A stretch of DNA of 64,000 nucleotides from Candidatus Contendibacter sp. (GCA_029624675.1 JARSSP010000071.1:1-64000), one strand, 5' to 3'. Shown: positions 1-64,000, counted from the first letter of the stretch. Notes: a model not told the origin generated them from the sequence alone. Made by a program: numbers and translations.

Positions 1-2
1 TC

Positions 3-446
3 GTCACCATCGGCCTGTACAACCCGGCCACCAGCGTCTTCTACCTGCGCAACAGTAACACCAACGGCATCGCCGATCTGACCTTCAGCTACGGTCCCCC
101 CGGCGCCGGTTGGTTCCCCGTCGTGGGTGACTGGAACGGCGACGGCGTCGCCACCATCGGCTTGTACAACCCGGCTACCAGTATCTTCTACCTGCGCAAC
201 AGCAACACCAACGGCATCGCCGACCTGACCTTCAGCTACGGTCCCCCCGGCGCGGGCTGGCTCCCCGTCGTGGGTGACTGGAACGGCGACGGCGTGACCA
301 CCATCGGTCTATACAGCCCAGCCACCAGCGTCTTCTACCTGCGTAACAGCAACACCAACGGCATCGCCGATCTGACCTTCAGCTACGGCCCCCCCGGCGC
401 TGGTTGGAAACCGCTGGCCGGCGACTGGAACGGACCGGGGTCATGA
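3..446 (+). CDS. Repeat protein with Asp-rich (FG-GAP/VCBS-like) motifs, 5' end outside window
   Basis: The frame is open from the window edge to a TGA at 444-446, so only the C-terminal part of the protein is seen. It consists of 49-residue repeats (147 bp period; the TIGLY motif recurs at about 6, 153 and 300). Each repeat carries a DWNGDG segment that resembles the calcium-binding loop of FG-GAP/VCBS beta-propeller blades, followed by GLYNPATSVFYLRNS. The last blade ends DWNGPGS, so its loop is degenerate, as expected for a terminal repeat. The copies are nearly identical at DNA level, which suggests recent expansion or homogenisation. Such proteins are usually secreted or surface-exposed; the function is unknown because the N-terminus is missing. 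Confidence 0.7.
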   Translation, partial: VTIGLYNPATSVFYLRNSNTNGIADLTFSYGPPGAGWFPVVGDWNGDGVATIGLYNPATSIFYLRNSNTNGIADLTFSYGPPGAGWLPVVGDWNGDGVTTIGLYSPATSVFYLRNSNTNGIADLTFSYGPPGAGWKPLAGDWNGPGS

Positions 447-490
447 GAGGCGCGTCCATACCGCCTTCGGTACGTTGACCGATTGAAAAA

Positions 491-535
491 CAACCCTCAC
501 CCCTCCCCATCTCCCACTTGTGGGAGATGGGTTTT
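491..535. terminator. Palindrome with T-run, member of a C-rich repeat family
   Basis: A perfect 12-bp inverted repeat (506-517 with 520-531, two-base centre) is followed by TTTT. It lies downstream of the repeat protein and of convergent pyrE, so it can terminate from the left. The preceding CCCTCACCCC is the arm of the dispersed C-rich palindrome also seen near 3911 and inside the restriction gene at 15322. Confidence 0.6.
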
Positions 536-546
536 GATACAGCCTC

Positions 547-1194
547 TTAATCCACAATCCCATACCGCGCCCGATAACCCTGCATCTTCTCCAAATACAC
601 GGCGTATTCCGGTCGTTCGGCCAGGTACGCCACCAAATCGTCCAGGCTCACGATCGAAGTCACGGCGATACCGTGGGCGCGCTCGACTTCCTGAACCGCT
701 GATAACTCACCCTGACCGCGCTCTCGCCGGTCCAGCGCGATCACCACACCCGCCGGGGCCGCGCCGTGCGTGGTCAGGATTTGCATCGTCTCGCGGATGG
801 CGGTACCAGCGGTGATGACATCGTCCACGATCAGCACCCGCCCCTGGAGCGGAGCGCCGACGATCAACCCGCCCTCACCATGGTCCTTGGCTTCCTTGCG
901 GTTGAAGCACCAGGGCGCGTCGCGGCCATGCCGGTCGGCCAGGGCGATGGCGACGGCCGCCACCAGTGGAATGCCCTTGTAGGCCGGCCCGAACAGCACG
1001 TCGAACTCCAGCCCGGCATCCATGATCGCGGCGGCGTAACAATGACCCAGCCGAGCCAGCGCCGCGCCGCTGTCGAACAGGCCGGCGTTGAAGAAATACG
1101 GGCTGATCCGCCCGGATTTCAGGGTGAATTCGCCGAAGCGCAACACGCCCCGACCGATGGCGAAGTCGAGAAAATCCCGCTGATAGTCCCGCAT
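547..1194 (-). CDS. pyrE: Orotate phosphoribosyltransferase
   Basis: PyrE transfers the phosphoribosyl group of PRPP to orotate, giving orotidine 5'-monophosphate in de novo pyrimidine synthesis in the cytoplasm. The N-terminus [13 protein letters not shown]...[10 protein letters not shown]...SPYFFNAG matches the proteobacterial family from its first residues, and the PRPP loop reads [14 protein letters not shown]. The ATG at 1192-1194 was chosen over an upstream in-frame ATG at 1221 because it aligns with the family start; it gives 215 residues, close to the usual 213. It is divergent from xthA, with about 80 bases between them that must hold both promoters. Confidence 0.95.
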
Positions 1195-1277
1195 GGTTGG
1201 AGATTCCGCCTGAGTGAGCATGAAATGCCGGTATCATAGCCTCGTTCGCAGCCCTTTTACTGGAGCATCACAACCTC

Positions 1278-2045
1278 ATGCGGGTGATCACCTTCAACGC
1301 CAACGGCATCCGTTCCGCCGCCCGCAAGGGTTTTTTCGACTGGCTGGCCGGACAGAGCGCCGACGTGGTCTGCATCCAGGAAACCAAGGCCCAGGAACAT
1401 CAGTTGCCGCCCGAGGTTTATCACCCGCCCGGCTACCACTGCCATTACCACGACGCCACGCGCAAGGGCTACAGCGGTGTCGCGCTGTACGCCCGCCGCC
1501 AACCGGATGAAGTGCGAACCGGCTTGGGTTGGCCCGAATGCGATACCGAAGGCCGTTGGCTGGAAGCGCGATTCGGCCCTCTTAGCGTGATCTCGCTCTA
1601 TCTACCGTCCGGCTCCTCCAGTCCGGAACGACAGGCGGTGAAATTCGATTTCATGGCGCGACTGGCCGAGCCGCTGCGGGCGATGCGCGCCAGCGGCCGC
1701 GACTTCATCCTCTGCGGCGACTGGAACATTGCCCACCGGAAAATCGACCTGAAGAACTGGCGGGCCAATCAGACCTGTTCCGGGTTCCTGCCCGAGGAGC
1801 GGGCCTGGATGGAGGAATTGTTCGGGCCGCTGGGCTGGGTGGACGCCTTCCGGGTGGTGAACCCGAACCCCGATCAATACACCTGGTGGTCGCATCGCGG
1901 CCGAGCGTGGGAAAACAATGTTGGCTGGCGCATCGACTATCAGGTGATCACGCCTGGCCTGGCGGAGAAAATCCGCGCCGCCACCATTTACCGCGACCAG
2001 CGTTTCTCCGACCACGCGCCGCTGACGCTGGATTACGACCTTTAG
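1278..2045 (+). CDS. xthA: Exodeoxyribonuclease III (AP endonuclease)
   Basis: This is an EEP-fold exonuclease and AP endonuclease of base excision repair: it cleaves 5' of abasic sites and trims 3' ends. At 255 residues it has the normal family length. Visible motifs are the metal ligand in CIQETKAQ, the catalytic DWNIAHRKIDL, and the C-terminal SDHAPLTLDYDL containing the Asp-His pair. It starts at ATG with a TGGAG sequence upstream, and pgpA follows 17 bases after the stop. XthA is the likely identity; the related ExoA subfamily is hard to exclude by eye. Confidence 0.93.
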   Translation: MRVITFNANGIRSAARKGFFDWLAGQSADVVCIQETKAQEHQLPPEVYHPPGYHCHYHDATRKGYSGVALYARRQPDEVRTGLGWPECDTEGRWLEARFGPLSVISLYLPSGSSSPERQAVKFDFMARLAEPLRAMRASGRDFILCGDWNIAHRKIDLKNWRANQTCSGFLPEERAWMEELFGPLGWVDAFRVVNPNPDQYTWWSHRGRAWENNVGWRIDYQVITPGLAEKIRAATIYRDQRFSDHAPLTLDYDL

Positions 2046-2062
2046 GGAAAGGGGAGCTTTCG

Positions 2063-2581
2063 ATGCCAAAAGATTCGATTTCGTCGGATGACCGTCCTTG
2101 CGCCCGCGTTTTTCGCGACCCCGTGCATTTCCTGGCCCTCGGCTTCGGTTCCGGCTGCGCACCCAAAGCGCCCGGCACCTTCGGCACGCTGGCGGCGATT
2201 CCGCTGTATCTGCTGATGCAATCGCTGCCGCTGTGGATCTATCTGTCGCTGACCGTGGCCGGTTTCGCGCTGGGGGTGTGGGTCTGCGACCGCGCCGCCC
2301 GCGATTTGGGCGTCCACGACCATCCCGCCATCGTCTGGGACGAGGTGATCGGTTACCTCGTCACCATGATCGCCGCCCCGCCCGGTTGGTTGTGGCTCAT
2401 CGCCGGTTTTGCGTTGTTCCGGCTGTTCGATATTCTCAAACCTTGGCCGATTCGGCGGGCGGATCAACGGATTGGCGGCGGTTTTGGCATCATGTTCGAC
2501 GACCTGCTGGCCGCCGGTTATGCTTGGCTGTGTCTGCAAGGCGCGATTTACGGCGTGGCGCTACTGGACATTCCCCGATGA
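2063..2581 (+). CDS. pgpA: Phosphatidylglycerophosphatase A
   Basis: PgpA dephosphorylates phosphatidylglycerol phosphate to phosphatidylglycerol at the inner membrane. The protein has 172 residues, with family motifs GFGSGCAPKAPGTFGTL near the N-terminus, the VCDRAA...HDHPAIVWDEVIGY metal-site region, and FDILKPWPIR. Several hydrophobic segments fit an integral membrane enzyme. The open frame extends upstream into xthA, but ATG 2063 is preceded by GGGGAG at a suitable distance, 17 bases after xthA ends, which suggests co-transcription with it. Confidence 0.93.
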   Translation: MPKDSISSDDRPCARVFRDPVHFLALGFGSGCAPKAPGTFGTLAAIPLYLLMQSLPLWIYLSLTVAGFALGVWVCDRAARDLGVHDHPAIVWDEVIGYLVTMIAAPPGWLWLIAGFALFRLFDILKPWPIRRADQRIGGGFGIMFDDLLAAGYAWLCLQGAIYGVALLDIPR

Positions 2582-2633
2582 CCGCATACAGACTTCTTCT
2601 GTCCTTCCCTGGCAACCGACGGAACCCGAGACA

Positions 2634-3908
2634 ATGAAAATCGAAACGATTGCGATCCATGGCGGCTATACGCCCGAATCCACCACCAAGGCCGTCGCCG
2701 TCCCCATCTACCAGACCACGTCCTACGCCTTCGACGACACCCAGCACGGCGCCGACCTGTTCGATCTGAAGGTGCCGGGCAACATCTACACTCGGATCAT
2801 GAACCCCACCACCGCCGTGCTCGAACAACGAGTGGCGGCGATGGAGGGCGGAGTCGGCGCGCTGGCGGTGTCCGCCGGCTCGGCGGCAATCACCTATTCG
2901 CTGATGACCATCGCCGAGGTCGGCGACAACATCGTCACCACCTCGACCCTGTATGGCGGGACCTACAATCTGTTCGCCCATACCCTGCCCCGCTTCGGCA
3001 TCGAAGCCCGCTTCGGCGACTATCGCGATATCGGGGCACTGGGCCGGCTGATCGACGGCAAGACCAAGGCGGTGTTCTGCGAGTCCATCGGCAATCCAGC
3101 GGCCAACGTCGTGGACTTCGGGGCGCTGGCGGCAGTGGCCCACGCGCACGGCGTGCCGCTGATCGTAGACAACACCGTGCCTACCCCCTATCTGTGCCGA
3201 CCCTTCGAGCACGGCGCCGATATCGTGGTGCATTCCCTGACCAAGTACATGGGCGGCCACGGTACCAGCCTGGGTGGCGTCATCGTCGATTCCGGCCGCT
3301 TCCCCTGGGACCAGCACAAGGAACGGTTCGCCCGGCTGAACGAACCGGACCCGTCCTATCACGGCGTGGTCTACGTTGAGGCACTGGGGCCGGCGGCGTT
3401 CATCGGCCGGGCGCGGGTGGTGCCGCTGCGCAATACCGGCGCGGCGATCTCGCCGTTCAACAGTTTCCTGATCCTGCAAGGCATCGAGACCCTGCCGGTG
3501 CGGATGGATCGGCATTGCGAGAACGCCGTCAAGGCTGCCGAGTATCTTAAGAGCCACCCACGGGTCGAATGGGTGCGCTATCCCGCTCTGGCTGACAGCC
3601 CGGAAAAACCGCTAGTGGACAAGTACATGGGCGGGCGCGGCGCCAGCGTCCTCAGCTTCGGCATCCAGGGTGGCCGCGAGGCCGGCGCCAAGTTCATCGA
3701 CGCTCTGCAACTGGTCACCCGGTTGGTCAACATCGGCGACGCCAAGTCGCTCGCCTGCCACCCGGCCACCACGACCCATCGGCAATTATCGCCGACCGAA
3801 TTGGAAAGGGCCGGGGTCAGCGAGGACCTGGTGCGCTTGTCCATCGGTATCGAGCACATCGACGACATCCTCACCGATCTGGAACAGGCGCTAGCGGCGG
3901 CGAGGTGA
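2634..3908 (+). CDS. metY: O-acylhomoserine sulfhydrylase (PLP enzyme)
   Basis: This Cys/Met-metabolism PLP enzyme makes homocysteine from O-acetyl- or O-succinylhomoserine and sulfide. It has 424 residues. MKIETIAIHGGYTPE...YQTTSYAFDD is the typical MetY N-terminus, YTRIMNPTTAVLEQR is the substrate/PLP segment, and the Schiff-base lysine is Lys204 in VHSLTKYMGGHG. The frame is open well upstream, into pgpA, but ATG 2634 matches the family start. Its partners metX and metW are about 38 kb away in this window. O-succinylhomoserine sulfhydrylase (MetZ) is the alternative, but the 424-residue length favours MetY. Confidence 0.9.
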   Translation: MKIETIAIHGGYTPESTTKAVAVPIYQTTSYAFDDTQHGADLFDLKVPGNIYTRIMNPTTAVLEQRVAAMEGGVGALAVSAGSAAITYSLMTIAEVGDNIVTTSTLYGGTYNLFAHTLPRFGIEARFGDYRDIGALGRLIDGKTKAVFCESIGNPAANVVDFGALAAVAHAHGVPLIVDNTVPTPYLCRPFEHGADIVVHSLTKYMGGHGTSLGGVIVDSGRFPWDQHKERFARLNEPDPSYHGVVYVEALGPAAFIGRARVVPLRNTGAAISPFNSFLILQGIETLPVRMDRHCENAVKAAEYLKSHPRVEWVRYPALADSPEKPLVDKYMGGRGASVLSFGIQGGREAGAKFIDALQLVTRLVNIGDAKSLACHPATTTHRQLSPTELERAGVSEDLVRLSIGIEHIDDILTDLEQALAAAR

Positions 3909-3910
3909 AA

Positions 3911-3940
3911 GTCCCCCCTTCCCCCTGGCGGGGAAGGGAG
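3911..3940. repeat. Short C-rich palindrome after metY
   Basis: CCCTTCCCC and GGGGAAGGG form a roughly 10-bp stem with a short loop immediately after the metY stop. No T-run follows, so it is classed as a repeat rather than a clear intrinsic terminator. It belongs to the same C-rich palindrome type as those at 491 and 15322. Confidence 0.5.
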
Positions 3941-4030
3941 TCTCCGCAAGGGTTCTGATTTTCCCGCGAGGACTGACTATCCTGAAGGCATCGGCTGGCG
4001 AATATTCCGCTCCTCACGTTGGTACCCTCG

Positions 4031-4624
4031 GTGAAACAAGATTTGCTGAAACTGCTGCAACAAACGCTGCGCGGCGAGTTGAACCGAACCCGTCGCCGCA
4101 AGAATCGTTCGCCCTGGGTGATCGGTGGACTGACGGTGGCCATTGTCGCCATCAGCTATATCCTGCACGAACCCAAGGTCCCGTCCTCGACCCTGGGCCG
4201 AGGCACGGAACTGGTTTGCGGCGTCAAATCGGTCTATGACGGCGATACCCTGACCGCCAGTTGTCCGGACGGCGAAGTCAAGGTTCGGGTGTTCGGCATC
4301 GACGCTCCGGAAATGGGTCAGGAGCCGTGGGGCGACCGTTCCCGCGAAGCGTTCCGCGGCTTGCTGCCCCGGCGCGATTCGGTCCGGTTGCGGGTAATCG
4401 ATCAGGACCGCTACGGTCGGGTCGTCGCCCAGGTCTTCGTCGGCGAGCGCGACGCTGGGTTGGAAATGGTCCGACAAGGGCGGGCAGTCGTGTATGAGCA
4501 GTACAACAACTCGGCGGTCTATCGACAAGCCCAGGCCGAGGCCCAACAAGCCCGGCGCGGGATTTGGGAAAAGCCCGGCGGCCAGCAGGACCCCGCGGCC
4601 TGGCGGCGGCTGAACCCGCGCTAA
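4031..4624 (+). CDS. Membrane-anchored thermonuclease-like (SNase) protein
   Basis: The protein has an N-terminal basic stretch, one transmembrane helix (about residues 28-45, WVIGGLTVAIVAISYIL) and a C-terminal staphylococcal-nuclease-like domain. Active-site motifs are kept: YDGDTLTA (metal-binding Asp), VRVFGIDAPE (Arg and Glu) and DRYGRVV (second catalytic Arg). It probably acts as a calcium-dependent nuclease on the periplasmic side; the substrate is unknown. The start is uncertain: GTG 4031 was used, TTG 4019 is the only alternative nearby, and neither has a good ribosome-binding site. The gene stands alone between metY and the Mla-type operon. Confidence 0.85.
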   Translation: MKQDLLKLLQQTLRGELNRTRRRKNRSPWVIGGLTVAIVAISYILHEPKVPSSTLGRGTELVCGVKSVYDGDTLTASCPDGEVKVRVFGIDAPEMGQEPWGDRSREAFRGLLPRRDSVRLRVIDQDRYGRVVAQVFVGERDAGLEMVRQGRAVVYEQYNNSAVYRQAQAEAQQARRGIWEKPGGQQDPAAWRRLNPR

Positions 4625-4648
4625 GGCCGTTCCGACTGACGACTCCTC

Positions 4649-5791
4649 ATGGCTGCGTCGCCCGCGCCATCCACCGTCCTCCGCGCCGTTATCCGGGTGG
4701 ATGGGGAGCAGTGCCGCTGCGAGGGCGACTGGACCCTGCACGGCATCGAGGCGCTGGATTTACAGCCGCGCGCAATTCGTTGGCCAGCGGGTGAATTGTG
4801 GCTGGACGGTTCCGGCATCCAAGCCATCGACACCACCGGCGCGCTGCGATTGCTGAACATCGTCGCCGAACTGGAACAAGCCAGCCGCTCGGTCCGCCTG
4901 GTCAACCTGCGCCTGGAACACGAGGCTTTGCTGGACTTGGTGCGGGAGCGCCGCGCCAGCGCTGGGGCGGTTCCACCGCCCCCCATGGCTCGGAGCGCGC
5001 TGGAGCGGATGGGTCGCTGGGTTGGGTCGCACGCCCGCCACGCCATCGAGTTTCTGGCCTTCATCGGCGAAGCGGCAATGGCGCTGGCCCGGCTGGCGCT
5101 GCGTCCTGGCTGGTTCCGCTGGCGGGCGCTGTTGGGCAACATCGAAACCGCCGGCGTCCACGCCCTGCCCATCATCGCGCTGCTGTCGTTCATGATGGGC
5201 GTGGTCATCGCCTATCAAGGCGGCCAGCAACTCAAGTTTTACGGCGCCAACCTCTTCATCGTCGAGTTGGTGTCGCTGACCATGCTGCGCGAACTGGCGC
5301 CGCTGATCACCGCCATCATCGTCGCCGGCCGCACCGGCTCGTCCTACACCGCCCAGATCGGCACGATGCAAATCACCGAGGAAGTGGACGCGCTGCGCAC
5401 CATCGGCATCCGACCCATGGACCTGCTGGTGCTGCCCAAGCTGCTGGCGCTAACCGTCGTCCTCCCACTGCTCACGACGTTCGCCGATGCGGTGAGCGTG
5501 TTCGGCGGCATGGTCTTGGCGCAGGTCATGCTTGACGTGAGCTTCAGTGATTTTCTCGACCGCTTCCCGCGCGTGGTGACGCCGATCTCATTCCTGCTGG
5601 GCATCGGCAAGACCCCGGTGTTTGCCGCGATCATCGCCCTGGTGGGTTGCTATCAGGGCTTTCAGGTGCGCGGCGGGGCCGATAGCGTCGGCCGGCACAC
5701 CACGATTAGCGTGGTTCAATCCATTTTCCTGGTGATCGCGGCCGACGCCCTGTTCTCGATCATCCTGGGTGGGGTGGGGCTGTGGCGCTGA
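4649..5791 (+). CDS. mlaE: MlaE-family ABC permease with N-terminal STAS domain
   Basis: This is the permease of an Mla-type lipid transporter that moves phospholipids between the inner and outer membranes. Residues 1-100 resemble a STAS domain (LWLDGSGIQAIDTTGALRLLNI), the role taken by separate MlaB in E. coli. The rest is the MlaE fold with family motifs GGQQLKFYGANLF, LRELAPLITAIIVAGRTGS and MQITEEVDALRTIGI. It is the first gene of a four-gene operon and overlaps the ATPase gene by 10 bases, indicating translational coupling. STAS-permease fusions are a known form of this family. The substrate is inferred from the family only. Confidence 0.9.
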   Translation: MAASPAPSTVLRAVIRVDGEQCRCEGDWTLHGIEALDLQPRAIRWPAGELWLDGSGIQAIDTTGALRLLNIVAELEQASRSVRLVNLRLEHEALLDLVRERRASAGAVPPPPMARSALERMGRWVGSHARHAIEFLAFIGEAAMALARLALRPGWFRWRALLGNIETAGVHALPIIALLSFMMGVVIAYQGGQQLKFYGANLFIVELVSLTMLRELAPLITAIIVAGRTGSSYTAQIGTMQITEEVDALRTIGIRPMDLLVLPKLLALTVVLPLLTTFADAVSVFGGMVLAQVMLDVSFSDFLDRFPRVVTPISFLLGIGKTPVFAAIIALVGCYQGFQVRGGADSVGRHTTISVVQSIFLVIAADALFSIILGGVGLWR

Positions 5792-6576
5792 GCGCGAACC
5801 CGGCCGATGCCGTGATCACGGTGCGCGGCCTGCGCACCGAGTTTGACGCGACGGTGATTCACGAAAATCTGGACCTCGACATTCGGCGCGGCGAGATCGT
5901 CGCCCTGGTCGGCGGCAGCGGCTCCGGCAAGACCACCCTGCTGCGGGCGATCATCATGCTGTTGAAGCCGGCGGCCGGTTCCATCCATTTATTCGGTCAG
6001 GAAATCATCGGCATCGGCGAAACCGCCGCGTTCCGGCTGCGGCGGCGGTTCGGGATGTTGTTTCAGCAAGGAGCGTTGTTCAGCTCCCTGACGGTGCGCG
6101 AAAACGTGGCGGTGCCGCTGCGCGAGCATACCCGGTTGTCCAGGCGGCGGATCGCGGAAATCGCCGATCTCAAGATCGCGCTGGCGGGGCTGCCGGCGGA
6201 CGCTGGGAACAAGCTGCCACGCGAACTGAGCGGCGGCATGTTGAAACGGGCGGCGCTGGCGCGGGCGCTGGCGCTGGACCCGGCATTGTTGTTCCTGGAC
6301 GAACCGACCGCCGGGCTGGACCCGGTCAGCGCCGGGGCGTTCGACGAACTGGTGGCGCAGCTCAAGGAATCGCTGGGGTTGACGGTGGTAATGGTGACCC
6401 ACGACCTGGATACCCTGTGGAGCGCCACCGACCGGGTGGCGTTCCTGGGCGAGCGGCGGGTCATCGGTTACGCGCCGATGCGCGAATTGACCCAGGCGGA
6501 GCATCCGCTGATTCGGGCTTACTTTGAGGGGCCGCGCGGGCGCGCGGCGCGGGAGCAGGCGTGCAGAGCAAAGTAA
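5782..6576 (+). CDS. mlaF: MlaF-family ABC transporter ATP-binding protein
   Basis: This is the cytoplasmic ATPase of the lipid transporter. In its 264 residues, Walker A reads GGSGSGKTTLL, the signature is LSGGMLKRAALARAL (the GGM form is typical of MlaF rather than the usual GGQ), Walker B is LLFLDEPTAGLDP, and the H-loop is VMVTHD. It starts at GTG 5782 inside the end of the permease gene, and its own end overlaps the MCE gene by 16 bases. The tight overlaps imply fixed stoichiometric expression with both neighbours. Confidence 0.93.
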   Translation: MALSANPADAVITVRGLRTEFDATVIHENLDLDIRRGEIVALVGGSGSGKTTLLRAIIMLLKPAAGSIHLFGQEIIGIGETAAFRLRRRFGMLFQQGALFSSLTVRENVAVPLREHTRLSRRRIAEIADLKIALAGLPADAGNKLPRELSGGMLKRAALARALALDPALLFLDEPTAGLDPVSAGAFDELVAQLKESLGLTVVMVTHDLDTLWSATDRVAFLGERRVIGYAPMRELTQAEHPLIRAYFEGPRGRAAREQACRAK

Positions 6577-7550
6577 ATTACGCCTTGGTGGGGTTGTTCG
6601 TGGTGCTGCTCGGTTCAGGGCTGCTGGGCGCGACGTTTTGGCTGACGCTGGGCGGCGAGACCAAGACTTACGACCGCTACCGGGTGTATTTCCGGGAATC
6701 GGTGGCCGGCTTGAATCCCAAGGCGACCGTGCGCTATCGCGGCGTCCAGGTCGGGCAGGTGGAATCGATCCAATTGGACCGCAACAACCCCGATCAAGTG
6801 GATGTGGTGTTGGATATCGAGCGTGGTGTCCCCATTCGCCGCGACACCATCGCCACGCTGTCCACCCGCGGATTGACGGGGGTGGCGGCGGTGGAATTGA
6901 CCAGCGGCGGCGGTCAATCGCTGCCGTTGGAGCGGGAAGCCGACCAGGAATTGCCGGTGATTCAGGCCGGCCCATCGCTGGTGGCGCGACTGGACGAAGC
7001 CTTCAACAATATTCTGGGCAACGTCAACAACCTGACCGGCAAGCTGGAACGATTGCTGGGCGACGAAAACCAGATGGCCCTGACCCGGACCCTGCAACAT
7101 CTCGACACGATCACCGGCGCGGTCGCCGACCGGGCCGACAGCCTCCGTCAGACCCTGACTCACGTGGAAACCTTCACCGGCGCGCTGGCGGGGCGGGCGG
7201 AACGACTGGGTCAGGCGCTGGATCGGTTGACGGTCACGCTGGAAGACGCTGGCGAACTGAGCGGGCAACTCCGCGCAACGCTGAACGATATTCAAGCAGG
7301 CGCCCGGTCGGTGCGGAAAACGGCTGATACCTTCAACCAGACCAGTTTGGACCTGAGCGGCATGGCCAAAACGGGCCAGCGCGAACTGCAACGGCTGGGG
7401 CAGACCACCATGCCGGAGTTGAACGAGTTGCTGGCTCAGGCCAGCGAATTGGTGACGACCCTGCGGCAACTGGCCGCACTGCTGGAACAGAATCCCCGCG
7501 CCCTGCTGCTAGGCAAGCCCATCGGTCGGCCGGGGCCGGGCGAGGAATAG
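6561..7550 (+). CDS. mlaD: MlaD-family MCE domain protein
   Basis: This is the substrate-binding periplasmic component of the Mla-type transporter. Its 329 residues comprise one N-terminal transmembrane anchor (about 7-29), one MCE domain (about 38-120: YRVYFRESVAGLNPKATVRYRGVQVGQV...LSTRGLTGVAAVEL), and a long alpha-helical, amphipathic C-terminal part of about 200 residues that could form a hexameric tube. The protein is longer than E. coli MlaD (183 residues) and closer to the extended MCE proteins that pair with an auxiliary lipoprotein, as here. The start is GTG 6561, overlapping the ATPase gene. Confidence 0.9.
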   Translation: MQSKVNYALVGLFVVLLGSGLLGATFWLTLGGETKTYDRYRVYFRESVAGLNPKATVRYRGVQVGQVESIQLDRNNPDQVDVVLDIERGVPIRRDTIATLSTRGLTGVAAVELTSGGGQSLPLEREADQELPVIQAGPSLVARLDEAFNNILGNVNNLTGKLERLLGDENQMALTRTLQHLDTITGAVADRADSLRQTLTHVETFTGALAGRAERLGQALDRLTVTLEDAGELSGQLRATLNDIQAGARSVRKTADTFNQTSLDLSGMAKTGQRELQRLGQTTMPELNELLAQASELVTTLRQLAALLEQNPRALLLGKPIGRPGPGEE

Positions 7551-7582
7551 GCGAGCAGCGAAAGAGAGCTTAAGGGGAAAAA

Positions 7583-8188
7583 ATGAAAAGAAATAAAACC
7601 TTGCTTGTCGGAACCCTATTGGCGGCGGCCCTGGCGGGATGCACCCTGCCGCAGGATCAATCGCCGCCGGCGCAAACCTATTTGCTGGAGGTCGGAACGT
7701 TCGCCCCCACGCCGGTCCGCCGCGCCAGCGGCAAGACATTGCTGGTGGCGCCACCCAAGGCGGCGCCCGGATTCGATTCCAATCGCATCGCCTTCACCCG
7801 ACAACCACCAAAACTGGATTACTACAGAGACAGCGTCTGGAGCGATGCGCCGGCACGAATGTTGCTCCCCATCCTGGTGCGGGCTTTCGAAACAACAGGC
7901 GCGTTCAAGGCGGTGGTCTCGCCACCCGCGCCGGGGCTGGCCAACCTGCGGGTGGACGTGGACGTGATCCGGCTGCAACAGGAATTCATGACCCAACCCA
8001 GCCGGGTGCGGCTGATGGCCCGGATCAAGGTGGTGGACCTGAAAAGCGGACATGTGCTGGGCACGCAGGTGTTCGAGGCGGTGGAACCCGCCCCCAGCGA
8101 GGACGCCAACGGCGCGGCGCGGGCGGCCAACGCGGCGGTGCAAAAGGTGTTGGAGCAGATGGTGCGGTTCGCACTGCGCTATGTTTGA
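7583..8188 (+). CDS. Transport-associated outer-membrane lipoprotein (PqiC/ABC auxiliary type)
   Basis: This 201-residue lipoprotein has a signal peptide MKRNKTLLVGTLLAAALAGC ending in lipobox LAGC, so Cys20 is the likely lipidated residue. The body, with YLLEVG at its start and FDSNRIAFTRQPPKLDYYRDSVWSDAPARML in the middle, matches the ABC-type transport auxiliary lipoprotein family associated with MCE systems. It follows mlaD by 32 bases with a clear AAGGGG ribosome-binding site, so it is the last gene of the operon. The presumed role is docking the MCE tube at the outer membrane; this is inferred from family and context. Confidence 0.87.
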   Translation: MKRNKTLLVGTLLAAALAGCTLPQDQSPPAQTYLLEVGTFAPTPVRRASGKTLLVAPPKAAPGFDSNRIAFTRQPPKLDYYRDSVWSDAPARMLLPILVRAFETTGAFKAVVSPPAPGLANLRVDVDVIRLQQEFMTQPSRVRLMARIKVVDLKSGHVLGTQVFEAVEPAPSEDANGAARAANAAVQKVLEQMVRFALRYV

Positions 8189-8219
8189 GGAATGGCGGCG
8201 TTAATCCGGAGTGAGGACG

Positions 8220-9755
8220 ATGAGGAAGAAACTCCCGATTGGCATTCAGACCTTCGCCGACTTTCAGGCGGACAATTACGCCTATGTGGACAAAACGCCG
8301 CTGATTGCCCGACTGGTCGACGAAGGGCGGTATTACTTCCTCGCCCGCCCGCGCCGTTTCGGCAAAAGCCTGCTGGTGGATACCCTTGCCGAGGCGTTCG
8401 CGGCCCGCCGCGAACGGTTCGCGGGCTTGTACCTGGAACAGCATTGGGACTGGAACCGCGTTTTCCCAGTGATACGCATTGATTTGGGTGGAGGGGTGCT
8501 ACGACAACCCGAAGTGCTTGACGCCACACTCCGGGATCAGTTGCAAAAACACTACGAGCAACTCGGCGTGATCCGTAAACAGGATGAAATTCATTTGGTG
8601 TTTGCCCATTTGATCAAGGCCATGCATCACCAGTTCGGTGAACGGGTGGTCATCCTCATTGACGAATACGACAAGCCGATCCTGGATAATCTAGGACAGC
8701 CCGATCTCGCCCGGGCGATGCGCGAGGGTCTGCGGAATTTCTATTCGGTGATCAAAGGGCAGGACGCCCATCTGCGGTTCGTCCTGCTCACCGGTGTGAG
8801 CAAGTTCTCCAAGGTTTCGCTGTTTTCGGGATTGAACAATCTCAAGGACATCACGCTCGACTCGCGCTACGCGACGCTGTGCGGCTATACCCACGAGGAA
8901 TTGACCACGGTGTTCGCCGACTGGCTGGACGGCGCGGACGTGGCCCAGGTGCGCGACTGGTACAACGGTTACAACTTTCTGGGCGAAGCGGTCTATAACC
9001 CCTTCGATGTCTTGCTCTATCTCGACAGTCGGGAATTTCGGCCCTACTGGTTCGAGACCGGCACGCCGAGTTTCCTGTTTCAGGTGCTGGAGCGACGCCA
9101 AGTCACATTGGCGGAGTTGGACGGAGTGGAGACGGACGAAACGATTCTGGGAAGCTTCGATGTCGATACCATCGAACCCGAGGCGCTGCTGTTTCAAACC
9201 GGGTATCTGACTGTCCAGGAACGGCGCTGGGAAATGAGCGGCTACCGCTACCGGCTGTCCTACCCCAACCGCGAGGTGCGCCTGAGTTTGCCCCGGGCAC
9301 AGCTTCAACGCTACACGCCCAACCCCCGCCAAGGGCAGGTCGCCCGGGACCGATTGGCGGAAGCCTTGCGTCGGAACGATCCCGAAGCGTTGCATCAGGC
9401 GCTACACGCCTTTTTCGCCTCGATTCCGCACGACTGGCATCGCAACAACCGGTTGGCGGAGTACGAGGGTTACTACGCCTCGGTGGTCTACTGCTACTTC
9501 GCCGCGCTCGGCGTGGATGTGCGCCCGGAAGAAGTGAGCTATCGGGGACAGGTGGACCTGACGATTCGCCATGAGGAGCGGGTCTGGCTGCTGGAGTTCA
9601 AGCTGGATGAAATCGCCGGCCCGGATTCCGCGCTGGAGCAGATCAAGGCGCGCGGCTATCACCATCGCCATGTGGGCCAGCCCGTGACGTTGATCGGGAT
9701 CAACTTCAGCCGGGAACGGCGCAACATCAGCGGTTTTGCCTGGACGCGGGCTTGA
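8220..9755 (+). CDS. AAA-ATPase-like protein with C-terminal PD-(D/E)XK nuclease domain
   Basis: The 511-residue protein has an N-terminal AAA-ATPase-like domain beginning with the family opening LPIGIQTFADF...YAYVDKT, a P-loop variant RPRRFGKSLLVDT, and Walker B VVILIDEYDKPI. The C-terminal part ends in a PD-(D/E)XK-like core (VDLTIRH...WLLEFKL). Such proteins are abundant in some environmental bacteria and have no firmly established function; links to mobile DNA or defence have been proposed. ATG 8220 is preceded by GGAGTGAGG, which favours it over GTG 8211. A paralogue lies at 39305. Confidence 0.88.
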   Translation: MRKKLPIGIQTFADFQADNYAYVDKTPLIARLVDEGRYYFLARPRRFGKSLLVDTLAEAFAARRERFAGLYLEQHWDWNRVFPVIRIDLGGGVLRQPEVLDATLRDQLQKHYEQLGVIRKQDEIHLVFAHLIKAMHHQFGERVVILIDEYDKPILDNLGQPDLARAMREGLRNFYSVIKGQDAHLRFVLLTGVSKFSKVSLFSGLNNLKDITLDSRYATLCGYTHEELTTVFADWLDGADVAQVRDWYNGYNFLGEAVYNPFDVLLYLDSREFRPYWFETGTPSFLFQVLERRQVTLAELDGVETDETILGSFDVDTIEPEALLFQTGYLTVQERRWEMSGYRYRLSYPNREVRLSLPRAQLQRYTPNPRQGQVARDRLAEALRRNDPEALHQALHAFFASIPHDWHRNNRLAEYEGYYASVVYCYFAALGVDVRPEEVSYRGQVDLTIRHEERVWLLEFKLDEIAGPDSALEQIKARGYHHRHVGQPVTLIGINFSRERRNISGFAWTRA

Positions 9756-9805
9756 GCGTCATGCCAAGAAAGTGACTCACTCACGCTACCCTGGAGGAAA
9801 CTCGA

Positions 9806-10729
9806 ATGCCGGACATCACCGCCTCCGTCGGCGTCAATGGCAAAAACACCGAACCGGACACCTTGACCGTGCAAACCCTGCTCAATCAGGTTCCCGCCAT
9901 GCAGGGCGGCGCCGAACCGGTGCTCGACCTGGACGGCTGGTGCGGCAACAAGACCACCGCCGCCATCCGCAAGTTTCAGCAAAGACAGTTCAACTCGCAG
10001 GATGGCTTGGTGGAGCCAGGCAAGCGAACCATCCAGAAGTTGAACGCGCTCGCCGTGGCGCCGGGCGCCAGGCCGGTGCCGGCGCCGGACATGGATCCGA
10101 AGACGCTGGCGCTGCAATCGACGCCCCAGGTCACCCGCTGGATTACGGCCGCCCTGAAGGAAGTGAACGAAGTGATTGCAGGCGGGGGTGCGTTGGGTGG
10201 GCGGCCGGCTTATGCGCAAGCCGCGTTCGCGGCCCACTTCAAGCTGACCGACCGTTTTTCCGCCAACTATCTTCTGAAACTGCTGGCGACCGTCAAGAGC
10301 AACTACGAGGCCGCCCAGCGGACCGTGAACAACGGCGCAACCATTTATCGCAGTGTGTCGCGCAAGCAGATGAGCATCGACATGGGCGGCCAGACCGCTC
10401 CGGCTTATGTTCCCAACCGGCAGCGCATCTGCTTCACGCCGGAGTTTCATGTCTATCTGGACGACTATCCGGCGCGTCCGGGGATGGACTGGTCGGGCCA
10501 GGGTTGGGGACCGATGTGTCGGGCCGCCATGGTGCTTCACGAAACCATTCATTACGTAGACCCCCAGGCGCAGTTCGACATCTACGAGCATGACCAGGTC
10601 TATCGGACCATGATCGCCGAGGTGGCGATCCACGATCCCAGCTCCTACCCCTCCTTCGCCGCGCACATCGAGGAAAGAAGCCTGTTACCGATGGGTCCGC
10701 TGTATGGCGCCGGTCGACCGCGCGACTAG
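9806..10729 (+). CDS. Peptidoglycan-binding protein with putative aspzincin-like zinc peptidase domain
   Basis: The 307-residue protein has no obvious signal peptide. Residues about 15-80 look like a peptidoglycan-binding domain (LTVQTLLNQV...DGWCGNKTTAAIRKFQQ). The C-terminal half carries HETIHYVD, an HExxH zinc motif, followed by YEHDQVYRTMIAEVA and then DPSSYPSFAAHI. Spacing and sequence recall the aspzincin (M35) arrangement, where an Asp after HExxH is the third ligand and a NADSYxxFA-like segment follows; here HDPSSYPSFA occupies that place. The assignment is by motif only. The ribosome-binding site is CTGGAGGAAA. It stands alone; an export route or toxin role cannot be decided from sequence. 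Confidence 0.6.
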   Translation: MPDITASVGVNGKNTEPDTLTVQTLLNQVPAMQGGAEPVLDLDGWCGNKTTAAIRKFQQRQFNSQDGLVEPGKRTIQKLNALAVAPGARPVPAPDMDPKTLALQSTPQVTRWITAALKEVNEVIAGGGALGGRPAYAQAAFAAHFKLTDRFSANYLLKLLATVKSNYEAAQRTVNNGATIYRSVSRKQMSIDMGGQTAPAYVPNRQRICFTPEFHVYLDDYPARPGMDWSGQGWGPMCRAAMVLHETIHYVDPQAQFDIYEHDQVYRTMIAEVAIHDPSSYPSFAAHIEERSLLPMGPLYGAGRPRD

Positions 10730-10768
10730 CACCCCACCCGATCTCGAACCGGGCGGCTCCTACCCCGA

Positions 10769-11500
10769 CTACCCTGGCGACCCGAAGCCACCATTCGGAT
10801 TTTCGTTCAACCACCCCTCCAAAAAAATCTCGAACCACCGATCCAGCGCGGCGTCGTGGTGGGTATGACGAGCGCGCTGCTCGGCGGCGGATTGCGCGCC
10901 GGGCGCGGTCAGTTCCTTCGCGCCTTCCACCAACCAGTGCTCCAGAATCGCCCGATCCACCTCCGGGTGGAACTGCACGCCGAAGGCATTGGCGCCGTAG
11001 CGGTAAGCCTGGTGCGGAAAGCGTTCGCCGCTGGCCAGCAGTTCCGCGCCGACGGGCAACGCGAAGCCTTCGTGGTGCCAGTGATAGACGTGCAACGGAG
11101 CGTCAAACGTCGCCTGGCCGGCGGCGGTCGGCTCAACCGGGAAATAACCGATTTCCGCCAGCCCCGCCGGATGTGGCTCAACCTTCGCCCCCAAAGCCCG
11201 CGCCAGCAGTTGCGCGCCCAGGCAGATGCCGAGGAACGGTCGGCCGGAGGCCAGCGCCGTGGGAATCCAGTCCAGTTGCGCCCGGATGCCGGGCAGCTTG
11301 CCGTCGTCGTTGGCGCTCATCGGTCCACCGAACACCACCGCGCCGGCGTAGCCGTCCATGCCCGCCGGCAACGGCTCGCCGCTCAGTGGATAGCAACACT
11401 CAAGCGAATAACCGCGTTCCCGCAGCTTGCGCCCGCAGCGGCCGGCGCTGGCGTCGGGCGTCTGCATCACCAGCAGCAGGCGCGGCGATTCGGGCTTCAT
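10769..11500 (-). CDS. Class I glutamine amidotransferase-like protein
   Basis: The 243-residue class I GATase domain resembles GMP synthase-type stand-alone amidotransferases. The nucleophile motif is [16 protein letters not shown], the oxyanion region is [13 protein letters not shown], and the catalytic His-Glu is GVQFHPEVD. The amino acceptor is unknown. The ATG at 11498-11500 overlaps the TGA of the DAHP synthase gene (ATGA), so translation is probably coupled to it. An open frame continuing upstream inside aroF was ignored because of this overlap. A link to aromatic metabolism is suggested only by this arrangement. Confidence 0.85.
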
Positions 11501-12915
11501 ACCTCGCCATCTCCCTCGTGGGTATCCATATCCGCCCCTGTCGCCCGCCGGTAATCCTTGAGGGTTTCGGCGATCAGGAATGCCAGTTCCAGGCTTTGTG
11601 AGGCGTTCAGGCGCGGATCGCAGCGCGTGTGATAACGGTCGGCCAAGCCTTGCTCGGTGATCGCCTGCGCGCCGCCCAGGCATTCGGTGACATCCTGCCC
11701 GGTCAGTTCGAAATGCACCCCGCCCGGAATGCCGCCCTCGGCGCGGTGAATGGCGAAGAACTGCCGCACTTCATCCAGGATGCGGGCGAACGGGCGGGTT
11801 TTATAGCCAGTGCTGGCTTCCAGGGTGTTGCCGTGCATTGGATCGCAGGACCAGACGACCCGTCGACCTTCGCGCCGCACCGCCTGGATCAGCGGCGGCA
11901 GAGCGGTTGCGATTTTATCCGCGCCCATGCGGCTGATCAGGGTCAGTCGGCCCGGTTGGTCATCAGGGTTCAACGCGTCCAACAAGCGCAGCAGCGTGTC
12001 GGGGTCGACGGTCGGTCCCAGCTTGAGGCCGATGGGATTAGCGATGCCACGCATGAATTCGACGTGCGCGCCGTCTAGTTGCCGGGTGCGTTCGCCGATC
12101 CAGAGAAAATGCGCCGAGCCGTCGTACCATTCGCCGGTTTGTGGGTCGCGCCGGGTCAGGGCTTGCTCGTAACCCAGCAACAACGCTTCGTGCGAGGTGT
12201 AGAAATTCACCTGCCGCACCTGCGGATCCGCGCTGGCGTCCAACCCGCAGGCGCGCATGAACGCCAATGTTTCGCTGATGCGGCTGGCCAGGTCGCGGTA
12301 GCGCGCGCCCTGGGGACTGGCGCGCAGGAAATCCAGATTCCATTGCTGGACCCGGTGCAGATCGGCGAAACCGCCTTGGGCCAGCGCCCGTAACAGGTTC
12401 AGGGTCGCCGCCGACTGCGAATAGGCGCGCAACTGCCGGCGCGGGTCGGGCCGGCGAGCCTCGGCGGTGAAATCGAGATCGTTGACGATATCGCCCCGAT
12501 AGCTGGGCAAAGCCGCGTCATCGCGGGTTTCGGTCGGCGAACTACGCGGCTTGGCGAATTGGCCGGCCATGCGTCCGACCTTGACCACCGGACAGGCGGC
12601 GGCAAAGGTCAGGATGACCGCCATTTGCAACAGGACGCGGAAGGTATCGGTGATGGCGCGCTCGTTGAAATCGGCAAAGCTTTCGGCGCAGTCGCCGCCT
12701 TGCAGCAGAAACGCCCGACCAGAGGCGACCTCGGCTAGGTGCTGGCGCAAGGTGCGAATTTCGCCAGCGAATACGAGGGGCAACGAAGTCGACAATCGCT
12801 CCTCGACCTCGGCCAGCGCCGGAACGTCGTCGTAAACCGGCAATTGCGCTGCCGGGCGCCGCCGCCAGCTTGCTGGGGTCCAGAGCGCTTGAGAGTGTGA
12901 CAGGGGTTGGGGCAT
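11497..12915 (-). CDS. Class II 3-deoxy-7-phosphoheptulonate (DAHP) synthase
   Basis: This enzyme catalyses the first step of the shikimate pathway, condensing phosphoenolpyruvate with erythrose 4-phosphate. It belongs to the class II (plant/Mycobacterium-like) family: [13 protein letters not shown] at the N-terminus, [40 protein letters not shown] and [11 protein letters not shown] are all diagnostic. Length from ATG 12915 is 472 residues, normal for the class; a TTG four codons upstream (12927) is possible. It is followed by an overlapping amidotransferase gene. Allosteric behaviour cannot be read from the sequence. Confidence 0.93.
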
Positions 12916-12973
12916 CGGTACATCCAAAAGTTGCGTATGATTCGCGCCAGTCCTGCTGGCCTGAACCGTAGAA

Positions 12974-13064
12974 TAACCGAAGTGGATGGATCATAACCCT
13001 CGCCGATTTCATTGCGGCCTGGCGCGACAACCCGCTGAGCGAGCAGGCGCTGCGAGCGCAATAA
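12974..13064 (+). pseudogene. Relic of the 5' end of the restriction-methylation gene
   Basis: Bases 12974-13060 closely resemble 13538-13620, covering the leader (ACCGAAGTGGA) and the first ~20 codons of the gene at 13556. The relic reads (I)TLADFIAAWRDNPLSEQALRAQ then TAA, against MTPADFIAVWRDNPLSERAGAQ in the intact copy; its start codon has become ATA. The two copies flank the cupin gene. This looks like a broken duplicate left by an insertion or by unequal recombination. Confidence 0.75.
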
Positions 13065-13072
13065 AGCGCCAT

Positions 13073-13141
13073 TTCCATCGAATACGGTCCGCGGGGATAA
13101 TGACACTGTAGATGTGTTAAGACTGTAGCCGTGTTAAGGAG
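13073..13141 (+). promoter_or_regulatory. Candidate promoter and tandem 17-bp repeat upstream of the cupin gene
   Basis: A possible -35 TTCCAT (13073-13078) and -10 GATAAT (13096-13101) are separated by 17 bases. Directly after come two adjacent 17-bp repeats, 13105-13121 and 13122-13138, matching at 15 of 17 positions (ACTGTAG..GTGTTAAG). The second copy runs into the AAGGAG ribosome-binding site. The repeat could be an operator; this is inference from position. Confidence 0.4.
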
Positions 13142-13146
13142 TCATT

Positions 13147-13497
13147 ATGCAACCCACGCGCATCTTCCAAAGCAATCAATATATGCAACCCTCGGACGGG
13201 GAACCGGTTCGGTCGATGATCGTTGAAACCAGGGAAGCGGTTATCGTCGCTTGGCATGTGAAGCCTGGTCAACGAATCAAGGCGCACATTCATCCAGCAG
13301 GTCAGGATACCTGGACCATCCTCTCGGGACATGGCGAATACCAAACTGAGACATCCGGCGAAGCCCATCCGATAGGGGTTGGAGATGTGGTCGTTGCCTA
13401 CCCAGGCGCGGTGCATGGCGTGTACAACAACGGCACGGAACCCTTGCGGTTCATTTCGGTGGTGTCGCCAGCGAATGCCGGACATGAATGGGTTTAA
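13147..13497 (+). CDS. Small single-domain cupin protein
   Basis: The 116-residue beta-barrel protein has both cupin motifs: PGQRIKAHIHPAGQDTWTILSGHGEY carries a His-X-His pair and a downstream Gly, and PGAVHGVYNNG has the third His. Metal binding is therefore plausible. The usual Glu position after HxH appears to be replaced (GQDTW), so the metal site may be non-standard. It has a strong AAGGAG ribosome-binding site. It sits between a broken and an intact copy of the restriction gene 5' end. The substrate is unknown; small cupins of this type may be isomerases, dioxygenases or sensors. Confidence 0.75.
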   Translation: MQPTRIFQSNQYMQPSDGEPVRSMIVETREAVIVAWHVKPGQRIKAHIHPAGQDTWTILSGHGEYQTETSGEAHPIGVGDVVVAYPGAVHGVYNNGTEPLRFISVVSPANAGHEWV

Positions 13498-13555
13498 CAG
13501 GTTGAGTGGTGACGCCTGAGCCATGGAATGACCGAATGACCGAAGTGGACGAATC

Positions 13556-16414
13556 ATGACCCCCGCCGATTTCATCGCCGTCTGGCGTGACAACCCGCTA
13601 AGCGAGCGGGCCGGCGCGCAGCCGTTTTTTCTCGATCTGTGCGAACTGCTGGGCGTCGGCAAGCCGAATGACCCGGAACATTACTGCTTCGAGCGCGGCG
13701 CGACGCGGACCGGCGCCGGGCGCGGCTGGGCGGACGTGTGGAAGCGCGGCTGTTTCGCCTGGGAAAACAAGGCGCCGGGCGGCGATCTGGCGGCGGCTCT
13801 GAAGCAGTTGATGACCTATGCGCTGGCGTTGGACAACCCGCCGCTGCTGGTGGTCTGCGACCGCCTGCGCATCGAGATTCACACCCATTTCACCGGCACG
13901 CCGTCAGAGGTTTACCGCATCCGGCTGGAAGAGATCAGCCAGCCGGAGCCTCTCGCCAGGCTGCGCGCGCTGTTCGAGAACCCGGAACGGTTCCGGCCCC
14001 GCCGCACCGATCACGAGGTCACGCAGGAAGCCGCTGGCCGGTTCGCCGCCATCGCCGCCGCGCTGGCGCAACGGGGCCACGCGCCGCGCCCGGTCGCCCA
14101 TTTCCTGATTCAATGCCTGTTCTGCATGTTCGCCGAAGACGTGGGCTTGCTACCGGCGCGGTTGTTCAAGCGGATCGTTGAGAGGAGCGCCGGCCAGCCG
14201 GAAAAGTTGGCGGCGCGGCTGGCCGAATTGTTCGTCGCCATGCGCGCGGGCGGCGATTTTGTGCTGGAGGATATCGCCTGGTTCAATGGCGGGTTGTTTG
14301 AGACCGCCGCGCCGTTGGCGCTGACCGAAACCGAAGCGACGGCGCTGCGGGCGGCGGCCCGGATGGACTGGTCGGCGATTGAACCTTCGATTTTCGGCAC
14401 GCTGTTCGAACGCGGCCTGGACCCGGCGTTGCGGGCGCAACTGGGCGCGAATTTCACCGATCCTCAAACCATCCGCAAGATCATCGAGCCGGTGGTGGTC
14501 GAACCGCTGGCGGCGGAGTGGGTGGCGGCGCGGGCGGGCATCGCCGAGTTTATGGAGCGTTATCGCGCCGGCGGCGCGGGGGCGAAAAAAGCGCGTCAGG
14601 CCGCCGAGGGAATTTTTCTGCGGTTTCTGGAACGGCTCAAGCATTTCCGGGTGCTGGACCCAGCCTGCGGTTCCGGCAATTTTCTGTATCTGGCGCTACG
14701 GGCGCTGAAGGATTTGGAGCACCGGGCTAATCTCGACGCCGAGGCGCTGGGATTGCACCGGCAGTTGAGCATTGAGACCTGCCCGCGCAACGTGCTGGGG
14801 ATCGAACTCAATCCCTACGCCGCCGAACTGGCGCGGGTGACGGTGTGGATCGGCGAGATTCAGTGGATGTTGAAGCACGGCTACGACATCCGCCGTAACC
14901 CGATTCTAGCGCCGCTGGATCATATCGAATGCCGGGACGCGGTGTTGAACCCGGACAGCGGCGAACCGGACTGGCCGGAAGCGGACGCGATCATCGGAAA
15001 TCCACCGTTTCTGGGCGGTTCCAAGCTGCTGCGGGAGTTGGGCGACGAATACACAGGCCGGTTGCGCCAGCTTTATGAGGGACGAGTGCCGGGCGGGGCG
15101 GATTTAGTGTGCTACTGGTTCGAGAAGGCGCGCGCCCAGATCGCGGCGGGACCAGCGAAGCGCGCGGGATTGGTGGCGACCAACTCGATTCGCGGCGGCA
15201 CGAACCGGAAGGTGTTGGAGCGAATTCGGGAAAGCGCCCGGATTTTCACAGCGTGGAGCGATGAACCCTGGGTCAACGAGGGAGCGGCGGTGCGGGTGTC
15301 GCTGGTGTGTTTTGGCGCCGTACTCCCCTCGCCCTTTAGGAGAGGGGGCGGGGGTGAGGGCGCGACGCTCGATGGCCAGCTGGTCACGGAGATTTACGCC
15401 GATTTGACGGGTCGGGCGTTTGATGTGAGCGAGGAGGATTTGACGCAGGCCGTGCCCTTGATGGAGAACGGTAACCTGGTGTTTCAAGGCCCCGAAAAAA
15501 ATGGTGCGTTCGATATTCCCGGTGATTTAGCTCGGCAATGGTTGGCGCTACCCAACCCGCATGGACGCCCGAACAGCGATGTTTTGCATCCTCGCTGGAA
15601 TGGGCTGGATTTAACCCGCCGCCCTTCGGATGACTGGATTATCGACTTTGGCGTGGGTATGACCGAGGCCGAGGCGGCGTTGTATGAAAAACCATTCGAC
15701 CACGCTCTTGTGCGCGTTAAACCCGAAAGAGACCGAAATCGGGATGCTAGCCGTAGAAAACATTGGTGGCGGTTCGGGCGAACCGGCGAGGATGTGCGTA
15801 CCGCACTGGGGGGTCTTGCGCGCTATATCGCCACGCCGCATGTGTCCAAGCATCGAATTTTCGTCTGGCTGCCCACGAGCGTACTACCCGACAAGATGTT
15901 GATCGTCATCGCCCGTTCCGACGCCACTACCTTTGGCGTTTTGCATTCCCGCTTTCATGAACTTTGGTCGCTGCGCCTGGGGACCAGCCTCGAAGATCGT
16001 CCCCGCTACACCCCCACTACCTGTTTCGAGACCTTCCCGTTTCCGGAAGGCATCCTGGCCGATCTCGATCCGGACGCGCGTTTCCCGGCCATCGCCGAGG
16101 CCGCGCGCCGCCTGAATGAACTCCGCGAAAACTGGCTCAACCCGCCGGAGTGGGTGGAGCGGGTTCCCGAAATCGTTCCCGGCTATCCGGATCGGCGAAT
16201 TCCCAAACCGGAGTTCGCCGCCGAACTGAAAAAGCGCACCCTGACGAATCTCTACAATGCCCGGCCAGCGTGGCTGGTCAACGCCCATCGGCAACTGGAT
16301 ACAGCAGTGGCGGCGGCGTATGGCTGGAGCGATTACACGCCGGACCTGCCCGATAATGAAATTCTACGGCGGCTGTTGGCGCTTAATCTGAAGCGCACCG
16401 GGACGGGGTATTGA
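13556..16414 (+). CDS. MmeI-like single-chain restriction endonuclease/DNA methyltransferase
   Basis: This 952-residue polypeptide has the layout of type IIL/IIG enzymes. An N-terminal nuclease-like region (ADVWKRGCFAWENK, residues about 59-72) fits a D...ExK catalytic core. A helical linker follows, then an N6-adenine methyltransferase with SAM motif DPACGSGNFLYLALRAL (about 370) and catalytic IIGNPPFLGGSK (about 480), and a C-terminal target-recognition/helical part. All key motifs are intact, so both cutting and modification are possible. No separate specificity subunit or partner lies beside it, as expected for a self-contained enzyme. A dispersed palindrome is inserted in frame near residue 590. 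A relic of its 5' end lies upstream. Confidence 0.85.
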   Translation: MTPADFIAVWRDNPLSERAGAQPFFLDLCELLGVGKPNDPEHYCFERGATRTGAGRGWADVWKRGCFAWENKAPGGDLAAALKQLMTYALALDNPPLLVVCDRLRIEIHTHFTGTPSEVYRIRLEEISQPEPLARLRALFENPERFRPRRTDHEVTQEAAGRFAAIAAALAQRGHAPRPVAHFLIQCLFCMFAEDVGLLPARLFKRIVERSAGQPEKLAARLAELFVAMRAGGDFVLEDIAWFNGGLFETAAPLALTETEATALRAAARMDWSAIEPSIFGTLFERGLDPALRAQLGANFTDPQTIRKIIEPVVVEPLAAEWVAARAGIAEFMERYRAGGAGAKKARQAAEGIFLRFLERLKHFRVLDPACGSGNFLYLALRALKDLEHRANLDAEALGLHRQLSIETCPRNVLGIELNPYAAELARVTVWIGEIQWMLKHGYDIRRNPILAPLDHIECRDAVLNPDSGEPDWPEADAIIGNPPFLGGSKLLRELGDEYTGRLRQLYEGRVPGGADLVCYWFEKARAQIAAGPAKRAGLVATNSIRGGTNRKVLERIRESARIFTAWSDEPWVNEGAAVRVSLVCFGAVLPSPFRRGGGGEGATLDGQLVTEIYADLTGRAFDVSEEDLTQAVPLMENGNLVFQGPEKNGAFDIPGDLARQWLALPNPHGRPNSDVLHPRWNGLDLTRRPSDDWIIDFGVGMTEAEAALYEKPFDHALVRVKPERDRNRDASRRKHWWRFGRTGEDVRTALGGLARYIATPHVSKHRIFVWLPTSVLPDKMLIVIARSDATTFGVLHSRFHELWSLRLGTSLEDRPRYTPTTCFETFPFPEGILADLDPDARFPAIAEAARRLNELRENWLNPPEWVERVPEIVPGYPDRRIPKPEFAAELKKRTLTNLYNARPAWLVNAHRQLDTAVAAAYGWSDYTPDLPDNEILRRLLALNLKRTGTGY
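15322..15362. repeat. C-rich palindromic repeat inserted in frame within the restriction gene
   Basis: The stretch has a CTCCCCTCGCCCTTTAGG left arm and a GAGAGGGGGCGGGGGTGAGGG right arm. It is of the type that normally lies between genes (compare 491-535 and 3911-3940). Here it is translated as PSPFRRGGGGEG and keeps the frame open, between VSLVCFGAV and ATLDGQLVTEIY. The low-complexity Gly/Arg insert is unlike the surrounding protein. Confidence 0.7.
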
Positions 16415-16616
16415 ACGATTTTCGCGGAAGCTTGTTTGTAGATGATTTATGAGTAACTTGATGTTCCGCGATGATTATCCTTGACACACGCATTCGGCCG
16501 CGCTGGCTGATCCAGGGCGGTAGAGGGTCGCCATCGAACATTCTGACCGCTATCCAATCCGAGAACCGGGTTGCGGTTTCCGCTGTTTCCTGCTTCCTGA
16601 TTAGCGTTCGATCACC

Positions 16617-17528
16617 ATGACTAGAATCCTGACCGCCTGGCATCCATCGCCCTATCTGCTGTTGGTGCTGACCACCCTGTTCTGGTCCGGCAATTTCGTG
16701 CTGGGGCGGGCGGTGCACACCGTGTTCACCCCGTTCACCCTGTCGTTCTGGCGCTGGGCCGTGGCGCTGGCGATCCTGTTGCCGTTTGTTTGGGGTTCGT
16801 TGCGCCAACAGGGGCCGCTGATCCGCCGGCATGGGCCGATCTTGCTGCTGCTGAGCATCCTCGGCGTGGTCAACTTCAACACCTTCGTCTACATCGGCCT
16901 GCAATCCACCACCGCCACCAACGCCCTCATCATGTTGTCGGTGACACCGGTGTTGATCGTGGCGCTGTCGTTCCTGCTGCTGCGCCAGACCGTGACCGGC
17001 TGGCAGGCGCTGGGGATTCTGATTTCGCTGGCGGGGGTGCTGGTGATCGTCGGCCGAGGCGAAATGGGAGCATTGCTGGCCCGCCAGTTCAACCCCGGTG
17101 ATTTATGGGTGTTGGCGGCGGTGCTCAGTTGGGCGCTGTACTCGGTTTGCCTGCGTTGGCGGCCAGCCGAACTCAAGCCGTTGGATTTTCAGGCCGCGAC
17201 CATGCTGATCGGAATGACGATCCTGACGCCGCTGTACGGCTGGGATTTGGCTCACGACCGCACCGTCGCCGTCAACATCGCCACCGTGGCCAGCATCTTG
17301 TATCTGGCCTTGTTTCCCTCAATTCTGGCCTACATCTTCTGGAACCGGGCGGTGGTGGAACTGGGCGCCAACCGCACCGGCCAGTTCCTGCATCTGATGC
17401 CGGCGTTCGGCGCGGTGCTATCCATGGTCTTTCTGGGCGAGCGGCTGTACGGCTTTCACGCTGCCGGCATCGCGCTGATCGCGTTGGGGATCTGGCTGGC
17501 GACGGTGTATGGGCGCAAGGCGGATTGA
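16617..17528 (+). CDS. EamA/DMT-family membrane transporter
   Basis: The 303-residue integral membrane protein has about ten hydrophobic helices in two EamA repeats, each opening with the family pattern (LLVLTTLFWSGNFVLGRAV near the start; LWVLAAVLSWALYSVCLR near the middle). Members export amino acids, nucleosides or other metabolites; the substrate cannot be told. The start at ATG 16617 lacks a strong ribosome-binding site. The roughly 200 bases upstream (16415-16616) contain a TTGACA at about 16484 but no convincing -10, and no other feature was found there. Confidence 0.87.
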   Translation: MTRILTAWHPSPYLLLVLTTLFWSGNFVLGRAVHTVFTPFTLSFWRWAVALAILLPFVWGSLRQQGPLIRRHGPILLLLSILGVVNFNTFVYIGLQSTTATNALIMLSVTPVLIVALSFLLLRQTVTGWQALGILISLAGVLVIVGRGEMGALLARQFNPGDLWVLAAVLSWALYSVCLRWRPAELKPLDFQAATMLIGMTILTPLYGWDLAHDRTVAVNIATVASILYLALFPSILAYIFWNRAVVELGANRTGQFLHLMPAFGAVLSMVFLGERLYGFHAAGIALIALGIWLATVYGRKAD

Positions 17529-17544
17529 GGGGAAACGCGAAGGG

Positions 17545-18549
17545 TCACCGCGACGGTTCTGGCGGTTCGCGATTTGCGGTCGCCAGAACGGCGTCGACAT
17601 GGCCGATGGCTTGAACCCGGCGTTCGGCGAACGAACCCGTCAATAGCCGGTACGGCCGGCGCCACGCTTCCAGTTCAGCAACGAAGGCTCGGTGCATCCA
17701 GACGCGGATCGTTTCGCCGTCACGGGTGCCGTCCTGGACGAACGGCGTGTCCACGTCGGTCAACAGATACAAATCCGGGCGGCGATGACGGGCGGCGATG
17801 GATTCCACCGCGGAGGAGCGGTCGCCCATATAGCGCCAATGCCAGATCACCGTGGCGAAGGCGTCGGTGTCGCAGATCAAGACCCGGTTGGCCCGGCGGG
17901 CGGCTTCATCCTCGTAGGCGCACTGGGTTTGGGCAATGCGAACGAACTCCTCGGCGGTCCAGTGGCTGGCCTCATCGCCGCCGGCCAGCTTGCGTTCGGT
18001 GTGGTCGCGGCCGTATTCCGGAACCCAGACGGTGTGGTAATGCTCAGCCAGCGCCTGGGCCAGCGTGGTCTTGCCGGTGGATTCGGCCCCGACCAGGCAG
18101 ACGCGCCGGGCGTAATAGCCCCGCGTGGGCGGCTCCAGATAATCCCAGCAGGCCAGCGGATCGGCCCGGACTTGCGTTCCCGAGATCGGCACGGCCCGCC
18201 GGGCCTTGTCCACCTGAACGTGTCGGCAGCCCAGAAAATGGGCGAAGCGGTCGCCGTAATCCTCGGAGCTGAAGACCACGTCCGGGACAAAACCCAGCCA
18301 GCGGATGGAATGCTCGGCCCAAACCTTCGAGTCGTTGGGGTCAAGCGTGTCATCGATCAGCAACACCTGAGCCTCGGGATGAACCTCTCGCAACCAGGCG
18401 GCGCGCAACGCGCCAGCGGGTTGTTGCGCGGGCTGACCACAGACGATCACGTGCAGCTCGTCCACCCGCGCCAGGGCCGTGTTGATCAGAAAATGATGAC
18501 CCCGATGCGGCGGGTAGAACTTGCCGACGATCAGCCCGCGATTAGCCAC
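17545..18549 (-). CDS. nadR: Bifunctional NMN adenylyltransferase / ribosylnicotinamide kinase (NadR without repressor domain)
   Basis: NadR converts nicotinamide riboside to NMN and then NAD. The nucleotidyltransferase domain opens the protein (MANRGLIVGKFYPPHRGHHFLI, with the HxGH motif) and carries VPISGTQVRADP. The kinase domain has P-loop CLVGAESTGKTTLAQAL and DTDAFATVIW. Its 334 residues lack the N-terminal helix-turn-helix present in E. coli NadR, so a repressor role is not expected. The 5' end overlaps the end of pnuC by 8 bases, so transport and phosphorylation of the riboside are co-expressed. Confidence 0.92.
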   Translation of the reverse strand: MANRGLIVGKFYPPHRGHHFLINTALARVDELHVIVCGQPAQQPAGALRAAWLREVHPEAQVLLIDDTLDPNDSKVWAEHSIRWLGFVPDVVFSSEDYGDRFAHFLGCRHVQVDKARRAVPISGTQVRADPLACWDYLEPPTRGYYARRVCLVGAESTGKTTLAQALAEHYHTVWVPEYGRDHTERKLAGGDEASHWTAEEFVRIAQTQCAYEDEAARRANRVLICDTDAFATVIWHWRYMGDRSSAVESIAARHRRPDLYLLTDVDTPFVQDGTRDGETIRVWMHRAFVAELEAWRRPYRLLTGSFAERRVQAIGHVDAVLATANREPPEPSR

Positions 18550-19231
18550 CCGCCGCTTCCCGAACGGGCGCCAGGGAAACGTCCTGGCCGATGGCTTCGC
18601 GCCGCAGCGCCCGCCGCCATTGCCACAATCCGGCTAGGCACAACCCGAGGAAAACTGCGTATAGCAGCGCGGTCAGATGCAGGTCGCGGACGATGTAGAG
18701 GTAGATGTACAGGACATCGGCGACAATCCACAGATACCAGTTCTCGATGGACTTGCGGTTCAGCAGATACTGCGCCGCTAGGCTGAGCACTGTGGTGAAG
18801 GCGTCGAGAAAGGGCGCGGCGCCACGCGCCAGTTGCAGGGCCAGCATCAACCCACTGGTGCCGAACGCGACCAGTCCGACCAGAATCAACAACACGCGCG
18901 GCGGGGCGCGATTGACCCGCAAGACAGTATGGTTCTCGCCGCCGCGCAGCCACCAAATCCAGCCCTGCACGCCCAGGGCGATGTAGACGATTTGCAGGCC
19001 AGCGTCGCCGTACAGCCGAGCTTGGCCGAACAGAACCAGAAAGAAAAGGTTGTTGGCGATGCCTACCGGAAAATTCCAGATGTTCCGCCGAACCACCAGA
19101 TACACACAGGCCGCGCCGGTGACGAAGCCGAGCGTTTCAGTCAGGCTGTAGGGCAACCCCTCCCGCCAGGCGGCCAGAATCAGGGCAACACCCAGTAAAC
19201 CGCCCAACAGGTAATCCACGTTCCGGCTCAT
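18542..19231 (-). CDS. pnuC: Nicotinamide riboside transporter PnuC
   Basis: This 229-residue inner-membrane protein has about seven hydrophobic helices. Family motifs are YLVVRRNIWNFPVGIANNLFFLVLF and the WIVADVLYIYLYIVRDL segment with SIENWYLW before it. It imports nicotinamide riboside by facilitated diffusion, with trapping by NadR phosphorylation. The ATG at 19229-19231 is preceded by GGGGA on the minus strand, which selects it over upstream in-frame codons that lie inside glnD. It forms a two-gene operon with nadR, downstream of glnD by about 60 bases. Confidence 0.93.
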   Translation of the reverse strand: MSRNVDYLLGGLLGVALILAAWREGLPYSLTETLGFVTGAACVYLVVRRNIWNFPVGIANNLFFLVLFGQARLYGDAGLQIVYIALGVQGWIWWLRGGENHTVLRVNRAPPRVLLILVGLVAFGTSGLMLALQLARGAAPFLDAFTTVLSLAAQYLLNRKSIENWYLWIVADVLYIYLYIVRDLHLTALLYAVFLGLCLAGLWQWRRALRREAIGQDVSLAPVREAAGG

Positions 19232-19290
19232 GGCAAATCCCCAAGAGCATTCGACGCCCCGCTGGCCAACCCGGATTCGAGCGGCGACGA

Positions 19291-22032
19291 CTAATCCTCG
19301 CTCGAATCCAGTTGTTCGACCAGGGCCGCGCGCAGCGCCGCGTATTTTTGGGAATCGTTCAGCGGCCGATTCTCGCGGTCGGTGACGAAGAACACGTCTT
19401 CGACCTGAGCGCCGATGGTGGCGATCTTGGCGTTGTGCAACTGCACGCCGCATTCCATGAACGCCTGGCCGACCCGACACAGCAGTCCCGGCCGGTCCCA
19501 GGACACCAGTTCCACCACCGTGTGGCCGTTGGCCTCGTCCTCGCGGAACGACACCCAGGTCGGGATCTGGAACGCCCGCTGAATCCGCGAAATGTGCCGG
19601 CTGGGCAGGATCGGCGCGACGTCCGGCTGACTCAGGGCGTGGCGCAGCGTCGCGGTGATTTCCTTGATGCGCGCCCGGTCATGGATCGGCGCACCGGAAT
19701 CCTCCAGCACCGTGAAACTGTCCAGGGCGTAACCGTAGTGACCGGTGAGGATGCGGGCGTCGAGGATGGTCAATCCCAGATGATCGAGAATCGAGGTGAT
19801 CAAGGCGAACAAATTGTCTTGATCGAGAGTGTAGATGAAGATTTCCGTGCCACCGCGACTTGAATCAGCGCGGGCCATGACCAGCGGTTGCCCCTTGTAC
19901 CCCTGCTTGAGGATCGCGCGCGTGTGCCAGGTGATTTCATCGACGGAATGGCGCAGGAAATAGTCGTCGCCGAACCCCTCCCAAACCCGGTTGATCCGCG
20001 CCTCGTCGATTTTGGTCGCGTGCAGCCGTTGCCGGGCCTGGGCCTGAACCTCGCGGATGCGCTCTTCCTTGTCGATGGGGTTGTCCAGTCCCCGCCGCAA
20101 CGCCCGACGAGTGGCCTCGTACAACTGCCACAGCAGCGAATCCCGCCAGGTGTTCCACAGCTTGGGATTGGTGCCTCGGATATCGGCCACCGTCAACAGA
20201 TACAGATAATCCAGATGCATCTGGTCGCCCATCCGCCGGGCGAAGTCGTGGATGATCGCCGGATCGTGGATATCCTTCTTCTGCGCGGTGAGCGACAAGG
20301 TCAAATGATGGCGCACCAGCCAGGCGACCAGTCGCGTGTCGAAGCTGCTTAGGCCATGCCGTTGGCAGAACCGTTCGACATCGCCGGCGCCCAGCTCGGA
20401 GTGGTCGCCGCCGCGCCCCTTGGCGATGTCGTGGTACAGACCGGCGATGTACAGCAGATCCGGTTTGGGCAACTGCTCCATGATCGCGCTACAACGCGGC
20501 AGTTCCTCGGTGAACTGGGACAGGAAGAACCGCCGCAGGTTACGCACCACGAACAGGATGTGCTGGTCCACGGTGTAGGCGTGGAACAGGTCATATTGCA
20601 TCCGGCCGACGATCTGGCCGAATTCCGGCAGATAGGCCGGCAACACCCCATAGGCGTTCATCAGCCGTAATTGCCGCGCGACGCCAAAGGGCTGGCGCAA
20701 GATTTCCATGAACAGGCTGCGCGGGCGCATGTCGTGGCGGAACTTGTCATCGATCAGCGGCAGATGATCACGGATCAGGCGGACAGTGGCGGCACGAATA
20801 CCTTTCAGTTCCGGGTGTTGCTGCAAAACTAGGAAGATTTCCAGCAGGGCGAACGGGTAGCGCAGAAACACATTGGGCCGGATGACCTCCAGATAGCCGC
20901 GCCGGACCTGGAACCGGCGGCTGATCGGCGTCGGCTCGTCCGGATCGTCCGCCAATAGGATCGCTTCCTCGAACAGTTGCAGCAACATCTCGTTAAGCTG
21001 ACCCAGGGCATTGACCGTGCGGTAGTAGCGCTGCATGAACTGCTCGACCGCCAGATTGTGATTCTGATCGCGATAGCCCAGTTGTCGGGCGATGCGCCGT
21101 TGGTGATCGAACAACAGATGGTCCTCCCGGCGGCCGGTCAGAACGTGCAGGGCGAAACGGATCTGCCAGAGAAAGTTGCGGCACCCGATCAGCTCCTCGT
21201 GCTCACGCGGGCTGAGAAACCCATGGTCGACCAGTTCGTCCAGGGTGTTGGCGCCGAAGTGGCGCTTGGCCACCCAGCCGATCATCTGCAAATCCCGCAG
21301 GCCGCCAGGGCCTTCCTTGATATTGGGCTCCAAGTTAAAGGCGGTTTCATGGTACTTGTGGCAGCGTTGCTGGCGTTCCCGCCGCTTGGATTCGAAAAAG
21401 GCGGCGTCCGGCCAGATGCGGTCGGGGCCGGTAACGGCGCGCATCCGCTCGAACAACGTTGTGGAGCCGGTCAGTTGCCGTGCCTCCATCAAGCTGGTGG
21501 CGACCGTGATGTCGGCGGCGCCCTCGTGAACACAGTCCTCGACCGTGCGCACACTGTGGCCGACATCCAGACCGATGTCCCATAGGAACGTCAGAAAACT
21601 TTCCAGCCCGTCGCGGCGGGTATCCAGGGTCTGGTCGCCGAGCAGGATCATGATGTCCACATCCGAACCTGGATGCAGTTCGCCGCGGCCGTAACCACCC
21701 ACCGCCACCAGCGCCAAATCCGGCGCATCCACCTCGAAAAACCGCGACCACGCCCGCAACAACAGCTCGTCCATCAGCCGAGCGCGAGCCGGCACCAGTT
21801 CATGGGCGGGAACGTCTTGCAGGAACATCTCCCTAAACCGAGCATCGCTGTGCTTGAGCAAGGCGCGGAACGGAACGATGGAACTGGGTGCGGCGGCCAA
21901 CTCGCGCTCGAACGCCGCCGCGTCGAAGAGAACGATGGCGACTTCGTCCCAACGCCGGCTCTCGACCGGCGGGGCGGGATCGGGAGCGGGGATCGTCTTG
22001 TCCACGAAAGGTGCGTACGGTGCGTAAAGCAT
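19291..22032 (-). CDS. glnD: Bifunctional [protein-PII] uridylyltransferase/uridylyl-removing enzyme
   Basis: GlnD senses glutamine and adds or removes UMP on PII, controlling nitrogen assimilation. Its 913 residues follow the family order. The nucleotidyltransferase domain has VAVGGYGRGELHPGSDVDIMIL (about 110-130). The linker has GPGGLRDLQMIGWVA. The HD hydrolase domain has LYHDIAKGRGGDHSELGA, and two C-terminal ACT domains begin at IFIYTLDQDNLFA and at VVELVSWDRPGLL. All catalytic Asp and HD residues are present. It lies 3' of map on the same strand, the gammaproteobacterial order. Confidence 0.96.
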   Translation of the reverse strand: MLYAPYAPFVDKTIPAPDPAPPVESRRWDEVAIVLFDAAAFERELAAAPSSIVPFRALLKHSDARFREMFLQDVPAHELVPARARLMDELLLRAWSRFFEVDAPDLALVAVGGYGRGELHPGSDVDIMILLGDQTLDTRRDGLESFLTFLWDIGLDVGHSVRTVEDCVHEGAADITVATSLMEARQLTGSTTLFERMRAVTGPDRIWPDAAFFESKRRERQQRCHKYHETAFNLEPNIKEGPGGLRDLQMIGWVAKRHFGANTLDELVDHGFLSPREHEELIGCRNFLWQIRFALHVLTGRREDHLLFDHQRRIARQLGYRDQNHNLAVEQFMQRYYRTVNALGQLNEMLLQLFEEAILLADDPDEPTPISRRFQVRRGYLEVIRPNVFLRYPFALLEIFLVLQQHPELKGIRAATVRLIRDHLPLIDDKFRHDMRPRSLFMEILRQPFGVARQLRLMNAYGVLPAYLPEFGQIVGRMQYDLFHAYTVDQHILFVVRNLRRFFLSQFTEELPRCSAIMEQLPKPDLLYIAGLYHDIAKGRGGDHSELGAGDVERFCQRHGLSSFDTRLVAWLVRHHLTLSLTAQKKDIHDPAIIHDFARRMGDQMHLDYLYLLTVADIRGTNPKLWNTWRDSLLWQLYEATRRALRRGLDNPIDKEERIREVQAQARQRLHATKIDEARINRVWEGFGDDYFLRHSVDEITWHTRAILKQGYKGQPLVMARADSSRGGTEIFIYTLDQDNLFALITSILDHLGLTILDARILTGHYGYALDSFTVLEDSGAPIHDRARIKEITATLRHALSQPDVAPILPSRHISRIQRAFQIPTWVSFREDEANGHTVVELVSWDRPGLLCRVGQAFMECGVQLHNAKIATIGAQVEDVFFVTDRENRPLNDSQKYAALRAALVEQLDSSED

Positions 22033-22061
22033 GGATCTCTAAGGGGGAGCAAGGTGAAGAT

Positions 22062-22856
22062 TCAGAGCGATTCGCCAGGAAGCAGGGTCAGGATCTCGTG
22101 GCCGGCTTCGGTAACCAGGACGGTATGCTCCCACTGGGCGGAGATGCTGTGATCCTTGGTGACCACGGTCCAGCCATCGGGCAACAGTTTGACGTGGCGC
22201 TTGCCGGCGTTGATCATCGGCTCGATGGTGAAGGTCATGCCAGGTGTTAGCGGAACGCCGTCGCCGGGCTTGCCATAGTGCAGGACCTGCGGATCCTCGT
22301 GAAATTCCCGGCCGATGCCATGGCCGCAATATTCGCGCACTACCGAGCAATGCTGGGCCTCGGCGTGCTTTTGAATGGCGTGGCCGATATCGCCGAGGCG
22401 AATACCGGGCCGCACCATGCGAATGCCGGCGCACAGACACTCGTAGGCGACCCGGCTGACCCGCTGCGCGGCGATGGGCGGCGCGCCGATCGCGAACATC
22501 CGGCTAGTGTCGCCATGGTAGTCATCCTTGATCACGGTGATGTCGATGTTGAGCACATCGCCTTTTTTCAGCGCCTTCGGGCCGGGAACCCCATGGCAAA
22601 CCACGTGGTTGACCGAGGTGCAAATCGATTTGGGGAAGCCGCGATAGTTGAGCGGGGCGGGAATGGCTCCCTGCGTGTTGACGATGTAATCGTGGCAGAT
22701 CCGATCCAATTCCTCGGTGGTGACACCTTCGCGCACGTGGGGTTCGATCATGCGCAACACCTCGGCGGCCAAACGGCCGGCCACCCGCATCTTTTCGATT
22801 TCCTTTGGCGTCTTGAGAATGATGTTCAGCGACTTCTTGGGGAGCTTTTGAAACAT
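22062..22856 (-). CDS. map: Type I methionine aminopeptidase
   Basis: Map removes the initiator methionine from nascent proteins. Metal ligands are seen in order: DVLNIDITV, YHGDTSRMF, CGHGIGREFHEDP, FTIEPMI and SAQWEHTVLV. ATG 22856 gives 264 residues, the same as E. coli; a GTG six codons upstream (22874) is the alternative, and neither has a good ribosome-binding site. The gene is divergent from rpsB and followed by glnD, as in many gammaproteobacteria. Confidence 0.95.
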   Translation of the reverse strand: MFQKLPKKSLNIILKTPKEIEKMRVAGRLAAEVLRMIEPHVREGVTTEELDRICHDYIVNTQGAIPAPLNYRGFPKSICTSVNHVVCHGVPGPKALKKGDVLNIDITVIKDDYHGDTSRMFAIGAPPIAAQRVSRVAYECLCAGIRMVRPGIRLGDIGHAIQKHAEAQHCSVVREYCGHGIGREFHEDPQVLHYGKPGDGVPLTPGMTFTIEPMINAGKRHVKLLPDGWTVVTKDHSISAQWEHTVLVTEAGHEILTLLPGESL

Positions 22857-22950
22857 GTTTTGGTCCGCGGGCACAGCAATGCAGAATGGAAAATACGGCG
22901 GTTGGCGCGGTCGCCGATAATTGGGACCGCGTTCCGCGGGCGACGTTCGT

Positions 22951-22980
22951 TTGGTTTTCCTAAACGATCCATGGTATAAA
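22951..22980 (+). promoter_or_regulatory. Candidate rpsB-tsf promoter with GC-rich discriminator
   Basis: TTGGTT (22951-22956), an 18-base spacer and TATAAA (22975-22980) are followed at once by GCGCGCGCC. A GC-rich discriminator of this kind is typical of promoters under stringent control, which fits a ribosomal protein gene. The resulting leader of about 170 bases before rpsB could hold S2-dependent autoregulation. Confidence 0.5.
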
Positions 22981-23155
22981 GCGCGCGCCTTTTAGGCAAA
23001 CTCTCGATTCGCTCGCTGATTGTCACAGTGGGCGCGGACTGAAACAAACCTCACATTCGCCGACACGGGCGGCCGGGTGCCCCTGATGAATTTAGGGGTC
23101 GCCGCTTGGGGCGGATGGACGCTTAACCCCAAATTCCCAAGGAGAACACTCCGCA

Positions 23156-23911
23156 ATGGCGACCGTTTCCATGCGCCAGATGCTGGAGGCCGGCGTGCAT
23201 TTCGGCCACCAGACCCGTTACTGGAATCCCAAGATGGCCCCGTATATCTTCGGGGCGCGCAGCAAGATCCATATCGTCAACCTGGAGAAAACCCTGCCGC
23301 TGTATCTGGAAGCGCTGAATTTCGCGGGCCGGATGGCTTCGCGGGGCGGCAAGATCCTGCTGGTGGGCACCAAGCGCTCGGCCCGCGAGGCGACCGCCGA
23401 GGCGGCGCTGCGCTGCGGCATGCCTTATGTCAACAACCGCTGGCTGGGCGGCATGCTCACCAACTTCAAGACCGTCCGCCAATCGATCAAGCGACTCAAG
23501 GATCTGAATCTAATGGCTCAGGACGGCACCTTCGACCGGCTGGCCAAGAAGGAAGTCATTGGTCTGCGCCGCGAGATGGAGAAACTGGAGCGCAGTTTGG
23601 GTGGTATCAAGGACATGGCCAGCCTGCCAGACGCGTTGTTCGTGATTGATGTCGGCCACGAGCGCATCGCGGTGCAAGAAGCCAACAAGCTCGGTATTCC
23701 CGTCATTGGGGTGGTGGATACCAACAACTCGCCAGATGGCGTGAACTACCTGATTCCTGGCAACGATGACGCGATCCGCGCCATCCAACTCTATGTCGGC
23801 GGTCTGGCCGAGGCCGTGCTGGAGGGCCGGGCCGTGCTGACCACGGGCCGCGCCGAGGAAGAGTTCATCGAAATTCCGGAGGAAACGTTGCTGGCGAGCG
23901 GCGGCGTCTGA
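23156..23911 (+). CDS. rpsB: 30S ribosomal protein S2
   Basis: S2 is a late-assembling small-subunit protein that bridges S1 to the ribosome. Its 251 residues begin with the classic [28 protein letters not shown], followed by [14 protein letters not shown] and a C-terminal [13 protein letters not shown] region. The ribosome-binding site is AAGGAG about 11 bases before ATG 23156. tsf follows after a hairpin terminator/attenuator. The long leader in E. coli is the target of S2 autoregulation; the same is plausible here but is not shown. Confidence 0.97.
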
Positions 23912-23937
23912 GTCCCGCGACCGGGCATGGCCCGACA

Positions 23938-23969
23938 GGCTCGCGCGCGTTTGGCCCGCGAGCCTTTTT
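23938..23969 (+). terminator. Intrinsic terminator/attenuator between rpsB and tsf
   Basis: An 8-bp GC-rich stem, GGCTCGCG (23938-23945) with CGCGAGCC (23957-23964), is followed by TTTTTG. A partial terminator at this place would lower tsf transcription relative to rpsB, as described for this gene pair in E. coli. Confidence 0.7.
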
Positions 23970-24048
23970 GATGGGGTTGGTCACGGTCCCCCATTCCGAT
24001 TTCAAGCACGTTTTGAATTGAATTCGCTTTTTTTAGAGGTAAACAAGC

Positions 24049-24924
24049 ATGGCGGAAATCACGGCGGCTCTAGTCAAGGAACTGCGCGAACGCACGGGTT
24101 CGGGAATGATGGAGTGCAAAAGAGCCCTGCAGGAAACCGGGGGCGACATCGAGGCGGCGGTCGAACTGATGCGCAAGGCCGGTCAGGCCAAGGCCGACAA
24201 AAAAGCCAGCCGCGTCGCCGCCGAGGGCCTGATCGTTCTCCGGCAGACGGCCGGAGCGGTGGCCATGGCCGAGATCAACTGTGAAACCGACTTCGTCACC
24301 AAGAACGATGATTTCCGGGCTTTCGCCGCCGAGGTCGCCGATACGGTGCTGCGCGAGGGTCCCGCCGATCTGGACGCGCTGCTGGCGGCGGTCATGACCA
24401 ACGGCCAGAGCGTCGAGCAGAACCGGCGCGACTGCATCGCCAAGATCGGTGAGAACATCAACGTCCGGCGCGGAATCCGGCTGACGACCTCGACCGGCGT
24501 GCTGGGCAGCTACTTGCACGGTACCCGCATCGGCGTGTTGGTGGAATTGGAGGGCGGCGACGCCGATCTGGCCAAGGACATCGCCATGCACATCGCCGCC
24601 AGCCGGCCGCTGTGCGTCAGTGCTGATCAGGTGCCCGCCGAGTTGGTCGCCAAGGAAAAGGAAATCTACGCGGCCCGGGCGGTGGCCGAGGGCAAGCCGG
24701 CCAACATGATCGACAAGATCGCCGAGGGACGGCTGCGCAAGTATTTCGAGGAAGTGACCCTGCTGGGTCAGCCCTTCGTCAAGGATCCCGAGCAGAATGT
24801 GGACAAGCTGCTGAAATCCCGCAAGGCGCGGGTGATGCGGTTTGAGCGTTTTGAGTTGGGCGAGGGGATTGAAAAGAAATCCAGCGATTTCGCCGCGGAG
24901 GTGGCGGCGGCGCGCGGCGACTAG
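24049..24924 (+). CDS. tsf: Translation elongation factor Ts
   Basis: EF-Ts is the nucleotide exchange factor for EF-Tu. It has 291 residues (E. coli 283). The N-terminal UBA-like module reads [22 protein letters not shown], followed by the core with [12 protein letters not shown]-type sequence ([16 protein letters not shown]). The coiled-coil/C-terminal part ends [15 protein letters not shown], as usual. The ribosome-binding site GAGGT lies before ATG 24049. The gene follows rpsB with a hairpin in between. Confidence 0.97.
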
Positions 24925-24963
24925 CTTCAAACCCGCTCCAAACTCGTGCTCCCGGCGCCGTCA

Positions 24964-24992
24964 CTGACGCCGGAGTCGCGATTGGGTACAAT
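24964..24992 (+). promoter_or_regulatory. Candidate pyrH-frr promoter
   Basis: CTGACG (24964-24969), a 17-base spacer and TACAAT (24987-24992) fit a sigma-70 promoter in the 98-base gap between tsf and pyrH. An inverted repeat built on CCGGCG/CGCCGG just upstream may end tsf transcripts, although no T-run follows. Confidence 0.4.
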
Positions 24993-25022
24993 TCCCCCGT
25001 TTTCGACCACCCAGGCAGCGCC

Positions 25023-25754
25023 ATGTCCACACGGGATTCCAGACCGGCCTTCAAACGCATTCTCCTCAAGCTCAGCGGCGAGGCCCTGATGGGGGATGAC
25101 GAGTCCGGCATCGATACCGGGATTCTCGCCCGCATCGCTGGTGAAGTGCTGGAACTGCGCCGTCTGGGTGTGGAAGTGGGCATGGTGATTGGTGGCGGCA
25201 ACCTGTTTCGCGGCGCGGGCCTGGCCCAGGCCGGGATGGACCGGGTGACCGCCGATCACATGGGGATGCTGGCCACGGTGATGAACTCGCTGGCGATGCA
25301 GGACACCCTGGAGCGGTTGGGCGTGTTCACCCGGGTGATGTCGGCTATTCGCATCAACCAGGTGTGCGAGGATTACATTCGCCGCCGCGCCATCCGTCAT
25401 CTGGAAAAGGGCCGGGTGGTGATCTTCGCCGCTGGCACCGGCAATCCGTTTTTCACCACCGATTCCGCCGCCAGCCTGCGGGCGATTGAGATCAACGCCG
25501 ATGTAATGCTCAAGGGCACCAAGGTGGATGGTATTTATTCGGCGGATCCCGTCAAGGACGCGGCCGCAGTGCGTTACCAGCGGTTGACCTACGATGAGGC
25601 CCTGGCGCGCAAGCTGGGCGTGATGGACGCCACGGCCATCGTCATGTGCCGCGAGCATGACATACCGCTAAAGGTTTTCAACATCAACCGCCACGGCGAC
25701 CTGGTGCGGATCGTGTGCGGCGAGAACGTGGGCACCACCGTGGTGCGGGAATGA
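25023..25754 (+). CDS. pyrH: UMP kinase
   Basis: PyrH phosphorylates UMP to UDP with ATP. The 243-residue amino-acid-kinase fold protein has [16 protein letters not shown] at the N-terminus, [11 protein letters not shown], the [15 protein letters not shown] helix, [15 protein letters not shown] and [11 protein letters not shown]. All are standard for bacterial PyrH, which acts as a GTP-activated hexamer. frr follows with only 4 intervening bases, so the two are co-transcribed. Confidence 0.97.
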
Positions 25755-25758
25755 CGAC

Positions 25759-26316
25759 ATGATCGAGCCTCTTAAGAAAGAAACCGCCTCTCGAATGGCG
25801 AAGAGCGTGGACAGTCTGAAGCAGGCGTTGACCAAGCTGCGCACCGGCCGCGCCCATGCCAGCCTGCTCGACCACATTACGGTCAGCTACTACGGCAACG
25901 AAACTTCACTCAACCAGGTGGCGTCGGTCGCGGTGGCCGACGCCCGCACCCTGCTAGTCACGCCCTGGGAAAAGAACATGGTCGGGCCGATTGAAAAAGC
26001 GATCCTGAAGTCCGATCTGGGCCTGAATCCGGCCTCCGCCGGAACGACCATCCGAGTACCGCTACCGCCGCTGACCGAGGAACGTCGCCGCGACTTGGTC
26101 AAGGTGGTGCGACGCGAGGGCGAGGAAGCGAAGGTCGCGATCCGCAACATCCGCCGCGACGCTAACAGTCAGCTCAAGGCCTTGCTCAAGGACAAGAAGA
26201 TCCCTGAGGACATCGAGCGGCAAACCCAGGACGAGATCCAAAAACTCACCGACCGGCATATCCAGGACGTGGACAAGACGCTGGCGGCCAAGGAAGCCGA
26301 GCTGATGGAAATCTGA
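25759..26316 (+). CDS. frr: Ribosome recycling factor
   Basis: Frr, with EF-G, splits post-termination ribosomes. The protein has the canonical 185 residues. Family segments are [26 protein letters not shown], the beta-domain Q(V)[28 protein letters not shown], and the C-terminal helix of the three-helix bundle. It begins 4 bases after the pyrH stop. Confidence 0.97.
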
Positions 26317-26369
26317 AGTATCGGCCTAGGCCTTCATCGCAATGGCAATCCGGTCAGTGAGCTTCCAGG

Positions 26370-27128
26370 GTGACGTTTGACATCCCCGCCGCGCCGCGCG
26401 AACTGCTGCCCCGACACGTAGCCATCGTTATGGACGGTAACGGGCGCTGGGCGCAGCGACGATCCCTAACCCGCACGGCCGGCCACCGGGAAGGCGCCAA
26501 GGCAGTCCGGCGGATCGTCAAGGCGTGCAGCGAGCGCGGCATCGAGGTGCTGACCCTGTTCGCCTTCAGTAGCGAGAACTGGCGGCGGCCGCGGCCGGAA
26601 GTCGAGTTGCTGATGAACCTGTTCCTGACCACCCTGCGCCGCGAGATCCGGCGTCTGGATGTAGCCAACGTCCGCTTGCGCTTCATCGGCGACCGGAGCG
26701 CCTTTACCGCGACCCTGCAGGAGTACATCGCCCAGGCCGAGCGGCGCACCGCCGCGAACACCGGCCTGACCCTGGTCATCGCCGCCAACTACGGTGGACG
26801 CTGGGACATCGCCCAAGCTACCTGGCGCGTGGCCGAGGAAGTGGCGGCGGGTCGGTTACGGCCGGGCGAGGTCACCGCTGACCTGCTGCATCGTTACACC
26901 TGCCTGGCCGATTTGCCAGAGCCGGATTTGTTCATCCGCACCGGCGGCGAACAGCGGATCAGTAATTTCCTGCTCTGGCAATTGGCGTACACCGAGCTGT
27001 ACTTCACCGACCGGTTGTGGCCGGACTTCGACGACGAGGCTTTGGACGCCGCCTGCACCGCGTTCGCCAGCCGGCAACGGCGATTCGGCCAGACCAGCGA
27101 ACAGGTGGCTGGAGCGACCGATGCTTAA
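26370..27128 (+). CDS. uppS: Undecaprenyl diphosphate synthase
   Basis: This cis-prenyltransferase makes C55 undecaprenyl diphosphate, the lipid carrier for peptidoglycan and O-antigen. Catalytic Asp lies in HVAIVMDGNGRWAQRR, FAFSSENW is present, and the C-terminal motif DLFIRTGGEQRISNFLLWQLAY carries the IPP-binding arginines. The start is GTG 26370, 252 residues; the family start aligns a few residues before HVAIVMDG. It overlaps cdsA by 8 bases. Confidence 0.95.
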   Translation: MTFDIPAAPRELLPRHVAIVMDGNGRWAQRRSLTRTAGHREGAKAVRRIVKACSERGIEVLTLFAFSSENWRRPRPEVELLMNLFLTTLRREIRRLDVANVRLRFIGDRSAFTATLQEYIAQAERRTAANTGLTLVIAANYGGRWDIAQATWRVAEEVAAGRLRPGEVTADLLHRYTCLADLPEPDLFIRTGGEQRISNFLLWQLAYTELYFTDRLWPDFDDEALDAACTAFASRQRRFGQTSEQVAGATDA

Positions 27129-27933
27129 GCAACGCGTGATCACCGCCTGCGTGCTGGCTCTGGTCGCCCTTTGGGTGGTGTTGAAGCTGCCGGCTGTCGG
27201 TTTCGGCGCGGTGCTGCTGGCGGTGCTGTTGCTGTGCGCCTGGGAATGGGCTGATCTGGCGAGCCTGACGCAACCGCGCGGTCGTCTGCTGTACGGCGGT
27301 CTGGTGCTGGCCTTGACCCTGGCGATCTGGCCGCTGACGGGACAAGCGGCGTTCATGGCCGGCTTGATGATCCTGGTGTTCGCCGCCTGGTGCGGCGTTC
27401 TGGTCTGGTTGTGGCGTTACGCGGGCCAACCGAGCCGCCAGGATCGCTCCTTCGTGGTTGGCGCGGCCGGCGTGGTGGCGCTAGCGGCGGCCTGGGCGGC
27501 GCTGATGGGTTTGCGCGACGAATTTGGTCCAGGTCACGTGCTGTTTCTGCTGATGCTAATCTGGGTCGCCGACATCGGCGCCTATTTTGCCGGCCGACGC
27601 TGGGGGCGGCGCAAACTGGCGCCGACCATCAGTCCTGGTAAAACCTGGGAGGGTGTCTGGGGCGCGGCGGCGGCGACGCTGGCCTTCGCGCTGGTCGGCG
27701 CGGCGGTGCTGGGTATGGGTTCGCGCTGGCCTAGATTTGTGGCGGTCTGCATGGTTACGGTCGGCTTTTCCATCGTCGGGGACCTGTTTGAGAGCATGTT
27801 GAAACGGCAACGCGGGGTGAAGGACAGCGGTTCGCTGTTGCCGGGTCATGGCGGCGTGCTGGATCGGCTAGACAGCCTGATCGCCGCCGCCCCGGTGTTT
27901 CTGCTGGGCTGGCATGGGTTGGCGGCGGGATGA
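27121..27933 (+). CDS. cdsA: Phosphatidate cytidylyltransferase
   Basis: CdsA makes CDP-diacylglycerol, the precursor of all membrane phospholipids. The 270-residue inner-membrane protein has about eight helices and the signature [32 protein letters not shown] near the C-terminus; it also has [34 protein letters not shown] 27121 lies within the last codons of uppS; a longer open frame starting inside uppS was rejected because it runs antiparallel to known cdsA length. It overlaps dxr by 4 bases. Confidence 0.95.
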
Positions 27934-29132
27934 ACGCGTGCGTCGGCGTCACCATTCTCGGTTCGACCGGCTCGATCGGGGTCAGCACGCTCAATGTGCT
28001 ACGCCGCCACGCCGACCGGTTCCGGGTCTTGGCGCTGACCGCCCACCGCGATGTCGAGGGACTGTTTCAGCAGTGCCTGAGCCACGAGCCGGAGTATGCG
28101 GTCATGGCGGACCCGAACGCGGCCGAACAACTGCGCGACCGGTTGCGAGCAGCGGGACGGCCGGTCGAGGTCCTAGCCGGCGCGACTGAGCTGGAGCGGG
28201 TCGCGGCACTACCGGAAACGGCTTACGTCATGGCGGCCATTGTCGGCGCGGCCGGTCTATTACCGACCCTGGCGGCGGCGCGGGCCGGCAAGCGAGTGCT
28301 GCTGGCCAACAAGGAAGCCCTGGTGATGGCCGGGCCGCTGTTCATGACAGCGGTGCGCGAGCACGGCGCGGAGTTGCTCCCCATCGACAGTGAACATAAC
28401 GCCGTCTTCCAGTGCCTGCCGCCGGATTTCGCGGTCCAGGGCCTGGATACGGTGGGCATCCGACGCATTCTGTTGACTGGGTCCGGCGGGCCGTTTCGCG
28501 CGACGCCGCTGGAACGATTGCCGGACGTGACCCCGGACCAGGCTTGCGCGCATCCAAATTGGCGCATGGGCCGGAAAATCTCGGTGGATTCCGCCACCAT
28601 GATGAACAAAGGCCTGGAGGTAATCGAGGCACATTGGCTATTCGCGGCGCCGCCCGCGCGGATCGAGGTGGTGGTGCATCCGCAGAGCGTGATTCACTCG
28701 ATGGTGGAGTACGAAGACGGCTCGGTGCTGGCGCAGTTGGGCAATCCCGACATGCGCACGCCCATCGCGCATGCGCTGGCCTGGCCGGGACGGCTGGCGT
28801 CCGGCGCGGCGTTTCTGGATTTCGCCCGGCTAACGCCCCTGGAGTTTCAGGCCCCTGATTGCGCGCGGTTTCCCTGCCTGCGGCTGGCTTTCTCCGCACT
28901 GGACGCGGGCGGCGCCGCGCCGACCATTCTAAACGCGGCTAACGAGGTCGCCGTGCAAGCCTTCCTGGATCGGCGGATTCGCTTCACCGCCATCGCCGCC
29001 GTGGTCGAACAGACTTTGGAACGAGTGTCGCCACATGGGGTCGATACGCTGGCGACGATTCTCGCCGACGACGCCCTGGCGCGCGCCGTGGCCGCCGAGA
29101 GGATCGCCGCGCAAGCGTCGGAGGGGCGATAA
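27930..29132 (+). CDS. dxr: 1-deoxy-D-xylulose 5-phosphate reductoisomerase
   Basis: Dxr (IspC) converts DOXP to methylerythritol phosphate with NADPH, committing carbon to the MEP isoprenoid pathway. In its 400 residues, the nucleotide-binding motif is [18 protein letters not shown], metal and substrate motifs are [54 protein letters not shown] and [19 protein letters not shown]. The ATGA overlap with cdsA and TAATG overlap with rseP indicate a tight operon. Confidence 0.96.
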
Positions 29133-30499
29133 TGAGTAGTAGTCCATTAATTTCGTTGCTGGCATTCATCGTAACACTGGGCGTGTTGATCACCGTCCAT
29201 GAATTCGGGCATTTCTGGGTGGCCCGCCGGCTGGGCGTCAAGGTACTCCGGTTTTCCATCGGTTTCGGCAAACCGCTGTGGCAACGGCGCGGACGAGACG
29301 GAACCGAGTATGTGGTCGCCGCGCTGCCGTTGGGCGGCTACGTGAAGATGCTGGACGAACGCGAGGGCGAGGTTCCAATCGCCGAGTTGCCCCATGCTTT
29401 CAACCGCCAGCCGGTCGGTTCGCGCATCGCCATCGTACTGGCCGGGCCGCTCTGCAATTTCCTGTTCGCCATCCTGGCCTACAGCCTGATGTTCATGGTC
29501 GGCGTCCCCGGCGCCAAGCCACTGCTGGACGACCCCAAGCCCGGCTCCGCGGCGGCGGCGGGCGGCTTTCAAAAGGGCGATTTGATCGTCGCCATCGACG
29601 GCAAGCCAACGCCGACCCTGAGCGCGGCCATGTTGGAACTGGTGGATCGCGCCATGGCCGACGAAGCCATCCAGGTCGAGGTCAAGGACGCCGACGACCG
29701 GGCACGGGTCCGCGTGCTGGATGCGCGCGGGGTCGAGGACTTGGGCGAGGCTACCCTGGTGTTCGACCGACTGGGATTGAAACCGTGGCGGCTGGTGTTA
29801 CCGGCGGTGATCGGTCAGGTAACGCGCGATGGCGCGGCGGAGCGCGCCGGTCTGCAACCGGGCGATCGCATCGCGCGGGCCGCCGGCGAACCCATCGCGG
29901 ACTGGGATCAGTGGCGCGCGTTGATTCAGCGGCATCCAGGCCAGTCCTTCAGCGTGCGAATCGAACGTGACGGCGCCGAGCAGACGCTGGAACTGACTCC
30001 CGACGCGCGGGAAACCGAGCAGGGCGAACGGGTCGGTTTCATCGGCGCCGTCGCCGAGGTGCCCGACGATCTCGCCCAAAGCTTGCGGGTCGTGGTACGG
30101 TATGGACCGCTGGACGCGGTGGGCGCGGCGCTCGGCAAGACCTGGGATATGTCGCTGTTGACCTTGCGCATGTTGGGCCGAATGTTGGTGGGTCGGGTTT
30201 CGCTGGACAATCTCAGCGGACCGATCACCATCGCCCACTTTGCCGGCCAGGCGGCCAGCGCCGGTGCCCTGGCGTTCCTGTCGTTGCTAGCTCTGGTCAG
30301 CCTCAGCCTGGGGGTTTTGAACCTGTTGCCGGTGCCGGTGCTGGATGGAGGCCACCTGCTGTACTACCTCATCGAACTGCTCAAGGGCAGCCCATTGTCC
30401 GACACGGTGCAAAACCTCGGACAGCGGGTCGGAATCGTGGTCCTGGTGCTGTTGATGGGGCTGGCTCTGTTCAACGATTTCAACCGCCTGCTGGGATAG
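29132..30499 (+). CDS. rseP: Intramembrane site-2 protease RseP
   Basis: RseP cleaves RseA within the membrane to release sigma-E and also clears signal-peptide remnants. The 455-residue protein has the zinc motif VHEFGHFWVARRLGVKV in the first helix, two PDZ domains (about 115-300; for example GFQKGDLIVAIDGKPTP and GLQPGDRIARAAGEPIADW) and a C-terminal LNLLPVPVLDGGHLLYYLIE carrying the third ligand Asp. It is placed between dxr and bamA, the usual order, linking envelope stress response to outer-membrane assembly. Confidence 0.96.
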   Translation: MSSSPLISLLAFIVTLGVLITVHEFGHFWVARRLGVKVLRFSIGFGKPLWQRRGRDGTEYVVAALPLGGYVKMLDEREGEVPIAELPHAFNRQPVGSRIAIVLAGPLCNFLFAILAYSLMFMVGVPGAKPLLDDPKPGSAAAAGGFQKGDLIVAIDGKPTPTLSAAMLELVDRAMADEAIQVEVKDADDRARVRVLDARGVEDLGEATLVFDRLGLKPWRLVLPAVIGQVTRDGAAERAGLQPGDRIARAAGEPIADWDQWRALIQRHPGQSFSVRIERDGAEQTLELTPDARETEQGERVGFIGAVAEVPDDLAQSLRVVVRYGPLDAVGAALGKTWDMSLLTLRMLGRMLVGRVSLDNLSGPITIAHFAGQAASAGALAFLSLLALVSLSLGVLNLLPVPVLDGGHLLYYLIELLKGSPLSDTVQNLGQRVGIVVLVLLMGLALFNDFNRLLG

Positions 30500-30535
30500 G
30501 AACCGCCGATCCCGGCCCTGGATAATGACGCATTC

Positions 30536-32881
30536 ATGAACGTGTATCGCTCCCTGCTGTTCTCGCTGGGCCTTCTGGTCGCCATTGCCCAGGCCCATGC
30601 CGCCGCCTTTATCGTGCGCGATATCCAGGTCGAGGGATTGCAGCGGATCTCCGCCGGCACCGTGTTCAATTATCTGCCGGTGCAGGTGGGTTCGACGATT
30701 TCGGAGAAGGATTACCCGGACATCATCCGCGCGCTGTTCAAGACCGGCTTCTTCACCGACGTGAACCTGGAGCGCAAGGGCGAGGTGCTGGTGATCACCG
30801 TGACCGAGCGGCCGGCTATCGCCGAGGTCAAGATCACGGGCAACAGCGACATCAGCACCGACGATCTCAAGAAGGCCCTGACCGGGGTCGGCCTGGCCGA
30901 GGGCCGGGTGTTCGACCGGTCGCTGCTCGACAAGGTGGAGCAGGAACTGCTGCGGCAATACTACAGCCGCGGCCGCTACGCGGTGCGGATCAACAGCCAG
31001 GTGCGGCCACTGGAACGCAACCGGGTCGCGATTACCATCGAGATTTCGGAAGGAGCGGTGGCTAGCATCAGCCAGATCAGCATCGTCGGCAACAAGGCGT
31101 TTACCGAAAAGGAGCTATTGAACCAACTGCAATCGTCCACGCCCGGCTGGTTTTCCTTCTTCACCAAGGACGATCAGTATTCCAAGCAGAAACTGGCGGC
31201 TGACATCGAAACCTTGCGCTCGTTCTACCTGGATCGGGGTTATCTCAAGTTCAATGTGGATTCCACCCAGGTCTCGATCACCCCGGACAAGAAGGACGTC
31301 TACATCACGCTCAACATCACCGAGGGCGAGCTGTATACCCTGGCGGACGTGCAACTGAGCGGGGATTTCGGCGTCGTCGCGGAGTCGGACCTGCGCCAGT
31401 TGATCACCCTCAAGCCGGGCGACACCTTCTCACGCGCCAAGCTGACCGAGACCGCCAAGGCGATCGGCGAACGGCTGGGCCAGGAGGGCTATGCCTTCGC
31501 CAACGTCAACGCCGTGCCGCAAGTGGATGACGAAACCCGCAAGGTCGCGCTGAATTTCGTGGTGGACCCGGGCAAGCGGGTCTATGTCCGGCGGGTCAAC
31601 TTTCAGGGCAACATCAAAACCCAGGACGAAGTGCTGCGCCGAGAGTTGCGCCAAACCGAAGGCTCGTGGTTTTCGACCAAGGATATCGAGCGTTCCAAGA
31701 CCCGGTTGCAGCGGCTCGATTATCTGGAAAGCGTCAACCTGGAAACGCCCGCCGTGCCGGGCGCCAACGACCAGGTGGACGCCAACTTCACCGTGGTCGA
31801 GCGACCATCGGGCAGTCTGCTGTTCGGCATCGGTTATGGCCAGGAGTCCGGCCTGATGCTGAACGCGAGCGTGACCCAGAACAATTTTCTGGGGACGGGC
31901 AATCAGCTCAGTCTGGCGTTGAACAACAGCGACACCGGCCAGAATTACAACCTGTTCTACAACAACCCCTATTTTACTCCCGATGGCATCAGTCGCGGCT
32001 TCCGGCTTTACTACCGGGAAATCGACAGCGCCGAGACCAACACCGCCGACTATATCCTGAACAGCTATGGCGCCCAGGTCAGTTTCGGGTTTCCGCTCAA
32101 TGAATTCGATACCCTGCGCGTGAGTCCGGGCTACGAGCACCTTTGGATCGACACGTTTGGGTGCGGAACAACCGAACCGGTCACGTCGAACCGGACGCCA
32201 CCCCAGATTTGCGAGTACCTGCGGCAGAACGGCGATACCTACAATGAGTTCAAGCTGGACGCCGGTTGGGCGCGCGATACTCGCAACCGGGTTATCTTTC
32301 CAACGAGCGGCTATCTGAACCAACTGGCGGCGGAAATCGCCCTTCCCGGCAGCGACGCCGAATTTTACAAACTCAGCTACCGGGGCATCGCCTATTTCCC
32401 GTTGGCGCGCTGGCTGACCTGGACCGTGGGCGGTGAAATCGGCTACGGCGATGGTTACGGGAATAGCGACGGTCTACCCTTTTTCGAGAATTTTTACGCG
32501 GGCGGCCTGCGCTCGGTGCGAGGCTGGAAAGCGAACACCCTGGGACCCCGCTATTACCAGGAAGGCGATCTCCCTGGTCACCCCACCGGTGACCCCACCG
32601 GCGGCGCGTTCAAGACCGTGGCCAGCACGCAACTCATCTTGCCGGTGCCGTTCATGGAGAAATCCGAAAACGTGCGGGTGGCGGCCTTCTTCGATATCGG
32701 CAACGTCTTCACCACCATCAGTGACTTCGATGCCAACGAGTTGCGCTATTCGGTCGGCTTGTCCGGCTTGTGGATCTCGCCGCTGGGACCGATCGTATTG
32801 AGCGTCGCCGCACCGCTCAATGAACAGTCCGGCGACGAAACGGAGGTTTTCCAGTTCTCCTTTGGAGTACCACTGAACTGA
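30536..32881 (+). CDS. bamA: Outer-membrane protein assembly factor BamA
   Basis: BamA is the central Omp85 subunit inserting beta-barrel proteins. The 781-residue protein has a signal peptide cleaved near AQAHAAAF, five POTRA domains (about 22-425), and a 16-strand barrel. The hallmark RGW motif is seen as [15 protein letters not shown], and the protein ends in the C-terminal aromatic-rich strand [10 protein letters not shown]. It follows rseP by 36 bases and precedes skp. No strong ribosome-binding site precedes ATG 30536. Confidence 0.97.
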
Positions 32882-32954
32882 CGCTGAAAGCTTGGAATTG
32901 ACTTTTTGCATTGGGGTGATGCCCCGCACTATCCTGCCGATGGAGGTATTGACG

Positions 32955-33461
32955 TTGAAACTTGTGCGTAACTTATTGATCGCAACAGCCTTGACGCTGC
33001 CGGCTTCGCTGGCGTGGGCGGCCGAGGTCAAAATTGGCTTTGTCAGCATCGCCAAGATCTTGAACAGCGCGCCGCAGGCCGAGACGGCCAGCAAGCGCTT
33101 GGAACAGGAGTTCGCGCCACGCAAGAAGGGTTTGGACGATGCACTGAAGGGGTTGCGCAAGCAGGAAGAAAAACTGGCCAAGGATGGCGCGGTGATGAGT
33201 GAAAGCCAGCGCCGTAATCTGGAGAACGAGATTCGCAACCAGGCGCGGGAATTGAAGCGGAGCAGCGATGAATTCCGGGAGGATTTCAACCTGCGCCGCA
33301 ACGAGGAATTGGGTAAGTTCCAGAAGCAGGTGCTGGAGGTGATCAACGGCGTCGCCAAGGAAGAAGGCTTCGATCTGGTCATCAACGACAACGCGACGTT
33401 GTATGCCAGCCCCCAGGTGGATGTCACCGACAAGGTGCTCAAGCGCTTGACGTCCAAGTAG
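32955..33461 (+). CDS. skp: Periplasmic chaperone Skp/OmpH
   Basis: Skp is a trimeric periplasmic chaperone for outer-membrane proteins. A TTG start at 32955 was chosen: GGAGGT at 32942-32947 is a perfect ribosome-binding site 7 bases upstream, and it gives a normal signal peptide ([22 protein letters not shown], cleaved before AEVKIGFV). An in-frame ATG at 32940 overlaps that site and is less likely. The mature part is coiled-coil rich ([19 protein letters not shown]...), as in the tentacle region, and ends [11 protein letters not shown]. Length is 168 residues. Confidence 0.92.
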
Positions 33462-33468
33462 CACCGAC

Positions 33469-34989
33469 ATGATCACGCTGGGCGAGATCGCGGCGGCGGC
33501 GGGCGCGCGCCTGCAAGGCAGCGACGCCGCGACGATCATTGTCGGCGTGGCGCCCTTGCAGAGCGCTGGACCCGGGCAGATCAGCTTTCTGACCCATCCT
33601 CGCTACCGTTCCTATTTGGCGACCACCCAGGCCACCGCGGTGATCCTGTCGCCCGAGGACGCCAGGGATTGTCCGACACCGGCGCTGGTGGCCACCCATC
33701 CCCATGTCGCCTATGCCCGGGCCGCGGCGCTGTTCGAACCGACCATCGAATCGCGGCGAGGCATTCATGCCACCGCATGGATCAGCCCCACGGCGAGCGT
33801 CGCCGCCGACGCCTGGATCGGACCGCATTGCGCGGTGGAAGCGGGCGCGGTGATCGAATCCGGGGTGATCGTCGGTCCGGGCTGTGTGATCGGCGAACAG
33901 GCCGTGATCGGCGCCGGGAGCCGGCTGGTGGCGCGGGTGACGATCTGTCACCGGGTGCGACTGGGACATCGGGTGCTGGCGCATCCGGGCGTGGTGATCG
34001 GCGGCGACGGCTTCGGCCTGGCTCTCGACCAGGGAAATCGCTGGCTCAAGGTACCCCAACTGGGCGGCGTGGTGATCGGGGACGATGTCGAGATCGGCGC
34101 CAACACCACCATCGATCGCGGCGCGCTGGAAGACACGGTGATCGAGGACGGGGTCAAGCTGGATAATCAGATTCAGGTGGCCCACAACGTCCACATCGGC
34201 GCCCACAGCGCGCTGGCCGGCTGTGTCGGCATCGCCGGCAGCGCCCGGATCGGTCGGCACTGCATGGTGGGTGGGGGCGTTGGCATCGCCGGTCATCTGG
34301 AAATCGCCGACGGGGTTCAGATTACCGGCATGTCGCTGGTCACCCAGTCCATTACCCAGCCGGGCACGTATTCCTCAGGGCTGACGGTGGAACCCAACCG
34401 GCTTTGGAACAAGATCAGCGCCCGCCTGCGCCGGCTGGATGAGTTGTTCCGGCGGCTGACCGCCCTGGAAAGAAAAATCGATCAAAACAGCGCCTGGCCA
34501 TCACGCATCCAAGATGACAAGGATCGAAGCGGAACCATGAACGAGTCAATGGACATTCAGGGGATTTTGGAATACCTGCCGCACCGCTACCCGTTTCTAC
34601 TCATTGATCGGGTGCTGGCGGTCGAGCCGGGACAGTCGCTGACCGGCCTCAAAAATGTCAGTTTCAACGAACCCTTTTTCCTGGGGCATTTCCCCCAGCG
34701 GCCAATCATGCCCGGCGTGCTGATTTTGGAGGCGCTGGCGCAGGCGACTGGCATTCTGGCGTTTAAGAGCGAGAAGGAGAAGCCCGATCATCGTTCCATG
34801 TATTACCTGGTGGGCGTGGACAACGCCCGCTTCAAACGGCCGGTGGGACCGGGCGATCAACTGATCCTGGAGGTTCGGCTGGATCGGATCAAGCGGGGCA
34901 TCGGTAAATTCATCTGCGAAGCCAAGGTGGACGAGCAGTTGGCGGCCTCCGCCGACCTCATGTGCGCCAAGCGGGACATCGACCTGTGA
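33469..34989 (+). CDS. lpxD: LpxD-FabZ fused reading frame: UDP-3-O-acylglucosamine N-acyltransferase plus 3-hydroxyacyl-ACP dehydratase
   Basis: One uninterrupted frame of 506 codons covers lpxD and fabZ, which are separate genes in E. coli. LpxD (residues 1 to about 340) adds the second hydroxyacyl chain in lipid A synthesis: uridine-binding N-domain ([13 protein letters not shown]), left-handed helix repeats, catalytic His in QVAHNVHIG, and the usual end [17 protein letters not shown]. About 16 linker residues ([16 protein letters not shown]) look like translated intergenic DNA. FabZ follows from residue 357. No stop lies between them. Either a true bifunctional protein is made, or FabZ is also started internally at ATG 34537. 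Both active sites look intact. Confidence 0.85.
34537..34989 (+). CDS. fabZ: FabZ portion of the fused frame: 3-hydroxyacyl-ACP dehydratase, possible internal start
   Basis: The hot-dog fold dehydratase domain of fatty acid synthesis runs [26 protein letters not shown] to the TGA at 34987-34989. Catalytic His is in LPHRYPFLL and Glu in [14 protein letters not shown] 34537 is in frame with lpxD and preceded by AAGCGGAA, a weak ribosome-binding site, so separate translation is possible. As a separate protein it would have 150 residues, the normal FabZ length. Its TGA overlaps the GTG start of lpxA. Confidence 0.85.
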
Positions 34990-35759
34990 TCGATCCGCGC
35001 GCCGTGGTGGACCCGGCGGCTCGACTGGCGTCAGACGTCACCGTGGGGCCGTTCTCGGTCATCGGCGCGGAGGTGGAGATCGACGCCGGCACCTGGATCG
35101 GCCCGCATGTGGTGATTCAGGGGCCGACCCGGATTGGCCGCGACAATCGAATTTACCAGTTCAGTTCGCTGGGGGAAATGCCCCAGGACAAGAAGTATGG
35201 CGGCGAGCCGACCCGGCTGGAAATCGGCGACCGCAACACCATCCGCGAATTCGTCACCATCAACCGCGGCACCGCGCAGGACGCCGGGCTGACCCGGCTG
35301 GGCGATGACAACTGGATCATGGCCTATGTCCACATCGCCCATGACTGCGTGGTGGGCGACCGGACCATCTTCGCCAACGGGGCGTCGCTGGCGGGGCATG
35401 TTCATATCGAGGATGACGTGGTGCTGGGCGGATTCGCTCTGGTGTATCAGTTCACCCGCCTGGGCATGCACAGCTTCTGCGGTTTCGCCTGCGGGGTGCA
35501 TCGGGACGTGCCACCCTACGTGACCGTGGCCGGCTATCGCGCCGAGCCGCACGGCATCAACGCCGAGGGTCTGCGCCGGCGCGGCTTCGCCGACGAGGAG
35601 ATTCAGGCGATTCGCCGCGCCTACAAGGTGATCTACCGCGCTAACCTGCGGCTGGAGGAAGCCCTGGACAAGGTGCGCGAAATGACAATGGAATGGCCTC
35701 GGTTGCAAATCCTGGCCGATTTCCTGGCGGCGCCATCCCGCAACGGGATCGTTCGCTAG
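34986..35759 (+). CDS. lpxA: UDP-N-acetylglucosamine O-acyltransferase
   Basis: LpxA adds the first 3-hydroxyacyl chain to UDP-GlcNAc in lipid A synthesis. It has hexapeptide-repeat left-handed helix structure, a catalytic His in [25 protein letters not shown], and a C-terminal helical domain. GTG 34986 overlaps the fabZ stop (GTGA) and gives 257 residues beginning [13 protein letters not shown], aligned with E. coli LpxA (262). An in-frame ATG at 34962, inside fabZ, is less likely. Confidence 0.93.
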
Positions 35760-35771
35760 CGCCGCCGATTC

Positions 35772-36926
35772 ATGCACGTCGCCATCGTTGCCGGCGAGTT
35801 GTCGGGCGATTTGCTCGGCGCTGGTCTGATAGCGGCGCTCCGGGCGCAGGATCCCCAACTCCGCTTTACCGGGGTCGGCGGGCCGGCCATGTTGGCCCAA
35901 GGCTTTCAAACCCTGGTTCCGATGGAACGACTGGCGGTCATGGGCTTGGTGGAAGTGCTGCGGCACCTGCCCGATCTGTTGGCTCTCCGCCGTCAGCTTT
36001 ATCGACAATTCATCGCCGATCCTCCCCTGGCGTTCATCGGCATCGACGCCCCGGATTTCAATTTGGGCCTGGAGCGTCGGTTGCGCGCCCACGGCATTCC
36101 CACCGTGCATTACGTCAGCCCCTCGGTTTGGGCCTGGCGACCGTGGCGGGTGCGCAAGATCGCTCGCGCCGTGGATTTGATGCTCACTCTCTTTCCTTTT
36201 GAGGCGGCGTTCTACCAGGATCACGGCGTGCCGGTGCGCGCCGTGGGTCATCCGCTGGCGGACGCCATTCCCCTACGCAGCGATCCGATGGCGGCCCGGC
36301 GGGCGCTGGGATTGCCAGGGCCGGACGAAGCACCCGTCGTCGCCTTGTTGCCCGGCAGTCGCTGGGGCGAGGTCAGCCGGCTGGGTCCGCTGTTGCTGGA
36401 CACGGCGGTCTGGTTGAGCGCCCGGCGTCCCGAGCTGCGGTTCGTGCTGCCGGCGGCCACGCCGCGCCTGTATGAAGTGCTGGCGGGGATGCAAGCCGAG
36501 CGCGCTCCCGCCTTGCCGTTGACGCTGGCGCAAGGCCAGTCCCGCGCGGCGATGGCCGCCGCCGACGTGGTGCTGCTGGCTTCGGGCACCGCGACGCTGG
36601 AGGCGATGCTGCTCAAGCGGCCGATGGTGGTGGCCTATCGGGTGGCGCCGGTGACCGCGTGGCTGGCCCGGCGGCTGGTGAGGATTTCCCACTTTGCCCT
36701 GCCCAATCTGCTGGCCGGACGGGAACTGGTGCCGGAGTTCATCCAGGACGCGGCGACCGTGGCCAATCTGGGGCCAGCAGTCTTGCGCTGGCTGGACCAG
36801 CCGCTGACCCGCGACCGGTTGACGGCGGAATTCGACGCACTGCACCGCGAACTGCGCCGCGACGCCAGCCGCCAGGCCGCCGAGGCCATCATGGAACTGT
36901 TGCGCCCGCGATCAGGCGGGGCGTAA
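35772..36926 (+). CDS. lpxB: Lipid-A-disaccharide synthase
   Basis: This GT19 glycosyltransferase condenses UDP-2,3-diacylglucosamine with lipid X at the inner membrane. The 384-residue protein has [19 protein letters not shown] at the N-terminus, [38 protein letters not shown] and [13 protein letters not shown]. It starts 12 bases after lpxA and is the last gene of the rpsB-to-lpxB block seen here; rnhB and dnaE, which often follow, are absent. Confidence 0.95.
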
Positions 36927-37052
36927 CCGTTCACTCCCCTCCCCTGCCCGCAAGCATAGGGTTCCTGGCGGGTCTAGCCGTCTGACGCGCGTCCGGCTAC
37001 TCTTATGCCTCAATAACCATACAACCGTGTTTGCCCAGGGAGAGATTGCCGG

Positions 37053-39167
<2,115 letters not shown>

Positions 39168-39196
39168 CCATTTGATCTTTAATCTTTTACCCTTTT

Positions 39197-39240
39197 ACGC
39201 GCGCGCAGCGCGCTTCTTTTCCGCGCGATTTTTTGGGGGG
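39197..39240. other. GC hairpin and homopolymer runs after the kinase gene
   Basis: Directly 3' of the candidate variable region are pyrimidine-rich ATCTTTTACCC-type repeats. A GCGCG/CGCGC hairpin follows (201-205 with 209-213 of 39.2 kb), then CCGCGCG, TTTTTT and GGGGGG. A downstream hairpin helps target recognition in known diversity-generating retroelements; it could instead be a transcription terminator. Confidence 0.4.
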
Positions 39241-39304
39241 AAAGTTATCCACAGGGATGGTTGAAGTATTGTCATAACGAGAACCACGGTTACAACCCCG
39301 CGAG

Positions 39305-41083
39305 ATGCTCACCATGCGTTTCCCCTACGGCATCGCCGATTTTCGCAAAATCCGCGAAGGCGATTACTTCTACGTGGACCGCACCGACCGGATTCCGCTG
39401 ATCGAAGAGGCTGGCAGTCAACTGCTGTTCCTGCGCCCGCGCCGGTTCGGCAAAAGCCTGTGGCTATCGACGCTGGAAAACTATTACGACCTGGCGCGGG
39501 CGGACGACTTTGACCGACTGTTTGGCGGGCTGAAGATCGGCCAGAACCCGACGCCGCTGCGCAACCGCTATTTCATCTTTAAACTGAATTTTTCCGTGGT
39601 GGACCCCTGGGGCGATGCCGACGCGATCGCCGCCTCGCTCCACCGTCATATCAACAATGCCATTGAAGCGTTCGCCGCGCGATACCGGGAGGTGCTGAAG
39701 ACGCCGATTGAATGTCATCCGACCGATGGGTTATCGTCGCTGAGCCGGTTGCTCACCGCCATCTCAACGACGCCCCACAAGCTGTATGTGCTGGTGGACG
39801 AATACGACAACTTCGCCAACGAAGTGATGATCAGCCCGTTGCACGGGACGCATCGCTACGAAGAACTGGTGCAAGGCGAAGGCACGATCAAGACCTTTTT
39901 CAAGGCGCTCAAGGCCGGCGCGGAAGGGCGGGGGATTGACCGGGTGTTTCTGACCGGGGTGTCGCCGGTGGTGCTCAGCGACATCACCAGCGGCTACAAC
40001 GTGGCTGAGGACCTCTCGCAGCGGCCCCGGTTTCATGACCTGTGCGGCTTTACCGAAGCGGAATTGCGCGCTGCCCTGGAAGCCACCGCGGCGGCGCACG
40101 ATCTCGACGCCGGGCCAGTGGACGCCGCCCTGGACCTGATGCGGGACTTCTACAACGGCTATCGGTTTACGTCGCAACGCGAGGAGCGGGTCTATAACCC
40201 CACCTTGGCGTTGTACTTTCTCAAACGTCTGGTTGAGGACGGCGCTTTCCCGGAACGATTACTCGACGACAACCTGGCGATGGACCGCAACTGGATTCAG
40301 TACGTCGCCCGGCTGCCGCACGGCGAGACCCTGGTCAACGCCACGTTGAACGACGCCGAACCGCTGGCGGTGGCGCAACTGGTCAACCGCTTCGGGGTGC
40401 TGGACATGCTCACCGCCCCACGCGACCCGGACTTCCTCGCCACCCTGCTCTATTACTTCGGCGTGCTGACTTTGGCCGGACGGGATGCGTTGGGCAAGCA
40501 GCAACTGACGATTCCCAACCAGGTGATCCGCAAGCTGTACGTTGAGCGATTGCGGGAACAGACGCTGCCGCGCTACGAAGACCAGGAACAACGGCAACGG
40601 GTCGCCGAACGGTTCTACGCCACCGGCGACCTGGGTCCGCTGTGCGGCCTGCTCGAACAAACCTGGTTCAAGGTCTTCGACAACCGGGATTTGCGCTGGA
40701 GTAATGAACTGGTGATCAAGACCGCCTTTCTGGCGGTGCTGTTCAACGACGCTTTTTATGTGATGGACTCGGAACCGGCGCTAGGCCGGGGCTACGGCGA
40801 TCTGTTGCTGCGCGTGCGCCCGGACATGCGCCCATACGCCCTGCTCGATCACCTGCTGGAATTCAAGACGGTCACACTCAAGGCGGTGGGCCTGACCAGC
40901 GTCGAACTGGCGGCGAAGAGCCGGGAGGAGTTACGCGCCTTGCCGGTGGTGGCGGAGAAGCTGCGCGCGGCGGAAACCCAACTGGCCGCCTATCGGGGGG
41001 CTCTGGAACGCACCGGTGGCGAGCCGCTCAAGTTGCATACCCATGCGGTGGTCGGCATCGGGCTGGAGCGGCTGGTGTGGTAA
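39305..41083 (+). CDS. AAA-ATPase-like/PD-(D/E)XK protein, second copy type
   Basis: The 592-residue protein has the same architecture as the one at 8220 but belongs to a clearly different sub-group. It opens FPYGIADFRKIREGDYFYVDRT, has P-loop variant RPRRFGKSLWLST, Walker B LYVLVDEYDNF, and a C-terminal nuclease-like segment DHLLEFKTVTL. The function is unestablished in this family. The start at ATG 39305 or ATG 39314 cannot be decided; no good ribosome-binding site is seen. It is placed directly after the hairpin region that follows the kinase gene. Confidence 0.85.
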   Translation: MLTMRFPYGIADFRKIREGDYFYVDRTDRIPLIEEAGSQLLFLRPRRFGKSLWLSTLENYYDLARADDFDRLFGGLKIGQNPTPLRNRYFIFKLNFSVVDPWGDADAIAASLHRHINNAIEAFAARYREVLKTPIECHPTDGLSSLSRLLTAISTTPHKLYVLVDEYDNFANEVMISPLHGTHRYEELVQGEGTIKTFFKALKAGAEGRGIDRVFLTGVSPVVLSDITSGYNVAEDLSQRPRFHDLCGFTEAELRAALEATAAAHDLDAGPVDAALDLMRDFYNGYRFTSQREERVYNPTLALYFLKRLVEDGAFPERLLDDNLAMDRNWIQYVARLPHGETLVNATLNDAEPLAVAQLVNRFGVLDMLTAPRDPDFLATLLYYFGVLTLAGRDALGKQQLTIPNQVIRKLYVERLREQTLPRYEDQEQRQRVAERFYATGDLGPLCGLLEQTWFKVFDNRDLRWSNELVIKTAFLAVLFNDAFYVMDSEPALGRGYGDLLLRVRPDMRPYALLDHLLEFKTVTLKAVGLTSVELAAKSREELRALPVVAEKLRAAETQLAAYRGALERTGGEPLKLHTHAVVGIGLERLVW

Positions 41084-41191
41084 ACGATCAGGCAACGAAA
41101 CGTCGAAAAGAAGCGACGCTGGGTGCCAAGGCACTGGCCAGTCCTGGTCTGGCCCCCAGGCTAACCCACCCTCCCCCGCCAAAACCCCCGG

Positions 41192-41220
41192 TTGCCGCCA
41201 AACTGGACCCCGACTAGACT
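41192..41220 (+). promoter_or_regulatory. Candidate metX promoter
   Basis: TTGCCG (41192-41197), a 17-base spacer and TAGACT (41215-41220) lie 55 bases before metX in a 190-base gap. The match to sigma-70 consensus is moderate (four of six in each hexamer). Confidence 0.35.
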
Positions 41221-41275
41221 TGGCGCCCAGTTTCCGCCCCTTCCCCAAGGACATCACCACGACGGTCAGGAGCCC

Positions 41276-42442
41276 ATGCCGCCTACCCTTCCCCCCGATT
41301 CCGTTGGTCTGGTTATCCCCCAGATCGCCCACTTTGATGAACCACTAGCACTGGACTGCGGCCGGACGCTGGCGAACTATGAAATAGTTTACGAAACCTA
41401 CGGCACGCTGAATGCCGACCGCAGCAACGCCGTGCTGATCTGCCACGCCCTGTCGGGCGACCACCATGTCGCCGGCTATCACGACGAGGACGATCCCGGC
41501 AAACCGGGTTGGTGGGACAACTGCATCGGTCCCGGCAAACCCATCGACACCCGCGAATTTTTCGTGGTGTGCTGCAACAACCTGGGCGGCTGCAAGGGCT
41601 CCACCGGCCCGACCGCGATCAACCCGGAGAATCGCAAGCCCTACGGTCCGGATTTCCCCATCGTCACCGTCAAGGACTGGGTGCGCAGTCAGGCGCGGCT
41701 GGCCGACCGGCTCGGCGTCCAGCAATGGGCGGCGGTCATCGGCGGCAGCCTCGGCGGGATGCAGGCCATGCAATGGACCATCACCTTTCCCGACCGGGTG
41801 CGTCATTCCCTGGTCATCGCCGCCGCGCCCCGGCTGTCGGCCCAGAACATCGCCTTCAACGAAGTCGCGCGACAGGCCATCCTGTCCGATCCCGACTTCC
41901 ACCACGGCCACTACTACGAATTCGGCGTGGTGCCCCGGCGTGGGCTGATGCTGGCCCGGATGCTGGGTCACATCACCTATCTATCCGACGAGGGGATGCG
42001 CGCCAAGTTTGGCCGCGAACTGCGCGAAGGCAAGATGAATTTCAATTTCAACTTCGAGACCGAATTTCAGGTGGAAAGCTATCTGCGCCATCAGGGCCGC
42101 GCCTTCGTGGACCGCTTCGACGCCAACACCTATCTGCTGATCACCAAGACGCTGGATTACTTCGACCCGGCGGCGGACTTCGACGAGGATTTATCGGCGG
42201 CCTTTCATCGGACGCAAGCGCATTTCTTGGTGATTGCCTTCACCAGCGACTGGCGGTTCGCGCCGACCCGCTCGCGCGAAATCGTCCGAGCCCTGGTACG
42301 AGCGGGGCGGGAGGTCAGCTACGCTGAAATCCCCTCGGAACACGGCCACGACACCTTTCTGATGCCGATTCCGCTGTACCACGAGGTATTGCGGAGCTAT
42401 CTGGCGCGAGTCGCCCGCGAGGTGAACGCCCATGCGGCCTGA
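41276..42442 (+). CDS. metX: Homoserine O-acyltransferase (MetX family)
   Basis: This alpha/beta-hydrolase fold enzyme activates homoserine for methionine synthesis. The 388-residue protein has nucleophile elbow [13 protein letters not shown], catalytic Asp in [12 protein letters not shown] and His in [13 protein letters not shown] 41276 has AGGAG just upstream and replaces a longer open frame from 41192. In gammaproteobacteria with a metX-metW pair the acyl donor is often succinyl-CoA rather than acetyl-CoA; the sequence alone does not settle which is used here. It overlaps metW by 11 bases; metY lies at 2634. Confidence 0.93.
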
Positions 42443-43025
42443 ACTGGAATTGATCAGCGAGTGGATTCGCCCCAGCGCGCGGGTGCTGGATCTGGGCTGC
42501 GGCGACGGCGCGTTGCTGGCCTATTTGCGCGAACATCGGCAAGTCAGCGGCTACGGCCTGGAAATCGACGGTGCCAACATGCTCCGGTGCATTCAGGCCG
42601 GCGTGAACGTCATCCACGCCGACTTGGAAGCGGGGTTGGCGGATTTCGGCGACAGCAGTTTCGACTACGTTATCATGACCCAAACCTTGCAAGCCGTGCG
42701 GCAAACCGAAACGCTGCTGGACGAAATGCTGCGGGTCGGCCGACAAGGCATCGTGACCTTTCCCAACTTCGGCTTCTGGCGCTGTCGGATCCAGATTGCC
42801 CTGCAAGGCTTGATGCCGGTGGTCAAGACCCTACCCTACCAATGGTACGACACACCGAACATCCACCTGTTCACCCTGCGCGATTTCGAGCAACTGTGCC
42901 GACGCAAGCACATCGATATTTTACAACGCACCGTCCTCGACCACGCCCACCGTCCCCGGCTGGGACCGCGGCTATGGCCCAACCTGCTGGGTGAAATCGC
43001 CCTATACCGACTGGGCCGGGCCTGA
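42432..43025 (+). CDS. metW: MetW, methyltransferase-fold protein of methionine biosynthesis
   Basis: This 197-residue class I SAM-fold protein has [15 protein letters not shown], followed by [27 protein letters not shown] and [12 protein letters not shown], all typical of MetW. It has been reported to be required with MetX in several proteobacteria, probably as a complex partner; no methyltransfer reaction is firmly assigned. It starts within metX (11-base overlap) and ends immediately before the gspG region, so read-through into the secretion genes is possible. Confidence 0.93.
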
Positions 43026-43058
43026 ATGCCAGGCAAAATCCGCTTTCGGAGAAAGACC

Positions 43059-43526
43059 ATGCCGATGAGCCAACCCGTCTCCCGCCGTTGCCTACGCAAC
43101 CGTCGACCCCTCCAGCCACGCGGCTTCACCCTGATCGAAGTGATGGTTGTGGTGGTGATCCTCGGCATTCTGGCCGCCGTGGTAGTGCCGCGCATCATGG
43201 ACAATCCGGACAAAGCCCGGGTGGTCAAGGCCAAGCAGGACATCCGGGTGATCAAGAATCAGATGGATCTGTACCGGCTGCACAACTTCCGCTACCCGAC
43301 CACCGAACAGGGCATCGAGGCGCTGGCGCGGAAGCCCGCCGACGCGCCGCACTGGCAGGAGGGCGGCTATCTGGACAAACCGCCCATGGACCCCTGGGGC
43401 AAGCCGTATCAATATCTCAGCCCCGGCCAGCACGGCGACATCGACATTTACTCGCTGGGTGCTGACGGTCAACCAGGCGGCGAGGGTGTGGATGCCGACA
43501 TCGGCAACTGGAATCTGGATCAATAG
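43059..43526 (+). CDS. gspG: Type II secretion major pseudopilin GspG
   Basis: GspG forms the periplasmic pseudopilus. The prepilin peptidase site is RG|FTLIEVMVVVVILGILAAVVVP, with Glu at +5. The C-terminal part has the GspG signature PTTEQGIEAL, WGKPYQYLSPG and SLGADGQPGGEG...DIGNWN with the calcium site. ATG 43059 is preceded by GGAGA at 6 bases and was chosen over ATG 43026, which directly abuts metW. Length is 155 residues. The stop TAG is in the same frame as the next gene, gspH. Confidence 0.95.
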   Translation: MPMSQPVSRRCLRNRRPLQPRGFTLIEVMVVVVILGILAAVVVPRIMDNPDKARVVKAKQDIRVIKNQMDLYRLHNFRYPTTEQGIEALARKPADAPHWQEGGYLDKPPMDPWGKPYQYLSPGQHGDIDIYSLGADGQPGGEGVDADIGNWNLDQ

Positions 43527-43550
43527 CGCAGGCGCCGGGGCGCCGAAACC

Positions 43551-44072
43551 CTGAACGCCAGAATCGCCACCGCGCCGCCGCGCGGTTTCACCCTGCTGGA
43601 AATCCTGGTGGTGCTGGTGCTGATCGGTATCATCACCAGCTTCGCCCTGCTATCGGCCGGCGGCGGCCCACGCACGCGATTGGCGGAAGAAGCGCGGCGA
43701 CTGGCGGCGTTGGTGGAACTGCACCAGCAGGAAGCGATTTTGAACGGCGCAACCCACGGCATCCAGTTCGACCGTGCCGGCTATACCCTGCTGACCCTGG
43801 GCGAGAACGGCGAATGGCAACCCGCCACCACCGATACCTTGATCCATCATGCCTTGCCGGAGGACATCGTCCTGAGCCTGTGGGTCGAGGATCGGCCCGT
43901 CGATCTGAAAATCGCCCGCAAGCTGCCGCAGGTGCTGCTGCTGGCCAGCGGCGAGGCCACCGAATTCGTCGTCGTGTTCGGCTTCGCCGACGACCCGTCC
44001 CTGGATGCAGCGCGCTATCGGGTGGCGGGCGACGCGCTGGGTCGGCTGACGATGGGCGAGGTGACCCCGTAA
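43551..44072 (+). CDS. gspH: Type II secretion minor pseudopilin GspH, non-canonical start
   Basis: This is a minor pseudopilin with prepilin motif RG|FTLLEILVVLVLIGIITSFALL and a GspH-like body (RLAALVELHQQEAILNGATHGIQFDRAGYTLL). The frame between the gspG TAG (43524-43526) and the prepilin motif contains no ATG, GTG or TTG. CTG 43551 is the most plausible start and would give the 12-residue leader (M)NARIATAPPRG. Alternatives are ATC 43563, read-through of the gspG stop (same frame), or a sequence error. About 173 residues from CTG. The next genes are on the opposite strand. Confidence 0.75.
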   Translation: MNARIATAPPRGFTLLEILVVLVLIGIITSFALLSAGGGPRTRLAEEARRLAALVELHQQEAILNGATHGIQFDRAGYTLLTLGENGEWQPATTDTLIHHALPEDIVLSLWVEDRPVDLKIARKLPQVLLLASGEATEFVVVFGFADDPSLDAARYRVAGDALGRLTMGEVTP

Positions 44073-44120
44073 AGCGCCCAGCCGATTTCATTGCAACGCA
44101 AGGCGCGCGCTTCGACCGGT

Positions 44121-44783
44121 TCAACCGGGGGACAAGGCGTCGCTCGATATGTCCAGCGCCTCGGCGCCGCGCGCCACATAAACGCCATGCGGTCGCGTAT
44201 CCTCCAGCACCACCGCCCCCGCGCCCACGACGCCATGCGCGCCGATCCGGGCCTTGTTGCGAACCGTGACCCCGGTTCCCAGAAAGGCGTGCGACTCCAC
44301 GATCACGCCGCCGCCAAGCATAACTCCGGAGCCGAGAAAGCAATGGTCCTCGATGACCGTGTGATGGCTGACGATGCAACCGCTGCCGATGAACACGTCA
44401 TCGCCGATGCGCGAAAAGGGTTGCAGCAGCGAGCCGGCGCCCACCTTGCAGTTGCCACCCAGCTCGAGGCCAGCCCAGAGCGTCGCCGTGGGACTGACAT
44501 AGCTGATCAGCCGGTATCCCAGCGCTCTCGCCTCGGCGCATCGCCGCGCGCGCAACCGATTCACCTCCGCATAACCCACGGCGATCATCATTTCGTAGTC
44601 ATCGGGCGGATAGCGCCTCGCGATATCCTCGAACGGCACGACGGGCAAGCCGGCCAACCGATCGGCGCGGAGATACTTCGCGTCCACCGTGAACGCCTCG
44701 ACGCAATGCCACGATTCCCGCGAGAGATGGTAGTGCATCACCTGAGCGGTGGAACCAATCCCGAACAGAACGACCCTTGCCAT
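44121..44783 (-). CDS. NeuD/PglD-like hexapeptide acyltransferase
   Basis: The 220-residue protein has an N-terminal Rossmann-like half (ARVVLFGIGSTAQVMHYHL, then GLPVVPFEDIARRYPPDDYEMMIAVGY) and a C-terminal left-handed helix with hexapeptide repeats. The likely catalytic His lies in CIVSHHTVIEDHCFLG. This is the layout of NeuD/PglD enzymes that acylate nucleotide-activated sugars, usually with acetyl-CoA. It starts 10 bases after the adenylation gene and ends the antisense cassette. The acceptor is unknown; here it may use the carrier-bound acyl group, which is speculative. Confidence 0.85.
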   Translation of the reverse strand: MARVVLFGIGSTAQVMHYHLSRESWHCVEAFTVDAKYLRADRLAGLPVVPFEDIARRYPPDDYEMMIAVGYAEVNRLRARRCAEARALGYRLISYVSPTATLWAGLELGGNCKVGAGSLLQPFSRIGDDVFIGSGCIVSHHTVIEDHCFLGSGVMLGGGVIVESHAFLGTGVTVRNKARIGAHGVVGAGAVVLEDTRPHGVYVARGAEALDISSDALSPG

Positions 44784-44793
44784 GCGCCCGTCC

Positions 44794-46683
44794 TCACACC
44801 CACCCAATCCGCCGTAGAACGGCCGCCATGTCGGTCCGGTCCAGTGGTTCATCGCGCCGCGACGGGTTCACTGGCCGCTCGGCTTCGAACCTCGATTCCT
44901 TGGGATTGCCCGTCAGCATCTTGGAAATTTCCTCCGCCTGGACAGCCACGGTCGGATGTCTGGCGACCCACAGCGGGGCCAGTCGCAAACCGAACCGGCG
45001 CTCCAACGCCGTCGCGAGCGCCGCCGCCGCCAAACTGTCGCCACCGTGCTCGACGAACGTGCGGCCGTCGCTTTCGACCGGCCGCCCCAGCACGGCCGAC
45101 CACGCCGACCGCAATGCACCGATCAACTCAAGCGCGCTCGACGCGCCACCTACGCCCGCCGGGCCGTCGCCCGCCAAGGCAGTTCTGCAAACCGACTCCA
45201 GCGCACGGTAATCGGTCTTTCCGGTCGGCCCCAGCGGCAGGGATTCGATATCGACGAACAGGGTCGGAATGGCCGCGCCCGTCAGCCGCTGTTCAAGCCG
45301 CTGGCGAATCACCTCCCCGGTGGCAAGCGCAGCGTCGCGCAACAGGCAGGCGCACAGTCGCAACTGTCCAAACGCATCGGGTACGCCAACCACGGCCGCC
45401 CGCTCGATGCCCTGGATACATTCCAACTCGCGTTCGACCGCCGTCGGCATGACTCGCTCGCCGCGAATCTTCAATTGACGGTCGCCACGACCGTGATGTT
45501 CGAGCAGACCATCCTCGTTCCACCGGCCAAGATCGCGGGTCCAATAAACGCGCCGTGACGGATCGTCCGCATCCGCCCTGAGCCGGCCGTCAACTCCATC
45601 ACCGCTCAGTTCAAGCGCGATATGCGCGGACGTGACGACGATTTCTCCTAAAGCGCCGTCGGGGACGGCCCGTCCATCGGGGTCGAGCAAGGCGACCGAC
45701 CGCGACGGCAGTGGCCGCCCCACCGGAATCTGGGCCGCGCTCGCCAGTTCGCGCAGCGGCGCTCGATGCACCGCGACATGCAAGGTTTCCGTGCTCGAAT
45801 AATGCACGTAGGCCATGCATTCCGGATGCACCAAAACCGCGATCTTACCCAGCGCGGCGGCGGAGATCGGTTCGCCTCCAACGATCACCTGCCGAACCTC
45901 GGACAAACGACCCAGTCCCTTGCAGGCGCGGGCGCACGATTCAAGCACGGTCGGCGTTCCATGCAAGATGACCGCCCCGCTGTCGGCGATGCGGCGATAG
46001 ACCTGCGTGAAGGTCTCCCTGCGCAGGTCGAAACAGACCAACCCAACTCCACCTAACAGAGCGCGCCAGAACCCATTGATACCCGCCGCGCTGCTGGGTC
46101 TTGCCAAGCTGGCGACCCCTGTTCCGGGGCGATAATCATAGGCAACCCCCATTTCCTGGGCGTGCACGACGATTGCGTCGCGTCCAATGATCGCATGGGT
46201 GCGATGCCCCGACGATCCGGAGGTGGAGATGCAGTGCAAGCGCCGAACCCCGCCATTTCGTTGCGCGGATTCATCAATACCTTCTGGAATCGACGACGGC
46301 GGGTTTTGAGAAAGAACGACAACCCGGATTCCGTCCTTTTCACGCAACCGATCGGTCAACGTTCGCGTGCTCAGACACAGTGTTATCCGGAGTTGGCGCA
46401 GTACCGACCGGATCTGTTCATCGGGAAGCTCCGGGTCGATGGGCACGGCCATGACGCCGGCCTTCATGCACCCGACCAGCGCGGCAAAGTAGGCGCGGCT
46501 TGGAGGGATGAACACTCCGACGGGTCGATCGACGCCCGACGGGCCAAGCCGGGCCTCGATCGTCTCGGCCCATGCCGCGAGCCGCGCCAAGGTCAGCTTG
46601 CCGTCGGGAGCGTCGATGGCGGGCGCGCCGGGAGCAGCATGGTCAACCACGCGATTGAACGTCTCTTCAAGTCGATCGGTCAC
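44794..46683 (-). CDS. Freestanding adenylation domain with peptidyl/acyl carrier domain
   Basis: The 629-residue NRPS-like protein has no condensation or thioesterase domain. The adenylation part (about 1-490) has core motifs STSGSSGHRTHAI, VHYSSTETL, VYWTRDLGRW, GRGDRQLKIRGERV and the catalytic-Lys motif LGPTGKTDY. The carrier domain (about 525-600) has the phosphopantetheine serine in FVEHGGDSLAAAALA. It should activate an amino or other carboxylic acid as AMP ester and load it on its own carrier. GTG 46683 starts just before the homologous region; an ATG at 46830 would overlap the upstream radical SAM gene. Acid specificity was not deduced. Confidence 0.85.
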   Translation of the reverse strand: MTDRLEETFNRVVDHAAPGAPAIDAPDGKLTLARLAAWAETIEARLGPSGVDRPVGVFIPPSRAYFAALVGCMKAGVMAVPIDPELPDEQIRSVLRQLRITLCLSTRTLTDRLREKDGIRVVVLSQNPPSSIPEGIDESAQRNGGVRRLHCISTSGSSGHRTHAIIGRDAIVVHAQEMGVAYDYRPGTGVASLARPSSAAGINGFWRALLGGVGLVCFDLRRETFTQVYRRIADSGAVILHGTPTVLESCARACKGLGRLSEVRQVIVGGEPISAAALGKIAVLVHPECMAYVHYSSTETLHVAVHRAPLRELASAAQIPVGRPLPSRSVALLDPDGRAVPDGALGEIVVTSAHIALELSGDGVDGRLRADADDPSRRVYWTRDLGRWNEDGLLEHHGRGDRQLKIRGERVMPTAVERELECIQGIERAAVVGVPDAFGQLRLCACLLRDAALATGEVIRQRLEQRLTGAAIPTLFVDIESLPLGPTGKTDYRALESVCRTALAGDGPAGVGGASSALELIGALRSAWSAVLGRPVESDGRTFVEHGGDSLAAAALATALERRFGLRLAPLWVARHPTVAVQAEEISKMLTGNPKESRFEAERPVNPSRRDEPLDRTDMAAVLRRIGWV

Positions 46684-46735
46684 GAACGGGCCGCTTTCAA
46701 GTGGGGATCTGGGTTGCGCCAACCAGCGCCGTCGC

Positions 46736-47737
46736 TCACGAAAGGCTGGGAGCGAGGGGCGCGGCTTCCGGTTCGCCGTTCCGCGATACTCGGCGCTGGC
46801 CACCCTCGGTCTCGAACAGCGGACAGCCATTCAAAAAAGGGCGACAATTGTACAGAATTGTTTTTTGCAGCATGGATTGCCTCTTTCGCTGTATTTCCTC
46901 AAAGGAATCCAACGCAAAATGACCAAGATAGCTATGCCCTGCGATATAATTGCACGTCATCACATCCATATTCGCATCAACATAAATTTTCTCCAGACTC
47001 GCGCAGGACCTGCCTCGCGCATCGGAGCAAGGCGTCTCGGGAAAACAGAGCACTTCCAAAAAATCGTCACCTGCCCTCATCTCTCGATACAACTCGCGTA
47101 AAGCATTCTTTATCGATTCCACCGCAAGACTCGCATCGAAATATCGACCACGACCGGATGGAATCAAAGGCTTGACTTGGAATTTGTAAACTCCCATGGC
47201 CTTGGCGAATTTAAAGCAGGTCATCAATTCAGCCAAATTGTATCGGCAAAGCGTGAAACGTAAAATGACCTTCAAATCATGCTCCAAGGCATTGCGAATT
47301 CCATTCAAGAGCTTACGAACCGAGAAATGATCGCCCCGCATCCTGCGCAAGGTATCCTCATCCAATGAATCCATTGAAATCTTCACGATCCCAATTCCAG
47401 CATCCTTCATTTTTTCCGCCAAGTCCGATGAAAGCAAAATACCATTAGTATTGACGCCACAGGGCACCGCAACGGCCGATATTGATCGAGCAATTTTAAG
47501 TACCCCTTCCGTGCAAATCAAGGGTTCTCCTCCAGTCATGCGGACTTCCGTAATTCTGATTCCCAATCCAGCCGATTCACGCCGCCAATCCGCAAAGCGA
47601 GATAGAAACAGATCAATGTCGAGATTCCGGCTTTTTTTCGGCGAATCACTGTTCATGCAATGAAAACAGGCAAAATTGCACCGATCGGTTAATTTCAACT
47701 CGATTCCCAAGCGATTCGGCGCGGGAGTTTGATTCAT
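46736..47737 (-). CDS. Radical SAM protein with SPASM-like C-terminal cysteines
   Basis: The 333-residue protein has the radical SAM cluster motif CNFACFHC (CX3CX2C) after LGIELKLTDR, and the SAM motif MTGGEPLI. The C-terminal region has Cys in GRSCASLEKIYVDANMDVMTC and in YNCRPFLNGCPLF, which fits an auxiliary-cluster SPASM/twitch domain as in peptide-modifying enzymes. ATG 47737 forms an ATGA overlap with the preceding radical SAM gene; an alternative ATG is at 47758. DNA here is visibly more AT-rich than the surrounding gsp genes. The substrate is unknown; no precursor peptide gene is adjacent. Confidence 0.85.
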   Translation of the reverse strand: MNQTPAPNRLGIELKLTDRCNFACFHCMNSDSPKKSRNLDIDLFLSRFADWRRESAGLGIRITEVRMTGGEPLICTEGVLKIARSISAVAVPCGVNTNGILLSSDLAEKMKDAGIGIVKISMDSLDEDTLRRMRGDHFSVRKLLNGIRNALEHDLKVILRFTLCRYNLAELMTCFKFAKAMGVYKFQVKPLIPSGRGRYFDASLAVESIKNALRELYREMRAGDDFLEVLCFPETPCSDARGRSCASLEKIYVDANMDVMTCNYIAGHSYLGHFALDSFEEIQRKRQSMLQKTILYNCRPFLNGCPLFETEGGQRRVSRNGEPEAAPLAPSLS

Positions 47738-48543
47738 GGCCTTGCCTTCCCTTTCCATCGATTCAATGCCTGCCTGTTGATGGCCAGGGCTTTTGGCAGA
47801 GTGTCGATACCGCCATAGGGTTCGTTCCGAAGCACGTGTCCCAGCGTCAGATAGACCATCGGATAGCCAAGGTCATCGAGATCAACAGCTAGGTATCCAA
47901 GCCTCTTCGCTCTTTTCTCGGGTTTTTTTTCCAATTCGATGCAGTAGGTCGGCACTTCGCCAAGCGGAGCAAGGTAGGATTTGGCGGCTTCATGGTCGCC
48001 CTTGAACGCCACGTCGAAATGTCGCCCCGGAATCCCGCCGCGGGCGACGCAGTGATCCAGAAAAGCTCGCGCTCGACGAAAAGCGACGCGCTCAAGGTCA
48101 TCGAAACTCGCTCTATCACAAGGTATGTCGGAAGCTCTCAGTGCACCGACGACATGGTGTCGATCCAGGGACAAGCGCACCGTGACCTGCGCAAAAGACA
48201 GGAAGAAGGTCAACCGGTGTCGCCAATCCGGCTGGCCGACCCAGGATCCGTTGGTAAACAGAATCACTCGATTTTCAGGAAGCCGTGAGGCAAGAACCGC
48301 CAACATGTTCGGTAAATCAGGATGCAAGGTCGGTTCTCCCCCCGACAGGTTGAGAACGCCCTTGAAGCGTTCTTCAGCCAGAAGGTCCACGATGCTTTCA
48401 AAATCACCGATCGACAAGACGCCTCCACGCGAGGGACTACTTTTTGTGCAACAGGAAGGGCATCGAAAATTGCATTCACCGATGATTCTTATGGAAACCT
48501 TCGGGTCCTCATACGAACTTGCACCTTGAACCAAAGTTGGCAT
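47734..48543 (-). CDS. Radical SAM protein, first gene of the antisense cassette
   Basis: The cluster motif is CNFRCPSC (CX3CX2C) in VSIRIIGECNFRCPSCCTKSS, and the SAM motif is LNLSGGEPTLHPD. The C-terminal half lacks an evident SPASM cysteine set. ATG 48543 (269 residues) was chosen because a candidate promoter at 48614-48643 would place the transcript start downstream of the earlier ATGs at 48639 and 48615. AAGG precedes it. The gene overlaps the next radical SAM gene by four bases (ATGA). Function unknown. Confidence 0.82.
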   Translation of the reverse strand: MPTLVQGASSYEDPKVSIRIIGECNFRCPSCCTKSSPSRGGVLSIGDFESIVDLLAEERFKGVLNLSGGEPTLHPDLPNMLAVLASRLPENRVILFTNGSWVGQPDWRHRLTFFLSFAQVTVRLSLDRHHVVGALRASDIPCDRASFDDLERVAFRRARAFLDHCVARGGIPGRHFDVAFKGDHEAAKSYLAPLGEVPTYCIELEKKPEKRAKRLGYLAVDLDDLGYPMVYLTLGHVLRNEPYGGIDTLPKALAINRQALNRWKGKARP

Positions 48544-48613
48544 TATCCCGGCCTTAGCTCTGTTTGGAACGGACTGGCTCCCCTGGGATCGAACAAACAA
48601 CGTGTTATCTTGC

Positions 48614-48643
48614 ATAATAGAATTACCGTCCCGGTCCATTCAA
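48614..48643 (-). promoter_or_regulatory. Candidate promoter of the radical SAM cassette
   Basis: On the minus strand TTGAAT (48643-48638), an 18-base spacer and TATTAT (48619-48614) fit sigma-70 (-35 four of six, -10 five of six). It lies in the divergent region between the cassette and gspI, giving the cassette its own transcription against the gsp operon. Confidence 0.45.
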
Positions 48644-48762
48644 GCCCGCCGCCTACCCACGCCCCGATCGCGGCTCCATTCGCGGCACGATGGTCGGCCA
48701 GCCCTTGCCCGGCATCGATAATCCAATTCCGCGCTACCCCGTCGGACGGCCAGATTCCGTAC

Positions 48763-49236
48763 ATGAAGCGCACTCATGGTTTTACCCTGCTGGAAGTGCT
48801 GGTGGCGCTGGCGGTGCTGGCCATCGCCATGGGGGCAATCATCCACGCAGCCACCCAAAGCATCAATACCACCGCCACTCTGCGCGATCGAACCTTCGCC
48901 GGCTGGGTCGCCCGCAACCAAATCAACGCCTTGCTGCTGGAGTCGAAACCCTGGCCCGAGGAAGGCTCTCGCGCGGGCAAGGCCGAACTGGCCAACCGGG
49001 TCTGGCACTGGGAGGCGCGGTTCCACACAACCGACGATCCAAATCTGCGCCGCCTTGAACTCACGGTGCGCGCCAGCGAGGGGAGCGCGGAACTCGGCAA
49101 GCTGATCGCCTTCAAGGGCAAGCCACCGGAGCCATCCACCGATGCGACCAGCCAGCCATCCGGAACCGCGGACAAACCGACGGCGATCCAGGAAGGGCAA
49201 ACGCCGACGCCCCGACAGCCACATCCCGCGCCATGA
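48763..49236 (+). CDS. gspI: Type II secretion minor pseudopilin GspI
   Basis: The 157-residue minor pseudopilin has prepilin site HG|FTLLEVLVALAVLAIAMGAIIHA followed by the GspI-like ATLRDRTFAGWVARNQINALLLE. The Pro/Thr-rich tail (about 120-157) is longer than usual for GspI. ATG 48763 was selected because the wider open frame upstream lies in the divergent non-coding region. No strong ribosome-binding site. It is the first gene of the gspI-N run, which needs its own promoter or read-through past the antisense cassette. Confidence 0.9.
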   Translation: MKRTHGFTLLEVLVALAVLAIAMGAIIHAATQSINTTATLRDRTFAGWVARNQINALLLESKPWPEEGSRAGKAELANRVWHWEARFHTTDDPNLRRLELTVRASEGSAELGKLIAFKGKPPEPSTDATSQPSGTADKPTAIQEGQTPTPRQPHPAP

Positions 49237-49847
49237 AAGCGCCCAGTCATGGTTTTACCTTGCTGGAACTGCTGGTGGCCCTGGTGGTGTTCTCCATCAT
49301 GGCGACCGCCGCCTACAGCGGTCTGCGCAATGTGCTGTACACCCGCGCCGCCGTGGAGGAGCAAAACCGACGGCTAGCGGCGGTGCAACTGGCGGTTTAC
49401 CGACTGGAGCAGGACATCGAGCAAATCGTACCGCGCGGCATCCGCGACGAGTACGGCGAATCCCATGGCGCTCTGCTCGGCGGTCCGCTCGCCGCCGACC
49501 CGCTCACCCTGACCCGCGCCGGCTGGGATAATCCCCTCGGCCAACCGCGCGCCAGCCTGCAACGACTGACCTACCGGCTACAGGATGGCCGGTTGTGGCG
49601 GCTGCACTGGCCGGTGCTCGACCGGGGCGGCCCGATCAAACCGCGCGAGACGTTGTTACTCGACCGAGTGCGAGACTTCAAGGTACGGTTTCTGGAACAG
49701 GACGACTGGCGCGATGACTGGCCGCCACCATCGCCCAGTGAAGAAACCGACCCACCGGATCCCGACCGCCTGCCGCGCGCAGTGGAAATCCGCCTGACGC
49801 TGGAGGACTGGGGTGAAATCACTCGCCTGCTGCTCCTGCCCGATTAG
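49233..49847 (+). CDS. gspJ: Type II secretion minor pseudopilin GspJ
   Basis: The 204-residue protein has prepilin site HG|FTLLELLVALVVFSIMATAAYSGL, then AVYRLEQDIEQIVPRGIRDEYGE typical of GspJ, and ends with the beta-rich domain (EIRLTLEDWGEITRLLLLPD). It overlaps gspI by 4 bases (ATGA) and gspK by 35 bases. GspJ with GspI and GspK forms the pseudopilus tip. Confidence 0.93.
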   Translation: MKAPSHGFTLLELLVALVVFSIMATAAYSGLRNVLYTRAAVEEQNRRLAAVQLAVYRLEQDIEQIVPRGIRDEYGESHGALLGGPLAADPLTLTRAGWDNPLGQPRASLQRLTYRLQDGRLWRLHWPVLDRGGPIKPRETLLLDRVRDFKVRFLEQDDWRDDWPPPSPSEETDPPDPDRLPRAVEIRLTLEDWGEITRLLLLPD

Positions 49848-50946
49848 CCGCGCTCAACTTCAAGCTGGCGTGGCTCTGATCACCGTGCTGCTGATCGTGT
49901 TCCTGGCCAGCCTCGCCGCCACCAGCCTCGCCACCCTGCAACAACTGGCCATCCGCCGGACCACTGTGCTTGAGCACCAGCAGCAGGCCCGGCTTTACAC
50001 GCTCGGGGCCGAACAGGAAGCCATGATTATCTTGGTGCGCGATCGCCAGCGGAACGAAACCGATCATCCCAGCGAGGAATGGGCCAACCTGCCTCCGGCC
50101 CTGCCGATCGAGGGCGGTACGATCACCGTCCGCCTTACCGATCTGCAAGGTTGTTTCAACCTCAACAACCTGTGGCGCCCAGCGCCCGGCGAACAGCCGC
50201 CCACGCCCAACGAACCGAAAAAGAGTGGGGACAAGACCAAGGACGACAAGGGGGATCGCCCCCAGGATTCGGTCGATTCGGAAACCAACGCCGCGCCCAA
50301 ACCCAACCCGCCCCCGCCCAGTCACCCCAAACCGGCCGCGTCCTCAGGCAAGGCTGGACTGGAGCCGGCCCAGGTCAAGCTGCTGCAACACCTGCTGGAA
50401 AATCTCGAACTGAAGCCGGCGCTGGCGCAGGTCATCGCCGACTGGATCGATCCCGATCCCGATCCCCAATTCCCCAACGGCGCCGAGGACAGCGATTACG
50501 CCGTCCTGAATCCACCTTATCTGGCTGCCAACCACCCATTCCTCGACGCATCCGAGCTGCGACTGCTCAAGGACCTGGATCGAGAGGCTTACGCCAAGCT
50601 GGCGCCAGTGGTCTGCGCCCTACCGCCCGGCACGCCATTGAACGTCAACACCGCGCAAGCCTCGGTGCTGGCGGCGCTGAGCGAGGAAGGGCCTAAACCG
50701 GCGGACTTCGAACGCCTGTCGAAGGATCGGCCGGCGGAAGGCTACAAAACCGTGGACGAATTTTTGAGCGCGGCCAAACTGACGGTGGACGCGCCGATCA
50801 AAGCCTTGCTGAGCGTCGACAGTCAGTATTTTCTCTTGCGGGCCGAGGCACGGGTGGGCGACGGACGCGCGATCCTATACAGTACGCTCTATCGCGATGA
50901 AAACGGCGTCCGTGCCCTGCGGCGCGATTTTGGCCATCAAGACTGA
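49813..50946 (+). CDS. gspK: Type II secretion minor pseudopilin GspK
   Basis: The 377-residue tip pseudopilin has a hydrophobic N-terminal helix AGVALITVLLIVFLASLAATSL, preceded by a short leader; the +5 residue is not Glu, as is normal for GspK. The alpha-helical domain follows, with LQGCFNLNNL, LADWIDPD-type sequence (VIADWIDPDPDPQ) and PLNVNTA. An unusual charged/Pro-rich insert (about 118-180, EPKKSGDKTKDD onward) interrupts the fold. GTG 49813 gives a large overlap with gspJ. Confidence 0.9.
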   Translation: MKSLACCSCPISRAQLQAGVALITVLLIVFLASLAATSLATLQQLAIRRTTVLEHQQQARLYTLGAEQEAMIILVRDRQRNETDHPSEEWANLPPALPIEGGTITVRLTDLQGCFNLNNLWRPAPGEQPPTPNEPKKSGDKTKDDKGDRPQDSVDSETNAAPKPNPPPPSHPKPAASSGKAGLEPAQVKLLQHLLENLELKPALAQVIADWIDPDPDPQFPNGAEDSDYAVLNPPYLAANHPFLDASELRLLKDLDREAYAKLAPVVCALPPGTPLNVNTAQASVLAALSEEGPKPADFERLSKDRPAEGYKTVDEFLSAAKLTVDAPIKALLSVDSQYFLLRAEARVGDGRAILYSTLYRDENGVRALRRDFGHQD

Positions 50947-52144
50947 AACGACCTTGCCCGCTCCCCTTTGCTTTTTCCGCCTGCACCCGCCCGATCAAGC
51001 CGAGTGGCTGTGCCCCAACCGGGCGATCCGGCGCGGCGCGCTGGCCGAGATGGCCGAACAAACCGCCGGATCCCGATTGGTGTTGATCGCGCCCGGCGAG
51101 AAGGTCACTCTGCGTCCGGTTTCCTTGCCCAGCCGCAAACGGTCCACCTGGACGCGCGCCATACCTTATGCCTTGGAAGATCAGGTGGTCGAGGACATCG
51201 AGGCGCTGCATTTCGCCCTGGGCGACAAACCCGACGGCGACCGGCTGCCGGTGGCGATCGTCCATCGGGATGTCTTGCGCGGCTGGCTGGACACCTGCGC
51301 CCAGGCCGGACTGGCCTTGACCGCCATCGTCCCGGAGCCGCTGCTGCTGCCCTGGCAGGAAGGTGATTGGAGCATTTTGCTGGACGAACAGCGAGCAGTG
51401 GCGCGTATCGGTCGCTGGGACGGCTTCGCCGCCGAGCGGGATTTGCTGGATCTATTACTGAATCGGGCCATGGCCGAGGCCGGCGACGCCAAGCCGCGCC
51501 GACTGCGGGTCTGGGGCCACCCGCCGCCGGCCCTGACCGAGGTCGGGTTGGAATCGCGCATCGAGGACAGCGCTCCCGAACCCCTTCATGTGTTCGCCAG
51601 CGCCTATCCAGCGTTGGTGGCGATTAATCTATTGCAAGGCCCCTATAGCCCCCAGGCCAGTTGGGGACCACGATTGCGACCCTGGCGCGCGGCGGCGGCC
51701 CTGGCCGGCGCGTGGCTGCTGGTGCAAGGGCTTGGGTTGGCGCACGAACATTGGAGCCTACGGCGGGAACAAACCGCCTTGCGGGCCACGATGGAACAGG
51801 TCTACAAGGATGCCGTGCCCGGCACGACCCGGATCGTCAATCCCAGAGTCCAGTTGGAAACCCGCTTGCGGGAATTGCGTCCAGCCAGTGCCAGCGGGAG
51901 CACATTCCTTGAGCTGCTTTACCAAGGCGGCCAACCACTCTCTAGCTTTCCAGCCGTGACCTTGCGCAGCCTTGGCTATCGCGACGGCCAACTGGACCTT
52001 GACTTGGAGAGCGGCAATTCGGCGGTGCTGGATCAACTCCGGCGGAAACTGGACCAGCAACCGGGATTGCGGGTCGAGATGCGCGCCACGCAACGAGAAG
52101 GTCGGGTGGAAGGCAAGATCACACTGAAAAGGACACCCTCGTGA
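50897..52144 (+). CDS. gspL: Type II secretion protein GspL
   Basis: GspL links the cytoplasmic ATPase GspE to the inner-membrane platform. The 415-residue protein has an actin-like cytoplasmic domain (about 20-250: LVLIAPGEKVTLRPVSLP, RAIPYALEDQVVEDIEALHFALG), a transmembrane helix around 268-284 and a periplasmic ferredoxin-like domain. ATG 50897 overlaps gspK by 50 bases; a TTG about 11 codons later is possible. GspE itself is not in this window. Confidence 0.88.
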   Translation: MKTASVPCGAILAIKTETTLPAPLCFFRLHPPDQAEWLCPNRAIRRGALAEMAEQTAGSRLVLIAPGEKVTLRPVSLPSRKRSTWTRAIPYALEDQVVEDIEALHFALGDKPDGDRLPVAIVHRDVLRGWLDTCAQAGLALTAIVPEPLLLPWQEGDWSILLDEQRAVARIGRWDGFAAERDLLDLLLNRAMAEAGDAKPRRLRVWGHPPPALTEVGLESRIEDSAPEPLHVFASAYPALVAINLLQGPYSPQASWGPRLRPWRAAAALAGAWLLVQGLGLAHEHWSLRREQTALRATMEQVYKDAVPGTTRIVNPRVQLETRLRELRPASASGSTFLELLYQGGQPLSSFPAVTLRSLGYRDGQLDLDLESGNSAVLDQLRRKLDQQPGLRVEMRATQREGRVEGKITLKRTPS

Positions 52145-52626
52145 AAGCCTGGTGGGAAAGCTTGAGCCGCCGCGAGCGCCTCTCGACCGCCGGCGGCGCG
52201 GCGCTGGCCCTGGTACTGCTGCTCTACGCGCTGGCCTGGCAACCGTTTCAGACCAGCCACCGGCGATTGCGGCAGAGTGTCGCCGAGCAGCGCGCCGAGT
52301 TGGCCACGATGCGGCGGATGGCCGAGGAAATCAGGCGGCTGGACGGATCGAGTAAAACGCTGTCCATGGTCGATAACCGATCCCTGCTAACCCTGGTGGA
52401 TCAAACCGCCCGAACCGCTGGGCTGGGCCCGGCTCTCAAGCGGGTCACGCCGCAGGGCGAGAACCGGCTCGGCGTTCAGTTCGATGCGGTTGAGTTCGAC
52501 CAACTGATACCCTGGCTGGGCCAACTGGAACGCGACCATCGCGTCGCCATCGTCAATCTCAGCGTGGACCGGGTCGTCGCCGGCCGAGTGAACGTGCGCG
52601 CCATCGTTCAGGGCCGCCAACCATGA
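52141..52626 (+). CDS. gspM: Type II secretion protein GspM
   Basis: This 161-residue bitopic inner-membrane protein partners GspL. MKAWWESLSRRERLS is followed by a single helix (about 17-34), a coiled-coil stretch (RRLRQSVAEQRAELATMRRMAEEI) and a small periplasmic domain ending in LSVDRVVAGRVNVRAIVQ. It starts at GTG 52141, overlapping gspL by 4 bases. Confidence 0.9.
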   Translation: MKAWWESLSRRERLSTAGGAALALVLLLYALAWQPFQTSHRRLRQSVAEQRAELATMRRMAEEIRRLDGSSKTLSMVDNRSLLTLVDQTARTAGLGPALKRVTPQGENRLGVQFDAVEFDQLIPWLGQLERDHRVAIVNLSVDRVVAGRVNVRAIVQGRQP

Positions 52627-53387
52627 AGCGCATCCTGGCTTACAGTCTGCTGGGCGTGCTGACCTTCCTGCTATCCCTGCTGCTGCTGGCGCCAGCCGCT
52701 CCGGTGATCGACCGAATCGCCGCTCGCCTGCCCGGCTTCAGCGCGCAGGCCGTTGAGGGACTGGCGATGAAAGGTTCCGCTCGCGGCATCCAGTGGCGCG
52801 GCGTCCGGATTGATCGGCTAAACTGGAATTGGCGGGCGTCGGCGCTATGGACCGGCTGGCTGGAATTTCAATTGGACGCGGACGATCCCGAACTTCGGTT
52901 GAGCGGCAAGGCGGCGATCAACCCAAGTCAGCGATTGCGTTTGCGCGAGGCCAGCGGTCGGTTGCCGCTCGCCCGGCTGAACGCCCTGGCTGGACCACCC
53001 AAGCTGCCGTTGCAAGGCGTGGTGGAATTCAACCTGCGGGAATTGCTCCTAAACCACGCCGCCGGCTGGCCGCAAACCGCCGATGGCGTCATTCGTCTGC
53101 TGGACATGCGGCTCACCCTGGACCGGCCATTGAACCTGGGCGATTTCAAGGTCCAACTGATGCCCGCCAGTCCCGAGGGCGTCCAAGGCGCGGTCCAGGA
53201 TCAGGGCGGGCCGTTGGCGCTGGAGGGCGCGCTACGCCTGCTGCCAGACGGTCGTTACCGCTTCACCGGTTGGGCAGCGGTACGCGACGACGGCGACCCG
53301 GCGCTCCGTCAGGCGCTGAGTCTGCTGGGGCCACCCGGCGACGATGGTCGCTGGGCCTTGAATTTTTCCGGCGTCCTGCTCCGGTAG
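52623..53387 (+). CDS. gspN: Type II secretion protein GspN
   Basis: The 254-residue protein has an N-terminal membrane helix (about 5-27) and the GspN-like periplasmic domain (LPGFSAQAVEGLAMKGSARGIQWRGVRIDRLNWNWR). It is an accessory component not present in all T2SS. It overlaps gspM by four bases (ATGA) and ends the gsp run here; gspC, D, E and F are not in the window. Confidence 0.87.
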   Translation: MKRILAYSLLGVLTFLLSLLLLAPAAPVIDRIAARLPGFSAQAVEGLAMKGSARGIQWRGVRIDRLNWNWRASALWTGWLEFQLDADDPELRLSGKAAINPSQRLRLREASGRLPLARLNALAGPPKLPLQGVVEFNLRELLLNHAAGWPQTADGVIRLLDMRLTLDRPLNLGDFKVQLMPASPEGVQGAVQDQGGPLALEGALRLLPDGRYRFTGWAAVRDDGDPALRQALSLLGPPGDDGRWALNFSGVLLR

Positions 53388-53454
53388 GGGGCCGTTTGGA
53401 ACGCCGTTCATCCACTTCCAATCGCAAAGGAATCACCAAGGGAGGCAACCACCG

Positions 53455-54684
53455 ATGTACCTACAATCGCGCGGATTCCTGATCGTCCTGATGACGCTGG
53501 CGCTGGTCGCCTGCGCCAGTCAGCCACCGCCGCCACCCAAGGTCGATCTGCCATTAAGCGACGCCACGTTCCCAACACCGCTGGAACTGCAACCCCAGAT
53601 CGGCTTCTGGCGCAACGTCTACGCCACCTGGGGGCGCGCCCAAGTCGCGCTGCACGATGACCGCTATCTTGATCTGGTGTACGGCGTCCTGACCCTACCC
53701 GGCGAGGTGGGCGAAAGCCAAACTCCCGAACAGCGGGATTTCGTCAAGGAACATCAGGAAAACCTGCGCGCCATACTGCGTCAGTTGGAGTCCAAGGTGG
53801 TCACCAACGCCCCGTTGACCCCCACCGAACAGAAGCTGGCGAACCATGTTCGGGCCAGTAGCGGCGGCTCCGGCGCCATCGTCGGCGCCAGCGACCGGCT
53901 GCGTACCCAGCGTGGCATGCGCGAGCGCTTCAAACGGGGGCTGGAAATCAGCGGTCGTTACGACGCGGCCTTTCGCGGCGTGTTTCGCGAAGCAGGGCTG
54001 CCCGACGATCTGGCCTACCTGCCGCACGTCGAGTCATCCTTCCAAAACCACGCCGCCTCCTCGGCCGGCGCGGTGGGCATGTGGCAATTCATGCCCGGCA
54101 CCGCGCGCCATTTCGGCATGTTGAACGCGGCGGTGGACGAGCGACGCGATCCCGTGGCCTCGGCGCAGGGCGCGGCCCGCTATCTAGCCAACGCCCACGA
54201 CCGCCTGGGGAGCTGGCCGCTCGTGCTCACTTCCTACAACCACGGCGTGGGAGGGATGAAGAACGCCCAGCAGATTTTCGGTAACGATTTCGTCGCCATC
54301 GTGCGGAATTATTCCGGAAAAGGCTTTGGTTTCGCGTCACGCAACTTCTACACGGAATTTCTGGCGGCCCGCGAAATCGCCCGCAACCCCCAACGCTTCT
54401 TTCCGGAAGGCATCCACTACGACCCTCCCCTAAACCTGGATCGGGTGCGGCTGCGGCAAGCGGTGAGCGCCATGACCCTGGCGAGCTATTACGAGGTCAA
54501 TCCGTGGGAACTGACCAGTTTGAACAAAGCCTGGAGCCCGGCGGCCCAGGACAGCCGCATCGAACTACCGGCGGGAACTCTGGTGTGGTTGCCCGCCGGA
54601 ACCGTGGAGCGGCTGGTGCAACGGGGTACCGCTGACCGCGCGCTGGCGCTGGCCGATCCGGTAACCACCAGTCGGATGCGCTGA
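53455..54684 (+). CDS. mltD: Membrane-bound lytic murein transglycosylase (MltD-like lipoprotein)
   Basis: The 409-residue lipoprotein has lipobox LVAC after a short hydrophobic signal. The SLT/GH23 domain is about 170-310: catalytic Glu in LPHVESSFQNHA, then SSAGAVGMWQFMPGTAR and SYNHGVGGM. No clear LysM repeats are seen, unlike E. coli MltD. It cleaves peptidoglycan glycan strands with 1,6-anhydro product formation. The ribosome-binding site is GGGAGG. Following gspN by about 70 bases, it might open the wall for the secretion apparatus; this is context inference. Confidence 0.87.
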   Translation: MYLQSRGFLIVLMTLALVACASQPPPPPKVDLPLSDATFPTPLELQPQIGFWRNVYATWGRAQVALHDDRYLDLVYGVLTLPGEVGESQTPEQRDFVKEHQENLRAILRQLESKVVTNAPLTPTEQKLANHVRASSGGSGAIVGASDRLRTQRGMRERFKRGLEISGRYDAAFRGVFREAGLPDDLAYLPHVESSFQNHAASSAGAVGMWQFMPGTARHFGMLNAAVDERRDPVASAQGAARYLANAHDRLGSWPLVLTSYNHGVGGMKNAQQIFGNDFVAIVRNYSGKGFGFASRNFYTEFLAAREIARNPQRFFPEGIHYDPPLNLDRVRLRQAVSAMTLASYYEVNPWELTSLNKAWSPAAQDSRIELPAGTLVWLPAGTVERLVQRGTADRALALADPVTTSRMR

Positions 54685-54693
54685 TCCCAGCCA

Positions 54694-54730
54694 ACAAAAG
54701 CCCCCTCTTCATGCAAGAGGGGGCTTTTGT
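54694..54730. terminator. Bidirectional intrinsic terminator
   Basis: A 16-bp perfect stem (54694-54709 with 54715-54730, five-base loop) has A-rich and T-rich ends, so it can end transcripts from mltD on the plus strand and from fimV on the minus strand. Confidence 0.9.
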
Positions 54731-54737
54731 CTTTACA

Positions 54738-57011
54738 TCAACCCAGCTTCTTGAAAAACGCCTTGGCCCGCTCTTTCTGGTTGGCATCGCCTTCCCGCAA
54801 CACCTCATCCAGCAGGCTGCGCGCGCCTACCTGATCGCCCATCTCCAAATACGCCGAAGCCAGATCCAGCTTGGTTTCCACGTAATCAGCGGCGCTCATG
54901 CCTCTGTCAACCCTACCAGTCGCTCCTGTTTTATCGCCAAGCTTCAAGGTACCGCCGCCAAGGTTTTGCAGCGCCTCATCCAGCTTCAACGGCTCCTCGG
55001 CGGCGCTGGATTGCGCCAGTTCCTGAGTTACGTCGGCGAATTCGAACTTCAATCCTGGCGTTGGAGAACCGGTTGGTACGTCGACCGTGGGGGCTGGGGT
55101 CGACGATTCGGTCGGGGGTTCGGCGATGCCTCGTTCCAGTGGCGAAGATCCGGACGGCTTCCCTGCTCCCAAATTCCCCGGTTTCATCTCCAACGGCGGC
55201 AATTCGGACGGTTGCGGTCGAGCGGTCTTGCCCAGTCCAAGGCCATCAAGATCGAAATCCAAACCGTCCAAGCGCAACTCCGATGGCAATTCCGTTTGCG
55301 GCTGTACCGGCACCTCTCGTTGCTGCTCTTGTTCCATCAGCGGGCTGACGAGTTGGCGGGTCACCGACGCGGTGGGCGGCTCGGCCTCCAGCAACGGCGC
55401 CTTGATATCTCGGGGCGCCGCACCCGGACGAGCCGCCGACGCTGCTCCACCCTCGCCAAGACCAAAATCGTCCTTGAGCAACTCTCGAATCGGCCTGGGG
55501 GTCGCCGGACCCGCGAGACTAGGCGCCGCTTTTTCTTGAGCGGAAGTCGCTGGGGGAGCCGCCGCCGCCAATTTCACGGCGGGTCGCGGCCGCACGGAGA
55601 CCGGTTCGCGTGGCCGGGTTCGGGCCGTTGTGCCTTCCTGAGATCGGACCACGGTCGGCAAGGTTTCCGTGGACTCCAGTATGGCCAACTCCTCCTCCGT
55701 CGACGACGTCGTCCGAGCGGGACGCCGCAACAATGGCAACACGATCAGAGCGGCGACGGCCAGCACGATCAGAGCGATGGCGATCCAGACGATCGGATTA
55801 CTCATCCAACTGGATTCGGCAACCGGCGCCGCCGCCGGCGGCTTGGGTTTAGGGGCCGGCGCGGGCGGTTGCGGCGCGACCACCGAAGGCGCGACCACCG
55901 AAGGCGCGACCACCGAAGGCGCGACCACCGAAGGCGCGACCACCGAAGGCGCGGGCGGCGTTTCCGACCGGGGAACGGTGGATTGTGGAACGATTTCCCG
56001 CAGCGGTTCAGCGGGAGGCAACGAGGGCGGTGTCGAACCAGGTTCGGTAACCGGCACTGGCGTGGTGGGCGGCGGCGCCACCTCCGCCACCGGAGCCGGG
56101 GGTGGTAACGGCGTGGTGGTGATCGGTCGAGGCTGCGGCGTAACGAGCGCGACCGGCTCGGATGGGGACGCCGACCCCGGCGTGGATATTGTGGTCGGAC
56201 CAGGGACCGTCAAGTCGGTCGGCGCGGAAGCGACCGCTGGTCCAGCCGGGGACGGGGGCGAAGGCGGCGCCGACGGCGCACCCAGCGCCTGCGCCGTCGG
56301 CACCTTGAGCGTGGCGCCGGAACGCAGGGTATTGGGGTTGCCGTCGACAAAGGCCGTCGGATTACCCGCGATCAGAATCGCCATCATCTGTGGCACGCTG
56401 ATCGCGGCCGAGGGCCGGACCCGATTGGCGATGGTTGCCAAGGTCTCGCCGGACCTGACCGGTCCATAGAACGAAGCACCCTCGAAGCTCACCGGCGGCG
56501 CGGGCGGTAATTGTGGAACCGCGGGGGGTGGCGGCGCAACCGACGGCGACGCCACGACCGGCGGCAACGGCACCGCGACCGGCGGCGGCGCGGGTGGTTG
56601 CCGGCGATTTGCGTACAACTCGGGATCGAGTTGGATCGCAAACTCACGAAGCAGCCGGCCACGTTGCCAAGCTAACTCCAGCAACAAGGTGAAATTTGGT
56701 TCACGAATCGGCTCAAGCGAGGTGATTTTGATGATCTTTGGGCCACTGGGTGGCGTTTGCACCGAAAACCGCAGCTTCGAAAAAAATTCCAGCCGTTCGA
56801 TCCCCGCCCGATTAAATTCCTCCTGACGAGGAATCCGCGCGGTCAAACCGGTCAGCTCGGTGGGATTGTTGATGATGAGGGGCAGTTCGGCTTCGAACAC
56901 CTGATTGAGTGCCGAACGCACCTCCAGTTGGCCAACACCTAGGGCGAAGGCGCACCAGGGCGCTGCCAGCCCGGCTAAAAAGAAAAGTCGGAGTAATATC
57001 CTGATCGGCAT
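54738..57011 (-). CDS. fimV: FimV/HubP-family polar scaffold protein
   Basis: FimV-type proteins organise the cell pole and type IV pili or secretion machinery. The order is a signal peptide (MPIRILLRLFFLAGLAAPWC, after which LGVGQLEVRSALNQVFEAEL is the FimV N-domain), a LysM-like domain (YGPVRSGETLATIANRV), a long Pro-rich segment with five PSVVA repeats, a transmembrane helix (PIVWIAIALIVLAVAALIVL), and an acidic cytoplasmic part. The C-terminal FimV motif contains DYVETKLDLASAYLEMGD. ATG 57011 has GGAGACAGG before it; ATG 57026 is an alternative. The leuB-asd-fimV order is conserved in gammaproteobacteria. Confidence 0.92.
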   Translation of the reverse strand: MPIRILLRLFFLAGLAAPWCAFALGVGQLEVRSALNQVFEAELPLIINNPTELTGLTARIPRQEEFNRAGIERLEFFSKLRFSVQTPPSGPKIIKITSLEPIREPNFTLLLELAWQRGRLLREFAIQLDPELYANRRQPPAPPPVAVPLPPVVASPSVAPPPPAVPQLPPAPPVSFEGASFYGPVRSGETLATIANRVRPSAAISVPQMMAILIAGNPTAFVDGNPNTLRSGATLKVPTAQALGAPSAPPSPPSPAGPAVASAPTDLTVPGPTTISTPGSASPSEPVALVTPQPRPITTTPLPPPAPVAEVAPPPTTPVPVTEPGSTPPSLPPAEPLREIVPQSTVPRSETPPAPSVVAPSVVAPSVVAPSVVAPSVVAPQPPAPAPKPKPPAAAPVAESSWMSNPIVWIAIALIVLAVAALIVLPLLRRPARTTSSTEEELAILESTETLPTVVRSQEGTTARTRPREPVSVRPRPAVKLAAAAPPATSAQEKAAPSLAGPATPRPIRELLKDDFGLGEGGAASAARPGAAPRDIKAPLLEAEPPTASVTRQLVSPLMEQEQQREVPVQPQTELPSELRLDGLDFDLDGLGLGKTARPQPSELPPLEMKPGNLGAGKPSGSSPLERGIAEPPTESSTPAPTVDVPTGSPTPGLKFEFADVTQELAQSSAAEEPLKLDEALQNLGGGTLKLGDKTGATGRVDRGMSAADYVETKLDLASAYLEMGDQVGARSLLDEVLREGDANQKERAKAFFKKLG
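55873..55947. repeat. Five exact 15-bp tandem repeats within fimV
   Basis: Five contiguous copies of GGCGCGACCACCGAA encode (PSVVA)5 on the minus strand in the periplasmic Pro-rich linker. All copies are identical, so slippage could change linker length by whole five-residue steps without shifting frame. Confidence 0.9.
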
Positions 57012-57073
57012 GGAACCTGTCTCCATTCCGCCGCCGGTAAGATTGTTATGCCGGCGGGATGAGCTTGGATACC

Positions 57074-57097
57074 GCCGCCGGCGTTCGAGCCGGCGGC
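57074..57097. repeat. GC-rich palindrome upstream of fimV
   Basis: GCCGCCGGC (57074-57082) and GCCGGCGGC (57089-57097) form a perfect 9-bp stem with a six-base loop. No T-run follows on either strand. It lies in the 234-base gap between fimV and asd, and could be a REP-type element or part of the fimV leader. Nothing else was recognised in the gap. Confidence 0.45.
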
Positions 57098-57245
57098 CGT
57101 TCCGCTTGGAACCGTGGGTGAAATGCGCGGCGGCTCGAAGCTTCCCGTTAAAGATACTCCTTAATCGGGATTTCCGCGATTTGGATGCGTGATGAAATTC
57201 CGTGAAATCCCGTACTCAACGGACGGAAGCTCCGCCCCAGCGAGA

Positions 57246-58358
57246 TCAGCGTTCCAGCAGGATGCGCAGCATCCGTCGCAAGGGTTCGGCCGCGCCCCAT
57301 AGGAGCTGATCGCCGCAAGTGAACGCCGCCAAATAATCGGGGCCCTGATTCAGCTTGCGCAGCCGGCCCACTGGCACGTTCAGGGTTCCGGTGACAGCGG
57401 TGGGCGTCAATTCACGGATGGAAAGCTCACGCTCGTTCGGCACCACCCTCACCCAATCGTTGGCCGCGCTGATCATTTCCGCTAGTTCATCCAGCGGCGC
57501 GGCTTGCGTCAATTTGATGGTCAGGGCCTGGCTGTGACAGCGCATCGCGCCCACGCGCACGCAGAGACCGTCGATGGGAATTGGGTGATCCGAACGCCCC
57601 AGAATCTTGTTGGTCTCGGCCTGGCCCTTCCACTCCTCGCGGCTCTGACCGTTGTCCATTTGCTTGTCGATCCAGGGAATCAAGCTGCCGGCCAGGGGCA
57701 CGCCGAAGTTCGCGGTCGGGAAATCGCTGGAGCGGAGAGTCTCGGCCACGACGCGATCGATTTTGAGAATCGCCGAGGCCGGCTGATCCAGCCGGTCGGC
57801 CACCGCGCCATGGATCACGCCCATCTGCTGAATCAGTTCGCGCATGTTTTGAGCGCCGGCGCCGGACGCGGCCTGATAGGTCATGGCGGTCATCCACTCC
57901 ACCAGACCATGGGCGAACAGTCCCCCCAGACCCATCAGCATCAGACTGACCGTGCAGTTGCCGCCGATGTAGTCCTTGATGCCTTGAGCCAGCGCGTTCT
58001 CGATCACTGTACGATTGACCGGATCTAGGATGATGACCGCGTCATCTTTCATCCGCAGCGTCGAGGCAGCATCGATCCAGTAGCCCTTCCAACCAGCGGC
58101 GCGTAGTCGCGGATAAATTTCGTTGGTGTAATCGCCACCCTGACAAGTGATGATGATATCCAGCGCCTTCAGATCGGCGATGGATTTGGCATCCTTCAGC
58201 ACTGAAACCTCCCGGTCGATAGCCGGTCCCTGCCCCCCCACGTTGGAGGTGGTAAAGAACACCGGATCGATCAGGGCAAAGTCGTTTTCCGCCAGCATCC
58301 GCTCCATCAGCACGGAACCCACCATGCCACGCCAACCCACCAGACCGACTCGCATCAT
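57246..58358 (-). CDS. asd: Aspartate-semialdehyde dehydrogenase
   Basis: Asd reduces aspartyl phosphate to aspartate semialdehyde for lysine, threonine, methionine and diaminopimelate. NADP motif [18 protein letters not shown], active-site Cys in [10 protein letters not shown], and the catalytic His segment [15 protein letters not shown] are present. ATG 58358 follows GAGGG on the minus strand; 370 residues against 367 in E. coli. The next codon is also ATG. It lies between leuB and fimV, as in Pseudomonas. Confidence 0.96.
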
Positions 58359-58400
58359 GAAACCGCCCTCATACATGTTTGCATTGACTGATTCAAAGCC

Positions 58401-59045
58401 CTACAACGCCGCCGCCACGGCGTCGCCCATCGCCTGAGTTCCCACCGGGATCATGCCGGGTGCCATGATATCCATGGTGCGCAAGCCCTTGTCCAACACC
58501 CGAGCGACCGCGCGCTCGATCCGTTCGGCCTGCTCCGGCGCGTTTAGGGTATCACGTAACAACATCGCCACCGCCAGAATAGCCGCCAGCGGATTGGCCA
58601 CACCCCGGCCCGCGAGATCGGCAATGGCGCCATGACCCGGCCGATACAGACCCTTGCCATTGGCGTCCAGGCAAGCCGACGGCAACAGGCCGCTGGCAGC
58701 GGCCAACTGGGGGTGGAAAATAACCGGACGCGGATTGAAGGATAGTTCCAGGTCAGCGCACAGGTCCAGCAGGCCACGTTCCGGGCGCAACGATTGCTCC
58801 AACCGATCCCACTTTGGCCCGCCGACCGCGCCGAGCAGGATGGCGTCGGCCGCCCGCGCTTGACGGCGGGTTTCCTCGGGATACGGCGCCCCGAGCGCGT
58901 CCACCGCGCAACCGCCCAGCAAACCGTATTCCAACGTCACGTCCAGGCCGTGTTCCTGGCGCAGACATTCCAACACCTTCACCGCCTCGGCGACAACTTC
59001 CGGACCGACCCCGTCGCCGGGGAGAATCAGGATGTTATGAACCAT
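58401..59045 (-). pseudogene. leuB: 3-isopropylmalate dehydrogenase gene with large internal in-frame deletion
   Basis: The reading frame is intact but encodes 214 residues against about 360 for LeuB. The N-terminal part (LILPGDGVGPEVVAEAVKVLE...LLGAVGGPKWD...LRPERGLLDL) and the C-terminal part (ANPLAAILAVAMLLRD...GLRTMDIMAPGM) are normal. In between, HPQLAAASG joins directly to LLPSACLDANGKGLYRPGHG near 58683-58697. About 146 residues are missing, including the conserved substrate Arg, Tyr, Lys and the Mg-binding Asp cluster. The product should be inactive unless complemented. It is located at the native leuB-asd-fimV position. Assembly collapse is an alternative explanation. Confidence 0.8.
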
Positions 59046-59074
59046 GAATTGTCCTCGATGCGCCACAGCGCGCT

Positions 59075-59104
59075 CCACGCGCTTTCAACCACGCAAGCGC
59101 GTGG
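59075..59104. repeat. 10-bp inverted repeat upstream of leuB
   Basis: CCACGCGCTT (59075-59084) and AAGCGCGTGG (59095-59104) are perfectly complementary with a ten-base loop. It lies just upstream of the leuB start on the minus strand and may be a leader hairpin or operator. No leader peptide was recognised. The rest of the 220-base gap shows nothing further. Confidence 0.4.
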
Positions 59105-59265
59105 AAGCTTAAAGCCCGTTCGTTCACAAAACAAACTCCGGTTCGATGCCCACGGGACGCCTCTGGCGGTTCCAATGCTTCAAGCCCGCGTGATCGGGTT
59201 TGCAAACCCCTCCGTCCCCGTTACCCTAGCGCATCTCGACTACTTTCCAATGGGATCGTGCTCCC

Positions 59266-59511
59266 ATGCGCCGCGACGACATTCTGGCTCTTCTGGTTTC
59301 GCTCGGGATCACCGGCCTGCTGTTGTGGGGGCTGGTGTATTTCGTCACCGAATGGTGGGGACGATTGCCCAAGGGGGTCGCTCTCATCCTCTTCATCCTG
59401 TTGGCCGTGATGGTCATTGGCTATCCGATCTATGCCCTGGCGCGCTGGTCGGATCGCTATCTGGCGCGGGTACGGGAAGCGCGCGGCCCGGATCGCAAGA
59501 CCCCGGACTGA
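59266..59511 (+). CDS. Small inner-membrane protein of unknown function
   Basis: The 81-residue protein has two hydrophobic helices (about 7-27 and 36-57), a short basic N-terminus and a charged, Arg-rich C-terminal tail (RWSDRYLARVREARG). No family was recognised. It begins with ATG 59266 and is followed 24 bases later by the MtfA-like gene on the same strand, so the two are probably co-transcribed. The regular codon use and membrane topology argue that it is real. Confidence 0.65.
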   Translation: MRRDDILALLVSLGITGLLLWGLVYFVTEWWGRLPKGVALILFILLAVMVIGYPIYALARWSDRYLARVREARGPDRKTPD

Positions 59512-59535
59512 CACCGGCACCGTATCGCCATCCCC

Positions 59536-60357
59536 ATGTTCGGCCTGTTTCAACACTGGCGCCGACGCCGCCGACTTGAACGCGCCCGCCTTTCAGAGCT
59601 GGAATGGCAAGCGACGGTCGCCAATCTGCCGGTTCTGGCGGGTCTGACCCCGACGGAATTGGAGCGGTTGCGCGATCTGGCGACGCTGTTCCTGGCGGAA
59701 AAGGCGCTGGATCCAGCGGGGGGGCTGGAATTGACTCCGGAAATGGGGCCGCTGATCGCCGCGCAGGCCTGTCTGCCGATCCTAAACCTGGGGCTGGACT
59801 ACTACCGGGACTGGAGCGCGGTGATCCTGTATCCCGAGGGCTTCCTCGCCCATCACGAATACACCGACCCGAACGGCTTGGTCCATAGCGTTCATCAGCC
59901 ACTGATCGGCGAAGCCTGGGAACGCGGCCCGGTGATCCTGTCCTGGGCCGATATCGTGGACACGCTCGACCAGCCGGGCCTTAACGTGGTGATCCACGAA
60001 ATGGCCCACAAGCTGGACATGCTGACCGGCGCGGTCAACGGTCTGCCGCCATTGCACCGGGGCATGACGGCGCGCAACTGGAGCCGTGCCTTCACCGCCG
60101 CTTACGACCACTTGCGCCGCCAAGTGGACTGGGGCCGGCCAACGGCGCTCGATCCCTACGCCACCGACAGTCCCGCCGAGTTTTTCGCCGTCGCCAGCGA
60201 AGCGTTCTTCGAAACACCGGCGGTGATCGCCGACACCTACCCCGCCGTTTATATCCAACTGCGGGCGTTTTACCGACAGGACTCGCTGGCCCGGCAGGCT
60301 AGCGTTTCCCCTCCAGTCGCGCCCGTCCCTCCCGGTCCACCACCCGAATCCAGGTAA
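59536..60357 (+). CDS. mtfA: MtfA-like zinc-dependent peptidase
   Basis: The 273-residue cytoplasmic protein has the family opening FGLFQHWRRRRRLERARLSE and the zinc motif VVIHEMAHKLDMLTG (HExxH), followed by YATDSPAEFFAVASEAFFE with the distal Glu. E. coli MtfA binds the Mlc repressor and has aminopeptidase activity; whether Mlc exists in this organism is unknown. Its last 59 bases overlap the end of the convergent PrcB-like gene. Confidence 0.92.
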   Translation: MFGLFQHWRRRRRLERARLSELEWQATVANLPVLAGLTPTELERLRDLATLFLAEKALDPAGGLELTPEMGPLIAAQACLPILNLGLDYYRDWSAVILYPEGFLAHHEYTDPNGLVHSVHQPLIGEAWERGPVILSWADIVDTLDQPGLNVVIHEMAHKLDMLTGAVNGLPPLHRGMTARNWSRAFTAAYDHLRRQVDWGRPTALDPYATDSPAEFFAVASEAFFETPAVIADTYPAVYIQLRAFYRQDSLARQASVSPPVAPVPPGPPPESR

Positions 60358-60799
60358 AGTCCACCGCCGGCACGGTCACCAGCAGACAAGGGCTGGTCAT
60401 GACTTGCGCTTGCCGGCGGCCAGGTGGGGGCTCGCGCCAATCCACCCGTATCGTCAATACGCCGGCGCGCAGGGCAGCAACATCATCGGCCAGCCTCAAC
60501 CCATAACCCGCCGTGGACTGTTGGCCCATCGCGATCAACAACACGCCGGCGCGGGGAAAATCCACCACCGGTGGAGGCGACGGATTCAGCCACTGGCGGT
60601 TGATTTGCGCGTACACTTCGCGCCATTCACCAGCATCGGCAATCCAGCGCACGGCGGGGCGGCTCAGCCCACCGCACTGGCCTTGGCTGGCCAAGGCCGT
60701 GATCGGCAGGGTCGCGTCGCCCGCCGCGTTGCCGACCGGTTGGGCGCACCCCGCCACCGCCGTCAACGCCATGGCCCACAGCCCGCCTCGGCGTCTCAT
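60299..60799 (-). CDS. PrcB-like lipoprotein, downstream partner of the subtilisin
   Basis: The 166-residue lipoprotein has signal/lipobox VAGC (about residue 18) and a C-terminal stretch (DFPRAGVLLIAMGQQSTAGYGLRL...VTVPAVDFTWIRVVDREG) that resembles the PrcB C-terminal domain. PrcB proteins take part in protease complexes of the dentilisin type. The start ATG overlaps the stop of the subtilisin gene (ATGA), supporting a joint function such as maturation or anchoring of the protease. The family call is from motif resemblance. Confidence 0.65.
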   Translation of the reverse strand: MRRRGGLWAMALTAVAGCAQPVGNAAGDATLPITALASQGQCGGLSRPAVRWIADAGEWREVYAQINRQWLNPSPPPVVDFPRAGVLLIAMGQQSTAGYGLRLADDVAALRAGVLTIRVDWREPPPGRRQAQVMTSPCLLVTVPAVDFTWIRVVDREGRARLEGKR

Positions 60800-62802
60800 T
60801 GGACGGGGACCATCGTACCGACGTTGACCCCGAAGTTTTGCAGGCTGGGATCGATGGTCTGGAACGACCCTGAGCCCGACCCGCCGCCCGCGACCGCCGC
60901 GGCAACCGCCTTGCTGGCGTTGATCAGGCCATAGCCGAACTGATCGTCCTTGCCGGGCACGCCCAGATCGTCGGTCAGCGCGCCGCTGGTCAACAGATCG
61001 GCAACCTTCTGCGGCGTCAGGCTGGGCGCCACCGCTTTCATCAGCGCGATCACCCCCGCCACGTGCGGCGTCGCCATCGAGGTGCCCACAGCGATCCCAT
61101 AGCCGTTCTCCCGCGCGCCGGTGCTGTCCGAGGCCGCCGTGCTTACCACTCCATCGGGTTGGCCATCCTGATTGACATCTTGCGCGAAGTTACCGCCGGG
61201 CGCGACCACGCTGATCCAGGAACCAAAATTGGAATACGGCGCCCGGGCCTTGTTGATGTCCACGGCGCCGACCGCGATGACGCCAGGAAAGGCAGCCGGA
61301 TAGTTCAACTCGGTGGTGCCGTCGTTGCCAGCCGCCGCGACGATGACGACGCCGGCGGCGCGGGCCTGGTTGCACGCATCCTGAAGACCCGACGAAAAGC
61401 TGGTGCCGCCGATGCTCATATTAATCACGTCGGCGCGACGCGACGGCACCGTGCCCGAATCGTTGGCCAACCCGGCGGCGAAGCGTATTGCCTGTTCGAT
61501 GTCGTAATCGTAGCCACCGCCGATCCCCAACCCCCGCAGCGGCATGACCTTGGCACCGAAGGCGACGCCGGCAACGCCAATTCCATTGTTGGTCGCCGCC
61601 ACCACCGTGCCAGTGACATGGGTGCCGTGGAAGGAACTGTTCCCATTGCTTTCGGAGCGGTCGCCGGGATCGTCGGGATTGGGATCGATGCCATCGCCGT
61701 CGCCGGCGACGGCCGGGTCCTTGATGAAGTCGTAGCCAGCCACCAACTGCCCCTGCAAGTCGGGATGGCTAAGCGCCACGCCGGTATCAATCACCGCCAC
61801 GATGGCGCCGGCGCCCGTGGTCACGTCCCAGGCCTGCGGTAAATTGATCTGCGGGTAATGCCACTGGTATTGGTAATAGGGATCGTTGGGAACGAACAGG
61901 GGCTTGTAAATGTAGTTCAGTTCGGCGGCCGCCACTTCCGGGTCCAGGCGCATTGCCTTAACCTGATACAACGTCTTCAGCTTGTCCAGGCTGGCCGAAT
62001 CGGTGGGTTGAAACCCGCCGGGGAATGGGGACGATTCGGTGCTGGCCAAGGTCCGATAGGTCGCCACCTGCTTCAATCCCGCCAAATCGAATAGAACATT
62101 CCGCTGCCGGGTTTCATGCTTCCGGCCCGCGAATCCGCCCAGTGCATGCACTCGCGCCCGCAGTCCGCCCTGAACCTGGGCCCGTTGATCCGGGAAGCGC
62201 ACGACGGCCTGGCCCACGGCGAACGAATCGCCCAAGCGCAAGCTGGCGGCAGCCGGCCCCCGCGCTGGACCGATGGTCAATTCATAGCGGGACGCCCCTC
62301 GACTCGCTCCCACCAGCACCAGATAGTCGCCGGCGGTCTTGACCGTCAACGACTCGACCCGAACCTGACCAGCCGAAGCGTCGAGCAGATTGCCGTCCAG
62401 ATCGGCCAGCCCCAGGTCCAGATCAGCCTGGACGCCGTCACCGGCGATGGTCAGCGTAACTCGATCACCGGTTCCCAGGCTGACCTCGTACACGTCCACC
62501 AGGTCGCCAGTGGCGCGCGACCGACCTTCGGAACCACTGCCCGGCTGATTGACATAACCCGTCACGACAACGGGGTTGAGAAGAGTTTGAGCAGTCGCGG
62601 CGGTATCGTTGGAAACGAAGAGGGCATTGGGATCGTTGCCGTCGTCGCTGTCCACTGCGACCTCGACCACTGCGTCAAATATTTCAGGCGCTGTGTCGGT
62701 CTTTGCGGAAAGGGCCGAATCGTCGCTGCCAAAGCTCGCTTGCAGCGGCAGACCGACCAACCCCAGCAGGAGAAACGCATACTTCAAAAGTTTCACTTTC
62801 AT
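60796..62802 (-). CDS. Secreted S8 (subtilisin-family) serine protease with N-terminal PPC-like domain
   Basis: The 668-residue protein starts with signal peptide MKVKLLKYAFLLLGLVGLPLQA; ATG 62802 has GAGGAGG just upstream. A pre-peptidase (PPC)-like beta domain follows (about 80-180, GDLVDVYEVSLGTGDRVTLTI), then a propeptide-like region, and the S8 catalytic domain: Asp in VAVIDTGV, His in FHGTHVTGTV, Asn in AAAGNDGTT and Ser in GTSMATPHVAG. PPC domains are more often C-terminal, so the order is unusual. The Asp/Asn-rich insert PNPDDPGDRSE may bind calcium. It could be a type II secretion substrate; this is unproven. Confidence 0.9.
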   Translation of the reverse strand: MKVKLLKYAFLLLGLVGLPLQASFGSDDSALSAKTDTAPEIFDAVVEVAVDSDDGNDPNALFVSNDTAATAQTLLNPVVVTGYVNQPGSGSEGRSRATGDLVDVYEVSLGTGDRVTLTIAGDGVQADLDLGLADLDGNLLDASAGQVRVESLTVKTAGDYLVLVGASRGASRYELTIGPARGPAAASLRLGDSFAVGQAVVRFPDQRAQVQGGLRARVHALGGFAGRKHETRQRNVLFDLAGLKQVATYRTLASTESSPFPGGFQPTDSASLDKLKTLYQVKAMRLDPEVAAAELNYIYKPLFVPNDPYYQYQWHYPQINLPQAWDVTTGAGAIVAVIDTGVALSHPDLQGQLVAGYDFIKDPAVAGDGDGIDPNPDDPGDRSESNGNSSFHGTHVTGTVVAATNNGIGVAGVAFGAKVMPLRGLGIGGGYDYDIEQAIRFAAGLANDSGTVPSRRADVINMSIGGTSFSSGLQDACNQARAAGVVIVAAAGNDGTTELNYPAAFPGVIAVGAVDINKARAPYSNFGSWISVVAPGGNFAQDVNQDGQPDGVVSTAASDSTGARENGYGIAVGTSMATPHVAGVIALMKAVAPSLTPQKVADLLTSGALTDDLGVPGKDDQFGYGLINASKAVAAAVAGGGSGSGSFQTIDPSLQNFGVNVGTMVPVQ

Positions 62803-62917
62803 TCCACCTCCTCTTCCAAAACAAGCCCGACGGGCGCCAACCGTTCGATTACACTGAATAGTGCGCTGAATTTCACGGCAATGACCATGCCGCAATCCTC
62901 GTTATTCCTGGAGCGGA

Positions 62918-63406
62918 CTACAAGAAGTCATCCAGCCCGGCGGGCTCCCAAACGGCGCGTTGTACTCGCCAGCTTCCGCCACGCCGAACCAGTTCGAGAT
63001 CAAAACGATACAGATCGGCATTCATCCCCGCCAGTTCGCTGGCGCTTACCACGGGCCGGCCAGCCATCGCCGCCGCCACGCGGACCGTGGCGCGATCCGG
63101 TTGCAAAAAGGCGATGTCACGAATTCGGGTGAACAGATGGATCGATTGATTGCGCAAGATATGCAGCCGAATCAGGCTCTCCATCGCCTTGCGGTTGTTG
63201 CCCTGGTCATCGGCGTAGTCGTCCGCGATCAGCGCGCGCAAACTCGCCGCGTCGCGCGCCTCGGCCGCGATTTGGGCCTGGGCGATCAGTTCCCGGATTT
63301 GGGTCTCGGGCGAAGTGGCGTCGCGCGAGCAGGCGATCAGCAGCAACGTCAATGTCATGACCGCCCAGACTGGTAACTGGGGGCGGTTGCGGATTACCGT
63401 GCGCAA
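62918..63406 (-). CDS. Small lipoprotein with NTF2-like fold (putative)
   Basis: The hydrophobic signal ends in lipobox LIAC (VWAVMTLTLLLIAC). The mature part (IRELIAQAQIAAEARDAASLRALIADDYADDQGNN...GGSWRVQRAVWEP) looks like an NTF2/SnoaL-type alpha-beta domain, by pattern only. TTG 63406 gives an n-region with two Arg before the hydrophobic core; ATG 63358 lacks one, and ATG 63487 would leave 5 bases to the divergent nudF. The start is therefore uncertain. Confidence 0.65.
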   Translation of the reverse strand: MRTVIRNRPQLPVWAVMTLTLLLIACSRDATSPETQIRELIAQAQIAAEARDAASLRALIADDYADDQGNNRKAMESLIRLHILRNQSIHLFTRIRDIAFLQPDRATVRVAAAMAGRPVVSASELAGMNADLYRFDLELVRRGGSWRVQRAVWEPAGLDDFL

Positions 63407-63492
63407 CGGCGGTTCCCACGGTCCCCGTCCACCTGGATTACAATCGGCGCTCGGTCTGTCCATCATGCTCACCCGCAAGAGAAACATCAGTT

Positions 63493-64000
63493 ATGAATCA
63501 TCGCTTTGAAATTCTTGAGCAGTCCAGCGGCTATCGCGGCTTTTTCCGTCTGGAAAAGTATCGGCTGCGGCACGAATTGTTCGCTGGCGGCTGGAGCCCG
63601 GAGATGATCCGCGAGTGCCTGGAGCGCGGCCACGCGGTCGCCGTCCTGCTCTATGACCCCGAGCGCGACCAGTTGGTTTTACTGGAACAGTTTCGAGTCG
63701 GCGCCCTGGTGTTCCCCGGCGGCCCCTGGTTGCTGGAAATCGTCGCCGGGATCATCGACCACCCCGGTGAAACCACCGAGGATGTGGCCCGACGGGAAAC
63801 CATCGAGGAAGCTGGCTGCGAACTGCTCGACCTCGTGCCGATCCACCACTATTTGGTCAGTCCAGGCGGCACCTCGGAAAGCATTACCCTGTTCTGCGGG
63901 CGGATCGACGCTGGAACCGTCACCGGCGGTGTACGCGGCGTCGCCGCCGAGCACGAAGACATCCAGGTGCACGTAGTTCCCCGAACCGAGGCGCTGGCGT
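63493..64000 (+). CDS. nudF: ADP-ribose pyrophosphatase (Nudix), 3' end outside window
   Basis: The frame is open from ATG 63493 to the window edge, 169 codons. The N-terminus MNHRFEILEQSSGYRGFFRLEKYRLRHELF and the Nudix box GIIDHPGETTEDVARRETIEEAGCE are characteristic of NudF, which hydrolyses ADP-ribose to AMP and ribose 5-phosphate. The PGG...ESITLFCGRIDA segment after the box also fits. It is divergent from the lipoprotein gene. Confidence 0.93.
   Translation, partial: MNHRFEILEQSSGYRGFFRLEKYRLRHELFAGGWSPEMIRECLERGHAVAVLLYDPERDQLVLLEQFRVGALVFPGGPWLLEIVAGIIDHPGETTEDVARRETIEEAGCELLDLVPIHHYLVSPGGTSESITLFCGRIDAGTVTGGVRGVAAEHEDIQVHVVPRTEALA

Follow-up and report, generated by a model that had tools for sequence, protein, structure and literature searches.

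A four-gene cassette lies between gspH and gspI

The window analysed here (the whole stretch of 64,000 nucleotides, contig C71) comes from a Candidatus Contendobacter genome of 4.74 Mb. Between the type II secretion genes gspH and gspI, we confirmed the four tightly packed minus-strand genes that a previous sequence-only reading had reported there: two radical SAM proteins, an adenylation-carrier (A-T) didomain and an acyltransferase of the NeuD/PglD family. On the minus strand the order is rSAM1 (47734–48639, with a start at 48639 or 48615; a radical SAM protein of 301 aa, PF04055, E 4e-10), rSAM2 (46736–47737; a MoaA/SPASM-like radical SAM protein of 333 aa, PF04055, E 1.2e-20), the A-T didomain (44794–46683; AMP-binding PF00501, E 2.6e-36, and phosphopantetheine carrier PF00550, E 1.8e-12) and the NeuD-like protein (44121–44783; a NeuD/PglD/VioB-family hexapeptide acyltransferase of 220 aa, from TIGR03570 and an alignment with PerB). 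The described spacing of four to about 50 bases is seen as a 4-base ATGA overlap between rSAM1 and rSAM2, a gap of 52 bases between rSAM2 and A-T, and a gap of 10 bases between A-T and NeuD. rSAM1 and rSAM2 are translationally coupled, and the two enzymes probably act as a pair.

To the left of the cassette lie metX, metW, gspG and gspH (43608–44072, plus strand; TIGR01708, E 1e-19; start probably further upstream). To the right lie gspI (48760–49236, plus strand; TIGR01707, E 1.8e-26), gspJ and gspK. The names metX, metW, gspJ and gspK are those that we take to apply from recognition of the sequences.

Elsewhere in the window, a single 506-aa open frame (33469–34989) joins LpxD to a FabA/FabZ-like dehydratase domain, which are normally separate neighbours. 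Two AAA-ATPase_like (PF09820) copies are found at 8211–9755 and 39305–41083, the first with a PD-(D/E)XK nuclease domain, and an MmeI-type restriction-modification protein of 952 aa is encoded at 13556–16414.

Conservation and base composition of the cassette

The same cassette is found at the same place in a sister species, the Candidatus Contendobacter MAG SCELSE-2-Con (contig JARSSO010000055.1; hereafter G007, with the window genome as G000). Protein identities between the two species are 84, 75, 86 and 93% for rSAM1, rSAM2, A-T and NeuD, respectively. The corresponding dN/dS values (Nei-Gojobori) are 0.16, 0.20, 0.25 and 0.19, similar to those of the gsp genes (0.16–0.30); for each cassette family, conservation and dN/dS rest on two sequences. 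Purifying selection acts on all four cassette genes and, on that basis, all four appear to be functional in both species.

The G+C content is 47–57% across the radical SAM genes compared to 61–68% across the A-T gene, the NeuD gene and the gsp flanks. Whole-gene values are 0.54 and 0.48 for the radical SAM genes and 0.65 for A-T and NeuD, and the corresponding GC3 values are 0.56 and 0.52, and 0.72 and 0.79. The AT-richness reported for parts of the radical SAM genes thus does not extend to A-T and NeuD, where G+C is like that of the gsp flanks. Foreign base composition is confined to the radical SAM pair, and a mosaic origin of the cassette is possible.

A sigma-70-like promoter had also been placed at the outer end of the cassette. 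A match is present on the minus strand (48643–48614, 9 of 12), but the scan gave three such matches, compared to 1.3 ± 1.1 expected. The −10 element overlaps the MQDNTLFVRSQGS codons, which, by inspection, differ from those of G007 at synonymous sites only. Translation of rSAM1 therefore starts at or before 48615, and a transcript initiated from this −10 element would start downstream of the rSAM1 start codon and lack it. We do not consider this match a credible promoter for rSAM1.

Insertion into the type II secretion operon

We compared the gspH–gspI region in eight genomes of the genus, in all of which gspI is a single-copy gene. In six of the eight, gspH and gspI overlap or adjoin without an insert, and the usual arrangement is an overlap of ATGA or GTGA. 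The other two, G000 and G007, have the cassette between gspH and gspI. In the window, the gspI start is ∼120 bp from the rSAM1 start and the overlap with gspH is lost. The proposal that the cassette split the operon is supported by this comparison of spacing in relatives, with gspH and gspI uninterrupted in all six of the other genomes. On the basis of gsp identity, G000 and G007 are the closest pair (GspI 85% versus 63–80%). Since this places the two together and the six others are uninserted, the simplest account is that the cassette was inserted once, in the ancestor shared by these two Contendobacter species. An assembly join, the artefact that had been raised for this locus, is very unlikely, as the same junctions occur in two independently assembled genomes, on contigs of 220–238 kb.

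At the left junction (44070–44095, plus strand), the sequence GTAAAGCGCCCAGCCG resembles the first 15–20 bases of gspI in uninserted relatives, ATGAAGCGCCCGTCCGG. The match is short and its significance modest, with a random 45-mer equalling the G007 score in 0.9% of trials and the G000 score more often. It is possible that this likeness represents a remnant or a duplication of the target site. None of the ORFs encodes a transposase, and terminal inverted repeats were not found at the cassette ends; a transposon was rejected on these grounds. The low G+C content of the radical SAM pair would fit the horizontal acquisition suggested previously, and we leave it at that because no donor was found.

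No connection between the cassette and type II secretion is evident. The direct coupling of gspI–K to gspH is gone in both of the cassette-bearing species, and the promoter scan listed no plus-strand promoter in the 120-base spacer (48640–48760).

The radical SAM proteins

Both rSAM1 and rSAM2 scored above the cut-off for the radical SAM superfamily (PF04055), with motifs that are identical in G007. The CX3CX2C motif that had been read in each protein is present (CNFRCPSC, CNFACFHC): in rSAM1 it occupies residues 56–63, with GGEP at 100–103, and in rSAM2 it lies at the N terminus, with a GGEP motif also present. In the C-terminal half of rSAM1 no relative was detected and there is no SPASM/twitch cysteine set. 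In rSAM2, three C-terminal cysteines are kept in G007 (C246, C263 and C306 of alignment A2), possibly for an auxiliary cluster. Neither protein matched a SPASM model in the profile search, and no B12-binding domain was detected in either. AlphaFold models from two-row alignments gave pLDDT values of 33 and 55, too poor for fold searches, and the substrate class of the radical SAM proteins is therefore unconstrained by structure. A viperin-type defence function was rejected; the PADLOC viperin model (pVip, NF038283) gave 55.6 and 28.6 bits against a cut-off of 180, and the matches span the shared radical SAM core only.

The best scores for rSAM2 were to the MoaA, NirJ and peptide-maturase families, and peptide maturation is the usual role of paired radical SAM proteins that have SPASM-type domains. 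Both points would suit an alternative where the radical SAM pair modifies a ribosomal peptide or protein, with A-T and NeuD adding an acyl cap. However, neither rSAM2 nor rSAM1 reached an equivalog cut-off of the peptide-maturase models, there is no fitting precursor gene (the two widest gaps measure 52 and ∼120 bases, and the second is poorly conserved), and the cassette contains no RRE/PqqD domain, peptidase or transporter. Peptide or protein maturation is thus improbable in our judgement. A RiPP system with paired radical SAM maturases was rejected specifically: no conserved small ORF was seen, there is little room for one, and a PqqD/RRE domain is lacking.

A weak similarity of rSAM2 to cytosylglucuronate decarboxylase (7vob, E 8e-6), together with the action of NeuD on sugars, raises another alternative, that the radical SAM pair acts on a sugar nucleotide (like DesII or cytosylglucuronate decarboxylase) and that A-T and NeuD only supply the acyl group. 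We consider this decidedly improbable; the similarity to 7vob is weaker than that to MoaA, SkfB or PqqE, and the redox partner in the parallel G007 locus (below) is a P450, and enzymes of this type are known to work on carrier-tethered acids.

The A-T didomain and the NeuD-like acyltransferase

The A-T protein has an AMP-binding domain, the C-terminal subdomain of the AMP-binding domain and a phosphopantetheine site. In both species it has the A10 lysine (GPTGKTD) and the carrier serine (GGDSL) of an NRPS adenylation-thiolation didomain; the start codon is GTG in G000 and ATG in G007. An alignment with LgrA places an alanine in the Asp235 column (GrsA numbering), with the same residue in G007, so that neither species has the aspartate of an alpha-amino-acid-activating A domain. 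We take the A-domain code to be roughly A-A-N-H-I-G-(H/N)-H-V-K, from a hand reading by GrsA positions; the Asp235 column was read directly. Because Asp235 is missing, the A-T protein probably takes a substrate other than an ordinary alpha-amino acid. The genome also encodes a phosphopantetheinyl-transferase-type (ACPS) protein, which scored above the family cut-off.

The NeuD-like protein scored 163.4 bits against TIGR03570 (NeuD_NnaD), where the cut-off is 160.8, a narrow margin obtained with a longer 243-aa ORF. It has a histidine that aligns with His141 of the perosamine N-acetyltransferase PerB, a position at which 4ea7, 4eaa and 4eab differ.

Distribution of the cassette and parallel A-T and NeuD loci

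We searched 84,980 species genomes with rSAM1 using a k-mer scan, which detects close relatives only, and found a single relative, that in the sister species. Outside G000 and G007, there were no full-length relatives of rSAM1 among 59 relatives, 274 Gammaproteobacteria and 398 Pseudomonadota, and none of A-T or rSAM2 among 398 Pseudomonadota per query. The full four-gene set was not found in plasmids. The recurrence of the set outside gsp loci, which the sequence-only reading had looked to for support, was therefore not observed at this scale of searching; the half that recurs is A-T plus NeuD, once, in G007. Mycobacterial and Nonomuraea plasmid relatives of rSAM1 were rejected as they have only the radical SAM core in common and their loci are unrelated. 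Among viral contigs there was no relative of rSAM1 or A-T, and rSAM2 gave only weak radical SAM core matches. We found no described pathway with the same gene set, as had been stated before, and our literature searches turned up no paper on a radical SAM protein with NeuD and a carrier protein, or on radical SAM with Contendobacter.

The nearest kin of NeuD outside the genus are in glycan loci with WbqC, DegT and glycosyltransferases, on several plasmids and in Pseudomonadota genomes. Of five plasmid loci, four are clearly glycan clusters, in which WbqC is accompanied by glycosyltransferase or sugar-nucleotide genes, and the fifth (Neorhizobium) has a glycosyltransferase. At 15 further Pseudomonadota loci, where NeuD was recovered in the ORF picture, the neighbours were mostly glycan-type. 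BLAST identified no A-T or radical SAM relative in any of these 15 loci, a negative that is softer for several GC-rich loci in which the ORF picker took wrong frames.

The second A-T and NeuD pair in G007 (contig C15, locus L072) is 28% (A-T) and 48% (NeuD) identical to the cassette proteins. Here, the radical SAM pair is replaced by a P450, a PTPS-family protein and a cytidine-deaminase-like domain, the last of which forms the C-terminal end of the A-T protein itself. The second A domain likewise lacks Asp235, and the pair is ∼5 kb from a TPR/GT41 glycosyltransferase.

The gene set of L072 (G007:C15:15001–35000) is itself unusual, with NeuD, A-T/deaminase, PTPS-family, P450 and TPR/GT41 genes at 9488–17873. 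Locus L073 (G004:C38) has GT41/TPR, DegT, two NeuD, a TauD dioxygenase, PylC-like, WbqC and BKACE genes at 4200–12789. L073 and the G007 P450 cluster apparently share a chromosomal place, with enolase nearby.

A proposed role in glycan acylation

The reading that we prefer, and on which we are evenly balanced, is that the cassette carries out biosynthesis of a tailored acyl group, with transfer from a carrier to an amino sugar that forms part of a surface or protein glycan. The main evidence for this mechanism is the pairing of A-T and the same type of NeuD with different redox enzymes on G007:C15; the carrier serine, the A10 lysine and the acyltransferase histidine are also kept. From its motifs, A-T would adenylate a carboxylic acid and load its own phosphopantetheine arm. 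The radical SAM pair would then tailor this acid on the carrier or, with lower probability, the acceptor sugar, given the parallel with the P450 and the precedent of novobiocin biosynthesis, where A-T-tethered substrates are tailored by P450s (PMC7966384). Judging by its family and neighbourhoods, NeuD would take the completed acyl group off the carrier and attach it to an amino sugar or a sugar hydroxyl, and the acylated sugar would enter a surface or protein glycan. The acyl donor of the NeuD-like protein would likely be carrier-bound. There is a precedent in the Dlt and Alm systems, which hand carrier-bound D-Ala or Gly to glycopolymers or LPS (PMC3783018).

The substrate, acceptor and product named here are predictions from sequence. 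The acceptor is guessed from the relatives of NeuD because there is no glycan gene inside or beside the cassette, which counts against a glycan. Two general tendencies also count against our proposal: structurally known NeuD enzymes mostly use acetyl-CoA, and the usual substrates of SPASM/twitch radical SAM enzymes are peptides or cofactors. The earlier assignment to a small-molecule or glycan modification pathway stands in outline, with the product being conjectural.

The lack of a glycosyltransferase in the cassette would also be consistent with a small diffusible natural product and no glycan, where an amino or aryl acid loaded by A-T is tailored by the radical SAM proteins, and is then either acylated by the NeuD-like protein or set free by it as an amide or ester. 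Free-standing A-T modules tailor bound acids in novobiocin and nikkomycin biosynthesis (PMC7966384). However, there is no exporter, resistance gene, regulator or thioesterase within the cassette, the NeuD kin are in glycan loci and the second A-T and NeuD pair is near a GT41 glycosyltransferase. We therefore consider a diffusible product unlikely.

Returning to glycan acylation, we suggest tentatively, and with some doubt, that the cassette may be a new glycan-decoration route, in which A-T carries an acid other than an alpha-amino acid, two radical SAM proteins rework it on the carrier and NeuD transfers it to an amino sugar. If true, NRPS-style carrier chemistry and radical SAM tailoring would be joined to glycan decoration in a system of only four genes, compact enough for reconstitution in vitro. 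Together with the P450/PTPS/deaminase version in G007, the cassette would then be one instance of a broader plug-in scheme, in which A-T plus NeuD is combined with exchangeable redox tailoring enzymes. The locus is also a clean case of a biosynthetic cassette surviving within a core secretion operon of sludge bacteria, where matrix glycans matter for granule formation.

Comparison with known systems

As in DltABCD and AlmEFG, where an adenylating enzyme, a carrier and an acyltransferase put an acid onto an envelope polymer (PMC3783018), the cassette encodes predicted counterparts of all three. Unlike those systems, its A and T domains are fused, the A domain lacks Asp235 and there are two additional radical SAM enzymes. 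The sole cassette acyltransferase is a soluble hexapeptide-repeat protein (NeuD) rather than an MBOAT or LPLAT membrane acyltransferase, and because of this difference we do not class the cassette with Dlt/Alm.

The A-T modules NovH/NovI, NikP1/NikQ and CysH are likewise free-standing, with the bound acid tailored before use (PMC7966384). In contrast, the cassette has radical SAM proteins rather than a P450, a NeuD-type acyltransferase, and neither a thioesterase nor an NRPS assembly line. CysS of cystobactamid biosynthesis provides an example of radical SAM tailoring within an NRPS-type pathway (PMC7966384), but is cobalamin/B12-dependent, whereas rSAM1 and rSAM2 have no detected B12-binding domain. 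Finally, the cassette NeuD shares its domain layout, family score and catalytic histidine with the NeuD/PglD/PerB sugar N-acyltransferases (TIGR03570), but differs from them in being coupled to a dedicated A-T protein and radical SAM pair, with a donor that would likely be carrier-bound.
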